From assembly GCF_029433255.1 (NCBI RefSeq), contig NZ_JAQTHU010000001.1, forward strand, positions 1,178,001 through 1,242,000: a stretch of 64,000 bases of DNA, read 5' to 3'. Position 1 is the stretch's first letter; every line of letters starts with the position of its first letter. The stretch comes from Lactobacillus sp. ESL0791 (GTDB lineage: Bacteria > Bacillota > Bacilli > Lactobacillales > Lactobacillaceae). The translations under genes were made by a program, and so were the position numbers. This document shows, one piece after another, positions 1 to 64,000 of the stretch. Under the pieces are notes generated by a model. The model was not told where the DNA came from. It saw only the letters and a program-made list of their open reading frames with translations, and ran no database searches.

Positions 1-2664
1 CTTTGCACGCAGCGGCGTCCCCTTTAAAGATTGGTGCCAATTGGCAGCGACCTTGGAAGTGGTGTGGTCAAGACAGGTAAACAGGTACTGGTTAAAAGGA
101 TCATTCATTAACTGGGCGTACTGCCCTTCCGCCTTCATTTTTTCGCGGGCACTTTGCAGGAGTAATTCCAGTTCCCGCTGATTAATTTCCGCTAAATCTA
201 ATTTCTTGGAGTTGAGCTCTTTAACCAGCCGGTCAAAGGTTTCGTGAAAATAATTACCGGCCTGGATCACGTCAAATTCATTTTCAAAGCGTTTGCGTAA
301 ACGCAAGCCGTAGTTTAGGAAGTATTCATAGGAATTTTGGTAATAAGTCTCCAACTGAGAAACCGACGCATTCAGATTTGGTCCGTACAGTAGCTGAGCT
401 AGTTCTTGACCAATGTCTTCCGGCTGGTTATCAAACTGCTGCCCCTGAAGCACCGTTTCTGTTTTAGCTGGTAAATATTCTTGCGTTAATTTCAATAGCG
501 ACTTAGTTGCACCTTGAGTTGCCTTATCTAAATAAACAATGTAACCTAGGCTGGCATTAGGATTGGTCACAAATGATAAAATCTCCTGCGCTTTTTCTGG
601 TAAATCGTGCTGGGTAAATTCTGGCGCGCCCCAATTTTTTAATTGTTCATAATAAATTGACGGCTCAAGCTGCTCATTTGCGGCGTTTAAGACGGGATAG
701 GAAAGATAGACCCGGTCATGAGCCAAGGACAAAGAGATGCCAAACTGGTAATTTTGGTCGAGGTTATTTAGCTGCTGCTGGTCTTCAAGGTATGATTCTT
801 CCCCAAAGTTTCCGGCTAATTGCTGCAAGTTTTCCGTAGAAAAAAAGCTGGGCGTTTTCTGAACAGCTGGTAAATTGTTAGCGGTTGCCCCGATAATGAA
901 CACCTGCTTGTAGCTGTCAGACTGAATCATACCCATCTCAGATAGGTTAACGGCATCGAGCGTCGACGGAATCTGGGAAAAAGTTGCTTCTTTGAAACCA
1001 TTGACAAGCATTGTAAAAAAGCCCGCAGCGGAAAACTCATCCGGATTAATCAACAGGTAATCTTTTAATAAATTGAGCAGCAAATCCCAAACCTGTTCTG
1101 GCTGTTCGGCTTGCTGCAGATCGCCCTGATCATTTGCTTCATGTCGCCAGTGGTCTAACTGCTTGGTAATGCCGTTAGCAGTTAAAAATTTAAAAAAGCT
1201 GGTGATCGCCTTTTGACTGTCAGTTTCAGCCTTAATTTGCTTAAGCAAAGCAGAAATTTTGCTAACAAAATAATTTTTTAATTTGTTGATCCGGGCAATC
1301 TCTCCCGGCATCTTGTCCAGGCGGATGACATTGGCATCAAGATAATCTGTTAATTCCCGTTTCCATAAATGATGGTTAATCCCGTGCGCTAGAACAAAAT
1401 TCTCCAACTCATCGACATCGTGCACGTAGGCCGCTTCATCCTTATACCAGCCCGGAATCAGCAAGTGGGTTTTCATGATTGCCAGTAAGTTTTGTGTCTG
1501 TAGCGGCTTAGCCAGCAGCTGGGCAATATTTTCAATTAATACTACCAGGGGATGGTACTTCATTTCCTGTTGCAAATCGTTAAAAAACGGAATCCCATTC
1601 TGACGCAAAATCGGGGTCAAGTAAGTTTCGTATTCTTGCAGATTAGGAGCTAAGACCAAGAAATCACGGTAGCGATAATGCTGAAAAACTACCTGCTGAT
1701 AAATTGTATGCGCGACAAAATAAGCTTCCGCATAACGCGAATCGGCTTTGACCAGCTGAACCTGCTTTAACTCATCAACATGACTGATGGTTCCGGTCCA
1801 CAAGGAATTAAGCAGCTCATGGGCATCCTGCTTGGCACTTACCGGCAGCGAAGCCGTTTGGTAAGCAATTCCCTGCCCCTTAAGATAACGTAACAAACTG
1901 CTGATTGTTTGCTGAATGACAAAATCATAGTCACCCTCCTGGGCTTGCGGATCAAGCTGCCCGAGTTTAGTTTTGAAAGCAAGAGTCACATTTTTTGCTC
2001 GTTTCATAAGTAATTTAATAGTTAGACTTTCTTGCAGCGTGAAGTGGGAAAAATCACTAAAGAAAAAACTTTTGTTTTGCAGATCAGTTTTGCTGGCCAG
2101 CAGCTTGTTAAGTTCCAGCTGAACCTCATTTTTAGTCGAAAACTTGTTTGTAATGTTTGCAATGAAGGCATCATAAATAATCCGCAAATCATGGACCTTA
2201 TTTTTAGTTTCCAAATCTAAGTTGGTCTCATCAATTTCATCTAGATCAAGGTTGCCTTCTCGCACCTGCAAAATCGTTGAATAAAGCTGCTTAACTAATC
2301 CGGAATTTATCTTGGTTGTTTTAAAGAGCAGCAATTCGTCCTGTTTTTGCGCAATAATTTTGGCTAAAAGCATGGCGGCCGCCGCATCATCAAGCTGTGT
2401 CGGCAGACCCGTCTCTGCATCTTTTAGAAAATACCAGGCAAGCCGGGAAAACGACAAGACCTGCAGATTCTTAACCGAAGCCGTAACTTTGTGGCTATCG
2501 ATTACCAACTTATTTATTGCCCGCACTTCTGTGGTAAACTTAATATGATTAGGAACAATGACAAAAGTTTCCTGTTCTGGGTGTTGCTGATAATTTTTAG
2601 TTGCTTCTTCCAGAATCTTTTCTTGTAACGGGTCGGTTTGCCGGCCCAGCAAAATGTTGATCAT
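1..2664 (-). CDS. rexB: ATP-dependent helicase/nuclease subunit B (RexB/AddB type), 5' part
   Basis: The reading frame is open from the ATG at 2664 to the window edge (888 codons), so the C-terminal nuclease and iron-sulphur region lies outside. RexB pairs with RexA to process double-strand DNA ends for recombination. The N-terminus ([17 protein letters not shown]) aligns with the place where Bacillus AddB has a Walker A loop, but no GKT is present, as expected for the lactobacillus/streptococcus RexB subfamily. An AGGAG at 2676-2680 sits 11 bases before the start. It is transcribed divergently from the mevalonate operon; rexA would be expected beyond the left edge. Frame and family are secure; the full length is not visible. 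Confidence 0.9.
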
Positions 2665-2687
2665 TAGTTAGTAAACTCCTTATGCAT

Positions 2688-2715
2688 ATTTTAGCATAGG
2701 GACTTTTAATGTTAA
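2688..2715 (-). promoter_or_regulatory. Predicted rexB promoter
   Basis: On the minus strand TTAACA (2710-2715) is followed after 16 bases by TAAAAT (2688-2693), with TGC just before the -10 box (extended -10). It lies in the 69-base gap shared with the divergent mevalonate operon. Confidence 0.5.
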
Positions 2716-2733
2716 AAATTAAGGATAAGGATC

Positions 2734-3642
2734 ATGAAAAGTAGTTACACGGCGCATGGCAAAGTGATTTTAATCGGTGAGCATTCGGTTGTCTATGGTT
2801 ATGATGCACTGGCGCTGCCGATTAAGGCCCTGCACATCATAACTACGGTTGAACCCGCACAGGAAATATGGATGGATACCGCAAAATACCGCGGGCCATT
2901 TTTTGCGGCCCCAGCAGAATATGATGGCTTGAAATATGTTGTTAAAACATTGTTGGCAAAAACTGCAGGACAGGAAAAAGTAAAAATAACTTACACGGGC
3001 GAAATTCCCATTGAACGAGGTCTGGGCTCCAGTGCCACTGTTGCCCTAGGTACAACTAAGGCAATGAATGACTACTTTGGTCTAGGACTTGAGACGGACG
3101 AAGTCATGACAATTACCAACCATGCGGAAATGATTAATCATGGTAAAGCTTCCGGACTTGATGCTGCAACCGTTAATTCTGACCACCTCGTCTTTTTCAA
3201 CAAAAAAACCGGCGCAAAAGAAATTGCCGCAAAGCTGGGCGCAACTCTATTAATTATGGATACTGGTGAACTGGGCAGTACCAAACAGGCTGTTAACCAA
3301 GTTCACGATCTGCTGCAGACTAATCCCGTTGCCAAAGGTCAACTTCATGAGCTCGGCACTTTAGCAGATGAAGCCAAAGAAGAATGGTTTAAGCAAAACT
3401 ACGGAAAAATTGGCCAAATTTTTACCAAGGCAGAAACAATTTTACGCTCGTTTAACCTTGCGACACCGAAAATTAATCAGCTTGAAAAGCTTGCGTTAGA
3501 AAACGGCGCTTTGGGCTACAAACTGTCAGGCAGCGGCCTGGGCGGAATTGTTATTGCCTTGTGTGATAAGGCAGTAACTGCCGAAAAGATTGCTCAAAGC
3601 AGCAAAGACCTAATTAGTAACTATTGGATCGAGGAAATTTAA
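2734..3642 (+). CDS. mvk: Mevalonate kinase
   Basis: Phosphorylates mevalonate to 5-phosphomevalonate, the first step of the operon. It is a 302-residue GHMP kinase with all three family motifs: GKVILIGEHSVVYG (residues 9-22), the ATP loop ERGLGSSAT (94-102) and KLSGSGLGG (about 263-271). The likely catalytic Asp is in KASGLDAAT near residue 143. AAGGA at 2721-2725 precedes the ATG by 8 bases. Its stop overlaps the mvaD start by one base (TAATG), which suggests translational coupling. Length and motifs are normal for the bacterial enzyme. Confidence 0.97.
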   Translation: MKSSYTAHGKVILIGEHSVVYGYDALALPIKALHIITTVEPAQEIWMDTAKYRGPFFAAPAEYDGLKYVVKTLLAKTAGQEKVKITYTGEIPIERGLGSSATVALGTTKAMNDYFGLGLETDEVMTITNHAEMINHGKASGLDAATVNSDHLVFFNKKTGAKEIAAKLGATLLIMDTGELGSTKQAVNQVHDLLQTNPVAKGQLHELGTLADEAKEEWFKQNYGKIGQIFTKAETILRSFNLATPKINQLEKLALENGALGYKLSGSGLGGIVIALCDKAVTAEKIAQSSKDLISNYWIEEI

Positions 3643-4604
3643 TGAACCAAACCGTACGCGCTCACACAAATATTGCTTTAATTAAATACTGGGGCAAAAA
3701 AGATGATCAGCTGCGGCTGCCCTTAATGTCAAGTTTGTCAATGACGCTGGATAAGTTTTATACGGACACAAGGATTGAACAATCCGCAACAGGCAATGCT
3801 TTTTACCTTAATAATATAAAACAGCCGGGAAAAAGTGCGGACCGGGTCTTTGCTTACCTGAAATTATTGCAGGAAAAATTTGCTGTTTCGGGAAATCTAG
3901 CAATTTACTCAACCAACCACGTGCCGACGGCGGCCGGGCTTGCCTCTTCTAGTTCTGCCTTTGCAGCTTTAGCCGGCGCTTTTTGTGACTGCTATGGTAT
4001 TACTGTTAACAAAAAGGAATTGTCAATTTTGGCAAGAATGGGTTCGGGGTCAGCTAGTCGGTCCGTTTACGGCGGTTTTGCCATTTGGCAAAAAGGCAGC
4101 AATAGCAGTGATTCATATGCATACGCACTTGATGAAACTCCCACACTTGATTTGCACCTTCTGGTAATTGAGCTTGATCAGATGCCTAAGAAATTGTCTT
4201 CAACTGCCGGGATGAAGGCAGCACAAACCTCGCCCTTTTTTACGCCCTGGATTGAACGCAATGAAGATGAGCTAAATGCAATGATTGCCGCAATTAAGCA
4301 GCAGGACTTTTCCACAATCGGAAAAATTGCGGAACTTAATGCTAGTGAAATGCATGCCGTCAACTTGACAGCACAGCCGGGCTTTACCTATTTTGAGCCG
4401 GCAACAATTGCCGCAATTAACTTAGTACATACTTTACGTGCCCAAGGAATCGAATGTTATTATACAATTGATGCGGGTCCCAACTTGAAAATTTTGTGTC
4501 AGTTAAGAAATGTAAAAGAAATTACGAAAGAGTTTGAGACTAAATTTAAGAATGTTAATATAATAGATGCAACTTTTGGTTCAGGTATTTCCTACCTAAA
4601 TTAA
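3642..4604 (+). CDS. mvaD: Diphosphomevalonate decarboxylase
   Basis: ATP-dependent decarboxylation of 5-diphosphomevalonate to isopentenyl diphosphate. It is 320 residues from the ATG at 3642. A longer frame opens with TTG at 3624 but lies inside mvk and has no ribosome site of its own, whereas GAGGAAA at 3631-3637 serves the ATG. Family motifs: AHTNIALIKYWGKKD (7-21), the ATP loop PTAAGLASSSSAFAAL (95-110) and the catalytic Asp in DAGPNLKIL (about 277). It overlaps mvk by one base. Only about 40 bases separate it from pmvk, with no terminator seen. Confidence 0.97.
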   Translation: MNQTVRAHTNIALIKYWGKKDDQLRLPLMSSLSMTLDKFYTDTRIEQSATGNAFYLNNIKQPGKSADRVFAYLKLLQEKFAVSGNLAIYSTNHVPTAAGLASSSSAFAALAGAFCDCYGITVNKKELSILARMGSGSASRSVYGGFAIWQKGSNSSDSYAYALDETPTLDLHLLVIELDQMPKKLSSTAGMKAAQTSPFFTPWIERNEDELNAMIAAIKQQDFSTIGKIAELNASEMHAVNLTAQPGFTYFEPATIAAINLVHTLRAQGIECYYTIDAGPNLKILCQLRNVKEITKEFETKFKNVNIIDATFGSGISYLN

Positions 4605-4643
4605 TGGCTGTAATAGCTTAATAGATTAGAGGATTAAATTCTT

Positions 4644-5729
4644 TTGATAACAGAACAAGCCCCGGGTAAATTATATATTGCTGGCGAGTATGCGGTTTTA
4701 GAACAAGACTGCCCCGCTATTTTAGTGGCAATTGACCAATTTATTCGGGTTTCAATTACTAAAAGCAAAACCGGTACCGGTTTAATTCATTCAAAGCAGT
4801 ATTCACAGGATTCCATCCATTGGGTGCGCAAGGGTTATAAAATGGTAATTGATAACCGTGACAACCCCTTTGAATATATCTTGGCGGCGATTTCGTATAC
4901 GGAACGATTCTGTATTGAGCAGAACATTAAAATGAAGGTTTATGATTTGCATATCAATTCCGACCTTGATTCTGCCGATGGTAAAAAATATGGTCTGGGT
5001 TCAAGCGCAGCGGTAACCGTGGCAACGGTTAAAGCAATTTTACGTTTTTATCAGGTGGCTTTTACCAATGAGTTAGTTTATAAGTTATCTGCCATTGCCC
5101 ATTATTCAGTTCAAGGAAACGGTTCGGCTGGCGACATTGCTGCCAGCGTTTACGGTGGCTGGCTGGCTTACCAGACCTTTGATAAAAAATGGTTAAAAAG
5201 GGAACTCGCTGCTAAGTCATTATCTGCGGTGGTTGCCGAAGCGTGGCCGGGGCTGAAAATTGAATTGTTAACTCCGCCCGAAGGGATGAAGTTAATCATC
5301 GGCTGGAGTCAAAAGCCAGCGTCAACGTCACAATTAGTTGATGAAACCAATGCCAATAAAGCCGCTTTGAACGGTGAATATAAAAAGTTCTTGGTTGCTT
5401 CTAAAAAGTGTGTGCTGGACATGGTCACTGGATTTGAAGAAAACAACATTTCCCTAATTAAGCAGCAGATTGCGGTTAACCGGAAGTTATTGCAGCATTT
5501 TGCCCAGATTAACCAAATTGCAATCGAAATTCCCCGCTTGTCAAAATTAATTCAAATTGCGGAGGATTTCGGTTGTGCAGCGAAAACTTCTGGTGCCGGC
5601 AATGGCGACTGCGGCATCGTGATCACAGATAACCAGACTGATATTGCGGCGCTTGAGGCCGAATGGCGCAAGCATGAAATTTTGCCTCTCAATTTTCATG
5701 TTCATCAAGTTGCCCGCTTGCAAAAATAG
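4644..5729 (+). CDS. Phosphomevalonate kinase
   Basis: Converts 5-phosphomevalonate to the diphosphate. It is a 361-residue GHMP kinase with APGKLYIAGEYAVLE at the N-terminus, the ATP loop KKYGLGSSAAVTVAT in the middle and KTSGAGNGDCGI near the C-terminus, matching the bacterial phosphomevalonate kinase family. The start is TTG at 4644, the only initiator with a ribosome site (GAGG at 4629-4632) and with the GHMP motif correctly placed. It is third in the mevalonate operon and 8 bases before fni. Note that the pathway step order differs from the gene order. Confidence 0.94.
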   Translation: MITEQAPGKLYIAGEYAVLEQDCPAILVAIDQFIRVSITKSKTGTGLIHSKQYSQDSIHWVRKGYKMVIDNRDNPFEYILAAISYTERFCIEQNIKMKVYDLHINSDLDSADGKKYGLGSSAAVTVATVKAILRFYQVAFTNELVYKLSAIAHYSVQGNGSAGDIAASVYGGWLAYQTFDKKWLKRELAAKSLSAVVAEAWPGLKIELLTPPEGMKLIIGWSQKPASTSQLVDETNANKAALNGEYKKFLVASKKCVLDMVTGFEENNISLIKQQIAVNRKLLQHFAQINQIAIEIPRLSKLIQIAEDFGCAAKTSGAGNGDCGIVITDNQTDIAALEAEWRKHEILPLNFHVHQVARLQK

Positions 5730-5737
5730 AGGAAAAA

Positions 5738-6754
5738 ATGTCAATTCGTTCAAAGAGAAAAGAAGAACATTTAGCATTGGCGCAAAAATTCTTTGCCGAA
5801 CCAAGGCAAAATAGTTTTGACCAAATGCATTTGGTCAGGCCAAGCTTGCCCGAAAGCAAAGTTGATCCTGCAGCAATTAAAACTACCATGTTTGGCAAAG
5901 AACTTGCTACCCCCTTTTTCATCAATGCAATGACCGGCGGCTCAAGAAAGTCTTACAAAATTAATCAAAGTTTGGGGCGGATTACCGCTAAAACCAGCAT
6001 AGCTTTAGCACTGGGCTCGGCAAGCATCCTAATTAAGGAACATGAACAGCTGGAAAGTTTTTTGGTTGCCCGTGAAGAAAATCCAACAGGCGTGATTATT
6101 GCTAACTGCAATGCTAAGACAACGCCGCAAGATGCACAAAAAATAGTCAGTGAATTGCAGGCCGATGCGCTGCAAATTCATCTCAATACCGTGCAGGAAA
6201 TTGCCATGCCTGAAGGTGAACGCGATTTTCGTTATTTGGATAATTTAAGAAGGCTGCGGCAAAAGATTACGGTGCCGATCATCATCAAGGAAGTCGGTTT
6301 TGGCCTGGATCAGGCGACGATTAATTTACTGAAAAATGAAGAATTCACCCTTTTTGATATTGCTGGCAGCGGTGGTACCAATTTTGCTCAGATTGAAAAT
6401 GCCCGCAACCAAAGTGATGTCTCCTACCTTGAAGATTTAGGATTGCCTACTGTCATTTCTGCAATGATGGCACGAAAAGAAAATGTCGACTTCATCGTTT
6501 CTGGCGGTGTGCGCAATCCGTTAGATGCTTTCAAAGGGCTGTGCTTAGGTGGTAAATACGTTGGTATTTCAAATGTTTTCTTGCAGGCCTTAATGCAAAA
6601 CGGTGAGGACTACCTCTTGCAAATGATTAAAAATTGGCAGAATGAATTAGCAGCATTGTTGGCAATTTTTGGACAAGCTGATTTGCAATCTGTCACGTTA
6701 ATCAAGCAATATTTTGATTTGCCGCTTAAAAATTTAATTGAGCAATTGATATAA
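5738..6754 (+). CDS. fni: Type 2 isopentenyl-diphosphate delta-isomerase (FMN-dependent)
   Basis: Interconverts isopentenyl and dimethylallyl diphosphates using reduced FMN and NADPH, supplying undecaprenol synthesis. It is 338 residues with a TIM-barrel layout: TPFFINAMTGGS near the N-terminus, ALGSAS, IIKEVGFGL, AGSGGTNFA, and the phosphate-binding SGGVRNPLDAFKGLCLG near the C-terminus. GAGGAAAAA directly precedes the ATG. It is the last gene of the mevalonate operon and is followed by a strong terminator. Confidence 0.96.
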   Translation: MSIRSKRKEEHLALAQKFFAEPRQNSFDQMHLVRPSLPESKVDPAAIKTTMFGKELATPFFINAMTGGSRKSYKINQSLGRITAKTSIALALGSASILIKEHEQLESFLVAREENPTGVIIANCNAKTTPQDAQKIVSELQADALQIHLNTVQEIAMPEGERDFRYLDNLRRLRQKITVPIIIKEVGFGLDQATINLLKNEEFTLFDIAGSGGTNFAQIENARNQSDVSYLEDLGLPTVISAMMARKENVDFIVSGGVRNPLDAFKGLCLGGKYVGISNVFLQALMQNGEDYLLQMIKNWQNELAALLAIFGQADLQSVTLIKQYFDLPLKNLIEQLI

Positions 6755-6780
6755 CTTTACATAATTATAAATATGGCAAA

Positions 6781-6817
6781 AAAGGCAAATTTACTTCTAG
6801 TGTAAATTTGCCTTTTT
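6781..6817. terminator. Bidirectional terminator after fni
   Basis: A 14-base perfect stem (AAAGGCAAATTTAC at 6781-6794 with its complement at 6802-6815) has a 7-base loop and T-runs on both strands. It can end the mevalonate operon on the plus strand and the ABC operon coming from 8937 on the minus strand. Confidence 0.85.
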
Positions 6818-6908
6818 AGTTTGCTTTTAAAATGATTATTTGTTACTTTTTGAAGAAGCTTTAATAATTTTATAGCATTTTAATTATGCTGAGTAAAGGA
6901 AAAATTAA

Positions 6909-7508
6909 TCATTCATCTTTAAGAATGCCATACTGCAGATGCAAACGGCGGTCATAATTAAGCTCATCAAGCTTGTCGTGACTGGCTACAATCACCGTTT
7001 TATTTTCCTTCTTTAAACTTTTCAGTAAAGACACAAACTGCCCGATGCTATCTTGGTCAATCCCTCGCGTTGGTTCATCAAACAAAATAATATTCTGACC
7101 CTCCATCACAGCCTGAATAATACCAACTTTTTGCCGCATACCAACTGAATATTTAGCTATCGCCTGTCGGTCATCTGGGTCAAGCTCAAATTGTTCCAGC
7201 AAGCCCCTCACCTTCTCTTCGTTGAAACGATGATTGAGATTAGCTAGAAAATGCAAATTGGTCATGGCTGATTCGTATTCCAAGAAGCCAGGATTTTCAA
7301 TCAAGGCGCCAATGACGTCTTGGTCGCCAATTGTAACGCTGCCGCTGTCAGCTTTAAGCAGGCCCGTAATAATTTTAAAAATAGTCGATTTTCCAGAACC
7401 GTTAACTCCAGAAATGTGAAGCAGTTCCCCAGTTTCAGCCGTCATGGTAACGTCACGCAAGACCTGCTTTTTGCCAAATGATTTTTTGATATTTGTGAGT
7501 TTTAACAT
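6909..7508 (-). CDS. ABC transporter ATP-binding protein
   Basis: A 199-residue ATPase with Walker A GVNGSGKS (34-41), signature YSVGMRQKVG (121-130), Walker B IILFDEP (141-147) and the H-loop ASHD. The short length and degenerate signature (SVGM, not SGGQ) are typical of ABC-2 type peptide or antimicrobial export/immunity modules. It is the third gene of a minus-strand operon after two membrane proteins (7532-8113 and 8116-8937), its presumed partners. Substrate unknown. GGGGAAAG precedes the ATG. A dyad near the operon promoter suggests control by the neighbouring Rgg-like regulators. Confidence 0.9.
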   Translation of the reverse strand: MLKLTNIKKSFGKKQVLRDVTMTAETGELLHISGVNGSGKSTIFKIITGLLKADSGSVTIGDQDVIGALIENPGFLEYESAMTNLHFLANLNHRFNEEKVRGLLEQFELDPDDRQAIAKYSVGMRQKVGIIQAVMEGQNIILFDEPTRGIDQDSIGQFVSLLKSLKKENKTVIVASHDKLDELNYDRRLHLQYGILKDE

Positions 7509-7531
7509 TTGTTTCTTTCCCCGCTACTTTC

Positions 7532-8113
7532 TTAAATATAAATATGGTGGATGGCCCGGTAAACAGGATCAAATAAAGGGCTGTACATAATTAATAGCTT
7601 AGTTTCAAGATGATAATGAATTTCCAGATTTAAAATGAGAACCAAAATTAACACTAGGTATGGATGTGGCACCTTGTAAGCACTGACTAAAATCCAGGAA
7701 AGTAAGATTAGCAGCAAGGCGTGCAAAAGAAGAATCATTGTCCCCGTGTTCGGATTTCCATTTTGAAACAGCGGTTTGCCGCTCATAAAATATGGCGCAA
7801 ATACCGCAAGCAAGAACAATAGACAGTAAACAGTTGCCAAGGTTAATAAGCAAAAAATTATTTTTTTAGTTTTTTGCCGCACAGCAACAAATAGCCGAAT
7901 CCGGCGAAAAGTTAATATTTGGTTATAAAGCGTCACCAAGAAAAACGATTGGAAATACAGAGATAAACCATTATTTCTGATATAAATCACTAACAAGTCA
8001 ATATATCGCTGATCATTGTAGGTAACCATAAGCCAGTAGCCGCCAGCAAAAGCCAAAATAGCAATTGCTAGGCCAATTAATAATAAACGGCGATAAATAC
8101 GTTTAAGCTGCAT
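7532..8113 (-). CDS. ABC transporter membrane subunit, second of the operon
   Basis: A 193-residue membrane protein starting at the ATG at 8113, with AAGGGG just upstream and 2 bases after the previous gene's stop; the frame extends to 8146 but that part lies inside the upstream gene. About five or six hydrophobic segments are visible, the first in residues 9-30. No enzymatic motif is seen. The position between a larger membrane protein and an ATPase marks it as a permease subunit. The exact family was not recognised. Confidence 0.7.
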   Translation of the reverse strand: MQLKRIYRRLLLIGLAIAILAFAGGYWLMVTYNDQRYIDLLVIYIRNNGLSLYFQSFFLVTLYNQILTFRRIRLFVAVRQKTKKIIFCLLTLATVYCLLFLLAVFAPYFMSGKPLFQNGNPNTGTMILLLHALLLILLSWILVSAYKVPHPYLVLILVLILNLEIHYHLETKLLIMYSPLFDPVYRAIHHIYI

Positions 8114-8115
8114 AA

Positions 8116-8937
8116 TTACCCCTTTCTTAGCTTTCGTTTGTACCAAATGGTGATTAAAATCGCTGCTGCTGTCGTATAAATGACAACAGCAAAGATAAAG
8201 GCCAGTGCTGGATTTAATGGCGGCAGCATATTCAAATTATGGATGCCTGGTGCCAGCAAACTAGGCAAAAATGTTGTAAACGTAAGTTGTCGCGCTAGAA
8301 GGTTTGAAGGTGCTAGTCCAACCAAAACCAGTGGTACAAACAGTAGGACCAAACCAATGATAAAGCCAATCGGCAAATAAAGGGCGGTCTTGCGAATAAA
8401 CAACCCAATGCTAAATACAAGTAATGCAAAAACGCCCCAGCCCAGCGAGCTCATCAAGACAAACATTAAAATTGTCTGCAAATCACTGGGTGAGAAATAC
8501 CATTCTAGCAGATTACTTAAGTACCCAGTATCATTTACCCTAAATTCAAACGGATGGTAAAGGCAGCTAATCAAGATAAAGTCATAAAGGCAAGTTAAAC
8601 CGGATAAGCTGGCAGCGGATAGAAAAGTTGTCAGGATTCCCTTTTTTAAAAACCGGCGATAACCAATTCGCTGCTGGACATTAATAAAGCTATTATTGTT
8701 TTTAAGATAAATGAAAATCCCTGCGCCGATAATGGTTGCCAAGATCATTTTAACCAGCCTCATGTCCATCGGTTCCCTAAATCCAAAAATCTGGACTATA
8801 AAAAATAGATAAATACATTTATGACCATCAGGAGCCGTATAACTAACATCTTTAATTGCTGCCATAACTACCCCCGCTTCAAGCAGCAGGTAGGCAATTA
8901 TAAGAAAAATAATTATTTTATTGGTCCGTTTCAGCAT
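8116..8937 (-). CDS. ABC transporter membrane subunit, first of the operon
   Basis: A 273-residue integral membrane protein with about six transmembrane segments. The stretch GYRRFLKKGILTTFLSAA after TM2 resembles the loop of ABC-2 permeases that contacts the ATPase. It is the first gene of the three-gene operon that runs away from the Rgg-like genes. AAAGGAC lies upstream of the ATG. Function is inferred from context only: probable peptide export or self-protection. Confidence 0.72.
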   Translation of the reverse strand: MLKRTNKIIIFLIIAYLLLEAGVVMAAIKDVSYTAPDGHKCIYLFFIVQIFGFREPMDMRLVKMILATIIGAGIFIYLKNNNSFINVQQRIGYRRFLKKGILTTFLSAASLSGLTCLYDFILISCLYHPFEFRVNDTGYLSNLLEWYFSPSDLQTILMFVLMSSLGWGVFALLVFSIGLFIRKTALYLPIGFIIGLVLLFVPLVLVGLAPSNLLARQLTFTTFLPSLLAPGIHNLNMLPPLNPALAFIFAVVIYTTAAAILITIWYKRKLRKG

Positions 8938-8978
8938 GTTTGTTTGTCCTTTGTTACTAATTCCTTGTTTTAATATTA

Positions 8979-9007
8979 ATTATACAGTGTGTTTTCTTCT
9001 AAAATTG
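8979..9007 (-). promoter_or_regulatory. Promoter of the divergent ABC operon, weak -35
   Basis: The minus strand carries a perfect TATAAT at 8979-8984, but about 17 bases upstream there is only a poor -35 (CAATTT, 9002-9007). A dyad sits directly upstream at 9006-9022. A good -10, a poor -35 and an adjacent dyad are the usual look of an activator-dependent promoter. Confidence 0.5.
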
Positions 9008-9022
9008 TGCAAATTAGGCACA
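9006..9022. promoter_or_regulatory. Operator-like dyad 1
   Basis: TGTGC (9006-9010) and GCACA (9018-9022) form an inverted repeat around AAATTAG. Its centre is about 42 bases upstream of the predicted start of the divergent ABC transcript. It shares the GTGCAAA-TT-GCAC pattern with the second dyad at 9086-9099. It is inferred to bind an Rgg-like regulator encoded next door. Confidence 0.5.
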
Positions 9023-9031
9023 TAATTGTTT

Positions 9032-9061
9032 TTGACAGCGCTCTACTTTAAATAGTAACAT
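9032..9061 (+). promoter_or_regulatory. Promoter of the Rgg-like gene cluster
   Basis: Perfect TTGACA (9032-9037), an 18-base spacer and TAACAT (9056-9061). It drives the first regulator and probably the second, and is flanked on both sides by the related dyads. Confidence 0.55.
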
Positions 9062-9085
9062 GCTATTAAAAACTTCCTGAAAAAA

Positions 9086-9099
9086 GTGCAAAATTGCAC
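9086..9099. promoter_or_regulatory. Operator-like dyad 2
   Basis: GTGCAA (9086-9091), two bases, then TTGCAC (9094-9099): a perfect 6-base inverted repeat about 24 bases downstream of the predicted transcript start and just before the ribosome site of the first regulator. The position fits autorepression. Confidence 0.5.
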
Positions 9100-9120
9100 A
9101 CATATTAAAAAGGAGTAATT

Positions 9121-9957
9121 ATGAAACAGATTGGTGATACCTTGAGGGCATTGCGTACCTCTAAGCACGTTACACAAAAACAGTTAGCAGAAGGTATTCT
9201 AGACAGAAGCGATCTTTCTAAAATTGAACGTAATTTGATTGAGCCATCCTATACTAGTTTAAACTTACTCATTTCTCGTCTAGGAATTACTGGCGATGAA
9301 TTTGAGTACATTTGCAATGACTATTCTTGGTCACCCAAGCTTAAGCTAATGTATGATTTCTTTAAACTAGACTACACCACTGAACAGGAAAAAATTGTCG
9401 ACTTTCTGAAGCGCTGCGCGGCTTTTGATAATGACGATGATATCAAAAAGATCTCACTGGTTTTACAGGCCTTACAAGTATTTGAAGAAAAAGACGGTTA
9501 TTTAAAAGCGCGCAAACTTGCGAAACCAGTTTGGTTTGATTATTTAGCTAAAACTTCAACTTGGACAATATCAGATTTATGCATTTTAAACATGATTTTC
9601 TTTGTTTTAGATGATGAAACCATTGCGGTTATCATCCCTGAAGCTGTCAAAACGATTGAAAATAAGTATCCTTTCCTGCAAAAATTAAGATTGAGTTTTA
9701 TCATTAATAAAGGCTATTTACAGATGAAACAACACGATTTTAGTGCTGCAACTGCAACGTTTAGAAATTCATTAGACCAAATAAAAAAGACAAAAAATTT
9801 TGCTGAATTACTTCTTGTTAAAGGACGAATTGCACTTTGTAAAAAGGATAAAGTTGGTGCATTAAAGTATTCAGATCTACTTATTGATATTGAAGCTCAA
9901 GCTACAGCCCGAGCTTTACAAGCCGAAATTCGAGAATTTAATTGTTTATTTAACTAG
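9121..9957 (+). CDS. Rgg-like transcriptional regulator 1
   Basis: A 278-residue protein with an N-terminal XRE helix-turn-helix (residues about 5-60: QKQLAEGILDRSDLSKIE) and a long helical C-terminal region of the kind that binds peptide pheromones in Rgg/PlcR-like regulators. WFDYL near residue 140 and the C-terminal EIREFNCLF recur in the two following genes. It is the first of three tandem paralogues. The 17 bases AAAAAGGAGTAATTATG around its start are repeated exactly at the second gene, supporting tandem duplication. It faces a divergent ABC operon across two dyads and probably controls it. Target and inducer are unknown. Confidence 0.85.
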   Translation: MKQIGDTLRALRTSKHVTQKQLAEGILDRSDLSKIERNLIEPSYTSLNLLISRLGITGDEFEYICNDYSWSPKLKLMYDFFKLDYTTEQEKIVDFLKRCAAFDNDDDIKKISLVLQALQVFEEKDGYLKARKLAKPVWFDYLAKTSTWTISDLCILNMIFFVLDDETIAVIIPEAVKTIENKYPFLQKLRLSFIINKGYLQMKQHDFSAATATFRNSLDQIKKTKNFAELLLVKGRIALCKKDKVGALKYSDLLIDIEAQATARALQAEIREFNCLFN

Positions 9958-9985
9958 GATATCTTTGACATAAAAAGGAGTAATT

Positions 9986-10819
9986 ATGCCTGAATTTGGA
10001 GAAACGATTAAAAAACTTAGGTTAGACAGAGCCATCAGTCAAGAAAATTTGACTGGGGATTTATTTGACCGCAGCATGCTTTCCAAGATAGAGAGTGGCA
10101 AGTCTTTTCCGTCACGTGCAGATGCCAGTGTTTTAATTCATCGCTTAGGTGCTAGTCTTGAAGAATTTGAATATATCGAGCGTGGTTACTTGCCAACCCC
10201 CAAGAGTAAAATCTTATATCAGCTTTTCAATATCAACTATAGTGTTGAAACTGAAAAAATAAAAAGCATTTTAAATGAGTGCCTCAAAATTGACAAAGAT
10301 GATGATATCAAGCGCATAATCCTCGTCTTACGCGCACAACTTTTACTTAATGAGCAGAATGGCTTTGCGAAAGCAAAAAGAATTGTTCAACCCATCTGGT
10401 TTGATTATTTAAGTAATATTAAAATTCCAACAATCACTGACATTTACCTTTTGAACTTTATTGCTTATGCATTTGATGATGAAACTAACAAAGCTATTAT
10501 TGCCAAAATTATTTTTACGATCGACAGTTACTACCCTTTTTTGCAGTCGCTAAAATGCAGCTCGTTAATCAATAAAGCAAGCCTGCAATTAGATAAACAT
10601 AATTTCACGGATGCTAAAGCAACTTTGTTAACGGCTCAGACTCTTGCCGAAAATCTTGCGCAATACCACAAAGTGCTGCTGTGCAAGTCAGAAATTGCGC
10701 TCTGTGATAAAGATAAGAAGGCAGCCGTCTATTACGCAGACTTACTAGAAAAAATAGGCGCTAAGGAAATTGCGCTAAAGTTACAAGCCGAAATTCGAGA
10801 ATTTAATTATCTCTTTTAA
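9986..10819 (+). CDS. Rgg-like transcriptional regulator 2
   Basis: A 277-residue paralogue of the preceding gene with the same layout: XRE helix-turn-helix (QENLTGDLFDRSMLSKIE), a helical C-terminal domain, WFDYL in mid-protein and the ending AEIREFNYLF. Only 28 bases separate it from gene 1 and the ribosome-site region is identical, so it is probably co-transcribed and arose by tandem duplication. No pheromone-like short gene is evident next to it. Confidence 0.85.
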   Translation: MPEFGETIKKLRLDRAISQENLTGDLFDRSMLSKIESGKSFPSRADASVLIHRLGASLEEFEYIERGYLPTPKSKILYQLFNINYSVETEKIKSILNECLKIDKDDDIKRIILVLRAQLLLNEQNGFAKAKRIVQPIWFDYLSNIKIPTITDIYLLNFIAYAFDDETNKAIIAKIIFTIDSYYPFLQSLKCSSLINKASLQLDKHNFTDAKATLLTAQTLAENLAQYHKVLLCKSEIALCDKDKKAAVYYADLLEKIGAKEIALKLQAEIREFNYLF

Positions 10820-10843
10820 ACTGAAATCTTCTCTTTTTGCAAA

Positions 10844-10873
10844 TTGTGATGTACAAAGTAAAAGGATTATAAT
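10844..10873 (+). promoter_or_regulatory. Promoter of the third Rgg-like gene
   Basis: TTGTGA (10844-10849), an 18-base spacer and a perfect TATAAT (10868-10873). The -35 box overlaps TTGCAAATTGTGA, which shares the TGCAAATT core of the two dyads upstream of gene 1 but is not a clean inverted repeat. It implies the third gene can be expressed separately. Confidence 0.5.
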
Positions 10874-10908
10874 ACAAATATTATCGCTGTAAAAAGAAGG
10901 AAAATATC

Positions 10909-11745
10909 ATGTTAGAATTCGGTGAAGCTATTCATTTGCTTCGGACATCCCACAAAATAACTCAGGCAAGCCTATCCAAGGGAATTCTTGATCGCAGCAG
11001 TCTATCCAAAATTGAGCACGGTAAGCTTTACGTTTCTCATGAAAATGCCGTCAAACTGATTGCTCGCCTTGGTGTCACTGAAGAAGAATTTGAATATTTC
11101 AGAAGCAATTATTCGGCTAATAGAAAGCAGCAACTGCTTATACGCTTTTTCACCCTTGTAGACACAACGGAAAAAGCTAAGATTGACGCTTTAATCAACG
11201 ATTGTTTAGCTGAACAAAACGATCAGGACATTGGGCGAATTGCTATTATTTTGCAAGCTTTGCAATTATTGGGACAACCACATGGCTTTTCCAGAGCTTG
11301 TGAACTAGTTCAACCAATTTGGTTTGATTATCTTGCTCAAGTTAAGGAGTTAACCGTTTTGGACACTTGTCTTCTAAGTGTCATTATTTTTGCCTTCGAT
11401 GAAAAGACAGTTACAGAGATCATTAATCGACTCCTTTGGACAATTGATAATCGTTTCCCTTTTCTAAAATCCTTAAAATGCAATTTGTTGACTAATCGCG
11501 GGTTTATGCAAATGACCCAAAACAAATTTGCCCAAGCTAAGGAAACGCTATTGCAGGCATTAACACTGGCTCAGGAAAATGCTAATAAAAAATTGATAAT
11601 CAAAACACGCCTGGAAATTTGCTCAAAGAAAAAAGAAAAGGCTTTCCATTATGCTAACTTAATGGAAGAAATCGGGACAAAAGAAAACGCTGCTGCCTTA
11701 AAGCGTGAAATTAACCAATTTGATTATTTATTTGCCAAGGATTAA
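10909..11745 (+). CDS. Rgg-like transcriptional regulator 3
   Basis: A 278-residue third paralogue: XRE helix-turn-helix (QASLSKGILDRSSLSKIE), a helical C-terminal domain, WFDYL in mid-protein, ending in EINQFDYLF plus three residues. It has its own promoter 89 bases or less after gene 2 and a different ribosome-site region, so it is the more diverged or older member. A shared terminator with the opposing ABC operon follows. Confidence 0.85.
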   Translation: MLEFGEAIHLLRTSHKITQASLSKGILDRSSLSKIEHGKLYVSHENAVKLIARLGVTEEEFEYFRSNYSANRKQQLLIRFFTLVDTTEKAKIDALINDCLAEQNDQDIGRIAIILQALQLLGQPHGFSRACELVQPIWFDYLAQVKELTVLDTCLLSVIIFAFDEKTVTEIINRLLWTIDNRFPFLKSLKCNLLTNRGFMQMTQNKFAQAKETLLQALTLAQENANKKLIIKTRLEICSKKKEKAFHYANLMEEIGTKENAAALKREINQFDYLFAKD

Positions 11746-11751
11746 GCAACG

Positions 11752-11789
11752 AAAAAACGGGATCAAACAAAAAAATGATCTCGTTTTTT
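11752..11789. terminator. Bidirectional terminator between convergent units
   Basis: AAAAAACGGGATCA (11752-11765) pairs with TGATCTCGTTTTTT (11776-11789), with one G-T pair. A-runs and T-runs flank both sides. It ends the third regulator on the plus strand and the ABC operon on the minus strand. Confidence 0.85.
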
Positions 11790-11795
11790 AGTACC

Positions 11796-12566
11796 CTAGA
11801 ACTTTCTCTTTCTGAAAACCGTGTAACCTAAAATAAAAAAGATTAGTAGATAAGCCATCGTTCCCATGATAAGTTCGGGATTAAGCAATTTAGTGGTTGC
11901 ATGATACGTTATAAAATTATAGTACTGCCGCGTTAGATTGAACATGTTAAACGGATTCCACCTCATGAGCTTCACATTTGCAAATTTTGTGAAAGTCAGC
12001 AATTCATCAGAAATGGATTGCCCCATAAAAATAACCAAAAGGCTGACGGTGATCACAATGGCATTACTCCTGCTTAGGCATGAGAGCAGGAAGACTAAAC
12101 TGATAAGCAGCATAGTAGTCATCAGATCAACCAGCATCGTCTTCAGCATGTTCTCCCACAGTGGCTGCTGGTATTGGTAGATTATTGTCCATGAATAGCG
12201 GCTTCCTAATAAAATTGGTTTTAATATTAGCGTAAACATGATAGCAAGAAAATGTAATAAAAGATCATAGGCAAAAATCACAACAAATTTTGCCAAGTAA
12301 ACCTTAATTTTGCTGTTAGCCTTATAAAGCAAGGTTAAAATTGCGTTATTTTGAAATTCCATTGAAAAAGTGGTCGAACCAACTACTACCAAAATGAACA
12401 TGATCCAGTCAGGAGCATCAAAGCAGGTCATCATCAGCAACTTTCCTTCAGCGATCCCAAAAGCAAAAGCTGCCATAAGCATTAATGCAAGGAGAAATAG
12501 AGGTGCAATCCAGGTACTTTTTTTATGTGTTAATTTATAAAATTCTTGCTTGATGCTGAATATCAT
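11796..12566 (-). CDS. ABC-2 type permease, second of the operon
   Basis: A 256-residue membrane protein with about six transmembrane segments, ending in a basic tail (VFRKRKF). It shares with the next upstream gene the stretch SxxFxMEFQNNAILTLLYK / SAFFAMEYSNQTILMLLYK and the block KIKVYLAKFxVIF, so the two are paralogues and probably form a heterodimeric channel with the ATPase at 13320-14192. This is the layout of bacitracin- or lantibiotic-type export and immunity systems (BcrB/MutE-G-like). The substrate is not known. Confidence 0.8.
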   Translation of the reverse strand: MIFSIKQEFYKLTHKKSTWIAPLFLLALMLMAAFAFGIAEGKLLMMTCFDAPDWIMFILVVVGSTTFSMEFQNNAILTLLYKANSKIKVYLAKFVVIFAYDLLLHFLAIMFTLILKPILLGSRYSWTIIYQYQQPLWENMLKTMLVDLMTTMLLISLVFLLSCLSRSNAIVITVSLLVIFMGQSISDELLTFTKFANVKLMRWNPFNMFNLTRQYYNFITYHATTKLLNPELIMGTMAYLLIFFILGYTVFRKRKF

Positions 12567-12582
12567 CTTCGTGTCTTCTTTC

Positions 12583-13317
12583 TTATATTCTGCGTTTTTT
12601 AAATAGCCAGTAACCTAAAACCGCAAATAATAAACCGTAACCTAGTGTACCTAAAACCAGTTGCAGATTAGTTAAATGGGAAATCTGCATGTAAGAAGCC
12701 TTGGTTAACTGCTGCGAAATAAAAATCATGTTGAGCGGATTCCACTTTAAAAGATTAACGAAGCTAGGAAAAGACTTCATCAGATTAGTTGCTAAGGGGC
12801 CACCAAAAAATCCTAGAGCGAGACCGACACAAATCACAACCGCATTGTTTCTTACCAGCATGATCAGCATAAACGATAAGCCCACAATGAAAACAGCATA
12901 AACGACTTCGCCCATCATATTGAATAGCAAGTCTGTTACCCACGTTTTGTTGTGAATATCACCAGCAAGCAAAAATTTTAATAAAACTGTATTTAAAATT
13001 GCCACCAGCGTCAACAACAAACCATAAATGAAGATAACCAAAAATTTGGCAAGATAGATCTTTAACTTGCCCGCATTTTTATACAGCAGCATGAGTATCG
13101 TCTGGTTGCTGTACTCCATTGCAAAGAAGGCTGAACCAACTGCAATTAAAATAATCAGGATCCATTCAACTGCGCCAAAACCTAGGCTTAAAGTATCAGC
13201 GTCAATCTTAGATGTAATTGCGTTGTAAACCATTGTTAATAGCAAGGCCAATAAACCATAATAAGGAACTTTTTGGTGCAAAAATTTATAAACTTCTACT
13301 TGGAAACTGCTAGTCAT
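12583..13317 (-). CDS. ABC-2 type permease, first of the operon
   Basis: A 244-residue paralogue of the downstream permease, with six predicted transmembrane segments and the same loop before KLKIYLAKFLVIF. The start at 13317 lies 2 bases after the ATPase stop, so translation is probably coupled. It ends in LFKKRRI. Family and context point to a lantibiotic/bacitracin-type transporter; export substrate unknown. Confidence 0.8.
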   Translation of the reverse strand: MTSSFQVEVYKFLHQKVPYYGLLALLLTMVYNAITSKIDADTLSLGFGAVEWILIILIAVGSAFFAMEYSNQTILMLLYKNAGKLKIYLAKFLVIFIYGLLLTLVAILNTVLLKFLLAGDIHNKTWVTDLLFNMMGEVVYAVFIVGLSFMLIMLVRNNAVVICVGLALGFFGGPLATNLMKSFPSFVNLLKWNPLNMIFISQQLTKASYMQISHLTNLQLVLGTLGYGLLFAVLGYWLFKKRRI

Positions 13318-13319
13318 TA

Positions 13320-14192
13320 TTATGACCTCTGCTTTGCTAGAATATCAACAACTATTTGTTCAAAATCTGCCGTTGCGGGATGCATTTCTGTTAAATGAAT
13401 GTGGTTTTTGAGGAGTAGATCTTGGATCGAATAAACATCTTGCCGCTTAACGACTAAATAAGCGTCTTGACTGACAAATTCAATCTTATTGTCTGCCAAT
13501 AGTTTTCCCGCGGACAAATTATTCTCCGTGCCTAACTGGTATTTTTGCTGCCTAAGCCGGTTAAATTCAGCTACTTCTTGATCAATGATAATCTTGCCAC
13601 TATTGATTAAAATGGCCTTGGTCATCACTTTTTGCAATTCACTGAGAATATGGCTGGAAATTAAAAAAGCGGTACCAGCTTCGGCATAATGTTTAATCAG
13701 CTGCCGGACTCGGATCGTTGCGGTAACGTCCAAGCCGTTCATCGGTTCATCAAGAATAATTAATTGGGGCTTATTTAAAAATGCAATCGCAATGCCCAAT
13801 TTCTGTTTCATCCCCAGAGAATACCCTGCTACCTTTTTATCAATGTAGTCAGACATTTCTAGAACCGCAATCAGATTATTCATATCTACCTTATCTTTAC
13901 TGTACAGAATCAAATTTTGCCTGCCCGTTAAAAAAGGATAGATTGCGGGATGTTCAATTAGCGCTCCAGTTTTGGTTAAGGCTTGATGGTTATTGGCGGT
14001 AACCTCTACCCCATTGATTTTGATGGTGCCGGTAAATTTTGTCAGGCCAAGAATCGTTTTCATCGTAGTCGTCTTGCCCGCGCCGTTGGGACCAATCAAA
14101 CCGACGATTTCGCCAGCCTTAATCTGAAAATTAATACCTTGAATAATTTTTTTATGACCAATAAAGACATTGAGATTCTGAACTTTCAACAT
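13320..14192 (-). CDS. ABC transporter ATP-binding protein (BcrA/MutF-like)
   Basis: A 290-residue ATPase: Walker A GPNGAGKT (34-41), signature YSLGMKQKLG (124-133), Walker B LIILDEP (about 144-150) and a C-terminal extension of about 80 residues typical of the bacitracin/lantibiotic immunity type. It energises the two permeases that follow. It is second in the operon, 19 bases after the small regulator. Confidence 0.9.
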   Translation of the reverse strand: MLKVQNLNVFIGHKKIIQGINFQIKAGEIVGLIGPNGAGKTTTMKTILGLTKFTGTIKINGVEVTANNHQALTKTGALIEHPAIYPFLTGRQNLILYSKDKVDMNNLIAVLEMSDYIDKKVAGYSLGMKQKLGIAIAFLNKPQLIILDEPMNGLDVTATIRVRQLIKHYAEAGTAFLISSHILSELQKVMTKAILINSGKIIIDQEVAEFNRLRQQKYQLGTENNLSAGKLLADNKIEFVSQDAYLVVKRQDVYSIQDLLLKNHIHLTEMHPATADFEQIVVDILAKQRS

Positions 14193-14211
14193 GAATTTTA
14201 TCTCCTAATTA

Positions 14212-14595
14212 TTAATGCGAACCAAGAGAAAGCGCAATAAAAAAGCCGAGAACGAAGATAACAAACAAAAAAATTAACGTCAGCCACCAAAAATGGCCCA
14301 AAAAATCCCAAAAGTTCATCGTGCCGTAGCGGCGGACATATTTATTCTTTTGCGGATCAAAAACGAATTGGCTGCTGTCTATTTTCGGATCATTTTTAAG
14401 GCCTAATACTAAATCGTCTAAGCTAACGTTAAAAATTCCTGCTAGCTTAACAACATTATCTAAATCCGGTGTTGAATCCCCCGCTTCCCATTTGGAAATC
14501 GCCTGCCTGCTGATTGATAATTTAGCTGCCAGATCGTCTTGCGATAAGGAATTTTTTTTGCGGTAAGTTTTTAATTGTTCTGCGAATTTGATCAT
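14212..14595 (-). CDS. XRE-family regulator with C-terminal membrane anchor
   Basis: A 127-residue protein. Residues 5-65 are an XRE helix-turn-helix (SQDDLAAKLSISRQAISKWE). Residues about 96-123 form one strong transmembrane helix (FWWLTLIFLFVIFVLGFF), so the repressor is probably tethered to the membrane. It is the first gene of the ABC operon 11796-14595, which suggests autogenous control in response to membrane stress or the transported compound. The promoter lies in 14596-14782, where no clear consensus was found. Confidence 0.82.
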   Translation of the reverse strand: MIKFAEQLKTYRKKNSLSQDDLAAKLSISRQAISKWEAGDSTPDLDNVVKLAGIFNVSLDDLVLGLKNDPKIDSSQFVFDPQKNKYVRRYGTMNFWDFLGHFWWLTLIFLFVIFVLGFFIALSLGSH

Positions 14596-14782
14596 AATTT
14601 TTCCTCCTAGAATTATTCTTCTTTCAGTTTGTCATATTAAGATAGATAAGCAAGCAACTTTTTAACAACAATTGGTAAAACGCAACTAACTTTTACGCAA
14701 CCAGGCGTTACAAAAACCAGTTAAATGTCTTTAATATCAAGGCTTTAGCCGGTTACATCTGTGGTAGCGCAATTTCTTATTC

Positions 14783-14814
14783 AAAAAAGCAACCCAGTCT
14801 TTCAACTGGATTGC
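14783..14814 (-). terminator. Terminator of the MazG-like gene
   Basis: On the minus strand GGCAATCCAGT and ACTGGGTTGC form a hairpin (one mismatch), followed by a run of six T (complement of 14783-14788). It ends the unit coming from 15131. The rest of the gap 14596-14782 shows no gene. Confidence 0.8.
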
Positions 14815-14825
14815 CTTATCACTAT

Positions 14826-15131
14826 TTATTCTTCTTTTATTTCCTTATGTCCGTTTTTATCATAGACCCGCTTGTCGTTAATCTTAATTTTTTCGACGAT
14901 ATCTTCTCCTAAATCGCTATGCAGCATTTCCGCAATTCCTAGTAAAAAAATCCCAACATCTGCAAGTTCTTCATCGATATTGTCATGGTCTTTTTTCAGC
15001 CAACCTTCAAACAGTTCATTTACTTCACCATACAGTAGCAAAAGTTCAAATTTAATATCCGTAGTGTTAAAACCATGCTTTAGCTTATTGGCAATAACTT
15101 GTTTCTGCAATTCTTTGGTATCAATAATCAA
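14826..15131 (-). CDS. MazG-like nucleotide pyrophosphohydrolase
   Basis: A 101-residue all-alpha NTP pyrophosphatase-like protein. The metal-binding signature is visible as YGEVNELFEGW around residue 31 and EELADVGIFLLG around residue 55. Members hydrolyse (d)NTPs or modified nucleotides to monophosphates; the substrate cannot be predicted. The start is TTG at 15131, with AGAGG about 8 bases upstream. It is downstream of a HAD phosphatase gene on the same strand. Confidence 0.75.
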   Translation of the reverse strand: MIIDTKELQKQVIANKLKHGFNTTDIKFELLLLYGEVNELFEGWLKKDHDNIDEELADVGIFLLGIAEMLHSDLGEDIVEKIKINDKRVYDKNGHKEIKEE

Positions 15132-15164
15132 TTTTTAACCTCTTGTTTAAGACTTTAAATAATT

Positions 15165-15953
15165 TTAGTTATTGAGCAGCCGCCAAATTTCTTTTTGCAC
15201 CGCACCATCATTGCTTGAACCGATGATCCGATCGGCAGCAACTTTGGCACTCGGCATCGCCGTTCCTGTCGCGTAGCCGATGCCCGCATATTTGAGCATC
15301 CCCACATCGTTGCCGCTGTCGCCAAAGGCAATCATTTCACGCGGATTAATCCGCAATTTTTTGCTCAAGTACTGTAATCCCACGGCTTTATTCATGCCCT
15401 TAGTCGACATGTCGATTGAAGTTGTAGACCCTGAAACAAAACCAAGTTCAGGATAATCCTGCTTTAAAGTTGCAAGCAGATCTGGCAATTTATCTTTTGG
15501 TAAATCAAAAGTCACTTTAAAAATCTGATCATCAAGCTGATCAAAGCTTTTCACAACCGTAATTTTCGAAAAAAATTTTTTAAGCCAATGTGCATAAGCA
15601 GGCCCATCAGCTTCCCGCACGTAAGCACTAACCAGACCACCTGTAACAACGTTGTAAGGATATTTATTCGTGATCTTAATTAGTGTCGCTAAATCTTTAT
15701 CAGAAAGGCTTTCAGTATGAATGACCTCTCTGCCCTTAGCCACAAGTGCGCCGTTTTCAGCAATAAAATAAATTTTGTCAGCAACTTGCGGAAAACGCGA
15801 CAACAAATTTGCGTATTGATTACCGCTGGCAACAACAAACTTAATTCCCCGTTCCTGCATTATTTTAAATTCCCGCATGAAAAGCTCTTGATCATAGGTT
15901 TTTTTATCCGTTAACCACGTTCCATCCATGTCTGTAGCAATTAGCTTTAGCAT
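15165..15953 (-). CDS. Cof-type HAD phosphatase
   Basis: A 262-residue HAD-superfamily hydrolase of the Cof/YidA type: motif I DMDGTWLTD (8-16), a cap domain of subtype IIB and motif IV GDSGNDVGML (about 211). Such enzymes dephosphorylate sugar phosphates or flavin nucleotides; the substrate is unknown. AGAGGA precedes the ATG, and the gene starts 4 bases after rsmF, so the two are co-transcribed. A Trp follows the DMDGT motif where Leu is commoner; this is not known to matter. Confidence 0.88.
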   Translation of the reverse strand: MLKLIATDMDGTWLTDKKTYDQELFMREFKIMQERGIKFVVASGNQYANLLSRFPQVADKIYFIAENGALVAKGREVIHTESLSDKDLATLIKITNKYPYNVVTGGLVSAYVREADGPAYAHWLKKFFSKITVVKSFDQLDDQIFKVTFDLPKDKLPDLLATLKQDYPELGFVSGSTTSIDMSTKGMNKAVGLQYLSKKLRINPREMIAFGDSGNDVGMLKYAGIGYATGTAMPSAKVAADRIIGSSNDGAVQKEIWRLLNN

Positions 15954-15957
15954 CTAT

Positions 15958-17352
15958 TTATCCTCTTTTCAATGTCCTTAACCCTTTAGGGTAAAAATTC
16001 TTTAAAGTTCTGCCATTAACTATTTTACCAAAACTAAAAGTAAAATTGTGGTAGCTGACCAAGACGAACCCCGTCAAGTGACTTGTGACCGCAATAGTTT
16101 CACCATGTAAAAAAGCGCGATATTCCGTATTAGCGGCCAAATCAATTTTGTATTCCTGCTTTTCCTGACTTAAAACCATGGCCAGTTGGTGGCTGGGTAC
16201 GAACCGTTTTGTTTTTAGTTGTCCCAATTCCACACCGTTGTTTAAAATTTTTAGTCCCACAAGCTGAGCACCGGTGACTGCCGGAATAAAAACATGCCCG
16301 GCACGCACTAGCGCATGTTGCCGCCAATTTTTTAGCGAATCTGGCAGAACAAACTGATCCAAAACCGCTGCCAGCATGATTTGCTCATCCTTGGTTAATT
16401 TGGTTGCCTGCTCTTTCTGTCTTTTTTTAACTTTTTTAGATGAAATTTCTTGTGCTGCAACTGGTAGCTGCAGCTTGGCAACGAATTGCCCCTCGCCCAA
16501 ATTATCCTGCGGCCAAAATCGCAATGACTTCTTTACTTCTTGGAAATTATCGGCCCACTCTGGCCGACCGGGACGAGCCTGCACCGCATACTTTTCGGCA
16601 ATCGGCAAGACCTTCATTCCCAATGTTTTTACCAACCAAGCAACAATTTCTTCATCTTCTTCCGGTGCATATGTGCAGGTGGAATAGATCAGGCTGCCGC
16701 CTGGCCGCAGCATTTTAACCGCCTGCAGCAAAATTTCTTTTTGCCGCTTCTGGCAGGTTAAAACATAGTCTGGGGACCAATAATCGATTGCTTCTGGATT
16801 TTTTCTGAACATGCCCTCGCCGCTGCATGGTGCATCAACCAGAATTAGGTCAAAAAAATGCGGAAAATGCTTGACCAAATCTTCCGGTTTTTCCGATGTG
16901 ATCAATGCATTGGTAATTCCCCAGCGTTCAATATTTTCCCGTAAAATTTTTGCCCGCGAATGCGAAATTTCATTAGCAACCAGCAGGCCCGAATTTTGTA
17001 GTTTTTCGCCTAGGGCAGTGCTTTTGCCCCCAGGTGCCGCACAAAGATCCAGTACCCGCTCTCCTGGCTGAACACCAACAATCTCTGCGGGAAACATTGC
17101 TGATGGGTCCTGCGAATAGACACTGCCGCTCACCCATTCAGGATCAAGGCCGGCGGCTTGTCCGTAATAAGCATTAGGAATGCCAGGAACCGGGTGACTC
17201 ACGTCATAACTTATCCGAGGTAAAAATTTCAGCGAATTAATTCTAAAGGCCCGTTTTTGCTGGCGACTCATTGCAGCAAACATTTTTTCTGCTTCTGTGT
17301 TTCCCAGCAATTGGCGATATTTATGTGTAAATTCATCTGGTAAATTAAGCAA
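15958..17352 (-). CDS. rsmF: rRNA cytosine-C5-methyltransferase, RsmF type
   Basis: A 464-residue NOL1/NOP2/Sun-family RNA methyltransferase. The SAM-binding motif DLCAAPGGKSTALG lies near residue 102. The two cysteines of the m5C mechanism are in VDAPCSGEGMF and YSTCTYAPEEDE. The C-terminal third fits the RsmF-specific domains. It probably methylates 16S or 23S rRNA; the exact position is not predictable here. The start is TTG at 17352 with AAGGAG 9 bases upstream. It overlaps the upstream membrane-protein gene by 8 bases. Confidence 0.9.
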   Translation of the reverse strand: MLNLPDEFTHKYRQLLGNTEAEKMFAAMSRQQKRAFRINSLKFLPRISYDVSHPVPGIPNAYYGQAAGLDPEWVSGSVYSQDPSAMFPAEIVGVQPGERVLDLCAAPGGKSTALGEKLQNSGLLVANEISHSRAKILRENIERWGITNALITSEKPEDLVKHFPHFFDLILVDAPCSGEGMFRKNPEAIDYWSPDYVLTCQKRQKEILLQAVKMLRPGGSLIYSTCTYAPEEDEEIVAWLVKTLGMKVLPIAEKYAVQARPGRPEWADNFQEVKKSLRFWPQDNLGEGQFVAKLQLPVAAQEISSKKVKKRQKEQATKLTKDEQIMLAAVLDQFVLPDSLKNWRQHALVRAGHVFIPAVTGAQLVGLKILNNGVELGQLKTKRFVPSHQLAMVLSQEKQEYKIDLAANTEYRAFLHGETIAVTSHLTGFVLVSYHNFTFSFGKIVNGRTLKNFYPKGLRTLKRG

Positions 17353-18310
17353 GTCTATCTCCTTTGCGTTTTAAGTAAATGCTCGTCAAGATGTAACTAG
17401 CGATCGTAATCAGCCAACTGCCTAGCAGCAGCAATCCTAAATGCATTGGCTGCGAATAGAAGGCGCGCCAACGTAAAAAAATGTAGGCAAGCACTTCAAG
17501 CAGTGCTTCAAATAAAATCAGGCGCCCGCCACGATTTACCAGCAGTGTTTGTAGCAAACTGCCGCGCAAGTGGCTTTGTCTAGCCGATTCACAGTTGATC
17601 ACAGCAATTAGTACATTAGCTAAAATGGCGATTATTAAAAACAATAAAATTAGCAATAATTCACGAATTACCGAAAATTGCCGGCTTTGGTGTTTTTTTA
17701 CAAAAAGCGGCGTGTAAACCTGTGTATGGTAATGCCGTGCAATCTTTTGGGTCAATTTAGGCGCTGCGTCGATGACGACCCGGTAATTTTTCAGCGGATT
17801 TTGGGCTGTCGGCTGCATAATGCCGGTTGTCAGGTAATATTTGTTCTGCTTGATCTGCCGGTAATGCTTTAAATTGCCAATGACGGAATAATAACGGTTG
17901 CCCCACAAAATATATTGGTTATTTTGTGTCTTAACAGTAGTTACCTTTGCCTCGGCACCAAGAACTGCAAATGATATCTGCCCGGTAAAATCATCGGAAG
18001 AAAAATAGCGGCCTGACTCGGTGGGCATGGTAACAACGTTATGGTTGGCCCAAACCAAGACCTGATCCTTTCCATAACGGCTGTCTAAATGAAGTTGAAT
18101 TTTTTTATTAGGATAAGTTTTAGTCAAATATTTCAAGAAACTACTAATCGACTTTTTGCTGTTGATTTTAAGATAGCGGGTGTTATTGCTAAGACCGTGA
18201 GCCTCAAGCAGCTGGTCTGCTTCCCGCGACTGAATGTTCGACAGCATGCTGCCAATGCCTAAAAAACTCAAAAAGGTAATAAAAATTAGTAAGATTTTTT
18301 TATAATTCAT
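17345..18310 (-). CDS. Orphan MacB/FtsX-like membrane protein
   Basis: A 321-residue protein: one N-terminal transmembrane helix (residues 5-24), an extracellular domain (about 25-215) and about three C-terminal transmembrane helices. The stretch GRYFSSDDFTGQISFAVLG followed by YSVIG resembles the periplasmic core of MacB-type permeases (GRFF...VAVLG...VIG). No ATPase gene is adjacent: the neighbours are rsmF and a methyltransferase-like gene, overlapping by 8 and 4 bases. The family assignment is an inference from this motif and the topology; the role is unknown. Confidence 0.6.
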   Translation of the reverse strand: MNYKKILLIFITFLSFLGIGSMLSNIQSREADQLLEAHGLSNNTRYLKINSKKSISSFLKYLTKTYPNKKIQLHLDSRYGKDQVLVWANHNVVTMPTESGRYFSSDDFTGQISFAVLGAEAKVTTVKTQNNQYILWGNRYYSVIGNLKHYRQIKQNKYYLTTGIMQPTAQNPLKNYRVVIDAAPKLTQKIARHYHTQVYTPLFVKKHQSRQFSVIRELLLILLFLIIAILANVLIAVINCESARQSHLRGSLLQTLLVNRGGRLILFEALLEVLAYIFLRWRAFYSQPMHLGLLLLGSWLITIASYILTSIYLKRKGDRLA

Positions 18311-19053
18311 GCTTTTATCTCAAAAATTTGCTCGTCTATAAAATCGTAACTCACAAATGAATTGTCAATTTCACGCATTGCCTGCGATTTAACAAATTGC
18401 ATTTTGGTCCAAAATTCCGGTGAATTGGTTGCACCATTTTTTTCACCGACAAACAACAAGTGACTGTTCGGGCTGTACTTACGCCAGGCTGCTACTGCTT
18501 CCAGATCACTTTTGGTAAAATTCGGCGCCCAAGAACAGACAATAAGGTCGACACCGTGAAATTTTTTGATGGCTTCAGTGGCCCCGAGCGGTAAAAGCGG
18601 GTAAAATGGTTGGGCACCTGTGGAAGAAGTTTTGGACCATTCCAAAGAATCCGTTGCTTTGACGTTGAGCCCGACTTGTGCCAATGCCAGCGACCAGTAG
18701 GCGTTACCTGCCATAATCTCCAAAGCGGAATTAACCTTCAGCTGACATTTGATCAGAGCTGCCGTTGTCAGATTAGGCAGCGACCAGACCCCGTATTTCA
18801 ATGATAAAAATTGCCGCACGCTGTTCAGCAAGTTATTCATCACTTTTAAACTGGAACGCTTGCCTTCCCTGCTTGCAGATGCAATCGTTTCATATTGGTC
18901 AGGCAGTAAGCCTAATTTTGCTGGTGCTTGCAGCAGCACTTTTCCATCTGCAACGGTCTTGATTATTGCGGCAACCTCAATTGCTTGTTCATGAACCAGT
19001 TGGTTGCCAATTTGTTGGTCTTGTTGTTTAATTTTATCTAAAAAATTTGTCAT
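18307..19053 (-). CDS. Methyltransferase-like protein of unknown function
   Basis: A 248-residue protein from the ATG at 19053, where AAGGA lies 8 bases upstream; the frame extends to 19080 without a ribosome site. ALEIMAGNAYWSLALAQ followed by NVKATD looks like the glycine-rich loop and acidic residue of a class I SAM-binding fold, and VDLIVCSWAPN like the following catalytic strand. Substrate unknown. Its stop overlaps the start of the MacB-like gene (ATGA), so the two and rsmF form a coupled operon. Confidence 0.6.
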   Translation of the reverse strand: MTNFLDKIKQQDQQIGNQLVHEQAIEVAAIIKTVADGKVLLQAPAKLGLLPDQYETIASASREGKRSSLKVMNNLLNSVRQFLSLKYGVWSLPNLTTAALIKCQLKVNSALEIMAGNAYWSLALAQVGLNVKATDSLEWSKTSSTGAQPFYPLLPLGATEAIKKFHGVDLIVCSWAPNFTKSDLEAVAAWRKYSPNSHLLFVGEKNGATNSPEFWTKMQFVKSQAMREIDNSFVSYDFIDEQIFEIKA

Positions 19054-19135
19054 CTTCACGTCCTTATATGATTTTACCATTCCAAGAGCTAGATTTCAGT
19101 TATAATAAAAGACAAGCAAACAAAGGAGAATTTTT

Positions 19136-19720
19136 ATGGCTAATAAATCTAAAACTAACAAGCAAGAAAATGAGAGTTGGGGCAGAACTATCCTTGATGC
19201 TGTCATTATGGTGGCAGTCATCTGGGCTGCTTTCTGGCTGCTGTTCAGAGCAAGTTTTGCGCCCTTCTCTAACGACCGCGTGTCCGGTATTTCAATGCAG
19301 CCGACCTTTGAAGACAATGACCGTTTAATCGCTTCAAGAAAGTTTCAGCCTAAACGCAACATCACAGTTGTTTTGTATGCCCCTAAGGCTGCCAACGACC
19401 AGCCTGGAGCAGTTTATATTAAGCGCATGATTGGCTTGCCTGGTGACACGATTGTTTCCAAAAATGATCAGATCTACGTTAATGGCAAACAATTGCCCGA
19501 GCCGTATCTAAATAATAATTACAAAAAAGCTGACAACGACCGCGGTATGACTTATACCAATAATTTTACAGTTAAGGTTCCTAAAGGAAAATATTTTGTC
19601 ATGGGCGACCATCGCGATGTTTCTAAGGATTCACGGATTTTTGGTTTTGTTAAGCGCAGCGAATTTATCGGTCAAGTCAAGTTGCGCTACTGGCCGTTTA
19701 ATAAAATACAAACTTACTAA
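19136..19720 (+). CDS. Type I signal peptidase, copy 1
   Basis: A 194-residue membrane-bound signal peptidase. The transmembrane helix is at about residues 19-40. The catalytic Ser is in SGISMQPTFEDNDRL (about residue 55) and the catalytic Lys in YIKRMIGLPGD. The conserved MGDHRDVSKDSR is near the C-terminus. It cleaves Sec signal peptides outside the membrane. AAAGGAG precedes the ATG, and TATAAT at 19101-19106 is a probable -10 box. A second, closely similar gene follows. Confidence 0.95.
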   Translation: MANKSKTNKQENESWGRTILDAVIMVAVIWAAFWLLFRASFAPFSNDRVSGISMQPTFEDNDRLIASRKFQPKRNITVVLYAPKAANDQPGAVYIKRMIGLPGDTIVSKNDQIYVNGKQLPEPYLNNNYKKADNDRGMTYTNNFTVKVPKGKYFVMGDHRDVSKDSRIFGFVKRSEFIGQVKLRYWPFNKIQTY

Positions 19721-19753
19721 TTAATATTGCATTCAAAGGATTTAGAAAAAGTT

Positions 19754-20317
19754 ATGACGAATAAATCTAAAAATCAAAATGAAGAAAGCTTTGGCAGATC
19801 TGTCCTTGATGTCATTATCATGGTAGTCATTATGCTTGGCATCTACTATCTGCTATTTACGTTTGTCCTGTCAAACGATAATGTTTCGGGACCATCCATG
19901 CAACCGACTTTTGAAAATAATGATCGTTTAATTGCGGTGAGGCACTTTAATCCCCAACGCAACAATATTGTGATTCTCAAGGCTCCGGATGAAAAAGGTG
20001 CCATTTATATCAAGCGCATCATCGGCCTGCCCGGTGACATGGTCACCTCAAAGAAGGATAAGTTATACATTAACGGCAAACAAATCGCCGAGCCATACTT
20101 AAATAATAAGTATAAAAAAGCCGACAATGCCGCAGGCCAGTCTTATACTAACGATTTCACACTGAAAAGACGGGTACCGAAAAATTGTTACTTCGTCATG
20201 GGTGACCACCGTGATGTTTCCAAAGATTCCCGATACTTCGGTTTTGTTAAGCGCAGTGCGTTAGTCGGTCAAGTTAAGTTACGCTACTGGCCGTTTAATA
20301 AAATTGGCACTTTTTAA
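19754..20317 (+). CDS. Type I signal peptidase, copy 2
   Basis: A 187-residue paralogue of the preceding gene with the same catalytic Ser (SGPSMQPTFENNDRL), Lys (YIKRIIGLPGD) and MGDHRDVSKDSR motifs, and one N-terminal membrane helix. The start is placed at the ATG at 19754, because MTNKSKNQNEESFGRSVLD lines up with the N-terminus of copy 1; AAGGA lies 13 bases upstream, slightly far. A TTG at 19727 in the same frame lacks a ribosome site. Tandem duplication is evident. Division of labour between the copies is unknown. Confidence 0.93.
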   Translation: MTNKSKNQNEESFGRSVLDVIIMVVIMLGIYYLLFTFVLSNDNVSGPSMQPTFENNDRLIAVRHFNPQRNNIVILKAPDEKGAIYIKRIIGLPGDMVTSKKDKLYINGKQIAEPYLNNKYKKADNAAGQSYTNDFTLKRRVPKNCYFVMGDHRDVSKDSRYFGFVKRSALVGQVKLRYWPFNKIGTF

Positions 20318-20386
20318 ATAATTCATTTTTGAATTTTGTGGTCTTTTCCGTTAAAATTAAGGTAAGAAGTAGAAGGAGAATCTATT

Positions 20387-20575
20387 ATGGATCAACAAGA
20401 AGAATTGTCCAATGCAATTATCGATTATCAGGTAAAGCACCATGTAAACGATACTGACTTGGCCTTTGCCAGTCACCTCTCAGTAGAAAAGATTCATGCG
20501 ATGAAGACTGGTGATGGTGAATTTACCAGCGAAGAAATCAATCAGCTCTATGATTACATGACGACTAATGCCTAG
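20387..20575 (+). CDS. Small protein, LBP_cg2779-like
   Basis: A 62-residue acidic protein resembling the lactobacillus LBP_cg2779 family, with a helix-turn-helix-like pattern (DTDLAFASHLSVEKIHAMK). AGAAGGAGAA precedes the ATG. It is a short single-gene unit with its own terminator. No function is known. Confidence 0.75.
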   Translation: MDQQEELSNAIIDYQVKHHVNDTDLAFASHLSVEKIHAMKTGDGEFTSEEINQLYDYMTTNA

Positions 20576-20583
20576 TCATTAAA

Positions 20584-20622
20584 TAAAACGCCTCTCAAGT
20601 TAATTACTTGAAAGACGTTTTT
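20584..20622 (+). terminator. Terminator after the 62-residue protein
   Basis: A hairpin built on CTCAAGT/ACTTGAAAG with AAAACG/CGTTTT outer pairs ends in TTTTT. It closely resembles another terminator at 23832-23872. Confidence 0.75.
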
Positions 20623-20700
20623 AATTTGCACTGTAGTTAGTCAACCTTAAACAGAATATACTATAAGATAACTAATATTATAAATTAGAAAGGAAAAGCG

Positions 20701-20787
20701 GTGAACAATAAAAAATTAATCAGTATTTTGATTGTCTTGTCCGCTTCAGCCAACAGTCAGACGGCGACTCAATTAAATTCTGAATAA
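20701..20787 (+). CDS. 28-residue leader-like peptide or truncated secreted protein
   Basis: A GTG-initiated frame of 28 codons preceded by AAAGGA: a basic start (NNKK), a hydrophobic core LISILIVLSASA and a polar tail SQTATQLNSE, i.e. a signal-peptide shape. It is isolated between two terminators, so it is a transcription unit of its own. Either it is a remnant of a secreted-protein gene or a real short exported peptide. No family was recognised and no strong promoter consensus was seen (TATACT at 20657-20662 is a possible -10 box). Confidence 0.35.
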   Translation: MNNKKLISILIVLSASANSQTATQLNSE

Positions 20788-20836
20788 GCAAAAAGAAGTA
20801 ATATAAGATACAGCATAATGTATTACTTTTTTTGCT
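20787..20836. terminator. Bidirectional terminator between peptide frame and secreted protein
   Basis: AGCAAAAAGAAGTAATA (20787-20803) pairs with TATTACTTTTTTTGCT (20821-20836), giving a long A/T-flanked stem. It can serve both the peptide frame and the convergent gene ending at 20844. Confidence 0.7.
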
Positions 20837-20843
20837 ATGTCAG

Positions 20844-22184
20844 TCAATTTATAGAGACTTGATTAATATTGAAAGTATACTTACCAATATGGGGAAGTTG
20901 TTTTTTATTAGGAATCAAATATATATAAAACTCAAATGAATGGGATTCAGGGTCATCTTCATCAAATACTGAAGACGCTCCGATCCTATAGTTTTCAAAA
21001 TCAGTAAATGTTTTGTGCATTTTTTTCAAATCTTTTTTTATTAATTCTTTTTCGCTCTTAAATATCTTTTTTCTGTCTTTAGCAGAATTAATTGCACCTT
21101 TATAAGAACTAATGTCAGAAAATTCTATCAACTTTTTGTCATCAGGATTTTTAAATCCCAGTATATCACTGACTATATCAGCATGTCCTTGTTCATCCTC
21201 GTCATCAGCATCATCAGTGTTATAGCCAGAATAACCAAATTCTAAATCAGCGGCTAACTGGACTTGTTTGTTCTTTATTGTTTTAGGAAAAAGCTTTATT
21301 AATTTCTGATCAATTAATGAACCACTTATACAATAGGGATATTCTACTGTCTTAGGGTCAAAATAAACACGAGGCTGTATAGGTAGTTTTGCATTTGTGG
21401 GCAATAAATAAATAACTGATTTACCATAATTCTTCTTATTTGTTTTAGGAGTAACATAGCCACCAATTAAATAATTACTAAAATCAGTGAAATTTTTACC
21501 TTGCTTTACTAATTCTTGATTAATTTGCTTTTTTTCAAATGACAGCAACTGATTATCTGGTCCTGTGAATTTCTCATTATTGACAAGTCTAACGATATTA
21601 TTGTTGTCTTTATCCAGTAAGTCTTTTTCAACATACGTATATGGTTTGATATTATCAAACGAAGTAACATCGTATGGCATTCTGCCATATAAATCAGCAG
21701 CTAATTGCACTTGTTTGTTTCTAACAGTTCCTGGAAAAAGCTTGATTAAGCTATTGTTGATTTTATTATTGAGTTCATTAATTGACTTATCAATTGCCGG
21801 ATTTTTTGGATCAAAAAGCCATATTGGTCTATTCGACATGCCTCTTGCTAAATAGCCTTGCCAAACATAGGCAGGCTGTGCTAAGGAATCTCCCGATATT
21901 TTATAGTAATTATCTTTTTCAGTACCATGTTTCAAAGTAATTTTTCCGTTGACATATAAAGTACTGTCAGTAAAACCTTTTAAATTGCCTTTTTTCTTAG
22001 TATGGTCCCTATTCCATATAATCATATTCTTACATGGATTTTTGATATGATACGGCTTTATCTTGTAATTTTTTTGACTGACTATTGCATATCTGGCTGC
22101 ATAAACTTTGTTCGTAGTAAATTGTGTAGCGATATTTAATAAAGAAATAAATAACATAATAGAAAGTAAATATTTGTGCTTCAT
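20844..22184 (-). CDS. Secreted protein with two internal repeats and SH3-like N-terminal part
   Basis: A 446-residue exported protein with a signal peptide (about residues 1-29, ending NKVYA). Residues about 40-115 resemble the wall-associated SH3/SLAP-like segments of lactobacilli (IIWNRDHTKK, TLKHGTEK, YVWQGYLARG). Two homologous units follow at about 140-268 and 289-432. Each has LIKLFP-T--NKQVQLAADL, an (E)KKQINQEL / EKELIKKDL block, FTDF-NY-IG and a closing IYL(L/I)P. No LPXTG anchor is present. Function unknown; attachment may be non-covalent. AAGGAG precedes the ATG. It is transcribed towards the shared terminator. Confidence 0.75.
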   Translation of the reverse strand: MKHKYLLSIMLFISLLNIATQFTTNKVYAARYAIVSQKNYKIKPYHIKNPCKNMIIWNRDHTKKKGNLKGFTDSTLYVNGKITLKHGTEKDNYYKISGDSLAQPAYVWQGYLARGMSNRPIWLFDPKNPAIDKSINELNNKINNSLIKLFPGTVRNKQVQLAADLYGRMPYDVTSFDNIKPYTYVEKDLLDKDNNNIVRLVNNEKFTGPDNQLLSFEKKQINQELVKQGKNFTDFSNYLIGGYVTPKTNKKNYGKSVIYLLPTNAKLPIQPRVYFDPKTVEYPYCISGSLIDQKLIKLFPKTIKNKQVQLAADLEFGYSGYNTDDADDEDEQGHADIVSDILGFKNPDDKKLIEFSDISSYKGAINSAKDRKKIFKSEKELIKKDLKKMHKTFTDFENYRIGASSVFDEDDPESHSFEFYIYLIPNKKQLPHIGKYTFNINQVSIN

Positions 22185-22472
22185 AATAACTCCTTACCTA
22201 AATTTTTATTAATTGGTTATAGCATAGTATTTTGCGTATTAAAACAAAATTGATAATTGTCTTTTATATTTAAGATGTTTTTCGGTATCTCTATTTTAAG
22301 CTTAACTAGTATGCTAGTACTTTTTCACTGCTCATGCTCATTAATTTTAGTAGTATGCTCTATTTTCTAACTAGTTTAAAATTATTTGTAATTAAAAGTT
22401 GAAGAAATTTGTGTTCTTCATACTTTTGAATGAAACCGGGTAATAGTTTAATAATTGTTTGATTATTTGCTC
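22185..22472. other. AT-rich gene-free stretch left of the IS element
   Basis: No gene is seen. It holds the upstream region of the secreted-protein gene: on the minus strand an extended -10 box (TGC followed by TATAAC, 22216-22224). It also has imperfect inverted and direct repeats around 22293-22383 (TTTTAAGCTTAACTAGT against AACTAGTTTAAAAT; AGTATGCT twice). These may be folding or remnant sequence; no function can be assigned. Confidence 0.4.
22459..22472 (+). repeat. 14-base direct repeat, left flank of IS
   Basis: TTGATTATTTGCTC directly abuts the left inverted repeat of the IS30-family element. The identical 14 bases abut the right inverted repeat at 23705-23718. Read as the target-site duplication. 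Confidence 0.75.
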
Positions 22473-22498
22473 GCCGAGTTTACAATCTAAGTGCAACA
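22473..22498 (+). repeat. IS left terminal inverted repeat
   Basis: It begins GCCGAGTTTACAA and ends AAGTGCAACA. It matches the complement of 23679-23704 at 19 of 26 positions. Confidence 0.8.
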
Positions 22499-22575
22499 GT
22501 TGATAAAGCACGACAAAAAAAGCCATAAAGACTAAACTGTTAATTATTTACCCCAATAACAGAAAGGTGTCTTTT

Positions 22576-23589
22576 ATGACTTCAGTTAATTCTAACACAT
22601 ATACTCATTTATCTCCTGCTGAACGCGGTCAAATTCAAGCTTTATCTGAAGCTGGCTTATCCATGCGTAAAATTGCTCTTAAACTTGAGCGCAATGCCAG
22701 TACTATTTCCCGCGAATTAAAGCGTAACCGCACGACTCAGCTAGATTATCAAGGTAAGTATTTCGGTGCTTACTTCGCTGATACGGCGCAAATTTATTAT
22801 CATAGGCGGCGACAAGCTTGTCATGCTAAAGATTATTGCCTTAAGGCACAGGATTTTTTTAATCAGCTGACATTGATTATCAAGAATCCCTTTCGTGATG
22901 ATGGTATTGATGGTTTTATTGCTAATTACAAGCGAATGTATCCTAGTTGCCCCTGTCCCTCAACACCAATGGTTTACCGCTTAATTGATCAAGGTAAATT
23001 GGCAATTAAGAACGGTGATCTTCCTCGTAAAGTTCGGCTAAGGCACTCAGGACATCATCGTAAGCGTACCCGCCAACACAAGAAACGTCTTGGCAATTCT
23101 ATTGAGCAAAGACCTAAAGCAGCTGATGAACGCAGTGAGGCTGGCCACTTTGAAGGGGATCTGGTGAAAGGCATTAGGCGTGCGACTAGTTCGGCTTTGC
23201 TGACTCTTACTGATCGCAAAACTCGCTTTGAAATCATAATTAAAATACCTGATTACAAAGCAGATACTTGTTTCAAAGCAGTTCAGAAAGCAGTCAATGA
23301 CCACCCTGGTTGGTTTAAAACGATTACGTTTGACAATGGTTCAGAATTTGCTCGCGTTGATGAAGTGAAGGGGGTAGATGTTTATTTTGCCCATCCTTAC
23401 ACACCAAGTGAGCGTGGCAGTAACGAGAATGCCAATGGCCTGCTGCGAGAATTTTTCCCTAAGGGCAAGACAATGGCAAAGGTGACTGATGAATATGTAA
23501 AACGGGCACAAAATGCCTTGAATAACAAACATCGGAGAATTCTCGGATATCAAACAGCAAGGGAAGTTTTTATGGCAGAGATAGCCTGA
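22576..23589 (+). CDS. IS30-family transposase
   Basis: A 337-residue transposase. The N-terminus has an IS30-type helix-turn-helix (LSPAERGQIQALSEAGLSMR, then ASTISRELKRN). The DDE core shows HFEGDLVKG, TFDNGSEFA and the Glu in SNENANGLLREFFPKG. No frameshift or stop interrupts it, so it is probably active. The start is the ATG at 22576 with AAAGG 8 bases upstream; a GTG at 22567 lies within that ribosome site. Confidence 0.95.
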   Translation: MTSVNSNTYTHLSPAERGQIQALSEAGLSMRKIALKLERNASTISRELKRNRTTQLDYQGKYFGAYFADTAQIYYHRRRQACHAKDYCLKAQDFFNQLTLIIKNPFRDDGIDGFIANYKRMYPSCPCPSTPMVYRLIDQGKLAIKNGDLPRKVRLRHSGHHRKRTRQHKKRLGNSIEQRPKAADERSEAGHFEGDLVKGIRRATSSALLTLTDRKTRFEIIIKIPDYKADTCFKAVQKAVNDHPGWFKTITFDNGSEFARVDEVKGVDVYFAHPYTPSERGSNENANGLLREFFPKGKTMAKVTDEYVKRAQNALNNKHRRILGYQTAREVFMAEIA

Positions 23590-23598
23590 CAGAAAAAA

Positions 23599-23637
23599 AG
23601 TTGGTGCAGATTTCGCTACGCTCCATCTGCACCAACT
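23599..23637 (-). terminator. Hairpin just after transposase; minus-strand terminator
   Basis: AGTTGGTGCAGAT (23599-23611) and ATCTGCACCAACT (23625-23637) form a perfect 13-base stem. A run of seven A precedes it on the plus strand, so the minus strand reads hairpin then T7. It would stop transcription entering the element from the right. Confidence 0.7.
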
Positions 23638-23678
23638 AGCAACAAAAACATATTATTCAGTTTAGTCTTTAATCCAGG

Positions 23679-23704
23679 TGTTGCACTTGATTTGACAATT
23701 CAGC
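23679..23704 (-). repeat. IS right terminal inverted repeat
   Basis: Its complement begins GCTGAATTGTCAA and ends AAGTGCAACA, pairing with 22473-22498. Confidence 0.8.
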
Positions 23705-23718
23705 TTGATTATTTGCTC
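23705..23718 (+). repeat. 14-base direct repeat, right flank of IS
   Basis: Second copy of TTGATTATTTGCTC, directly after the right end of the element. Confidence 0.75.
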
Positions 23719-23831
23719 TATCTTTTCTGTAATTTGTTTCTTGACTTCTTTCAATGCTGATAACAGGTAGATCCATTAACTTAGTGGAAGCAGAAATTAA
23801 AAAACAATTATTCTTTTCTTGACTCAAACAT

Positions 23832-23872
23832 AAAAAACGCCTTTCAAGTAGTTTAACCTGGAAGGCGTTTTT
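23832..23872. terminator. Terminator of the six-permease operon
   Basis: AAAAACGCCTTTC and GGAAGGCGTTTTT form the stem, with A/T runs on both sides. On the minus strand it lies just after the last membrane-protein gene (stop at 23894). The stretch 23719-23831 between the IS and this hairpin shows no gene. Confidence 0.75.
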
Positions 23873-23893
23873 AATTTGCTCTATTTTAAAGTT

Positions 23894-24700
23894 TTACTTA
23901 TTCGATTCTGCTTCAACAAAGCGATTGATCAAAAATAAATTAATTCCTGCAATCACAATATCATAACTAAATATGATAATCAGCTCTTCTATCATCTTAC
24001 GATTAATTCCATGGGAGATTCCTTCAAAGATACCGACCATCTGCGGCAAAACGTTATCAATAAAATCAATCATAATCCAACTAAGAACGATAATTAACAC
24101 TAAGCGAATCAAATTAACAATAAGTTTACTTGAAGTCCCGGGTAAAAATTCAGCTAATGAATGACTTGTAAAATTTAAAAAACTAACAGTTACATAAAGA
24201 GCCGCACCAACTAAAACGAACATTAATGCCGTTTCTAAGATACGATCAATGCCTACTCTTTGCAGTAAAGAAACAAAATTACTAAAATCTTGATGGTCAT
24301 TTATAAATAAATCGTAGACAAATTCAGGCACAGTTATAATTAAAACCTGCAAAATCATTAGATAAATAAACGAAAATAATGCACTTAAAGTGTTGGCTAA
24401 GTAAAGACCAATATCACTGACAGGTGCTAGTCGCCAAGTTTGGCTGCGGTTAACTTTTTCGACCTTACTGCTGCTATAAGCTAAATAAATCGTATCTAAA
24501 ACAAAACTGGTGATAAAAATCGTTAAAACATACACGACTGGAAATTCTTTCCAAGGACTAGCCGTATAATTGCCCAGTGTGCTACTCACAAGCCAAGCAG
24601 CGATAAAAACCGCGCCAATCAGCTGAACCAGCAGAAAACAGTACGCATATTTACTCCTTTTTCTAAATAATTCACTAAATAAATTTTTGCTTTCATTCAT
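23894..24700 (-). CDS. ABC permease-like membrane protein MP6 (last of six paralogues)
   Basis: A 268-residue protein with about six transmembrane helices. It carries the family motif NRSQTWRLAP (84-93) in the loop after TM2, which corresponds to the ATPase-contacting loop of ABC-2 permeases. It has FTSHSLAEFLPGTSSK before TM5 and the C-terminal EAESNK. It is most similar in layout to MP1 at the head of the array (both carry the long TM3-TM4 loop). Probably a membrane partner of the single ATPase at 28863-29567. Substrate unknown. Confidence 0.75.
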   Translation of the reverse strand: MNESKNLFSELFRKRSKYAYCFLLVQLIGAVFIAAWLVSSTLGNYTASPWKEFPVVYVLTIFITSFVLDTIYLAYSSSKVEKVNRSQTWRLAPVSDIGLYLANTLSALFSFIYLMILQVLIITVPEFVYDLFINDHQDFSNFVSLLQRVGIDRILETALMFVLVGAALYVTVSFLNFTSHSLAEFLPGTSSKLIVNLIRLVLIIVLSWIMIDFIDNVLPQMVGIFEGISHGINRKMIEELIIIFSYDIVIAGINLFLINRFVEAESNK

Positions 24701-24717
24701 TCTTTTTTCCTCCTTTT

Positions 24718-25497
24718 TTACTTATTCGGTTCGGCTTCAACGGCTTTGGTGATTAACAACAAATTGGTCACCAACAAAATAATGTCGGTTATAAGAAACG
24801 CTGTTAAATTACCTGGCAGGTACTCTCCCAAATTTAAGGCAATCTCGCGGAATGATTCTCTTTCAATAATTGGCCAAACAAGATGAATAAATACTTGAAA
24901 ACCTATCCAGCAAATGATGACCAAGATAATTATTCTGATTAGATTAATCATAAATTTTCCAGAATTGGTTGGCAGAAAATCGCCGATTGCTTCTCCGCTA
25001 AAATCTATCAAGCTAACAGGCAAATAAAAGGTTAAGCCAATTAAAACAATTAAAGCTAAAAACCCGATCGTTTCCGCTACGCCAACATCCTTAATGATAT
25101 TACCTAAAGTTTTTATGTCTTGTAAAATGAAATTACTTGTTATGTCCTGCAACACGATTAAAGCAAGATATGTGATTATTTGAATAATTCCAAAATAAAT
25201 GTATGACATAAGTGAACTTAAGATATTAGCTAGATAAAATTGCCTATCATTAACTGGGATTAACCGCCAAGTCTGATTGCTGTTTAATTTTTCGGAGCGT
25301 AAACTCGAAAAAATTAAATACAGTGCATCAAAAACAAAACTTAAAAATAAGAAAATTGCTGCTAAATTATTGAAAATCATTTCTGGAGACGGCAGCGTCA
25401 TAGCAGTTGCTGCTAGTAATTGAACCATAAAAAACCAATTAACTGTTTTAAATTTGTCTTTAAAAAGCATTTTAAAAATTTTAGTTGAAAGTTGCAT
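24718..25497 (-). CDS. ABC permease-like membrane protein MP5
   Basis: A 259-residue protein with about six transmembrane helices. The loop motif is NSNQTWRLIP (72-81) and the C-terminus EAEPNK. It is a near copy of MP4 over its whole length (both begin MQLS-KIFKMLFK-K-KTVNWFF), showing a recent tandem duplication. It starts 18 bases after MP4 stops. The role is assumed shared with the rest of the array. Confidence 0.75.
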   Translation of the reverse strand: MQLSTKIFKMLFKDKFKTVNWFFMVQLLAATAMTLPSPEMIFNNLAAIFLFLSFVFDALYLIFSSLRSEKLNSNQTWRLIPVNDRQFYLANILSSLMSYIYFGIIQIITYLALIVLQDITSNFILQDIKTLGNIIKDVGVAETIGFLALIVLIGLTFYLPVSLIDFSGEAIGDFLPTNSGKFMINLIRIIILVIICWIGFQVFIHLVWPIIERESFREIALNLGEYLPGNLTAFLITDIILLVTNLLLITKAVEAEPNK

Positions 25498-25515
25498 CGT
25501 GTTCTCCCCTCCCTT

Positions 25516-26301
25516 TTACTTATTCGGTTCAGCTTCAAATGCTTTAGTAATTAACAATAAATTGGTCGCCAACAAAATAATATCGGTTATAAGAAATACA
25601 GTTAAATTACCTGGTAAGTATTCCCCCAGATTTAAGGCAATCTCTGATAATGATTCTCTTGCGATGATTGGCCAAACAAGATTATACACTTGAAAACCTA
25701 TCCAACAAATGATAACCAAGATAATTATTCTAATTAGGTTAACCATAAATTTCCCAGAACTGATTGGTAGAAAATCAACGATTGCTTCGCTACTAAAATC
25801 TATCAAGCTAACAAATAGATAAAAGGTTAAGCCAATTAAAACTATCACAAATAAAACACCGATCGTTTCGCTCACGCCAACATCCTTAATGATGTTACGA
25901 ATAGTTTTTATGTCTTGTAAAACGAAATTAGTTTTAACGTCCTGCAGCATAATTAACATAAAAAACGTAATTATTTGAATAATCCCAAAATAAATGTATG
26001 ACATAAGTGAACTTAAGATATTAGCCAGATAAAATTGACCATCACTAACAGCAATTAGCCGCCAAGTCTGATTACTGTTTAACTTTTCAGCGCGTAAACT
26101 TGAATAAATTAAGTACAGTGCCTCCAAAATAAAGCTAGAAACAAAGAAAATTGCTGCAAAATTGTTAAAAAACATCTCTGAAATCGGCCTGAAAGTAAGT
26201 GTTAGAGTAATTGCTGCTAGTATTTGCACTATAAAAAACCAATTAACTGTTTTAAGCTTACCTTTAAAAAGCATTTTAAAAATTTTAGCCGAAAGTTGCA
26301 T
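25516..26301 (-). CDS. ABC permease-like membrane protein MP4
   Basis: A 261-residue near-duplicate of MP5. The loop motif reads NSNQTWRLIA (75-84), with Ala replacing the otherwise common Pro. The C-terminus is FEAEPNK. About six transmembrane helices. It sits in the same tightly spaced minus-strand operon. Confidence 0.75.
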   Translation of the reverse strand: MQLSAKIFKMLFKGKLKTVNWFFIVQILAAITLTLTFRPISEMFFNNFAAIFFVSSFILEALYLIYSSLRAEKLNSNQTWRLIAVSDGQFYLANILSSLMSYIYFGIIQIITFFMLIMLQDVKTNFVLQDIKTIRNIIKDVGVSETIGVLFVIVLIGLTFYLFVSLIDFSSEAIVDFLPISSGKFMVNLIRIIILVIICWIGFQVYNLVWPIIARESLSEIALNLGEYLPGNLTVFLITDIILLATNLLLITKAFEAEPNK

Positions 26302-26318
26302 TGTGTTTTTCCCCTCCT

Positions 26319-27152
26319 TTATTTATTGGATTCTGCTTCAAACGTTTTATTAATCATTAGAACATTAGCTATGCCAAGAATTAGATCAATAATTAAAAGA
26401 ATTAAATTAACCCGAGTAATATTACCAAAATCACCATTAAAGATAATCTCTGCAAAAGTTCGCAAATTCGGACCATTAAAGATAAATATGTCGAGTATCT
26501 CGTATGCCAGCCAGCAAACTAAAATTATGATCAGTAGTCTTACTAAGTATAAAGCGAACTTGCCGGATACAGATGGTAGAAAATCAACAATTGTTGAACT
26601 TGTAAAGTTAATAAAGCTAAGGACCAGATAAAATAACGTTACTGATAGAACTAGTAAGACAATGATTTCAACTAGCCAAATGGTTTCATTAGCTTCAATT
26701 AAGGACCAGCTAAATTTTGCTAAAGTTTCTTGTCGAATTTTCTCAGAACATAATTCGGCCAAGCCGTAGAAAACGCCAGCACTTATTACTTGCAGTATCG
26801 TAAGTCCCACTACTGCCATAAACGAACTAAAAAGATTGGTCAGATAGATTTTCCCAGCACTTGCGGGAATTAACCGCCAAGTTTGACTGCGATTAATTTT
26901 TTCATTACTGTAGGCTGTTAAAATTACAAAAATCGGGTCGTACAATAAACAAAATATTAGAAGCAAGTTAGCTGTATAAAGAAAGAAATTCCCAAATTGA
27001 AAGTGAACAAGTACGATTTGATTATCGCCCTTAATAAAGCACAGTACGCCGCTGACCAAAGCGCTGATTATTTGCAATATAAGAAAGGTCCAAATTAAGT
27101 TACGTCGTTGTTCAAACAGTTCAGAAAACAAATTTTTAAAAGAAGTCTTCAT
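26319..27152 (-). CDS. ABC permease-like membrane protein MP3
   Basis: A 277-residue protein from the ATG at 27152, which follows AAAGGCGAGAAG; the frame extends to 27194 but that part overlaps MP2. The loop motif is NRSQTWRLIP (87-96) and the C-terminus TFEAESNK. It is closest to MP2: both share the SELFEQR / HELFKQR start, LVSGVL/LVGGLM and VLMINKTFEAE. About six transmembrane helices. Confidence 0.75.
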   Translation of the reverse strand: MKTSFKNLFSELFEQRRNLIWTFLILQIISALVSGVLCFIKGDNQIVLVHFQFGNFFLYTANLLLIFCLLYDPIFVILTAYSNEKINRSQTWRLIPASAGKIYLTNLFSSFMAVVGLTILQVISAGVFYGLAELCSEKIRQETLAKFSWSLIEANETIWLVEIIVLLVLSVTLFYLVLSFINFTSSTIVDFLPSVSGKFALYLVRLLIIILVCWLAYEILDIFIFNGPNLRTFAEIIFNGDFGNITRVNLILLIIDLILGIANVLMINKTFEAESNK

Positions 27153-27171
27153 ATTTACTTCTCGCCTTTCA

Positions 27172-27987
27172 TTACTTATTCGGTTCAGCTTCAAATGTTT
27201 TATTAATCATTAGAACATTGGCTGCCAGGAAAATTAAATTAATCACTAGCAATACTAAATCAAAAATTGTGATTCTTTGTGTATCAACCAAACTTATATT
27301 TGCAAAATTGAAAATATTAATCACTCGAATTATTACCCATGAGATAACGATTATTAGTAGCAAGCGGGTTACCAATAATGCGAATTTGCCGGAAACACTT
27401 GGCAAAAAATTAATGATCGAGGAACTGGAAAAGTTAATAAAACTGGTTACGGCATACAGTAAGATACTTAAAAGTATCAAAAAGATTAACGTGCCAACTA
27501 TCCAAATTACAGCATTAGTTTGATCTCGATCCCAGCGCCAATTTATGTTCGCAAAAAGTTTGGCGGTGTCTTGACGCATGGCAGCAGAACTTATTTCAGC
27601 TAAACCAAAGAGTACGCCAGCACTTACTATTTGCAGTAATGCTAAACCAACTAATGCCATAAATGAACTAAAAAGATTAGTCAGATAAATTTTCCCGGAA
27701 CTTGCCGGAATTAAGCGCCAAGTTTGACTCTGATTGATCTTTTCATTCCTGTAAGCTGTTAAAATCACAAAAAGCAAATCGTAAATTAACCCCAAAAATA
27801 GAAATATTGTTCCGCTAGCCACAAAGAAGTCGCCCCACTGAAAGTTGCGAATGGTAATGTGACTATCTTGGCTAAAAGACATCAACCCACCGACAAGTGC
27901 AATGAGAATTTGCAGTAAAAAGAAAAGCCAAATTAAATTGCTTCGCTGCTTAAACAGTTCATGAAATAAATTCCTAAAAGATGTCAT
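27172..27987 (-). CDS. ABC permease-like membrane protein MP2
   Basis: A 271-residue protein with about six transmembrane helices. The loop motif is NQSQTWRLIP (85-94), with SSSSIINFLPSVSGK before TM5 and the C-terminus TFEAEPNK. It forms a closely related pair with MP3, so a second duplication is visible in the array. Confidence 0.75.
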   Translation of the reverse strand: MTSFRNLFHELFKQRSNLIWLFFLLQILIALVGGLMSFSQDSHITIRNFQWGDFFVASGTIFLFLGLIYDLLFVILTAYRNEKINQSQTWRLIPASSGKIYLTNLFSSFMALVGLALLQIVSAGVLFGLAEISSAAMRQDTAKLFANINWRWDRDQTNAVIWIVGTLIFLILLSILLYAVTSFINFSSSSIINFLPSVSGKFALLVTRLLLIIVISWVIIRVINIFNFANISLVDTQRITIFDLVLLVINLIFLAANVLMINKTFEAEPNK

Positions 27988-28010
27988 TTTTATCCCTATC
28001 TTTCTAACAT

Positions 28011-28859
28011 TTATTTATTCGGTTCGGCTTCAAACGAATGACTAATTAAGAACATGTTAATTGCACCAATGACAAGGTCATAGGCTAAAACAATTAGCAG
28101 CACTGTACTGATCCTTCCGTAATCACCACTGCCAGTTACAAAATCGAATGGCATGCGCAAGATAGGATTAAGAATGCCCATAATTCTGTTTACCAACCAA
28201 CAAATCGCAATAATCAAAATTATGCGAATCAAATTAACCAAAAATTTACTGGAAATACTTGGCAAAAAGTCAACCAACGACCGACTGCTAAAGTTCAAGA
28301 AACTGACACTGATATAAATCGCTAAGCCGACTAATAGCATCAGAATAATTAATTCCAGTGCTTCCGTAAGATGAGCAGTTACAAAATCACTGTGCTCTGT
28401 TACCGCCTGCATAATATCATTAATCGAAGAATTGATACTCTTACGAAAGTCTTGATTAGTTGCTGAAACCCAACCAGTTAAAATTCCCACAAAAATTGCC
28501 TGCAATAAATTTAAATAAATAAGTGATAAAAAAGAACTCAAAGTGTTACATAAATAAATATTGCCATCGGCTAACGGAATTAAGCGCCAGGTTTGACTGC
28601 GATTCACGTTTTCATTCTTGGCGCAGGTAATCAACAAATAAATAAATGCAGTAATAAAGGATGTCGCTAAAAAAGAAGTATAAAAATCAATCGGCAAGCC
28701 AAACATTTGCACGTCTTTATTGATAAAAACCCCGCCATGGCTGAAAACCATAAAAAGAGCAAATATAAAGGAAACAATTATTTGGATTAAAATTACCTGG
28801 TGCGTTACGCGGCTTTTTTGCTTAAAAAATTCAACAAAAGTTTTGCCAAAAGTGGTCAT
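28011..28859 (-). CDS. ABC permease-like membrane protein MP1 (first of six paralogues)
   Basis: A 282-residue protein with about six transmembrane helices. The loop motif is NRSQTWRLIP (86-95), with FSSRSLVDFLPSISSK before TM5 and the C-terminus SFEAEPNK. Its start lies 3 bases after the ATPase stop, so it is translationally linked to the ATPase. It resembles MP6 more than MP2-MP5. Confidence 0.78.
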   Translation of the reverse strand: MTTFGKTFVEFFKQKSRVTHQVILIQIIVSFIFALFMVFSHGGVFINKDVQMFGLPIDFYTSFLATSFITAFIYLLITCAKNENVNRSQTWRLIPLADGNIYLCNTLSSFLSLIYLNLLQAIFVGILTGWVSATNQDFRKSINSSINDIMQAVTEHSDFVTAHLTEALELIILMLLVGLAIYISVSFLNFSSRSLVDFLPSISSKFLVNLIRIILIIAICWLVNRIMGILNPILRMPFDFVTGSGDYGRISTVLLIVLAYDLVIGAINMFLISHSFEAEPNK

Positions 28860-28862
28860 TAT

Positions 28863-29567
28863 TTACTCATCCTCTCCCTCGTAAAGTCCTTCATAGTAGT
28901 CTTCAATACTCTCATGATGCTCGCGAATTTCTTCGGCAGATTTATGCGCATAAACCGTGTTGTCCTTGATAATGACAACTTCATCAAGAAGAGAAGCAAT
29001 TTCGTTAACAAAGTGATCAGAAATCAAAATCGTGGCCTCTTTGTCCTTCCACAAAATGATCGAATTAATGATTTTCTTGCGGGCCATGGCATCAATTCCG
29101 CCAAACGGTTCATCAAGCAGATACAGGTCGGCTTTTCTAGCAAAGGTCAGTGCAATAATCAACTTTTCCCGCATCCCCCGCGATAACTGCCCCAGCTTCA
29201 TTTCTGGATCCAGGTTCATGAATTTGTATAATTGCTCAAATTCATTGGTATCAAAATCTTCAAAAATATGTTCGTAAAATTCAACCACGCTCTTAATCTT
29301 GGTTGAATTATTAAAACCGGTTAACCCATCGGTGAAGGCAATTTTGGCTTTTTTTCCACTTTCTGAAGTGATGCCCTCAACTTCAACCGTTCCCTTATAT
29401 TTTTTCGCCATACCGCTGATAATCCGCATCAACGTTGTCTTACCGGCGCCATTTTCACCAAGCAGAGCAACAATTTTACCCGAGCTAAGTGTTAAATTGA
29501 CATCCCGTAAAATAGTTTTTTGGTTTTTCTTGTAAGTTAAGTTTTTAATCGTTAATATTTCATTCAT
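28863..29567 (-). CDS. ABC transporter ATP-binding protein (YtrB-like)
   Basis: A 234-residue ATPase: Walker A GENGAGKT (37-44), signature LSRGMREK (128-135), Walker B LYLLDEP (148-154). The signature lacks the usual SGG, as in other YtrB/NatA-like exporters. It is the only ATPase in the operon, so it presumably serves all six membrane proteins. Its start overlaps the GntR gene's stop by 8 bases. The C-terminal acidic tail (YEGLYEGEDE) is unusual. Confidence 0.88.
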   Translation of the reverse strand: MNEILTIKNLTYKKNQKTILRDVNLTLSSGKIVALLGENGAGKTTLMRIISGMAKKYKGTVEVEGITSESGKKAKIAFTDGLTGFNNSTKIKSVVEFYEHIFEDFDTNEFEQLYKFMNLDPEMKLGQLSRGMREKLIIALTFARKADLYLLDEPFGGIDAMARKKIINSIILWKDKEATILISDHFVNEIASLLDEVVIIKDNTVYAHKSAEEIREHHESIEDYYEGLYEGEDE

Positions 29568-29931
29568 TGTTATCTTCCTGTTGTAAATATTGTTCTAGCA
29601 GCGGTAAAATTTCTTCTTTACCGATGCCTAGTTCCCTGATATTCTGAACAAACTTGCTTAGTTCATCGTTAACCAAGTCTCTTTTTGTTTGTGCAAGCAG
29701 TTCTTTATCTTCCGTGACGAAATTGCCTTCACCACGTTTGGTATATAAAATTCCCTGGTCATTCATTTGCTGCAGCGCCCGCTGCACCGTATTGACATTA
29801 ACCGTTAATTCAAGCGCCAGCTTACGCACGGATGGTACCTTTTGCCCAGCTGGCAATTTGCCAATTGCAATTTGGCGGAAAAGGTATTGCTCAATTTGCA
29901 AGTAAATTGGAATATTATCTTTGAATTCCAC
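29560..29931 (-). CDS. GntR-family regulator, YtrA subfamily
   Basis: A 123-residue protein. Residues 1-70 are a winged helix-turn-helix (IPIYLQIEQYLFRQIAIG, VPSVRKLALELTVNVNTVQR). The C-terminal part of only about 50 residues is typical of the YtrA subfamily. Such proteins usually repress the ABC operon they head and are relieved by cell-wall-active compounds. It is the first gene of the operon that holds the ATPase and six membrane proteins. Confidence 0.9.
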   Translation of the reverse strand: MEFKDNIPIYLQIEQYLFRQIAIGKLPAGQKVPSVRKLALELTVNVNTVQRALQQMNDQGILYTKRGEGNFVTEDKELLAQTKRDLVNDELSKFVQNIRELGIGKEEILPLLEQYLQQEDNNE

Positions 29932-29950
29932 TAGTTCACCTTCTATCCAT

Positions 29951-29983
29951 AGTGTATTATTTATCTATGACAATATCATACAC
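29951..29983. promoter_or_regulatory. Candidate GntR/YtrA operator
   Basis: AGTGTA (29951-29956) and TACAC (29979-29983) form an inverted repeat 22 bases apart, just upstream of the regulator. The half-site agrees with those I recall for YtrA-type regulators, though the spacing is wider. The -35-like TTGTCA on the minus strand lies between the arms, which fits autorepression. Confidence 0.5.
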
Positions 29984-30054
29984 CATTTTCTTTTTCCTAG
30001 CAAAACTTTTCTCAAATAAATTTAATTGTTTCACCAAAGCAGTTTTCGCTCTTT

Positions 30055-30103
30055 TAAAAAAATAAAATGCGCTAACGCCTTGATAACAAGCAATTAGCAC
30101 ATC
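30055..30103 (-). terminator. Probable terminator of the pepT operon
   Basis: GCGCTAA and TTAGCAC, with an inner CTTG/CAAG pair, form an imperfect hairpin. The minus strand then reads a T-rich run (complement of 30055-30066). It sits in the gap 29932-30212, which contains no gene. Confidence 0.5.
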
Positions 30104-30212
30104 TTAATAATTTTCACGACCATCTGTGGACAATTTTGTATAAAGGCAAAACCTTACTGCAGATGCTTTTGGTTTATTTTCATTTTTCAGTAAACAGAAT
30201 ATTTTTGTTTCA

Positions 30213-31454
30213 CTAATGATGATTTTCAGCGTTTAACTGCACCATTCTGACCATCACGTCAACTGCCTTCTCCATTGATTCTAAAACAGTATACTCAAAG
30301 CGGCCGTGCATATTCTCCTGACCAGCAAAGAGATTAGGACAAGGAAGTCCCATATATGTCAGCTGTGAGCCGTCAGTTCCGCCGCGGACAGGATCTTCAT
30401 TAATCGTTAGCCCCTCTTCTTGATAGGCTTTGCGCGCTATATTAACAATATCCATATGCTTAGCAAGTTCATCAGCCATGTTATAATACTGGTCATGCAT
30501 TTCCAGCTTAATGCGCTCACTGTCAAACGCAGCGTTCATCTTGGCAACAATTTCTTTAACCAGATTCTTGCGCTTTTCCAGGCCATCGCGTTCAAAGTCG
30601 CGCACAATGTAGTCCAAGTGAGCGTTATCAACCGTCCCTTGGAAATTGTCTAAATGGAAGAAGCCTTGGCGGCCGGAAGTTTTCTCCGGTACCTCATCCT
30701 GCGGCAGTTGATTTTGAAAATTAATTCCTACCTGAATGGCATTAATCATCTGATCTTTGGCAACAGCCGGATGAACATTAACCCCTTGAATATCTAAGCT
30801 GAAAGCAGCGGCCGAAAAAGTGTCCCAGTCTAGCTTGCCCGGTTCTTCTCCATCAACCGTGAAGGCAAAGTCGGCACTAAATTCAGGAACATCAAAATGT
30901 TGTGCTCCCGTGCCAATTTCTTCATCGGGCGTAAAGGCAAAGCGAATCTTGCCGTGCTTAACTTCCGGATGAGTCAAAAGGTATTCAGCCAAAGTAATTA
31001 ATTCGGCTACCCCAGTCTTGTCATCGCCGCCAAGCAGCGTGTCACCAGATGCGGTAATAATTGTTTGCCCTTGATATTTCTTCAAATTAGGAAAAACTGC
31101 AGGATCTAAATAAAATTCGGAATCACCAAGTTGAATCTTGGATTTACCATCATAATTCTCGTGTACCTGCGGCTGAACATTTTCGGCATTAAAATCAGCT
31201 GTATCACAGTGAGCCAAAAAGCCCATGACAGGAACATCAGCCGTAATATTTGCTGGCACTTCAGCAATCACACAGCCCGATTGCTGGTTATAATGAACAT
31301 CGCTTAAGCCTAATTTTTCTAAGTCCGGCAGGATTACCTCTTTTTGAAATCGTTCCTCACGCTCAGTTGAAGGAAAACGGTCTGCATGTTCATCAGAACG
31401 GGAATTAACCTTAACGTATTTTAAAAATCTTGGTAATAAATTTGGGTATTTCAT
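30213..31454 (-). CDS. pepT: Peptidase T (tripeptidase)
   Basis: Zinc aminopeptidase that removes the N-terminal residue of tripeptides in the cytoplasm. It is a 413-residue M20 family member: metal ligands in GFLAHCDTAD (His and Asp), LLGGDDKTGVAEL and FTPDEEIGTGA, and the substrate region RGGTDGSQLTYMG near the C-terminus. Length is normal. It is last in a tight minus-strand run and starts 12 bases after the Nif3-like gene. Confidence 0.95.
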   Translation of the reverse strand: MKYPNLLPRFLKYVKVNSRSDEHADRFPSTEREERFQKEVILPDLEKLGLSDVHYNQQSGCVIAEVPANITADVPVMGFLAHCDTADFNAENVQPQVHENYDGKSKIQLGDSEFYLDPAVFPNLKKYQGQTIITASGDTLLGGDDKTGVAELITLAEYLLTHPEVKHGKIRFAFTPDEEIGTGAQHFDVPEFSADFAFTVDGEEPGKLDWDTFSAAAFSLDIQGVNVHPAVAKDQMINAIQVGINFQNQLPQDEVPEKTSGRQGFFHLDNFQGTVDNAHLDYIVRDFERDGLEKRKNLVKEIVAKMNAAFDSERIKLEMHDQYYNMADELAKHMDIVNIARKAYQEEGLTINEDPVRGGTDGSQLTYMGLPCPNLFAGQENMHGRFEYTVLESMEKAVDVMVRMVQLNAENHH

Positions 31455-31466
31455 TTTTTCTCCTTA

Positions 31467-32264
31467 TTAAAACAAATCTTGAAAGGGGTTGGTCGAAACC
31501 TTTGAAAATTCAACTGTCACCCCCCACTTGTTGGCAGTATTCCACTTTTTCAGCAAGTCGTACATCTTATACTTAAATATTTTTTCCGTGTAATGACCGG
31601 GATCAACCACCGTCAGGCCTGAAGAAACTATATCGTGCCCTGTATGGTAATAAATATCACCGGTAATAAACGCATCAAGATTGTCAGCAACTGCCTGCCG
31701 CCAAAATTTGCCACCATCCCCACAAATAAAGCCAACCGTTTCAATTTGCTTCGAATTATCTGCAGTAATCAAGCGCGCCATTTTAATGCCCATCTTTTCC
31801 TTAACATAATAAGCAAAATTTTTGGCAGTCATTGTTTCGGGCAGTTTGCCCTTACGGCCGATTGCAATACCGTCATCATCAAGGCAAAACGGCTGAATAG
31901 CCGTCAAGCCCAGTTCTTCGGCCTGCCAATCACTGGAACCATTTTGTGCCTTATCAGAGTTAGTATGAATCGAATAGACTGTAATCCCATTTGCAATAAT
32001 CTGCCCGTACATCCGTTTTTGCGGATCAGAAAAATCAAGATTATCTGCAGGATGAAACATTACCGGGTGGTGACTGATAATCAGATCGATCCCATTTTTA
32101 ACGGCCTCAGCCACAACATTAGGGCGGACATCAAGCGTTGTCATAATTTTTGTAACCGATTGGTCGACTGAACCGATCTGGATGCCGACCGGATCGCCTT
32201 GACTGGCAAGTTTTTCTGGAAAATCCACTTGCAGACGGTCAATAATTTCTTTAACCTTAGTCAT
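31467..32264 (-). CDS. Nif3-like dinuclear metal-centre protein
   Basis: A 265-residue NIF3/DUF34 family protein. Metal ligands are visible in LIISHHPVMFHP (His-His), YSIHTNSDKA (His, Asp) and near the C-terminus VVDPGHYTEK (His, Glu). The family forms hexamers and is sometimes labelled GTP cyclohydrolase type 2, but its biological role is unsettled. The start overlaps the trmK stop by 8 bases, the usual arrangement in Firmicutes. Confidence 0.9.
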   Translation of the reverse strand: MTKVKEIIDRLQVDFPEKLASQGDPVGIQIGSVDQSVTKIMTTLDVRPNVVAEAVKNGIDLIISHHPVMFHPADNLDFSDPQKRMYGQIIANGITVYSIHTNSDKAQNGSSDWQAEELGLTAIQPFCLDDDGIAIGRKGKLPETMTAKNFAYYVKEKMGIKMARLITADNSKQIETVGFICGDGGKFWRQAVADNLDAFITGDIYYHTGHDIVSSGLTVVDPGHYTEKIFKYKMYDLLKKWNTANKWGVTVEFSKVSTNPFQDLF

Positions 32265-32940
32265 TTATTTCCTCCTTAATAAACTTAATTTCGGTTTCAA
32301 TCTGTGCAATGTGCGTAATATCTTTCTTTTTTGCTTTATTTAAATTGACCAGCAGCTTCTCATGATATGCAAGCTGATCCTGCCATTTTTGGTAAAAAAT
32401 CTTGTTCTTTTCCTGCAAAATTTGTGGGCCAAAAAAGAGCTCTTTGGGACTCAAAGGTATCTTCTTGTCTACAGTTTTAGCCTTGATCAATTCATAAGTA
32501 TGGCCGGCCTCAGCAAGCAAATCTTCATCTTGAATTTGATAATTATGCGCACATAGCCACTTGCGGACCCCGGGTTCACCGACATTCGGTTCAAGAATCA
32601 GTGTTGGAAAGTGAAAATTTTGTTCCCAGGCTGTATTCAAAATTGTCGTCATCAGTTTTCCGCCCATGCCGGCAATAACAACCGTATCAATCCTATCATC
32701 ATGCGTAATGGGTTCAAGCCCTGAGCCTAACCTAGTCGTGATCTTATCTTCGAGCCCGGCCTTTTTAATATCATTTTGAGCATTTTGCAGCGGCCCTTGT
32801 GCAATATCACTGGCAATCGCATAGTCAATTTTACCTATTTTAACTAATTCGATCGGTAAATAGGCATGGTCGGTGCCAATGTCTGCTACCCGGCTGCCAG
32901 CATCCACCATGTCAGCCAATGCATTCAAGCGTCTATTCAT
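32257..32940 (-). CDS. trmK: tRNA (adenine-22-N1)-methyltransferase
   Basis: Methylates A22 of bacterial tRNAs using SAM. It is 227 residues: RRLNALADMV at the start, the SAM loop VADIGTDHAYLPI, then VVIAGMGGKLM and ILEPNVGEPGVRKWL, a TrmK signature, followed by a helical C-terminal part. The start is taken at the ATG at 32940, 8 bases after GGA, and overlaps the upstream gene's stop; an ATG three codons earlier (32949) has a weaker ribosome site. Confidence 0.92.
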   Translation of the reverse strand: MNRRLNALADMVDAGSRVADIGTDHAYLPIELVKIGKIDYAIASDIAQGPLQNAQNDIKKAGLEDKITTRLGSGLEPITHDDRIDTVVIAGMGGKLMTTILNTAWEQNFHFPTLILEPNVGEPGVRKWLCAHNYQIQDEDLLAEAGHTYELIKAKTVDKKIPLSPKELFFGPQILQEKNKIFYQKWQDQLAYHEKLLVNLNKAKKKDITHIAQIETEIKFIKEEIND

Positions 32941-33655
32941 AATAATCATCCAAATTGTCTTCGATGACCGAATTCATTTCATCATTAATGTCTTCGAGGT
33001 CAAAGTCGGCCAAATTAATTTCTTCTCCGAGCCACTCTTGCATATCTTCGTCAACTTCACCATTTTCAGCGGCATCCTTATAATCCATCAATCCCCAAAT
33101 TCCGCCAATATCCTCAATAATGCCATAACCCTTACCTTTAATAACTGCAGTTGGAATGATTTGATCAGACTTTTGGCTGAGAATTTTTTCAAGTTTTACC
33201 GTAACTTCCCAGCTATCACCAAAATCATATTCTAATAAAAACTTATCGCCAATTTTCGCTCCGGTTTTAGCTAATTTCGTTGTTCCCGGCTCGTATTCAT
33301 CAGCCGACCGTCCTGACATTTCCAAACCATCCTCAGTATCACAAGGCATTAAGTATTCTGTATCCTGTGTACCAACAAGGGAAGATAGGATATCCAGTAT
33401 TTCGAGCTTATTCTGTGTCTCTGGATCTAACTTTGCCCTGTCTTTAACTTTAATTGCTTTTTGTTTATTTTTATTGCCATTCAAAAATTTTAAAGCAAAA
33501 AGATGATAGCCAGGGGACATGCGAAACATCCCCATTAATGCTTTTGCCAAATAAACCATGTCCTGGTCACCATCAATTAAAAAGCGGCGCCAAATTGGCG
33601 GTTTCGCACCATTTAAATCCGCCCGAAATTGATAAATTTTGCGTGTTTTCATCAT
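32933..33655 (-). CDS. pRiA4b ORF-3-like protein
   Basis: A 240-residue protein of the plasmid pRiA4b ORF-3 family: KTRKIYQFRADLNGAKPPIW at the N-terminus and LLEYDFGDSWEVTVKLEKI plus IEDIGGIWG in the middle, then an acidic C-terminal tail. The family has no firm function. The start is the ATG at 33655 with AGGAG 8 bases upstream; the frame extends to 33742 without a ribosome site. Its stop overlaps trmK, so it heads the trmK, Nif3-like and pepT run. Confidence 0.82.
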   Translation of the reverse strand: MMKTRKIYQFRADLNGAKPPIWRRFLIDGDQDMVYLAKALMGMFRMSPGYHLFALKFLNGNKNKQKAIKVKDRAKLDPETQNKLEILDILSSLVGTQDTEYLMPCDTEDGLEMSGRSADEYEPGTTKLAKTGAKIGDKFLLEYDFGDSWEVTVKLEKILSQKSDQIIPTAVIKGKGYGIIEDIGGIWGLMDYKDAAENGEVDEDMQEWLGEEINLADFDLEDINDEMNSVIEDNLDDYYE

Positions 33656-33833
33656 CGCGTAAACTCCTGCTCTTTTTGTAAAACTATATTTTATGCAGAT
33701 TATAGCATACCGGACAAGAAAAAAACTTCTTATTACCGTCATTGCAACCTTTATTTTATCAGTTCTGCGCCTTACTTTTTCACTCTTTCACATAGAAGTA
33801 ATTATTTATGTGAAGGAGAATGACAGCAAAGTT

Positions 33834-33842
33834 TGCTATAAT
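33834..33842 (+). promoter_or_regulatory. Extended -10 promoter of the NUDIX gene
   Basis: TGC followed by TATAAT, 25 bases before the start at 33867. No convincing -35 box is present, which an extended -10 box can compensate. Confidence 0.45.
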
Positions 33843-33866
33843 GAAATTCAGAAAGCTGGTAATTAG

Positions 33867-34307
33867 ATGAATAGAACCGAACCCGTCACACTGACAAATA
33901 TGTGTATGGTCACCGAAAACGATAAAATTTTAGTCTTAAAGCGCAACGATCCCGGCTGGCCCGGACTAACTTTTCCCGGCGGTCATGTTGAAGCCCACGA
34001 ATCTTTTCATGATTCTGTAGTTCGTGAAATAAAGGAAGAAACAGGTCTCACTATCAAAAATCCTAAACTAGTTGGCATCAAACAATTTTATGACAGTGCC
34101 GATCACCGTTATCTTGTTCTTTTCTATATCGCTAATGAATTTACAGGAACATTGACCGCTTCTGATGAAGGCGCGCTAACTTGGATGACCAAAGATGAGC
34201 TGGAACATCATCAGCTTGCCCATAACTTTGACCATGACCTGCCTTTATATTTTAATAAAAATCTGAGCGAGCATATCTTAGACGGCAAACGAGATGAATT
34301 ATTTTAA
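33867..34307 (+). CDS. NUDIX hydrolase
   Basis: A 146-residue protein with a complete NUDIX box (GGHVEAHESFHDSVVREI then KEETGL, about residues 36-59). It hydrolyses a nucleoside diphosphate linked to another group; the CMVTENDKILVL start resembles 8-oxo-dGTP diphosphatases of lactic acid bacteria, but the substrate is not certain. It is a single-gene unit, convergent with rpoD and sharing its terminator. Confidence 0.88.
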   Translation: MNRTEPVTLTNMCMVTENDKILVLKRNDPGWPGLTFPGGHVEAHESFHDSVVREIKEETGLTIKNPKLVGIKQFYDSADHRYLVLFYIANEFTGTLTASDEGALTWMTKDELEHHQLAHNFDHDLPLYFNKNLSEHILDGKRDELF

Positions 34308-34313
34308 TCGCTA

Positions 34314-34343
34314 TAAAAAAACGAGCTTTCAAGCTCGTTTTTA
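34314..34343. terminator. Bidirectional terminator between NUDIX gene and rpoD
   Basis: AAAACGAGCTT and AAGCTCGTTTT form a strong stem with a three-base loop, and A/T runs lie on both sides. Confidence 0.88.
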
Positions 34344-34346
34344 TGA

Positions 34347-35468
34347 TTAATCTAAAAAATCACGCAATTGATTTGACCGGCTCGGATGCCGCAGCTTACG
34401 CAGTGCCTTGGCCTCAATTTGCCGGATCCGTTCGCGCGTAACGCCAAAAACTTTACCAACTTCTTCTAAGGTGCGCGTGCGTCCATCATCAAGACCAAAT
34501 CGCAGACGCAACACATTTTCTTCACGGTCAGTTAAGGTGTCAAGTACTTCTTCCAGCTGCTCCTTGAGCATTTCGTAAGAAGCGTGTTGTTCGGGACTAG
34601 TTGCATCCTTATCCTTGATAAAGTCACCTAAATGGGAATCGTCTTCTTCACCAATTGGTGTTTCCAGCGAAACGGGTTCTTGAGAAATCTTCATGATATC
34701 CCGCACCTTGCTCGTCGGCATATCCATTTCCGCACCGATTTCTTCCGGCGTTGGTTCCCGCCCCAGATCCTGCAGCAACTGCCGCTGAATGCGGATCAGC
34801 TTATTAATGGTTTCCACCATGTGCACCGGGATCCTGATTGTCCGTGCCTGATCGGCAATAGCGCGGGTGATTGCTTGCCTGATCCACCAGGTTGCATAGG
34901 TTGAAAACTTGAAGCCTAAGCTATAGTCAAACTTGTCGACAGCCTTCATCAGGCCCATATTGCCTTCCTGGATCAAATCCAAAAATGACATGCCCCGGCC
35001 AACGTAACGCTTGGCAATTGAAACAACAAGCCGCAGGTTGGCTTCCGCCAATTCTTGCTTCGCTTCCTCATCACCAGACTCGATTCGTTTTGCCAGTGTG
35101 ATTTCCTGATCAGCATTCAGCAGGGGTACACGGCCGATTTCCTTTAAGTACATCCGGACAGGATCATTCATACGGACGCTTGAAGGGGCCGACATATCCT
35201 TTAATTCTGCCTTTTCAACATCTTTTTGCTTCTTTAATGCTAGCTTTGAAGGATTGCCTTCTTCATCAACGATGCTAATGCCATTATCTTCAAATTCTTG
35301 AACTAGCTGGTCAACAGCCTTGCCTTCAAGTTTATAAGGTTCAATCAGTTTGGCAGTAAAATCAGTTTCGGTAATTGCCTTATCCTTTTTTACTTCTTTA
35401 ACGACTTTCTTGACCATCTTATCCAAAGATAGCATATTATTCTTTTCGGTAGTATTTTCGCCTGCCAC
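34347..35468 (-). CDS. rpoD: Primary sigma factor of RNA polymerase
   Basis: A 373-residue sigma-70 protein. Region 1.1-like N-terminus, region 1.2 ([16 protein letters not shown]), region 2 ([33 protein letters not shown]), region 3 ([14 protein letters not shown]) and region 4.2 ([20 protein letters not shown]) are all intact. The start is GTG at 35468, one base overlapping the dnaG stop, with AAGGGGG upstream. The dnaG-rpoD pairing is the conserved macromolecular-synthesis arrangement. Confidence 0.97.
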
Positions 35469-37282
35469 TAAAAAGCCCCCTTCTGCCCTTGAGTTCTCTT
35501 TAATTGTAAAATTTTCCGGGTAATGTTGATTATTGTGTCATTATCGTCTTTGCGTTTTGCGTCCTGTAAGTTGCGCATAAGCTCGTCAATTTGTGAATCA
35601 ATTTTACGCATCTGCAAAGCCCTAACTTGTTCGTCAATCTCACGTTCAGAGTAATCCTTGGGCATATTTATCATTTCAGCACTTACTATTATACCTTGAA
35701 GTTGCTCAGGAATAAAATCTAAGAAACTATTTATTGATTGATCTTCATGACTTTCAATAAATTTTAACCATAATTCAGCTAGTTGGGCATAATCCTGATC
35801 CGGGAAAAGAAATTTCTTTTCCAGCAAATAGTCACGTGCATGTTCAGAATGGATAAAGAGGTAGAGCAGCCGTGTTTGCACAGGATCATTTTTTTCGGTT
35901 TCTTTGTCAACCACCGGAATGCTGGTGTCTTCAAGCTCCGGTTCCGGATATGGATTACGGTTCTTGTGCTGAGCCGCTGTCCGCAACCGGCGAATTTGGC
36001 GCGTGAGGTTTACCTTCAGCGAATCGCGCGAGACATTCTGCTCATTAGCCACCTTATCCAAATAGAGATCCTGTTCAACCGGATTGGGTAACTTGGCAAT
36101 TTGTTTAATTGCTTCATCCAAATACAAAATTTTTTCCCGGTCATTGTCAAGGTTATATTTTTGCTCTAAACGTTTTAAGAAAAAGTCGGTTGCGGTATAC
36201 GCACCCTTTACCTCATCCTGATACTTTTCTGCACCGTACTTTTTAACATATTCATCCGGATCCAATTTTTCGGGTAAAACTACAATCCCTAAGTTAAAAC
36301 TGCCTGTCTGCTCAAACATTTGTGCAGCTCGCTCTTCTGCGTGCACTCCCGGATCATCGCCATCATAATTAATAATAATATTATTGGTAATTCGCTTGAG
36401 CATGTAAACCTGTTGGTCGGTCAAACTCGTGCCCATTGAGGCAATCCCGGACCTAATCCCCGCCTTATAAGCAGCAATCACATCCATATAGCCTTCATAC
36501 AAAACCAGATGGCCTTCACTTCTAGCGGCCTTTTTTGCTTCAGCAAAGTGAAATAAAACTTTTGATTTAGTAAAAAGCTCAGTTTCCGGACTGTTTACAT
36601 ATTTCGCAATTGTTTTGTCGTCGGAAAGACGCCGCCCAGAAAAGCCGATCACATAGCCGCTCTCGTTTCCTAAAGGAAACATTAGACGGTCACGAAAACG
36701 GTCAAACAACCGCCCATCCTTGCTTTCAACAAATAAACCACTTTTAACAAGGTCTTCCTCAGTATATTTTTTTTGCTGCAAATACATCAATAGCAGGTTA
36801 TCTTGCCTGGGTGCGTAACCAATCTGAAAATGTTCAAGCAACTCATCAGACAAACCGCGTTTCCTTGCATACTTAAGCCCGCGCTGCCCCGCATTTGTCG
36901 TTGTCAAAACCCGTTGATAAAATTTAACTGCATCCTGGTGCAAGCGAATCATACTATTGGCAACAGGATTTTTTTGAGTAAAACTTGCATCCATCTCAAT
37001 GTGAGCAAATTCGGCAGCTCGTTGAACACTCTCAGGAAAAGTCAAATTTTCCTTGTACATCAAAAACTTAAAAACATTGCCGCCTTTGCCGCAACCAAAG
37101 CACTTAAAAAATTGTTTATCCTCGTTGACTGTAAATGACGGGGTCTTTTCTTGATGAAAAGGGCAAAGACCGGTATAGTCTTTACCCTTTTTTTCAAGTG
37201 AAACATACTGACTAATCACATCAACGATATTAACGTTTGACCGTACCTTATTAATAAAATCTTCGGGAATTAAGCCAGCCAA
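35468..37282 (-). CDS. dnaG: DNA primase
   Basis: Makes RNA primers at the replication fork. It is 604 residues: CHC2 zinc finger ([17 protein letters not shown] ... [13 protein letters not shown]), the Toprim core ([26 protein letters not shown]) and a C-terminal helicase-binding region. The start chosen is TTG at 37282 ([13 protein letters not shown]), because AGGTGA lies about 6 bases upstream; a GTG at 37291 is part of that same ribosome site. Operon: glyQ-glyS-dnaG-rpoD. Confidence 0.95.
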
Positions 37283-37303
37283 ATGTATCACCTACTTTTG
37301 AAT

Positions 37304-39370
37304 TTATTTAATAACCAACTTACTCAAATCACCCAAGCGGTGAGCCAAGTCACTTACGCTGCTTAGCTGGGCTAGGCGGTTATTCTTAATCTTTTCATCT
37401 TTCGCCATAATCATATTAGTTTCAAAATACTGATCGATCACCGGCTGCAATTGAACGAAGCCTTCATAAAGGTCAGCAAGCTTAACCGCCTGCTGCAGGC
37501 TGTCAATTCCGGCAGCCAATTCCTTCTCACTATCATTTTCAAATAGTTCTGGAGCAACCTTTGCTGTACCCTTGTATTTGGCCTGTTTCAGAATATTGTT
37601 TATGCGCGTTAAACTTTCGACAACCGGCCGGAATTTCTCATCATCATGGTGCAGTTGCAAGACATTGGCCGCCGCCAAAATTTGAATCGGATCCTGCTGA
37701 CTTGAGGCAAGCACGGCATCAATCACATCATACTTAAAGTTATTCTTTTGTAGGTATTGCTTAATTCGGTCACGGATAAACAGAGCAATTTCTTGATCTT
37801 GACTTGTAGTTTTCGGCAATTTAGCCGCAGTTTTGCCTTCAACAGCATTGACTAATTCAGGTAAAACCATATTAAAGGCCAGTGACCATTTCTGCTTAAG
37901 CAAAATGCGCACGATGCCGTAAGCATAGCGCCGTAAAGCATACGGATCATTAGACGAGCTCGGAATCATCCCTGCAGCGAAAAATGTAATAATTGTATCG
38001 AGTTTATCAGCAACCGATAACAGTGCTCCAACCTCAGTTCCCGGCAATTCTCCCTCGGAAGTCGTCGGCATGTAGTGTTCCTTGATGGCAACTGCTACAT
38101 TTTCATTCTCACCGGCAAGGCGGGCATAATGCATCCCCATCACACCCTGAAGTTCAGCAAATTCGCCCACCATTTGGGTAACTAAATCAAATTTATATAG
38201 CTCACTTGCACGGTCAAAGTCGCTGACTACTTGATCATCCAGCTGCCATTTCTTCGCTAAAAAATCACCGATGATACGAACGCGCTGAGTTTTTTCGGCC
38301 ATTGAACCGATCTTATCGTGGAAGGAAACATTTTTAAGGCGCTCAACAAAGTGACTCAGCGGATATTTGCGATCCTCATCGTAGAAGAACTGGGCATCAT
38401 CTAAACGGGCAACCAGAACTTTTTCATTACCCGAAATAACATTGTCAAGATAATCCTTATTACCATTGCGGACGGCAATAAAATGATTGATCAATTTGCC
38501 GTTTTGGTCATAAACTTCAAAGTAGCGTTGATTATCTTTCATCGAGGTAATCAAAACTTCCTTAGGCATCTGCAAATACTTTTCTGCAAAGGAACCCGCA
38601 AAAACCGTCGGATATTCAACTAGGTTAGTAACTTCTTCAAGCAGGCTTTTATCCAGATTGACTTGCCAATTATTTTTCGCAGCCAACTTATTAATCTGAT
38701 CAACAATCATTTCCTGCCGCTCGTCACTATCGGCAATCACAAATTGGTCTTTCAGGGCATCTTCATAGTCGTCGGCAGCAGCTAGCACAACGGAATCACC
38801 TAAAAACCGGTGACCTTCTGTCTTGCGGCCAGCAGTAATATCTAAAATTTTGACGGGAATAACGTCACTGCCAAACAATGACACCAGCCAGTGAATTGGG
38901 CGCACAAATTCAAACTCATTTGAGTCCCAGCGCATTTTGGTCGGAAAAGTCATCGCCTTGATAATGTCACTCATTCCCAGCAAAATATCGCTTGCCAGTT
39001 TACCTTCTTTTTGGACGTGAACATAGGCATATTCCGTGCCTTTTAGCTCCTGAAAATAAATATCATCAGTGGTCATCCCCTGGCCGCGAGCAAAACCCTC
39101 TGCAGCCTTAGTCCATTTGCCATCCTGATCTTGGGCAATCTTTTTTGCTGGTCCCTTTTTCACTTCGTCAATATCAGCCTGTTTTTCAGCCAAATCTTCG
39201 ACCAAAATCGTTAACCGCCGCGGCGTGGAATAAGTTTTAATGTCCTTAAATTTTAAGCCATTTTCCTTTAAATACTTCTTGGTCCGGTCTGCTAACTGGC
39301 GCACACTGCGCAAAACAACGTGAGCCGGCATTTCTTCTGTGCCAATTTCAAATAAATAGTCTTTAGTCAT
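37304..39370 (-). CDS. glyS: Glycyl-tRNA synthetase beta subunit
   Basis: A 688-residue beta subunit of the alpha2-beta2 glycyl-tRNA synthetase. Family features: [13 protein letters not shown] at the N-terminus, [31 protein letters not shown] and [21 protein letters not shown] stretches, and an anticodon-binding C-terminus. The ATG at 39370 overlaps the glyQ stop by 8 bases; a TTG at 39376 is less likely. It is controlled by the glyQ T-box. Confidence 0.96.
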
Positions 39371-40280
39371 TTTCAAGACCTACTTTCTTATCTTCTGCAT
39401 TTTTCAAAAGTGGAAAACCGCGCTTTTCCCGTTCTTCAACAAAGCTAACCGCCACTTCATGCGCCAAGTTTCTGATTCGTGCTAAATAACCGGCACGTTC
39501 GGTTACAGAAACCGCACCGCGTGCATCTAACAAATTAAATGTGTGCGAACATTTAAGGATGTAATCGTAGGCAGGATGAACCAGGTTTTGGCTCAGCAGG
39601 CGTTTTGCCGTTTTTTCATAATCATTAAACAGATTGAGCAAATTTTCTTGGTTTGATTCTTCAAACGCATATTTGGAATGCTCGTATTCGGGTTCCTTAA
39701 AGATGTCACGGTAAAGGACGCCATTGCCCCATTCCAAATCATAGACAGAGTCGACTTCTTGAATGTACGAGGCCAGCCGCTCAACGCCATAAGTGATTTC
39801 ACTCATCGTCGGTTTAACGTCAAGCTCACCGACAACTTGGAAATAAGTAAACTGGCTGACTTCCATTCCGTCAAGCCAAACTTCCCAACCAACACCGGCA
39901 CAGCCCATTGACGGATTTTCCCAGTTATCTTCAACGAAGCGAATATCATGTTCCAGCGGATCAATCCCCAAAACGCGCAAACTGTCCAAATAGTATTGCT
40001 GAATATCTTCTGGTGCCGGCTTAATCACAACCTGAAACTGGTGGTGTTGGAATAAGCGGTTAGGATTATCACCATAACGTCCATCGGCTGGCCGTCTTGA
40101 TGGTTCAACGTAACATGCTGCCCACGGCTCCGGACCAACCGCACGTAAAAAGGTATACGGGCTCATTGTGCCTGCACCCTTTTCAACGTCATAGGAAGGC
40201 ATAATCATGCAGCCTTTAGAAGACCAAAATTGTTCCAATTTAAAAATTATATCTTGAATAGTTAGTTTTTTTTCTGTCAT
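39363..40280 (-). CDS. glyQ: Glycyl-tRNA synthetase alpha subunit
   Basis: The catalytic class II subunit, 305 residues: [18 protein letters not shown], then [19 protein letters not shown] and [20 protein letters not shown] (motif 2 region). The start is the ATG at 40280 behind GGGAGGAAAG. The same frame is open further upstream, but that part lies in the T-box leader and is not translated protein. Confidence 0.97.
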
Positions 40281-40289
40281 TTGTCTTTC

Positions 40290-40500
40290 CTCCCGCATCA
40301 GACCATAAAAAAAGCCTATGCAAAACTTGCATAGGGACGAATTCACATCGCGGTTCCACCCTAATTCAGGAATCACTGACTCCTGCTCTTAATTAGGCTT
40401 GACTAAGGGTACCTTTTTCTAGGTGTTCTTTTCACCGTGACAACACTCGCTAAACTAGTACTTTTCTTAAATCCCTATTCTTGTCAAAATCTGCTACTAT
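40290..40500 (-). ncRNA. T-box leader of glyQS
   Basis: The minus strand carries the T-box core AGGGTGGAACCGCG (complement of 40349-40362), which pairs with the tRNA acceptor end. It is followed by a terminator hairpin (CCTATGCAAG/TTTGCATAGG) and a T-run at about 40308-40336. Uncharged tRNA-Gly is expected to favour the antiterminator. A GGT followed by A on the 3' side of the long upstream stem is a possible specifier codon, but I could not fold it with certainty. Confidence 0.9.
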
Positions 40501-40551
40501 TTTATCACATAAAAGCAAGTTAACCAATGGCTTGATTAGGTAAATTTCAAG

Positions 40552-41166
40552 TCAAATGTTACTTAGCTTCTGTAAATAGAGATGATAGCCATTAGAGGTA
40601 ACATAAGGTTTAACAGATATATCTCCGTTACGAAGCAAAACTTGGCTAAAACCACAACTAGTATAAAATTTCTGAATATGCGGTTCATTTCTCGCTTCAA
40701 GATATAAAACAGTACCGCCTAATACTTCCCATGCTTTTTTAATAGTAGCATATGCGATTGAAAGTAGTTCTTTACCAGTAATCAACTGTTGACTTTGGTA
40801 ACAGTTATTTTTGCTAAATTGTCCTAATAAAATCGAATTAATAACATAATTATCACGTTCTGACTTATAACCAATCGGTAATAATTTGCGTTTAACTCCA
40901 CTAGAGAGTTTATTCCAGTCCTTCTTTTTAACGATTAAAGGTTTGCCAGAAATTGCAAAGTAACCAACTAAAACCTCTGTGTTTTTGTATTGGGTAAACA
41001 CTAGTGTCGTACGAGATAATCCTATTTTTTCAAATTGTATTGCTTTCTGTTTTAAAAAATTTTCGACATCTTTATCCAGACTACTAAAATTTTCAAAAAA
41101 GCTCTTAATATTTTCTTGAGAATACTCGTTAAGCAAACTATTTAAAGTTACAACGTCAAAAGCCAT
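40552..41166 (-). CDS. GNAT-family acetyltransferase-like protein
   Basis: A 204-residue protein whose C-terminal two thirds match the GNAT fold: the beta4 and acetyl-CoA loop region ITGKELLSIAYATIKKAW, then LYLEARNEPHIQKFYTSCGF, the standard closing motif. The N-terminal 60 residues are not recognised. It starts 5 bases after a 61-residue gene on the same strand. The pair sits between glyQ and recO, which are neighbours in many relatives, so it looks like an inserted accessory module. A toxin or modification role is an inference only. Confidence 0.72.
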   Translation of the reverse strand: MAFDVVTLNSLLNEYSQENIKSFFENFSSLDKDVENFLKQKAIQFEKIGLSRTTLVFTQYKNTEVLVGYFAISGKPLIVKKKDWNKLSSGVKRKLLPIGYKSERDNYVINSILLGQFSKNNCYQSQQLITGKELLSIAYATIKKAWEVLGGTVLYLEARNEPHIQKFYTSCGFSQVLLRNGDISVKPYVTSNGYHLYLQKLSNI

Positions 41167-41170
41167 ATCA

Positions 41171-41356
41171 CTATGATTTCTTTTGAAATACTGAATCGAA
41201 TTTTAATTTCATTTTGTTTGGCTCGGTAAATCTATAGTAATTAACAGGCTTATTATTCACTAAATTTACTTTTCTTGTACTATTTAAAGCATTTAATAAA
41301 GCATTTGCGGCATTAGTATCAAAAGTAAATTCTGACTGAAAACTTTTTGTAGCCAT
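41171..41356 (-). CDS. Small protein paired with the GNAT gene
   Basis: A 61-residue protein, basic and polar, beginning MATKSFQSEFTFDTNAANAL. No domain was recognised. AGGGGAG precedes the ATG. It is immediately upstream of and surely co-transcribed with the GNAT gene. Size, position and pairing would fit an antitoxin or partner protein, but nothing in the sequence proves it. Confidence 0.65.
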   Translation of the reverse strand: MATKSFQSEFTFDTNAANALLNALNSTRKVNLVNNKPVNYYRFTEPNKMKLKFDSVFQKKS

Positions 41357-41379
41357 AATTTCACTCCCCTAAAATCTAC

Positions 41380-41409
41380 TATACATAATATACTACACGC
41401 TTACGTCAA
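41380..41409 (-). promoter_or_regulatory. Possible promoter of the GNAT module
   Basis: Minus strand TTGACG (41404-41409) followed after 16-17 bases by a TATGTA/TATAGT-like -10 region within repetitive TAGTATA sequence. It overlaps the end of recO, so the module can be transcribed separately. Confidence 0.4.
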
Positions 41410-42170
41410 TTATCACAATCAAATAATTTTAATTCGTCAAGAAACTTTTTGGTTTTAAGATTCAAATCAATTGTTTCCAAATAAATGCGGTCAATCACCC
41501 TTCTTGTTGCTTTTTTGGTTTCATTATTAACCTTAATTGCACCCAGCCGTTCAAGCGGCAGTAAACCAATAGTTCTTAGCACCGCGGTTTCCTTCGGCTT
41601 TAAATGCAAACGGCTAGTTTGAGTATAAAAATGATCGCTGCAAATAATCCCGCCAAGTTTAATCGAATAATCAAACTCACCCTGCCTTTTTCCGCAGATC
41701 AGGCAACACTTTAACTGTGGCTCTACTCCGTATGCCGCTAGCAGCTGCATCTGAACGATTTGGGTGATCATTTCCGGATCTGCATCAGCATCAATCTTAA
41801 CTAAGGCATTCCAGATAAGATCATAATACTTGCCCAGGTTTTGGTATTCCAAAAAAGCATGATCAAGTAAATCCAGAATAAAGGACGCATAGGCATTTTT
41901 TGCTAAGTCCATGTATAAAGATGCAAACTGCTTCACATCCTTATATGTCCGCAAACTGCTAATTCCATGACCGCTGGTATTGATGATATACGTGCCATAG
42001 GAAAAATTCATGGCCGCCGCACTAAGCTTTGATTTTGGTTTCAGTGCGCCGCGAACCAGCACTGTGACAATACCCACTTCCTTAGTCATGATTTTAATTA
42101 GCAAGCTTGCTTCCTGATATTTCTGGCGTTTAAAAACAACGCCCTGAACTTCTTTCAGTTCACGCGCCAT
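41406..42170 (-). CDS. recO: DNA repair protein RecO
   Basis: Helps load RecA at single-stranded gaps. It is 254 residues: an OB-fold N-terminus ([20 protein letters not shown]) and a helical C-terminus with a zinc-binding type cluster [12 protein letters not shown]. It starts directly after the era stop (era ends at 42171), the usual order. Confidence 0.93.
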
Positions 42171-43079
42171 CTACGATAAGTCCTTTTGATCATAACCAAT
42201 CTGCTTCAAAAAGCCTGGGTCGGAGCGCCAATTGTGTTGAACCTTAACCCACAACTGCAGGTTCACCCGTTCACCAAGTAAATCCTCAATTTGCTTGCGG
42301 GCACTAATCCCAATCTGCTTGAGCATTTTACCGCCCCTGCCGATGATAATCCCCTTTTGCCCATCCTTTTCAACATAGATAGTTGCTTCAATTCTGCGTT
42401 TACCTTTGACATGTTCGTCCATACGCTCAACTTTAACGGCGGTTGCATGCGGTACTTCCTGAGCGGTTAATTTAAGAATTTGCTCCCGAATTAATTCACT
42501 AACCAAAAAGTATTCCGGACGATCGGTAATCTGCTCGGGATCATAGTATTCCGGGCCTTCCGGCAGATATTTAGCTAATGAGTCTAATAAGTCGCTAATG
42601 CCAATTCCCTTAGTTGCTGAGATTGGCAAAAATTCTTTGAAATTACCAATCTTACGGTAGGAATCGATAATCGGTAACAAACTATTGGGACTAACTTGAT
42701 CAACTTTATTAATTAGCAAAAAAATAGGGACTTTAACCTTTTTCAATAAATTAGCAATATATTCGTCGCCTTTACCAATTTTTTCCGGTTCCACCATAAA
42801 TAAAACCAAATCAACTTCGTTTAAGCTAGAAAGGCTGGCTTTATCCATGTAATCATCAAGCTTGACATGCGGCTTAAAAATACCTGGAGTATCAACAAAA
42901 ATCACCTGCAGATTATCTGCCGTGTAGATTCCCGAAATTTTATTCCGCGTTGTTTGCGGCTTATTAGAAGTAATCGCAACTTTTTGCCCGACCAAACAAT
43001 TCATTAACGTTGACTTGCCAACATTCGGCCGCCCAACTAGGGCAACAAAACCCGATTTTCTACTTTTAGTTTCCGTCAT
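42171..43079 (-). CDS. era: GTPase Era
   Basis: A 302-residue ribosome assembly GTPase that binds 16S rRNA. G1 [10 protein letters not shown]3 DTPGIF, G4 NKVD, then a C-terminal KH domain ([18 protein letters not shown]). It overlaps ybeY by one base. No dgkA or cdd gene lies between ybeY and era, unlike in some Bacilli. Confidence 0.97.
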
Positions 43080-43603
43080 TATTTTCCTCTGCCTTCATCC
43101 AGTTGATCAGCATGCAGCGGCAAGCCGTATTCTTCTAATACCTTACCTTGAACTGCAAACATTTTCTTTGCTTCATCTGGCTCAATATGGTCATAGCCAT
43201 TTAAATGTAAAAAGCCATGAACAATTGTATAACCAAATTCGCGGTCAAAGCCTGTGTCATATTCTTGACTGTGCCGCTTAATCACACTGAGACACATAAA
43301 CAGGTCGCCAATATCTTCTTGAAAATCCGGTTCCGCAGCAAACGAAGCCAAATCAAGCTGGTCTTCACCATCTTCAATTGCAAAGGAAATAACATCAGTT
43401 GGTCGGTTTTTGTCACGATATTCTTTATTAATCGTTTGGCTTTCATCCTCATCAACAAAGTTGATGCTGAGTTCAAGATTATTATCCTTGCCAATTTCTT
43501 TTTTAGCTAACAGCAACAAATCCATGATCCATTTCTGCCAATCACGCTGGGAATCATTTAAAAAACCAGTTTTGTCATTATATGTAATTTCAATTGGCTC
43601 CAT
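43079..43603 (-). CDS. ybeY: Endoribonuclease YbeY
   Basis: A 174-residue zinc endoribonuclease for rRNA maturation and ribosome quality control. The metal site [11 protein letters not shown] (His-x3-His-x5-His) is intact near residue 137, preceded by [12 protein letters not shown]. The N-terminal 20 residues are slightly longer than in many homologues. It directly follows the phoH stop. Confidence 0.95.
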
Positions 43604-44563
43604 TTATTGGCGTTTTTCCTCTACCTTCTCATAAGCATTAATAATTTTAGCGACTACCGGATGCCGCACAACGTCGTTTGCTGTGAAGCGCACAAATTTG
43701 ATTTGGTCAATATCTTTTAAAATCCGCTGCGCATCAATTAAGCCGCTGCGCTGGCGTCCCGGCAAATCAACCTGGGTCATGTCACCGTTAACGATCATTT
43801 TGGAATTAAAACCCAGTCGGGTCAAAAACATCTTCATTTGCGCATCTGTTGTGTTCTGCGCCTCGTCCAGGATAACAAAAGCATCGTCCAGGGTTCGTCC
43901 CCGCATATATGCAAGCGGTGCAACTTCAATCACACCGCGTTCCATTAAGCGATCCGTTGTATTGGTACCTAAAATCGCGTACAAGGAATCGTAAATTGGA
44001 CGGAGATATGGATCAACTTTTTCCTTTAAGTCTCCCGGCAAAAAGCCCAGCGATTCACCGGCTTCCACCGCCGGCCTTGTCAAAACAATCCGTGCAACTT
44101 CCCCGGCTTTAAAAGCAGCAATTGCACATGCGACTGCAAGGAAAGTTTTACCGGTCCCTGCGGGACCAATTCCAAAGACAACATCGTGCTTCTGAATTGC
44201 TTCAACATACCTTTTCTGCCCCATATTTTTGACTCTTATCGGTTTGCCTTTAGCATCCCGGATTAAAATCTTTTTATAGAGATCAGGAAAGTACTCTGTT
44301 GTGCCCTTGTCAGCCATTTTCATTGCACTAACCACATCTGGGGCGCCAATATTAACGCCCGTGCTGACAATTTGGTCAAGTGCATTCAAAACTGCAATCA
44401 CTTTTGCTGTTTTGTCATCGTCACCGGTAATCACAATTTGGTTCCCCGTGTCTGTAACTGTGAGATCGTAGCCTTCAGCTAAGAGATTTAGATTACCATC
44501 ATTAATTCCAACTAATTTTTGAATATTTTCTGGATTTTTAGGAATAAAATTGGTTTGAGCCAA
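43604..44563 (-). CDS. phoH: PhoH-like ATPase
   Basis: A 319-residue P-loop protein: an N-terminal KH-like part, Walker A GIGPAGTGKTFLA, then PAVEAGESLGFLPGDL and Walker B FVILDEAQNTT. Family members are thought to act in RNA metabolism, consistent with the ybeY and era neighbours. Ribosome-linked operon: yqeY-phoH-ybeY-era-recO. Confidence 0.95.
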   Translation of the reverse strand: MAQTNFIPKNPENIQKLVGINDGNLNLLAEGYDLTVTDTGNQIVITGDDDKTAKVIAVLNALDQIVSTGVNIGAPDVVSAMKMADKGTTEYFPDLYKKILIRDAKGKPIRVKNMGQKRYVEAIQKHDVVFGIGPAGTGKTFLAVACAIAAFKAGEVARIVLTRPAVEAGESLGFLPGDLKEKVDPYLRPIYDSLYAILGTNTTDRLMERGVIEVAPLAYMRGRTLDDAFVILDEAQNTTDAQMKMFLTRLGFNSKMIVNGDMTQVDLPGRQRSGLIDAQRILKDIDQIKFVRFTANDVVRHPVVAKIINAYEKVEEKRQ

Positions 44564-44577
44564 ATAACTCTGCTCCT

Positions 44578-45021
44578 TTATTTTAAATGGTCACGCACAG
44601 AAGAGGAAGCTTCCTTGCCGTCGGCCCTACCCTTGATCTTGGGCATCAGGGCCTTCATTACTTTACCAAAATCAGATTTGCCTTTGGCACCAATTTCTGC
44701 AATCGTGTCTGTAACAATCTTGTCAAGTTCATCCTTGGACAATTGCTTCGGCATGTAACTTTCGACAATTGCTAACTCTTTTTTGGTTTCGTCGACTAGG
44801 TCATCACGCTTGGCTTTGGTAAATTCGGTAATTGACTCTTCTCTTTGCTTTTTTTCACGGTTTAAAATTGTCAATTCCTCATCGGCATTTAATTCGTGAC
44901 CTAACTTTATTTTTTCGTTCATCAGTGCTGATTTGATCATTCGCACCGTATTTAATTTTACTTTATCATGATCCTTCATGGCTTGTTTCATATCGGCCAT
45001 AGTAGTTTCAACTAAACTCAA
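44578..45021 (-). CDS. YqeY-like protein (GatB/YqeY domain)
   Basis: A 147-residue protein resembling the tRNA-binding tail of GatB (MADMKQAMKDHDKVKL, KRDDLVDETKKELAIVESYMP, DFGKVMKALMPKIKGRADG). Its precise role is unknown. The start is TTG at 45021 with GAGGGG 6 bases upstream; the frame extends to 45084 but that part overlaps the rpsU terminator. It follows rpsU, the standard order. Confidence 0.88.
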   Translation of the reverse strand: MSLVETTMADMKQAMKDHDKVKLNTVRMIKSALMNEKIKLGHELNADEELTILNREKKQREESITEFTKAKRDDLVDETKKELAIVESYMPKQLSKDELDKIVTDTIAEIGAKGKSDFGKVMKALMPKIKGRADGKEASSSVRDHLK

Positions 45022-45083
45022 CGTTAACCCCTCTTTCTTAATCATTAAACACAAGTAAATTATAGCAAATCTTAGATAAAACA

Positions 45084-45112
45084 AAAACCTCTACCACAAG
45101 GATAGAAGTTTT
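45084..45112 (-). terminator. Terminator after rpsU
   Basis: On the minus strand AAAACTTCTA pairs with TAGAGGTTTT (one G-T pair) across a nine-base loop, ending in T-rich sequence. Readthrough or an unseen promoter must feed yqeY. Confidence 0.65.
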
Positions 45113-45121
45113 CGAGTTTGA

Positions 45122-45298
45122 TTAATAATGTTTACGCTTGCGCGCTGCTTCTGATTTAAGTTTTCTGCGGACACTAGGTTTTTCATAGAATTCGCGTTTA
45201 CGGTATTCTTGCAAGGTACCACTTCTTGAAACGGAACGCTTAAAACGACGAAGAGCATCATCAATAGACTCGTTTTCGTGAACGACTGTCTTAGCCAT
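45122..45298 (-). CDS. rpsU: 30S ribosomal protein S21
   Basis: A 58-residue, strongly basic protein: [19 protein letters not shown], then [15 protein letters not shown] at the C-terminus, the standard S21 sequence and length. GGAGGGA lies before the ATG. It sits ahead of yqeY on the same strand. An open frame overlapping it on the same strand in another phase (45091-45339) is not a gene. Confidence 0.97.
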
Positions 45299-45347
45299 GT
45301 GTGATCCCTCCTTCCATTTCTTGACGTTACGCCATACATTTACCTAA

Positions 45348-45375
45348 ATTATATCAAACTTAGGACCTGGGTCAA
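45348..45375 (-). promoter_or_regulatory. Strong promoter of rpsU
   Basis: Minus strand TTGACC (45370-45375), a 16-base spacer and perfect TATAAT (45348-45353), with TGA immediately before it (extended -10). It drives rpsU and probably the downstream ribosome-assembly genes. Confidence 0.75.
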
Positions 45376-45504
45376 TACTAACCAATAATATTTTTTAAAT
45401 AAATTTCATAATAATTTTTTCAAGTCTACTAAGTGTAAAATCTTGCTATCAAACTATTGGTTAAAAAGGTATAATTAATAATATCAGAAAGAGGTGGACT
45501 TTTA

Positions 45505-46335
45505 ATGCCCGAAGAAGATGCAAAAAAAGAAATCAATATTGTGATAATTTCGGATTCTGTCGGTGATACCGCTTATAATAATGCCGTTGCTGCGGCAGCT
45601 CAGTTCCCGGACTCAAAAATAAATTACCGCCGGTATCCGTTTATTTATAACCGTGAACGATTAGACAAAACTTTGGCTGAGATAAAGGATTATCCCAACT
45701 TGGTAATTATTTACAGTCTGGTCAAGGATGAGATGCAGATACCAGTAATCAGATTTGCCCGTGAAAACAAAGTGCAGGGTGTCGACATCCTTTCTCCCGC
45801 CGTCGAAGCCATTCAAAAAGTTACTGGGACACGGCCAGCGGAAAAAATTGGCGCTCAGCATAAAGTGAACCAAAAATACTTTGACCGAATTTCCGCAATG
45901 GAATTTGCCGTGATGTATGATGACGGTAAAAATCCCAAAGGTTTTCTGGAAGCGGATGTGGTTCTGCTTGGTGTCTCCAGAACCTCGAAGACGCCACTTT
46001 CCCTATTTTTGGCTAACAAAAATTTAAAGGTTGCTAACTTACCATTAGTGCCAGACACGCACATTCCAAAAGAAATTTACCAAATTGACCCGCAAAAAAT
46101 TATTGGCTTGACCAACGATCCGTCGGTTCTGAATGAGATTAGGCGTCAAAGAATGATTTCCTACGGCCTTAATCCAGATACAACTTATTCTAATATGGAT
46201 TCGATCAATAAGGAACTGGCGGCAGCCAACGAATTATATAACAAATTAGGCTGTTATGTCATTAACGTTGCCAACCGTTCAATCGAAGAAACAGCTGCGT
46301 TAATTATGCGCCACCTTGGAATTGAAGAACAATAA
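45505..46335 (+). CDS. Putative pyruvate, phosphate dikinase regulatory protein (DUF299)
   Basis: A 276-residue bifunctional kinase/phosphotransferase family member: NIVIISDSVGDTA at the N-terminus, a P-loop-like VVLLGVSRTSKTPLS near residue 155, then NLPLVPDTHIPKEIY. In relatives it switches PPDK or PEP synthase by ADP-dependent phosphorylation. No PPDK gene is visible in this window, so the target here is unknown. GAGGTGG precedes the ATG; TATAAT at 45470-45475 is a likely -10 box. Confidence 0.9.
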   Translation: MPEEDAKKEINIVIISDSVGDTAYNNAVAAAAQFPDSKINYRRYPFIYNRERLDKTLAEIKDYPNLVIIYSLVKDEMQIPVIRFARENKVQGVDILSPAVEAIQKVTGTRPAEKIGAQHKVNQKYFDRISAMEFAVMYDDGKNPKGFLEADVVLLGVSRTSKTPLSLFLANKNLKVANLPLVPDTHIPKEIYQIDPQKIIGLTNDPSVLNEIRRQRMISYGLNPDTTYSNMDSINKELAAANELYNKLGCYVINVANRSIEETAALIMRHLGIEEQ

Positions 46336-46351
46336 TTAAATAAGGTCATCT

Positions 46352-46386
46352 AAACAGTGTATTTCAGTAACTGAGGTACGCTGTTT
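46352..46386 (+). terminator. Hairpin after the DUF299 gene
   Basis: Two 17-base arms (AAACAGTGTATTTCAGT and its complement, with G-T pairs) are separated by a single base, so the inner pairs open into a loop. The 3' flank is T-rich but not a clean T-run. Confidence 0.6.
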
Positions 46387-46429
46387 ATGTTTTAATAAAA
46401 GCAACTTTCTTATAGTGAGGTAGAGATTA

Positions 46430-46966
46430 ATGAAAACTGACGAAAAAAATTTAGACACGGCAATTTTTGCAGGTGGTTGTTTTTGGTGCATGGTTAAACC
46501 CTTCGACACACTTCCGGGTGTAGAAAAAGTTGTTTCGGGTTACACCGGCGGTCATGTTGCCAATCCCACGTATGAACAGGTTTGTTCCGGAACCACCGGT
46601 CACACCGAAGCTGTTGAAATCACGTATGATCCCCAAGTCATGCCCTATGAAAAACTGCTTTCATATTATTGGCAGGTAACCGATCCGACCGATGCTTCGG
46701 GACAATTTCAAGATCGCGGCGACAACTACCGTCCGGTGATTTTTTATAACTCACCTTCTCAAAAAGAAGCAGCTGAAAAATCAAAAGAAGAATTGCAAAA
46801 CAGTGGAAAATTTGACCAAAAGATTGTTACGCGGATTGAACCAGCACAACCTTTTTATCCAGCTGAAGAATACCACCAGGATTTTTACAAAAAGGACCCG
46901 TTGCGTTACCAGATGGAAGAAGCTGGCGGTCGAGAAAAATTTATCAAGCAGCACTGGCAAAAATAA
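46430..46966 (+). CDS. msrA: Peptide methionine sulfoxide reductase A
   Basis: A 178-residue enzyme reducing methionine-S-sulfoxide in proteins. The catalytic Cys is in AGGCFWCM (about residues 14-21); [18 protein letters not shown] and the C-terminal [13 protein letters not shown] agree with the family. msrB lies close by on the opposite strand (47975-48406), covering the R-sulfoxide. Confidence 0.96.
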
Positions 46967-47052
46967 TTTATTTTTAGTTGGTTACCGAAAGAAATTTTGT
47001 TACACTTATGATGTTTTATGTATATTTTTAAAAGGACTAATTAAATTAATTC

Positions 47053-47931
47053 ATGGATCAACTTGATCGCTTCAATCGGCGTTATAACCTTTTAGCAAAA
47101 ATTTCCGCAGCATTTTTTTATTCACTTGCAGTAGCAGTGGCTTTAAATTTCTTCTGGGGGCCGGGTCACATGTACTCTTCCGGAGTTACGGGATTTGCGC
47201 AGTTAATCAATACTTTGAGTTCGCGCTATTTGCCCTTCACACTCACAACTTCGGTTATGTACCTTGTGCTAAACATTCCCTTGATTATTCTGGGCTGGTT
47301 TAAAATCGGCCACAAATTTACCTTTTTTACTGTTTTTACAGTTATTCTTGGCTCAATCATGATGCATTTGCTGCGGCCGGTGCATGTCAGCACTGATCCG
47401 CTGATCTGCGCAATTTTTGGCGGTGTCATCAATGGCATGGGTACGGGCTTTGCCTTAAAAAATGGTATTTCAACTGGTGGCATTGATATTATCGGGATTG
47501 TGATTAGGCGTAAAACCGGAACCAGTTATGGCAAAGTTAACATTTTAATTAATCTAGTTATTATTGCCGCTGCCGGATTTGTGTTTGGTTGGAGCCGTGC
47601 ACTGTACTCAGCTCTGACCATTTTTATCAATGGCCGGGTAATCGATGCCATTTACACCCAGCATCAGAAACTGCAGGTAATCATTGTGACTGATCAAGCA
47701 GAGGCAATTATTGACGGCATTCAGGACAGAATGCACCGGGGAATCACAATTTTACACGATGCCGAAGGAGCATACAGTCATATTGAAAAAACAGTGTTGC
47801 TGACGGTAATTGACCGGTATGACATGTATGATATTCGGCAAATTGTTAAAAAAGCGGATCCCTATGCTTTTATGAGTGTGGGTGAAGTTGAACGGGTTTA
47901 CGGCCGTTTCAAGGAACAGGAAATTGTTTAG
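47053..47931 (+). CDS. YitT-family membrane protein
   Basis: A 292-residue protein: five or so transmembrane helices in residues 15-175 (YitT part, with GSPTGGxD-like NGISTGGIDIIG) and a cytoplasmic C-terminal DUF2179 domain (VIIVTDQAEAIIDGI ... SVGEVERVYGRF). Function unknown in the family. AAAGGA lies 16 bases before the ATG, unusually far, but no closer in-frame start exists. Confidence 0.9.
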   Translation: MDQLDRFNRRYNLLAKISAAFFYSLAVAVALNFFWGPGHMYSSGVTGFAQLINTLSSRYLPFTLTTSVMYLVLNIPLIILGWFKIGHKFTFFTVFTVILGSIMMHLLRPVHVSTDPLICAIFGGVINGMGTGFALKNGISTGGIDIIGIVIRRKTGTSYGKVNILINLVIIAAAGFVFGWSRALYSALTIFINGRVIDAIYTQHQKLQVIIVTDQAEAIIDGIQDRMHRGITILHDAEGAYSHIEKTVLLTVIDRYDMYDIRQIVKKADPYAFMSVGEVERVYGRFKEQEIV

Positions 47932-47936
47932 CATTT

Positions 47937-47974
47937 AAAAACGCTAGCTTCAAATTGAAGTTAACGTTTATTTT
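47937..47974. terminator. Terminator between YitT gene and msrB
   Basis: AACGCTAGCTTCAA pairs with TTGAAGTTAACGTT (one mismatch), followed by TTTATTTTTT. The convergent msrB stop is right next to it, so it may serve both. Confidence 0.7.
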
Positions 47975-48406
47975 TTATTCAAACAATTTCTTATATTCAC
48001 CATATCCTGCCTGCTCCAGCTTGTCATACGGAATAAATTTTAAAGCCGAAGAATTAATGCAGTAGCGCAAGCCGCCCTTATCTTCCGGACCGTCGGGAAA
48101 TACATGGCCCAAATGGGATTCAGCCTTCGGACTTTTTACCTCAGTTCGTTCCATGTTATGAGATTGGTCACGGTGATAAGCCAGCTTTTTAATTGGTTTC
48201 GTGAAGCTGGGCCAGCCGCACCCAGCATCGTACTTATCTATACTAGAAAAAAGTGGTTCGCCGGAAACAACATCGACATAAATTCCCTTTTCATAAAAAT
48301 CATCATACTTGCCGGTAAACGGATAATCAGTAGCCGCATTTTGCGTTACCTCATATTCATCCTTGTTTAACTTTGCCAGTGCTTTAGCTTTTTCTTTTTT
48401 ATCCAT
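47975..48406 (-). CDS. msrB: Peptide methionine sulfoxide reductase B
   Basis: A 143-residue enzyme reducing methionine-R-sulfoxide. [10 protein letters not shown] and [14 protein letters not shown] (catalytic Cys) are present; the two CxxC zinc motifs of zinc-type MsrB are absent, as is usual in lactobacilli. [11 protein letters not shown] carries the active-site His residues. Confidence 0.95.
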
Positions 48407-48561
48407 AATATTGCCCTCCCTGTCTCAACTATAACAGAAAAACAAAATTTATATTATTTAAAAAACTCAAAAGAAGTTACCCCATGGCTGATAAAGTAGG
48501 CTATAATTTGTAGCGAATAATAAATTTTATTATTGTATCAAACATAGAGAGAAGAATTACA

Positions 48562-49746
48562 ATGCCAAACATAGCTAACGATTTACGTAGCACTTTTAAC
48601 AAAAAAATTAAGGAATTGCCCGAGTCAAAAATGCGTTCATTTACTGACAAGGTCGAAACTATTCCTGGGGTCATCAAATTAACTGTTGGTGAACCAGATT
48701 TAGCAACCCCTGAGCATGTTAAAGCGGCCGCGATCAAAGCTATCGAGCAAAATGATTCTCACTATGCACCTAAATCCGGTAAACCCGAATTATTAGCTGC
48801 AATCAGTAAGTATCTTGAACAAAGTTTACAGGTTCACTACGATCCAAAAAATGAAATTTGTGTCACCGTCGGAGCCACTGGTGCATTAAACGTTGCCTGT
48901 ATGGCTTTGCTCAATCCTGGTGACAAGATATTGGTACCTACTCCTGTCTGGGAAGTTTATTTTGGAATCATTGAAATGGCTGGTGGAGTCCCGGTTCAAG
49001 TTGATACCTCACAGGATAATTTTCTGTTAACGGCAGAACATTTAGAGGAAGTTTTAAATAACGAAGGAAAAGGTGCTAAAGCAATTATCATTACCGATCC
49101 ATCCAATCCGACAGGCCGGGTATATTCTAAGAAAAACTTACAAGAATTAGCCGCTGTAATTGAAAAATACGGCTTGTATTCTGTTAGTGATGAAATTTAT
49201 GCCGAACTGATTTATGGCGGACGTAAGCACTATTCCCTTTCTCAGATCATTCCCGAGCGTAATATTTTACTGTCTGGCCTTTCAAAAGCTTTTTCAATGA
49301 CCGGTTGGCGAATCGGTTACATTGCTGGCCCTAAAGAAATCATGACTTCAATTATCAAAATCAATTCATTTCTGGTTACTGCTGTTACTGATAATGTTCA
49401 GGTAGCCGCAACTGAAGCTTTGACAAATGGCCAAGAAGATCCAATTACTTCGCGGGAAATTTATGAACGCCGTCTTAATATTGTCGAACCAGGACTAGAA
49501 AAGATTGGTTTTAAGATGGCTAAACCCGAAGGTGCTTTTTATATTTTCGCCAAAATTCCAGATAAATTTGGTGATGAAGATGAAAAATTTGCCTATGATT
49601 TGGCAGAAAAAGCCAAAGTTGGCGTGACACCTGGTAGCTATTTCGGTGATGCCGGCATAGGCTACATCCGTCTTTCCTATGCTGCTTCCGATGAAGATCT
49701 TAAAGAAGCCGTAAAACGGATTGCTGCTTACATTGAAAGTTTATAA
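48562..49746 (+). CDS. Pyridoxal-phosphate aminotransferase, class I
   Basis: A 394-residue fold type I aminotransferase: KLTVGEPDLATPEHV, TVGATGALNVA, ITDPSNPTGRVY and the PLP lysine in SGLSKAFSMTGWRIGY. It resembles aromatic (AraT) and PatA-type enzymes; the substrate is not fixed by the motifs. GAGAGAAG precedes the ATG; TATAAT at 48502-48507 is a possible -10 box. Divergent from msrB. Confidence 0.9.
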   Translation: MPNIANDLRSTFNKKIKELPESKMRSFTDKVETIPGVIKLTVGEPDLATPEHVKAAAIKAIEQNDSHYAPKSGKPELLAAISKYLEQSLQVHYDPKNEICVTVGATGALNVACMALLNPGDKILVPTPVWEVYFGIIEMAGGVPVQVDTSQDNFLLTAEHLEEVLNNEGKGAKAIIITDPSNPTGRVYSKKNLQELAAVIEKYGLYSVSDEIYAELIYGGRKHYSLSQIIPERNILLSGLSKAFSMTGWRIGYIAGPKEIMTSIIKINSFLVTAVTDNVQVAATEALTNGQEDPITSREIYERRLNIVEPGLEKIGFKMAKPEGAFYIFAKIPDKFGDEDEKFAYDLAEKAKVGVTPGSYFGDAGIGYIRLSYAASDEDLKEAVKRIAAYIESL

Positions 49747-49869
49747 AATAACAAGATAATAATAAAGTAAAAAGTAATTTAAGCATAAAGCAGGCAATTC
49801 TTTCAGCTTTGCGATAAAATCTTTTTTAGGATAGAAATAACAAAACGTAAGTTGAAAGGGTTTGAAAAT

Positions 49870-50361
49870 ATGAAAATTACCAGATTAGATGCACCAATGG
49901 AAACTAATGGACAACCGCCTAAAGTCGGCGAGAAACTACCAGCTTTTACAGTCACCAAAGCCGACGGCAGCAAGGTAACTTCTACTGATTTGATTACCAG
50001 ACCAACCTTAATCAGTGTTGTTCCTAACATCAATACCAGTGTTTGCAGTATCTCAACTAAACACTTTAATACTGAAATTGATAATTATGATGGGATTAAC
50101 TTCTACACAATTTCCACTAACACGCCTGCTGAACAAAAAGATTGGTGTGCAGCCGAAGGCGTTAAAAAGATGGAATTGGTATCTGATCAAGATTACGATT
50201 TTGGCAAGAAAATGGGCCTCTTCATTGCAGACGGCAATTTAGATTCAAGAAGTGTCTGGATTGTCGATGCAAACGGTAAAGTTTTGTATCAGGAATTGGT
50301 TTACGAGATGACACATGAGCCTGATTATGATGCTGCGTTAAAATTCTTGAAAAAATTGTAA
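49870..50361 (+). CDS. tpx: Thiol peroxidase
   Basis: A 163-residue atypical 2-Cys peroxiredoxin. The peroxidatic Cys is in NTSVCSISTKHF and the resolving Cys in DWCAAEGVKKM. It reduces peroxides via thioredoxin. The start is the ATG at 49870 with GAAAGGG upstream; an in-frame codon at 49852 lies before the ribosome site. A terminator follows. Confidence 0.94.
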   Translation: MKITRLDAPMETNGQPPKVGEKLPAFTVTKADGSKVTSTDLITRPTLISVVPNINTSVCSISTKHFNTEIDNYDGINFYTISTNTPAEQKDWCAAEGVKKMELVSDQDYDFGKKMGLFIADGNLDSRSVWIVDANGKVLYQELVYEMTHEPDYDAALKFLKKL

Positions 50362-50382
50362 AAAATATCTTAGTTTAAATCA

Positions 50383-50416
50383 AAAAGTCATAGGTCTTGT
50401 GCCTATGATTTTTTTT
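50383..50416. terminator. Terminator after tpx
   Basis: TCATAGG (50388-50394) and CCTATGA (50402-50408) form a stem followed by a run of T. It also lies right at the end of the convergent ABC gene. Confidence 0.8.
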
Positions 50417-52058
50417 AAACTTTCTTTAGCAAAATTTTGTTGTCCTCTTCAATAAAATTGTAATGAACAAAATGATACTTATTTAAAAGTTCTTCATTAT
50501 AGTGATGTGCAATTTCAACAATGCCGGCTGGTAATTTATATAATGCATTCCAAACTGCAAGAGAACTTTTTTCATCAAGCGCAGCCGTGATCTCATCAGC
50601 AAGAATAAAATTACTTTTGCTGACCAATGCCCTAGCTATTGCTAAACGCTGTTGTTGGCCACCTGATAAATTTTTGCCACCGCTCTCGCAAAAATAATTT
50701 AACGGATTGCTACCTAATTCCTTCGTTAAATTAACTTGTGTTAATGCACGTAAGCATAACTCAGCAGAAGCTTCAGTACCAAACTGTAAGTTTTCTAAAA
50801 TTGTTCCTTCAATAATAAATGGACTTTGAGGAATGATTGCAAACATATCCGGAGTCGGATTTATTAATTTATCTTTTTGATTTTCAATTTTAATTTTTCC
50901 ATTTGTTGGCGATATTAGCCCAGAAATCAACTTCAACATAGTCGATTTACCAATTCCAGAACGTCCAGTTATTACAAGGTGATCACTTTTATTGATTGTT
51001 AAATTACCAATATTAATTTCTTTATTGCTGGAGAAGCTTTTATTAACTTCGTGTAAAATTATTTTTTTAGGTTCTGTTTTATCTTGTTGTGTAGAATCAA
51101 AATTAAAATCATTTTCTTTAAAATCTTTCAATTTTGCATTAATTTTATTACGGACCTCAGTTGTAGTCCTCAGAGTAGAGAGATATTGCAACATCATTCG
51201 AAATGGACCAACTACTCCGTCACTAGCAAGAAACATCGAAACTATATCTGCACCAGTAATTGGACTGCCAGTTTTAATCATTAAAATTCCCAGCAAAACG
51301 GGTCCAACATAACTAACCATTGAAAGTAACCATGCTAGCCATTGTACTTGTACCATTTTATTATTCATCAGTCTATAGCTATTCTCTTCTTTTTCTAGAC
51401 ACTGATTAACACGTCCTGTGAACCATGGAAAATTATACGAAAGGATAGTTGTAAGACCAGTTAGTAATTCATGTAAGCGACTTACAAAACCTTCGTTAGC
51501 AACTGACCAATTTCTTGAAGAAGCTTGAATTTGCTTGCCCATTAACATTTGTGGCAAAACTGTAAGAACAGAAAAAGTAATGAAAATTAATCCTAACAAA
51601 AAGTTTAACGACAACATATAAATAGTTGAAAAGACAGTCATTGCAGCATTAAATAAAATATTAAAAAATGGTTGATAAAAATTTGTTTCAAGTAATTTAA
51701 ATTCGTTAAGGATAGTTGAATTAATTTGATTATTATCCAATTTATTATCTTTAGTAATTGAAGTTAGAATGTAACGTCTTTTTAGTTCCTGCATTTGCTT
51801 TTGAATTAGACGATTTTTCATTCTTTCACTAAAATAATTAGCGGTATAAACTGCTCCAGCAAGAATAATTCCTGTAAACAAGATTTTCAGAATTAAATTC
51901 CACCCTGGATTATTTCCTATTTGTGATATTAATCGCATTAATTGTGAATTAACCACAACTTCTAATGAAGAAATTAAAAGTAAAACATCTAGTACTATAA
52001 GATACCCTTTAGATACAAAAGAAAAATATGGATTAACTAAATTTTTAAATTTTTTCAT
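50415..52058 (-). CDS. ABC exporter with fused membrane and ATPase domains
   Basis: A 547-residue half-transporter: an N-terminal region with about six transmembrane helices (residues 1-310) and a C-terminal ATPase with Walker A GRSGIGKST, signature LSGGQQQRLAIARAL and FILADEITAALD. Export of a peptide or drug as a homodimer is the family expectation. The start is uncertain: ATG at 52058 or GTG at 52076, neither with a clear ribosome site. It is a single gene, notably AT-rich, between tpx and aspS, and looks accessory. Confidence 0.85.
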   Translation of the reverse strand: MKKFKNLVNPYFSFVSKGYLIVLDVLLLISSLEVVVNSQLMRLISQIGNNPGWNLILKILFTGIILAGAVYTANYFSERMKNRLIQKQMQELKRRYILTSITKDNKLDNNQINSTILNEFKLLETNFYQPFFNILFNAAMTVFSTIYMLSLNFLLGLIFITFSVLTVLPQMLMGKQIQASSRNWSVANEGFVSRLHELLTGLTTILSYNFPWFTGRVNQCLEKEENSYRLMNNKMVQVQWLAWLLSMVSYVGPVLLGILMIKTGSPITGADIVSMFLASDGVVGPFRMMLQYLSTLRTTTEVRNKINAKLKDFKENDFNFDSTQQDKTEPKKIILHEVNKSFSSNKEINIGNLTINKSDHLVITGRSGIGKSTMLKLISGLISPTNGKIKIENQKDKLINPTPDMFAIIPQSPFIIEGTILENLQFGTEASAELCLRALTQVNLTKELGSNPLNYFCESGGKNLSGGQQQRLAIARALVSKSNFILADEITAALDEKSSLAVWNALYKLPAGIVEIAHHYNEELLNKYHFVHYNFIEEDNKILLKKV

Positions 52059-52136
52059 GACCAATACCACACACATTCACAGCAATTTTATCGGAACATT
52101 GATTATACAATAATTAATAAATGATGTAAATGTTAA

Positions 52137-52173
52137 AAATAAGGAAGCTGACAATAATTCAGCTTCCTTATTT
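52137..52173. terminator. Terminator of the hisS-aspS operon
   Basis: AAATAAGGAAGCTGA (52137-52151) and TCAGCTTCCTTATTT (52159-52173) form a perfect 15-base stem, followed on the minus strand by T-rich sequence. It lies after the aspS stop. Confidence 0.8.
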
Positions 52174-52201
52174 TACATAATTTTTAGTATGTATAGCTTT
52201 T

Positions 52202-54055
52202 TTACTCATCCCAAGTTGCATTCTTGGCAGCATCTTCCTGCGCTTCTGCTTCCAAGCGTTCATTCGCTTTCTTGACACTCTCATGATACTGGTCTTCAAC
52301 CAAGATTCCCAAGTCGGCTAACTGCTGATCAGAAACCGGTGCCGGTGCATGCATCATTGGTTCAGATGCCGACGCATTCTTCGGAAATGCCAAAACATCC
52401 CTGATATTGTCTTTTTCGGCCAGCATCATAGCAAAACGATCTAGGCCAATAGCTAGCCCGGCATGCGGCGGAAAGCCCATGTCCAGAGCATCAAGGAGGT
52501 AGCCAAATTGCTCGTAAGCGCGTTTCTTGGTGAAGCCAAGTGCCTTAAACATCTTTTCTTGAATTGAACGTTTATGGATTCTGATCGACCCGCCGCCCAT
52601 TTCATCACCATTCATGACAATATCATAACTGCGCGCGTGGGCCTTATGCGGATCCGTGTCTAGCAGCTTAATACCCTCGTCGTCCGGCATGGTGAACGGA
52701 TGATGAGCAGCAATCCAGCGGCCAAAGCCTTCATCATATTCAAACAGTGGCCAATCAACCACCCAAACAAAATCAAAGACATGTTTAGGAATAATGCCTG
52801 TTTCCGCAGCAAATTCACGCCGTAAATGGTCAAGCGAATCGCAACAAACTTTCCATTTATCGGCAACAAAGACGACCAATTCTCCGCCTCCAAGTTTAAA
52901 TTCTTGTTTTAAAGCAGTCTTATTCTCGTCTGTTAAAAAGCGGGCAATCGGACCAGAAAACTCATCATCTTCATATTTAACCCAAGCTAAACCCTTTGCG
53001 TGGTAGCGCTTGATGTATTCTTGCTTTTTCTCAATCTTCTTACGCGAATATTCCGCAGCTCCATCCTTGACCGCAATCCCTTTAACGAAGCCGCCATTAG
53101 CAATTGCACCGGAAAAGACCTTAAAAGCACTGTCCTTAAAGATTGAACTTAGATCATGGATTAACATCTCATACCGCGTATCAGGTTTATCTGTGCCGTA
53201 CTTGTTCATTGCGTCATCCCAAGAAATGCGTGGAATTGGCGTCGGCAAATCAATTTCCATCACATCCTTCATGATTTTCTTCAACAGACCTTCAGTATAG
53301 TCCTGAACCTGCTGTTCATCGGTAAAAGAGGTTTCCATATCAATTTGGGTAAATTCCGGTTGCCGGTCGCCACGCAAGTCTTCATCCCGGAAGCAGCGTG
53401 CCAATTGATAATACTTGTCAAAACCAGCCCCCATCAGCAGTTGTTTAAACAGCTGCGGTGACTGCGGCAATGCGTAAAAGCTGCCCGGATAAATGCGTGA
53501 CGGCACAAGATAATCCCGTGCACCCTCCGGAGATGACTTGCCCATAATTGGTGTTTCAATGTTGATGAAGCCCTGTTCATCAAAATATTCATGTGTTGCA
53601 CGGAGAATTTTTGACCGTAAAATAATTGCTTTCTGCAGGCTGGGACGGCGTAAGTCAAGATAGCGGTATTTTAACCGCGTTTGTTCACTAACTTCAATAT
53701 TATCCTTAATTTCAAAAGGCGGATTTTGCGCGGCATTCAAGACGACAATTTCCGTTGCATCGACTTCTACTTCACCGGTTTTCATTTCTGGATTAACGTC
53801 TGACCGTTTAACCACATTACCCTTAACCTGAATCACATATTCATTGCCAAGAGAACTAGCGATTGACATCAACTTTTCACCAGAGTCATGATTGACGACG
53901 ACTTGAACCAGGCCTTCACGGTCACGCAGATCAATAAACAGCAAATTTCCTAAATTACGAACTCGTTGCACCCAGCCGTACAAGTTAACATTTTTTCCAA
54001 TATATTCAGCGGTAATATTACCGCAGTAGTCTGTTCTTTTTTCCATCTGTTCCAT
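52202..54055 (-). CDS. aspS: Aspartyl-tRNA synthetase
   Basis: A 617-residue class IIb synthetase: an N-terminal anticodon-binding OB fold (VNLYGWVQRVRNLGNLLFID), motif 2 (FRDEDLRGDRQPEFTQID), a bacterial GAD insert and motif 3 (GLAIGLDRFAMML). AGAGGA lies 6 bases before the ATG at 54055, inside the end of hisS. It is the second gene of the T-box-controlled hisS-aspS operon. Confidence 0.97.
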   Translation of the reverse strand: MEQMEKRTDYCGNITAEYIGKNVNLYGWVQRVRNLGNLLFIDLRDREGLVQVVVNHDSGEKLMSIASSLGNEYVIQVKGNVVKRSDVNPEMKTGEVEVDATEIVVLNAAQNPPFEIKDNIEVSEQTRLKYRYLDLRRPSLQKAIILRSKILRATHEYFDEQGFINIETPIMGKSSPEGARDYLVPSRIYPGSFYALPQSPQLFKQLLMGAGFDKYYQLARCFRDEDLRGDRQPEFTQIDMETSFTDEQQVQDYTEGLLKKIMKDVMEIDLPTPIPRISWDDAMNKYGTDKPDTRYEMLIHDLSSIFKDSAFKVFSGAIANGGFVKGIAVKDGAAEYSRKKIEKKQEYIKRYHAKGLAWVKYEDDEFSGPIARFLTDENKTALKQEFKLGGGELVVFVADKWKVCCDSLDHLRREFAAETGIIPKHVFDFVWVVDWPLFEYDEGFGRWIAAHHPFTMPDDEGIKLLDTDPHKAHARSYDIVMNGDEMGGGSIRIHKRSIQEKMFKALGFTKKRAYEQFGYLLDALDMGFPPHAGLAIGLDRFAMMLAEKDNIRDVLAFPKNASASEPMMHAPAPVSDQQLADLGILVEDQYHESVKKANERLEAEAQEDAAKNATWDE

Positions 54056-54058
54056 TTT

Positions 54059-55345
54059 TTAGTCCTCTAACCGTTTCATAACTTCCTGCATGTCTGCTAA
54101 ATCAGCTAAATTCAATGCAAGCGTCTTACCATCACTAAGCCGTTTAATATTCAGCGTTCCATTTTCAAGTTCCTTAGCTCCCAGGGTAATCACGTATTTT
54201 GCCCCCACACGGTCAGCCTTCTTGAATTGTGCCTTTAACTTCTTCTGGTCAACATCATATTGCACCTTATATCCCTGCTTGCGCAAGCTGCGTGCAATTT
54301 CAACCGTTTTGAGCTGAGTATCCGCGCCAATATTAGTAATAAAGAAATCAATTCCCTGATCAACAAACAAATCAGGATTCTGTTTCTTAAGAACTAGGAT
54401 TAACCGTTCCTCACCAATGCCAAAACCAACTGCGGGTGTGTGCGGACCGGTGAATTCTTCAACCAGATGATCATAGCGGCCGCCGCCAAGGATCGTTGTC
54501 GGCGATTCCCACAGGCTCTTATCGGCAACCATAAATTCAAAAATAATTCCCGTATAATAATCAAGCCCACGGACTAAATCATCATCCAGCACGTAGCTAA
54601 CGCCTAACTGATCAAGCATCTTGGTAATTTGCCCAAAATTCGCTTTGGCTTCATCGTCCAAATAATCAATAATTTTGGGGGCGTCCGGTAAAAACTGTTT
54701 ATCTCGTTCATCTTTTGAATCCAAAATTCGCAGCGGGTTCATCTGCAGCCGCCTCTGCGAATCTTCTGAGAGTTGCTCTTTTAACGGCGTAAAATAATTG
54801 ACCAGCGCATCATGATAATCCTGCCGCACCTGTGCGTTGCCCAAAGTATTCAAGTGTAACTCATAATTTTTAACACCTAATTCTTCAAGCAGGTCATGGC
54901 CCAAAATAATCGTTTCAACATCTGCCAATACATTCTCAGAGCCAAAACTCTCCACACCGATCTGGTGAAACTCACGCTGCCGTCCGGCCTGCGGCCGCTC
55001 GTAGCGGTAGGTTGGTTCGATGTAATAAACATTAAAGGGCTTGACAACATCTGGACCATATATTTTATCCTCAACGTAAGCACGGACCACGCCAGCCGTT
55101 CCTTCGGGCCGCAGCGCAATATGCCGGCCGCCTTTGTCGTTAAAATCGTACATTTCTTTTTCCACCACGTCAGAACTTTCACCACTTGACCGTGAAAAAA
55201 TTTCGTAATTTTCAAAACTTGGTGTGCGAATCTCCCGGTAATTTGCCCGCTTGAAAAAAGCACGCGCTTTTTGCTCTATTTTTTCCCATGAACCTGATTC
55301 CTTGGGTAAAATATCGACAGTGCCCTTAGGTCTTTGAACTCTCAT
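54059..55345 (-). CDS. hisS: Histidyl-tRNA synthetase
   Basis: A 428-residue class II synthetase: [12 protein letters not shown] at the start, motif 2 ([20 protein letters not shown]), the histidine-specific [11 protein letters not shown] and motif 3 ([14 protein letters not shown]). The start is the ATG at 55345, behind GAGGAAGAG; the frame extends five codons further without a ribosome site. It lies just downstream of a T-box leader. Confidence 0.97.
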
Positions 55346-55364
55346 TAATCTCTTCCTCAATTTT

Positions 55365-55560
55365 TAAATAATAAAAAGCGTCCTTGAATAAATCAAGGGC
55401 GCTAGATTTAGCACGGTACCACCTTTTGCCTGCTGCGATTAACGCTCGCGATGCGTTCTTATCTGCTAAAGGAGTCACAGCTTAGTCTTGCTTCTGCCTT
55501 TTCACCAAACCGGCAGTCTCTGAAACAAGCAAGACTAAACTTCAATCTTCGTCGTTGATA
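55365..55560 (-). ncRNA. T-box leader of hisS-aspS
   Basis: The minus strand contains the T-box core AAGGTGGTACCGTG (complement of about 55412-55425). Then comes a terminator hairpin (AGCG-CCCTTGATTT/AATCAAGG-CGCT) with TTTTT at about 55369-55403. Upstream is a long stem (AGTCTTGCTTGTTTC with GAAGCAAGACT) typical of stem I. A GAC triplet just 3' of that stem (CTGTGACTCC) could be an Asp specifier; a His codon was not obvious. The specifier remains unproven. Confidence 0.88.
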
Positions 55561-55630
55561 ATTCTTGTTTTAGCTTATATTTTTAAGGCTGCAAAGTCAA
55601 CCTCTTCACCAAAATATTACTAAAACAGCC

Positions 55631-56068
55631 TTATGAATCTAAAACAATGGTAAACGGACCATCATTTTCAAGATCAACCTGCATATCCGCACCAAACTGG
55701 CCGGTTTCCACATGAAAACCGCTAGCTGCAAACTCTTTATTGAAGGCCAGCCACAATTTCTTTGACTTCGGCGGCTTCATCGCTTCGACAAAACTTGGCC
55801 GGTTGCCCTTCTTCGTGTTGGCCAGCAAAGTAAATTGACTGACACTCAAAATCTCACCGCCAACATCTTTCAGAGCCAAGTTAGTTTTTCCTGCGTCATC
55901 TTGGAAAATCCGCATTTTCATAATCTTAGCCGCTGCCTTTTGCACGAGCTCCAGGTCATCACCCTCTTTGATGCCGACTAACAGTAAGAGGCCCTTGTTA
56001 ATTTTTCCGACACTCTTGCCAGCAATGGTAACTTCAGCATGATTCACCCTCTGAATTACTACCCGCAT
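55631..56068 (-). CDS. dtd: D-aminoacyl-tRNA deacylase
   Basis: A 145-residue proofreading enzyme removing D-amino acids from t[18 protein letters not shown] at the start, [19 protein letters not shown] in the middle and [11 protein letters not shown] at the end, the family signature. It overlaps the relA stop by one base, a common pairing. Confidence 0.95.
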
Positions 56069-58296
56069 TAATTATCAGCCCTTCTTGTTTCGTATACATC
56101 CGGAATATCCCGCAGCTTACTCAGAATATCATCTAAAGCAGCCGAATTTTTGACCGCAATTGTTGCATAAATGTGGGCGATATTTTCATCATTAACCTTC
56201 CCAGAAAGATTATTGATATTCGGCGTTAATGAATTCAACTTGTTAAGAACATCGCTCAATAATTTGCTGCGGTTGTAGCCAAAAACTTCAATATTGGCAT
56301 TGAATGCCTGCGCATTATTTTCTTCAACATTTTCCCATTCAACGTCAATCAAACGGCCCTGATTGTCTGGAGCATGAGCAATATTGCGGCAGTCGCTGCG
56401 GTGAATAGTCACTCCGCGTCCCTTGGTGACGTAACCGACAATCTTATCTCCCGGAACCGGATTGCAGCACTTGGCTAAGTGGAGCATCAGATCACTGATG
56501 CCCTGAATCATCACACCATTTTTGTGCTTGATTTTCATCGGCGAGGAAGTCTTCGCTGCCTGCGGCGTGGCTGCTTGCTGGCCAGAATTTAAGATCTGCT
56601 CCTCGTATTCCTTCTGCTTCTTCTTTTCATCCTCACGCCGGATATCCACGGTTAAGCGGTTGGCAATGCTGATTGCCGATTGATCGCCGAATCCGACCGC
56701 GGCATAAAGATCATCGGGTGTATGGTAATTGTCCAAGATTTTTTCAACATGATCCTTATCCATGAAGTCTTTCGGCAGAAACCCCTGATCCTTGAGTTTG
56801 TCGGCAATCATCTGCTTGCCCTGCTCAATGCTGTGCTCCCGGTCTTGATTTCTAAAGTAACGACGGATTTTATTGCGCGCCCGCGAGGTCTGAACCATAT
56901 CAATCCAGTCACGCGACGGCGTGGCGTTAGATTGGGTCATGATCTCAATCACATCGCCGTTTTTTAATTTATAATCAAGCGGCACTAGCTTGCCATTGAC
57001 CTTTGCACCAACGGCGTGGCTGCCAACCTGGGTATGAATCGAATAGGCGAAATCCAGCGTGACTGAGCCCTTGGGCAGTTCATATACCTCGCCCTTCGGC
57101 GTAAAAACGTAGACCCGGTCGGAAAAAATATCGCTCTTGACACCCTTCATGAATTCGTCGGCATCTTTAGTTTCATCTTGGAGCTCAAGAATTTCCCGCA
57201 CCATGTCCAGCTTTTCGTTGGAACTGGTTTGCTGAACACCGTTAAAGTTGCCCCGCTTGTAGGCCCAGTGCGCGGCAACACCGTATTCGGCCACTTCATG
57301 CATTTGCTGGGTTCGAATCTGGATCTCCAGCGGCTTTCCGCCAGGGCCAATAATTGTCGTGTGCAGCGACTGGTAGCCGTTAACCTTGGGAACAGCAATA
57401 TAATCCTTAAAACGGCCAGGCATCGGCTTCCACTTGGTGTGAACCGCCCCCAAAACCGCATAACAGTCACGCACGGTCGGGACAATTACCCGCACGGCCA
57501 GCAGGTCATAAATCTCGTCAAAATCCTTATGCTTATTAACCATTTTTTTATAGATGGAATAAATATGCTTCGGCCGGCCATAAATTTCGTACTTGATGCC
57601 GAGGCTATCCAAATTCTGTTTTAGAATTTCAATCGCATCGGCAATAAATTTTTCCCGTTGGCTCCGTTTGACATCCATCAAATTGACGATGCGGTAATAT
57701 GCTTCCGGATTCAGGTAGTGAAAACTCATATCCTCCAGTTCCCACTTAACGGTCCCAATTCCCAGCCGGTCGGCCAGCGGCGCATAAATATCCATTGTTT
57801 CTGACGCGATGCGCCGCTGCTTATCAGGGCGCAAATGCTCCAATGTATGCATGTTATGCAGCCGGTCAGCCAGCTTCACCATGATTACACGCAGGTCTTT
57901 GGCCATCGCGATCAGCATTTTCCGGTGATTTTCTGCTAAAAATTCCTGGTGTGACTTGTATTCGTATTTATTTAACTTGGTTACGCCATCGACAATGAAG
58001 GCAACATCTTTGCCAAATTTTTCCTTAATATCATCGTTGGTAACCGGTGTGTCTTCGACTGTGTCATGTAAAAAACCGGCAGCAACCGTATCGGGATCCA
58101 GTCCCAAGGTTGCCAAAGTCCCCGCTACTTGTGTGGGATGAACGATGTACGGCTGTCCCGAAGCCCGTTTTTGCTCTTTATGCGCAGCAGCAGCAAATTT
58201 GTATGCTTTTTCAACGAAAGCGACTTGGTCATCATCCATATATTTTTTACAGGCGGCAATTACCTGTTCGTGCGTCATTTCGACATATTTTGACAT
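56068..58296 (-). CDS. relA: Bifunctional (p)ppGpp synthetase/hydrolase RelA/SpoT
   Basis: A 742-residue stringent-response enzyme. HD hydrolase domain ([26 protein letters not shown]), synthetase domain ([32 protein letters not shown]), TGS domain ([20 protein letters not shown]), zinc-finger-like ([20 protein letters not shown]) and C-terminal ACT. Both active sites appear intact, so it can make and degrade (p)ppGpp. Co-transcribed with dtd. Confidence 0.96.
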
Positions 58297-58297
58297 T

Positions 58298-58675
58298 TTA
58301 ATCGCTCCTCTTGCTCAGATATATTTGCTTGTCCATCAAGCCAAATATTTCAAAAATTAGATAAATTAGGCAAAAAATTAGGTTATACTTGGCAAAATGA
58401 AGCAAAACTACCAAACAGAACAGCACAGGCAGCAAAAGCACCCACCAGCGGCGCAGTTTCAGCCTGCCGATTAACTTGCCGATATGGTAACTGAGTAACG
58501 GGTTAATCAGCATAAATAACAGACCAACCCGTAAAACAACTGGGACCATTGCTAAACTGAAGCAAAAAGGCAAAACAGCGGCTAATAGACACCACCAAAT
58601 TACCGGCATTGCATAAAACTGGTTCAATCTTTCAATTACTGGCAGATGCTCAATTTTTTGTAAAAATTTACTCAT
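58298..58675 (-). CDS. Small integral membrane protein
   Basis: A 125-residue protein with three strong hydrophobic segments (about 25-45, 47-62 and 78-112) and a basic ending. It directly precedes relA on the same strand (1-base gap) and follows prmA. No domain was recognised. Confidence 0.65.
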   Translation of the reverse strand: MSKFLQKIEHLPVIERLNQFYAMPVIWWCLLAAVLPFCFSLAMVPVVLRVGLLFMLINPLLSYHIGKLIGRLKLRRWWVLLLPVLFCLVVLLHFAKYNLIFCLIYLIFEIFGLMDKQIYLSKRSD

Positions 58676-58722
58676 GTACTATCCCTCTAATTTATCTTGT
58701 TTTAATTATAATACACTTTTTA

Positions 58723-59664
58723 TTATTCTTTTCTAGAGATATCAAGACCAATCCATCTTCCCTGCCGCATTGTCAAGTTAATTTGAAAACCATTTGCGGC
58801 CAGTGCCTTCTTAATTTTTGGTAATTGAAGGTAATCAATGCCTGAAAAAATAACTTCGCCGCAGTCATTCAGATGTTCGTCAAGCTGCGGGATTAATTCC
58901 AGCAAAATCTCCGCCAAAATATTAGCAACAATAATATCAAACTTGCCGTCAATCCCGGTTAAAAGACTCGCTTTTTCTACCTTAATATTGTCAATTTTAT
59001 TCAAAGCAATATTTTCGCCGGCAGCTGTAACAGCTTCATCAGAAATATCGGTTGCCAGGACCTTGGATGCGCCTAATAGTGAAGCAGTAATTGCTAAAAT
59101 CCCGGACCCGGTGCCGACATCGGCAATCGATAAGGGCCTGACCAGTGCCCGCTCCAAGCCCATCATTGCCAGCTGGGTCGTTTGGTGATTACCGGTGCCA
59201 AAGGCAAGACCGGGATCAAGTTTAATTAATTTTTGATCCGCAAATGGAGGCTGATATTCTTCCCATTTGGGGACAATTGCCAGGTGGCGCGAAAAAGCAA
59301 TCACGTGATAAAATTTCTGCCAAACGGTATTCCAATCCTGATCTTCGATATAGGAGCTTGTAATTCGGCCTTCACCAATGTTAAGGCCATAACTCTGCAG
59401 TTCTCGCAGCTTATTTTTGTATGCCACGATTAATTCACTGGCGTCTTTTTCTTGATCAAAGTAGGCAATGAACTGCATGTCTTGCGGCAAGTCCTTGATT
59501 TCGTCTAATTTAACAATCGTTGAGTCATGAACCCAGCCCGCACTTTCAAAGTCCGAACGCTTACGGGCTTCAACACCCAGAGCATGTAAATTGTCCTGAC
59601 TGAAAACGGTCAGGGCATCCTCAACTTCATGACTTGTAGCAATTTTTATCAGCAATAACTTCAT
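58723..59664 (-). CDS. prmA: Ribosomal protein L11 methyltransferase
   Basis: A 313-residue SAM-dependent methyltransferase of ribosomal protein L11: LDPGLAFGTGNHQTTQL, then IADVGTGSGILAITASLLGA (motif I), ATDISDEAV and IVANILAEILLEL. AAAGGAG precedes the ATG. It is upstream of the small membrane protein and relA. Confidence 0.95.
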   Translation of the reverse strand: MKLLLIKIATSHEVEDALTVFSQDNLHALGVEARKRSDFESAGWVHDSTIVKLDEIKDLPQDMQFIAYFDQEKDASELIVAYKNKLRELQSYGLNIGEGRITSSYIEDQDWNTVWQKFYHVIAFSRHLAIVPKWEEYQPPFADQKLIKLDPGLAFGTGNHQTTQLAMMGLERALVRPLSIADVGTGSGILAITASLLGASKVLATDISDEAVTAAGENIALNKIDNIKVEKASLLTGIDGKFDIIVANILAEILLELIPQLDEHLNDCGEVIFSGIDYLQLPKIKKALAANGFQINLTMRQGRWIGLDISRKE

Positions 59665-59720
59665 TATTAAATAAACTCCTTTTTCATTAAGGTAATGCTA
59701 TTATTATTTAGGTGATTAAA

Positions 59721-60221
59721 ATGACAAAAAAGAAAAAGAAAATCGAAAAAACATTGGTTGAAAAAATTTTGGACCGCAACCATATTTCGTACCGGCAATT
59801 TGAATTTACGACCCATAAGGATTCCGGCGGGGTTGCACAAATGGATACCTCTATTTTAGACGAGAAAGAACATTTGGTCTACAAGACACTGGTTTGTGAA
59901 GGCAATAAAACCGGTCCTTTGGTCGGCGTCGTACCGGTAACAGAACACTTGAGCATGAAAAAACTAGCTAAAATTTCCGGCAATAAAAAATGTGAAATGT
60001 TGCCCCTGAAAAAGCTGGAACAGACAACGGGTTATGTTCACGGTGCCAACACGCCGATTGGCATCTATTTTAACCATCATTTTCCTATCTATCTTGATCA
60101 AGGCATGGAAAAAGAAACAGAAATTGGTGTTTCAAGCGGCAAAGTGGGCCGCAGCGTTTTTTTAAAGCCCAGCGACTTGCAAAAAGTTACTGATGCAACC
60201 TTTGGTGATCTGCTTGATTAG
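59721..60221 (+). CDS. Cys-tRNA(Pro)/Cys-tRNA(Cys) deacylase, YbaK/EbsC type
   Basis: A 166-residue editing enzyme of the YbaK family: VYKTLVCEGNKTGPLVGVVP, AKISGNKKCEMLP, TGYVHGANTPIG and VSSGKVGRSVFLKPSDL. The start is the ATG at 59721 with AGGTGA 5 bases upstream; a GTG at 59712 overlaps the ribosome site. Single gene, plus strand. Confidence 0.9.
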   Translation: MTKKKKKIEKTLVEKILDRNHISYRQFEFTTHKDSGGVAQMDTSILDEKEHLVYKTLVCEGNKTGPLVGVVPVTEHLSMKKLAKISGNKKCEMLPLKKLEQTTGYVHGANTPIGIYFNHHFPIYLDQGMEKETEIGVSSGKVGRSVFLKPSDLQKVTDATFGDLLD

Positions 60222-60309
60222 TTATCAGTTGTAACTATTAGCAATATTTACAAAATTTAATTTTGTTCAATAATTTAAATTTTTGTTTCCCGAAAAGCAA
60301 TTTTAATCC

Positions 60310-60325
60310 TATAATAAACTATAAT
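60310..60325 (+). promoter_or_regulatory. Overlapping -10 boxes before the citrate-type regulator
   Basis: Two TATAAT boxes occur ten bases apart (60310-60315 and 60320-60325). No good -35 was identified. Confidence 0.4.
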
Positions 60326-60347
60326 ACAACAAAACGGAGACATAATA

Positions 60348-61298
60348 ATGAGACAACTATCTGACGAAGAACTTGCAAATATTGCACATGATTATTATCT
60401 CAGCAAATTAAACATTGCCGAGATCGGAAAAAAGTTTGGCCTTTCGCGCTACCTAATTGATAAAGCGCTGGAACTCGCCGAGGACAAGGGCATTGTCAAA
60501 ATTAATATCTATCAAAGCGTAAAGCAAAATGCGCAGTTAGAGCGTGATTTCAAACGGCTGTTCAACTTGAAAAATGTCTTTATTTTGGAAAATCAGGATA
60601 CTAAAAATCAGGATAACGAAGAAATTGTCAGTTTTGCGGCCAAACAACTGCAAAGCTATGCCAATTCGGCGCACACGATTGCGTTAACCTGGGGAACTTT
60701 GGTCCAGGATATTATTAATAACTTTGACCAAGAAGACCGCACAGATTTAACCTTTGTGCAGCCGCTGGGCCAGGTAATCAGGTCAGACAAGAACAAATAT
60801 CCCTTGGTACAAGGGGCAGCGGACAAGTTTAACGCCAACTGTTTGACCTTGCCGGCGCCGCTTTATGCGGCCAACCCTGCTTTGGTTCAGGCACTTCATG
60901 AAGAGCCATTTTACCAAAATCTGCAAAATTATTACAAAAAAATCGATTTAATTTTCACCAATGTTGGAACATCACAATCACTTGAGTCTGATCAATTTTT
61001 TATGAAATATTATAATGAGGAAGTATTTGCTGGAATTGACCGCAGCAAAATTGCCGGAATTATTTTCGGCCGTCCTTTTGATATCAACGGCAATTTCTTT
61101 GCGCAAATCGATGAACACATCTGCGGCATCAGTTTAAATGACTTGATGAAAATTCCTAAGCGTTTCTTAGTGGTTAAAAATCGTTTTAAGGAAGATGCGC
61201 TGCTTGGTGCCCTGCGAAGCGGACTGATCACCCACTTGGTCACTAACAGCGGGATTGCCGAGCGGGTTCTGCAAAAAAATGAGACGGAAAATAATTAA
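60348..61298 (+). CDS. SorC/DeoR-type transcriptional regulator, probably of citrate lyase (CitI-like)
   Basis: A 316-residue protein: N-terminal helix-turn-helix (NIAEIGKKFGLSRYLIDKAL) and a SorC-type sugar/acid-binding domain (ALTWGTLVQDIINNF, LTFVQPLGQVIR, LIFTNVGTSQSLES). It faces citX and the citEF genes, as CitI does in several lactic acid bacteria. CGGAGA precedes the ATG. The effector is inferred to be citrate, not shown. Confidence 0.82.
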   Translation: MRQLSDEELANIAHDYYLSKLNIAEIGKKFGLSRYLIDKALELAEDKGIVKINIYQSVKQNAQLERDFKRLFNLKNVFILENQDTKNQDNEEIVSFAAKQLQSYANSAHTIALTWGTLVQDIINNFDQEDRTDLTFVQPLGQVIRSDKNKYPLVQGAADKFNANCLTLPAPLYAANPALVQALHEEPFYQNLQNYYKKIDLIFTNVGTSQSLESDQFFMKYYNEEVFAGIDRSKIAGIIFGRPFDINGNFFAQIDEHICGISLNDLMKIPKRFLVVKNRFKEDALLGALRSGLITHLVTNSGIAERVLQKNETENN

Positions 61299-61831
61299 AA
61301 CTCTTTGTTATACATCTGACTTAGATAATTTTGCAATTCCGCTACGGAATGGCGCCGTGAACGCGCACACTCCTTTGCCGGGCGATCGCACAGAAAGCAC
61401 TTTCTGACCGAATAATTTAGTTCACTTCTAGAAACCGCACCCCGCCTGTTTTTTTGCAAAACATCGGCATCAAAAATCCGACCCAGCCTGCTTTTATCCT
61501 CAAAGGCAATCATTGCCCGTTTAACTTTAAGAACATCGTCCTTAAATAAGTAAAAATTTTCCGAACCAGAATCTTCATTATTAGCTTTAAGCAGCCGGTA
61601 ATGAAGTTTTTTTTGCTGGCAAATTTTTACTAAGTCCCCGATTCCCTTAGTAAACAATCTTGCTAGATAGTGATTATTCTTGATTGGCCCCGGAATATTC
61701 ATTTTCACATCAACCAAAACCTGCTCAGGATATTGTTTAAAAATTGCCTGTTGTGTTGCAACCCGCTTGTCTTTGCACGCCAACACATCCGCAATTGTCT
61801 GCTTCTTTCCTTCATTAAAAATTGTCTGCAT
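61295..61831 (-). CDS. citX: Apo-citrate lyase phosphoribosyl-dephospho-CoA transferase
   Basis: A 178-residue protein that attaches the prosthetic group to the citrate lyase gamma subunit. VDVKMNIPGPIKNN near the middle and RKCFLCDRPAKECARSRRHS near the C-terminus match CitX. Its stop overlaps the stop of the opposing regulator gene. It follows citF at a 99-base gap that contains a terminator-like hairpin. Confidence 0.9.
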   Translation of the reverse strand: MQTIFNEGKKQTIADVLACKDKRVATQQAIFKQYPEQVLVDVKMNIPGPIKNNHYLARLFTKGIGDLVKICQQKKLHYRLLKANNEDSGSENFYLFKDDVLKVKRAMIAFEDKSRLGRIFDADVLQKNRRGAVSRSELNYSVRKCFLCDRPAKECARSRRHSVAELQNYLSQMYNKEF

Positions 61832-61857
61832 TTTTCGTCACCACTTTTATTATAAAC

Positions 61858-61896
61858 AAAAAGCCAGAAAACAAAGAATTAACTTCTTTTCTAGCT
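61858..61896 (-). terminator. Hairpin between citF and citX
   Basis: On the minus strand AGCTAGAAAAG and CTTTGTTTTCTGGCT (imperfect) form a hairpin followed by TTTTT. It should reduce transcription into citX, or citX has its own promoter (TATAAT-like on the minus strand near 61849). Confidence 0.5.
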
Positions 61897-61930
61897 CAAT
61901 TTATACCGTCAGATTAAAAATTATCGGTAA

Positions 61931-63469
61931 CTAGTCCTTAACCTGCTTAATTGTGTCAATAATCGTCCCGTCACGGTATTCAATTAACGCAACCGTCCGG
62001 TCAGTATATTCAAGCGGTTCAGGAACACCAACCTGCTCCTGCGCCATCTTTTGCAAGTCCTTGATATCAACAATCTTCAAACCAGGAACCTTTGAAAATG
62101 CAGCAAGCAAATCCTGACGTGCAGGATTAATGGCAATGCCGCGTTCTGTGACCAAGACATCAATCGAAGCTCCCGGAGTAACAACTGTTTCAACAGATGG
62201 AACAACCGTTGCGTTGCGGCCACGGACAAGCGGCGCCGTGATAATTGTCATTTTGGCATTAGCGGCATCCTGGTGACCACCAATCGCACCCCGGATAACA
62301 CCATCGGAACCGGTCATTACATTAACGTTAAAATCAGTATCAATCTGTAAGGCAGACAGAATCGCCACATCAAGATTATTGACAACCGCACCCTTGTTAT
62401 GGGGATCAGCATACCATGAAGCGTCGATTTCCTGTTGATTCTTATTTTGCGCCATTGAAGCAGCAGCACCCTTATCAAAGTCCTGCACATCCATGATCTT
62501 CTTAACTAATCCTTCTTCAAGCAAGTCAGTTGTCGGTTTAGTGATTCCGCCTAAAGCAAACGAAGCGGTAATGCCATCGTCAAGCATTGACTGGCGCAGA
62601 TACCGGGTTACAGCAAGTGCCGCACCACCGGAACCGGTTTGGAAAGAAAAGCCTTCCTTATAATATGGCGAGTTCACAATTACCTGGTTGACCGTTTGGG
62701 CAATTTTTAATTCCTTTGGGTCCTTAGTGAAGCGCGTTGCCCCTGAACCAATCTTGTCTGGATCACCAATCTTGTCAACCTTGACAACATAATCAACTTG
62801 ATCCTGTTTAATGGAGGCTGGTGTATTTGGATAATCAACAACATTATCGGTCAAAAGCACTACCTTGTCGGCATATTGGGCATCAATCAACGCATAACCC
62901 AGGGAACCAAACACGGCATTGCCGTCTTGACCATTTGCGTTTCCGGCAGGATCCGAAATTGGCACACCTAGGAAAGCAATATCAATTTTAATGTCGCCCT
63001 CCTCAATTGCCCGGGCACGGTTACCGTGCGAACGAAAAATTACCGGATTCTTCAAGCCGCCGTGAGAAATAAAATCACCTAATGAGCCCCGCATTCCTGA
63101 GGAAACAATATTCGTAACAACACCCTTCTTGATTGCCTCAATAATTGTGTCGTTCATTACCCCAGTTAAAGATGATGGTGCCAAGGTCAAGTTCTTGTAG
63201 CCCATTTTAATAATCAGGCCCATTACCTTGTTAAAGGCAAAGTCACCGTTCCTAAAATGATGGTGGAAAGAGATCGTCATGCCGTCTTTCAGGTTGGTTT
63301 TAATTACTTCTTCCAGTGAATCAACTACCTTGTTTTCACCGGCAGTAACACGGACTTTCGGTGCCACCCGCTGCACTTCAGGATGACCAATTTCTACTGA
63401 TGCAAACGGCTTAAGATTCATTTTTGCCATTAATTCATCTGGTAATTCGCGGTTTACTTTATTCTCCAA
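61931..63469 (-). CDS. citF: Citrate lyase alpha subunit (citrate CoA-transferase)
   Basis: A 512-residue alpha subunit that exchanges acetyl for citryl on the lyase acyl carrier. [34 protein letters not shown] and [17 protein letters not shown] agree with CitF. The start is TTG at 63469 (MENKVNREL), 8 bases after AGGAGGG; an ATG at 63487 (the codon after the frame's opening TTG at 63490) would put that ribosome site inside the coding region. It overlaps the citE stop by 11 bases. Confidence 0.92.
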
Positions 63470-64000
63470 TGTAATTACCCTCCTCATCAATTAAGTTTGA
63501 AGCCTTAGCAGTTTCAAGCACTCTCGTTGCCTTGGCAACAACCGGTTTATCAACCATCTTACCGTTCATTGAAATAACGCCGGAGCCTTTGGCTTTAGCT
63601 TCACGAATTGCATTCTCAACATTCTTGGCATTTTCAATTTCTTCTTTACTTGGGTTGAAGACCTTGTTAACCATCGGAATTTGCCGCGGGTTAACCAAAG
63701 ACTTGCCGTCATAGCCCAATTCGTAGATATACTTGGTCTCACGGTAAAAGCCTTCGGTATCTTTCATGTTTGAGAAGACAGTATCAAAAGCATAAACATC
63801 GGCTGCACGCGCTGATTGCAAAACCATGTTGCGCGCAAATTCCAACTCACGGCCGTCAGGATAGCGGTGGGTATGCATGTCAGCGGTGTAATCTTCGCCG
63901 GAAACAGCCAAACCCATCATTAAGGACGTGGAAGTGGCAATTGTTGGTGAATTTAAAACACCCTTGGCACTTTCAATCGCAGCCATCACACCGATCGAGC
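63459..64000 (-). CDS. citE: Citrate lyase beta subunit (citryl-CoA lyase), C-terminal part
   Basis: About 180 C-terminal residues; the gene continues beyond the window edge. [34 protein letters not shown] and [19 protein letters not shown] are typical of CitE (HpcH/HpaI aldolase fold); the Glu/Asp of SGEDYTAD binds Mg. It cleaves citryl-enzyme to oxaloacetate. citD and other genes are expected further right. Confidence 0.92.

Follow-up and report, generated by a model that had tools for sequence, protein, structure and literature searches.

Results

Layout and boundaries of the operon

The window analysed here, a stretch of 64,000 nucleotides from Lactobacillus sp. ESL0791, carries at positions 23894-29931 of the minus strand an operon of eight genes, all with open frames in our ORF reading of the window, encoding a regulator, an ATPase and six permeases (P1-P6). 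The original prediction had counted eight minus-strand genes, with one GntR/YtrA-type regulator, one ATPase and six membrane proteins of 259-282 amino acids, and this count is right. The regulator gene (29560..29931, GTG start) encodes a GntR/YtrA-type protein of 123 aa matching Pfam GntR. It is followed by an ABC ATPase of 234 aa (28863..29567, Pfam ABC_tran) and then by P1 (28011..28859, 282 aa), P2 (27172..27987, 271 aa), P3 (26319..27152, 277 aa from its ATG), P4 (25516..26301, 261 aa), P5 (24718..25497, 259 aa), which is a tandem duplicate of P4, and P6 (23894..24700, 268 aa), all on the minus strand. For P3 we use the ATG at 27152, while the ORF list extends the frame to a TTG at 27194, adding 14 residues. 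The intergenic gaps in operon order are -8, 3, 23, 19, 17, 18 and 17 bp, and the 8 bp overlap of the regulator and ATPase frames makes the regulator co-operonic with the ABC transporter genes.

Upstream of the regulator lies a promoter-like sequence, TTGCTA-17-TATGAT (29975..30003, minus strand, 9 of 12 matches), and between its -10 element and the start codon an operator-like inverted repeat, GTGTAnTA-N6-TAnTACAC (29951..29973, minus strand), whose left half is degenerate. Sites of this promoter-like kind are no commoner here than in shuffled sequence (22 versus a mean of 24.9), and this one gains its weight only from its position directly before the operator-like repeat. Beyond P6, RNA folding reveals a putative intrinsic terminator, a long hairpin followed by a T run (23822..23885, minus strand; -22.1 kcal/mol, z -5.62, none of 200 shuffles equally stable), that was absent from the output of a simple scan. 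As read from the sequence, the promoter-like site, the operator-like repeat and the hairpin would fit a single transcription unit. The two gaps flanking the operon were considered as the place of a small gene for a substrate peptide; this was rejected, as inspection by eye revealed just short ORFs with no convincing ribosome sites.

The regulator and the operator-like element

The GntR domain occupies residues 10-72 of the 123 aa regulator (Pfam, 50.6 bits), and the protein has the short form of about 120-130 aa with a reduced C-terminal domain that characterizes regulators of YtrA-type operons. Its second-best NCBIfam model is PmtR, at 61.8 bits, below the cut-off of 200, and its best solved relatives are the short GntR proteins Lmo0741 (84.7 bits) and Lin1836. 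Five further GntR-like matches elsewhere in this genome sit in frames of 241-264 aa, thus the genome has one YtrA-type regulator.

A candidate conserved operator-like element is present before the regulator. The published description of YtrA-type operators is of long palindromes whose GT and AC lie far out from the centre (PMC4494728), and the sequence AGTGTAATAGATAAATAATAC, or one similar to it, precedes the regulators of the loci surveyed, with all 21 bases matched in 4 of 86. The 21-base consensus was derived by eye from these upstream regions and then scored on the same sequences; the window scores 19 and 36 of the 86 regulators score at least 18, with a maximum of 17 among 1720 shuffles that preserve base composition only. 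The remaining 50 score at most 17, several of them no better than shuffles. When the own genome was searched with the operator pattern, the window element appeared with 2 mismatches, and the pattern (at most 3 mismatches) was without genome-wide enrichment (19 and 16 sites versus 29 and 33 for the reversed control). A wider regulon including the unlinked permease copy described below was rejected on these grounds, no listed site lying just before that copy.

Six homologous permeases and the ABC-2-like folds predicted for P1 and P4

P1-P6 are homologous and intact, and share 34 invariant alignment columns. Pairwise identity among them is 29-36%, except for P2/P3 (58%) and P4/P5 (80%), so that the six fall in four lineages 29-36% apart. 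Their six-way alignment and the presence of the family throughout the genus rule out a set of unrelated families or a chance array of ORFs, the first of which would have overturned the original prediction. A search of the own genome returned seven family copies, the six in the operon and one elsewhere, hereafter the orphan.

The original prediction had called for a profile search of the six against known permease families, and none of them reached a Pfam or NCBIfam family above cut-off. Only P2 matches ABC2_membrane_4 (E 4.6e-5, 23.9 bits, cut-off 27), and among 25 members of the permease family tested, one matched it in this way. Because the cut-off of the curated ABC-2 profile is not reached, we refer to the permeases as ABC-2-like. 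Structure models, made for P1 and P4, nonetheless point to such a fold: both match membrane subunits of ABC-2-type exporters (PmtCD, WzmWzt) over nearly the whole chain, and among the fold families covered by the lists these fill the top rows. For P1, whose Foldseek list was examined, the top row is PmtCD. P1 and P4 are thus predicted to be ABC-2-like in fold. A solved sequence relative of the permeases was sought and rejected: at E <= 1 the search matched a chemokine receptor construct alone (E 0.0025, 110 residues), which we judged to be chance.

The ATPase matches Pfam ABC_tran at 86.8 bits, and its best NCBIfam model, PmtA, at 127 bits, below the cut-off of 350. It is the single close ATPase (E <= 1e-40) in the genome, set against seven permeases.

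Conservation is highest on the predicted cytoplasmic side

The original prediction had noted two sequence blocks common to the six proteins. That they form one family stands, and the conserved bands number three rather than two: around QTWRL (near residue 90; 83-108), around FLP..S.K (near residue 200; 186-212) and the C-terminal EAE.NK. All three fall on or beside the predicted cytoplasmic side. We assigned positions manually to cytoplasmic, membrane and outer segments on the basis of the helices of P1, an inside N-terminus being assumed. The mean pairwise identity of the six paralogues is highest in the cytoplasmic segments, at 0.57, with 22 of 65 positions invariant; it drops to 0.36 in the membrane part, where 12 of 129 are invariant, and to 0.15 in the outer segments, where none of 88 is. 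In a circular-shift test of this contrast, 5 of 281 shifts were equally good. ABC-2 proteins carry between helices 2 and 3 an ATPase-coupling helix, which touches the ATPase; the QTWRL position is a short loop linking the second and third long helices.

Is this contrast particular to the six? At like divergence, the 12 pairs from the window show a contrast of 0.44, against 0.29 for 10 single-permease pairs and 0.40 for 8 pairs of positional orthologues, and in the next divergence band (33-42%) it amounts to 0.33 in same-operon and single-permease pairs alike and 0.07 in 9 positional-orthologue pairs, the pairs in these comparisons not being independent. By these controls the pattern of a conserved inside and a variable outside is largely a family trait. 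Diversification of the outer face specific to the paralogues is seen among the six, but the controls mark it as mostly general to the family, and we do not use it as proof.

Duplication history

In a quick tree of 184 permeases, in which long branches are flagged, those of window P1 and P6 among them, P2/P3 and P4/P5 are fully supported pairs that hold window genes alone, and positional orthologues form supported groups within clades. Long direct repeats of 82-86% identity, set about 800 bp apart, extend through P4 and P5, and the two genes are under purifying selection (dN 0.11, dS 0.50). As reconstructed from the sequences, the history is one of repeated head-to-tail duplication with retention.

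The operon type across the genus and beyond

A profile of the six proteins matched 72 of 75 genus genomes, this one included and one genome per species being searched (misses G046, G057, G067); the ATPase was matched at E <= 1e-40 in 73 of the 75, again with this one (misses G046, G067). From 72 genomes we took 73 comparison loci, which with the window and the orphan locus make 75 gene-called loci. Written with R, A and P for regulator, ATPase and permease, their architectures are RAPP (22), RAPPP (14), RAP (14), RAPPPRAP (11), RAPPPP (8), RAPAP (2), RRAPAP (1), RA at a contig end (1), the lone P of the orphan, and RAPPPPPP, the window. All 73 comparison loci open with R followed by A, one of them (L079) having two R, and in 72 a permease match continues the R-A order (at only 22 bits in L107); L112, the one locus without such a match, reaches the end of its contig. 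Some extra copies are damaged: in L042 and in L062 the last two P derive from a single broken gene, and the fourth permease of L041 has just 185 aa.

Counting as intact permeases of at least 230 aa, 88 ATPases are followed by one (30), two (25), three (25), four (5), six (1, the window) or none (2). Thirteen of the 30 single-permease ATPases are standalone, in loci of which three (L081, L105 and L108) stop close to the end of a contig. Another 11 belong to the second unit of RAPPPRAP, and the remaining 6 to A-P-A-P loci. These 13 standalone units suggest that a homodimer can work.

No fetched operon besides the window exceeded four permeases. The survey of Lactobacillus genomes that the original prediction had proposed therefore places the operon genus-wide, mostly with 1 to 4 permeases per ATPase, and leaves the window exceptional in number only. 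The operon type is ordinary, and six copies are a quantitative extreme and no new architecture; they stand at the end of a duplication series, as the largest set among the relatives sampled. A type unique to this genome is ruled out by its occurrence in the genus and the wider family. The window's PepT-like neighbour recurs in 52 of the 73 comparison loci and a similar signal peptidase in 55 (E <= 1e-20, fetched stretches), and with its neighbours kept in most loci the site looks ancestral.

Samples of the family and the order were searched with a profile derived from Lactobacillus, at most 8 candidates being scored per genome, so that copy counts may miss distant or extra copies. The family sample gave a match in 114 of 301 genomes and 16 of 40 genera; of the 99 positive genomes from other genera, 80 yielded a single match, 13 yielded two, 5 three and 1 four, and three tandem permeases occur in L226 and L228. 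In the order sample 31 of 295 genomes matched. A contig scan by two exact peptide patterns found a permease in 4 of 80 loci (L113-L116).

Permeases also occur without an adjacent cognate ATPase, namely the orphan in this genome and all seven fetched sites in seven relatives. One of the relatives' seven lone copies (L220) is broken, and all seven have a distant ABC ATPase one gene away.

Discussion

Three-gene operons of the same type as the one described here are already in print, matched by description. Lactiplantibacillus plantarum lp_2742-lp_2744 comprises the same gene types, a YtrA-type regulator, likewise of 123 aa, an ATPase and a permease (PMC4600210), with one permease against the six found here. 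Transcription of lp_2742-lp_2744 is reported to fall with gallic acid (PMC4600210), and that of lp_2743-lp_2744 with hydroxytyrosol (PMC7278804). The R-A-P operons of Levilactobacillus brevis CD0817 and Lactobacillus hominis (loci L115 and L114) have the same order and homologous R, A and P, again with one permease against six. PmtABCD is made of two ATPases and two permeases. In this staphylococcal exporter of phenol-soluble modulins a YtrA-type repressor, PmtR, likewise precedes the ABC exporter genes, and the gene table of the report shows pmtR, A, B and C (PMC5080381); the window differs in its one ATPase, and in that its ATPase and regulator fall below the curated PmtA and PmtR cut-offs. 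Bacillus subtilis YtrGABCDEF, described as induced by cell-wall antibiotics, also joins a YtrA-type repressor to an ABC transporter, but with two ATPases, two membrane proteins and a solute-binding protein (PMC7828314). Among the papers listed by searches of the open-licence full-text literature there was none on a system of this type with six permeases, in line with the original prediction, nor on one with a shared ATPase, and none on a characterised close homologue of the six-copy form. MsmK-type importers employ different membrane proteins encoded at several loci. They resemble the reading proposed here in that one ATPase serves several transporters (PMC4519317), and differ from the window in being sugar importers.

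We lean, with modest confidence, towards a YtrA-type R-A-P operon for an ABC-2-type exporter in which one ATPase serves several permease dimers. This reading draws on the ABC-2 folds predicted for P1 and P4, the conserved cytoplasmic segments, the position of the QTWRL loop, the purifying selection on P4/P5 and the six open frames. What we infer comprises ATPase sharing and alternative pairing together with repression, export, inducer and substrate. The mix-and-match exporter or sensor of the original prediction stays a proposal here. An ATPase dimer would drive a dimer of two permease chains. The permease gene would have been copied in tandem in this lineage, leaving six diverged versions behind one ATPase gene. 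These six probably share that ATPase as alternative homodimers or heterodimers, and each probably has its own recognition range. The regulator probably acts as a repressor of the operon at the operator-like repeat adjoining the promoter; an inducer, likely some membrane-active compound, would lift this repression. From the conservation of the segments predicted to face the ATPase, and from the existence of copies without an adjacent cognate ATPase, we infer that this one ATPase can accept all six permeases. One close ATPase against seven permeases, together with the lone copies, fits sharing, within limits set by the control contrasts, the broken copy of L220 and the distant ATPases beside the relatives' lone copies. 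A bolder extension is a combinatorial exporter in which the six permeases of the operon, together with the unlinked orphan, form many alternative homodimers and heterodimers (28 pairings of seven) on one ATPase, the cell shifting its substrate range through tandem duplication of a single subunit; we regard this as possible but doubtful.

Tandem expansion with little new function, in which one pair works and the others are dosage copies or slowly decaying spares, would account for the spread of copy numbers (1 to 4) within the genus, for the fairly recent origin of P4/P5 at 80% identity and for the broken or cut extra copies in L041, L042, L062 and L220. Yet all six window frames are open, four lineages at 29-36% identity have kept 34 invariant positions, and the same four permeases are kept in 11 of 11 loci of the RAPPPRAP clade, and we consider this explanation rather unlikely. 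ABC-2 exporters are dimers, and the six could instead be fixed heterodimers (for example P1 with P6, P2 with P3 and P4 with P5), each using the shared ATPase, an arrangement that would suit a clade of ten two-permease loci in which both copies are retained together. Against it stand the 30 of 88 ATPases that have one intact permease, and L085, which groups with the first permease of that two-permease clade and has just one, and it seems to us improbable.

A related question is whether the system exports at all, or is mainly a sensor or regulator of an envelope stress response, as for ClnAB in Clostridioides difficile. A clnAB mutant is reported to be altered in the induction of its own operon by LL-37, to which the operon adds little resistance (PMC6117091). 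Since no sequence feature of the window favours sensing, and ClnAB is likened by description and not by sequence, we hold a sensor to be very improbable. Among YtrA-type systems, Pmt is described as responding to phenol-soluble modulins (PMC5080381), Cln to LL-37 (PMC6117091) and a system in S. thermophilus to a bacteriocin-inducing peptide, and one in pneumococcus is reported as down-regulated by arachidonic acid. The link to cell-envelope compounds made in the original prediction draws by analogy on such distant systems, and by the same analogy an exporter for membrane-active compounds is plausible.

What emerges from the survey is an unnamed permease family with members in 72 of 75 genomes of the genus, the six in the window lying below all curated Pfam and NCBIfam cut-offs. 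If these permeases do share their ATPase, the operons with 1, 2, 3, 4 and 6 copies would form a natural series for the gain of exporter substrates through copying of the membrane subunit, and ATPase sharing would extend from sugar importers to ABC-2-like exporters.

A seventh permease outside the operon

The genome encodes a seventh permease of the operon's family, an orphan at 663755-664573 of contig C1 (7756-8580 of L008, the own-genome stretch fetched around it), and neither a regulator nor a related ATPase is present in the surrounding 16 kb. Seven relatives likewise carry a lone copy of the permease, at another site, and the ABC ATPase that lies one gene away from it there belongs to another type; in one of them (locus L220) the permease is broken.

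Regulator side of the operon

An element resembling TTGTGAAACAA recurs 5' of the regulators of several relatives (for example at loci L089, L091, L054 and L076), approximately 75-115 bp upstream of the regulator start, and in the window it lies near 30026-30037. At locus L079 of the same-genus genome G033, an operon of alternating ATPase and permease genes (A-P-A-P) is headed by two adjacent YtrA-type regulators.

Neighboring genes

Two tandem signal peptidase S26 genes lie at 19136-20317 (plus strand), and a similar signal peptidase gene was found at 55 of the 73 comparison loci. Between these genes and the operon, 20844-23589 holds a transposase with HTH_38 and rve domains (Pfam), which we take to be IS30-like, and a 446-aa protein belonging to no known family; the sequence retrieved around the 73 comparison loci gave no match to either one at E <= 1e-20. 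Three consecutive HTH regulator genes of 277-278 aa each (9121-11745, plus strand), the first with a sub-threshold match to Rgg_C, perhaps form another small tandem array.

The window holds further ABC genes, both sets on the minus strand. At 6909-8937 a third ABC ATPase, closest to a lantibiotic-protection model with a score under the cut-off, is accompanied by two neighboring proteins without a family match in Pfam or NCBIfam. A second ABC operon (11796-14595) comprises a Cro/CI-type HTH regulator, an ATPase whose closest models are lantibiotic-protection ATPases, again under the cut-off, and two permeases. Both permeases pass Pfam ABC2_membrane_4, and in reaching this family they provide a useful contrast to the six-permease operon.
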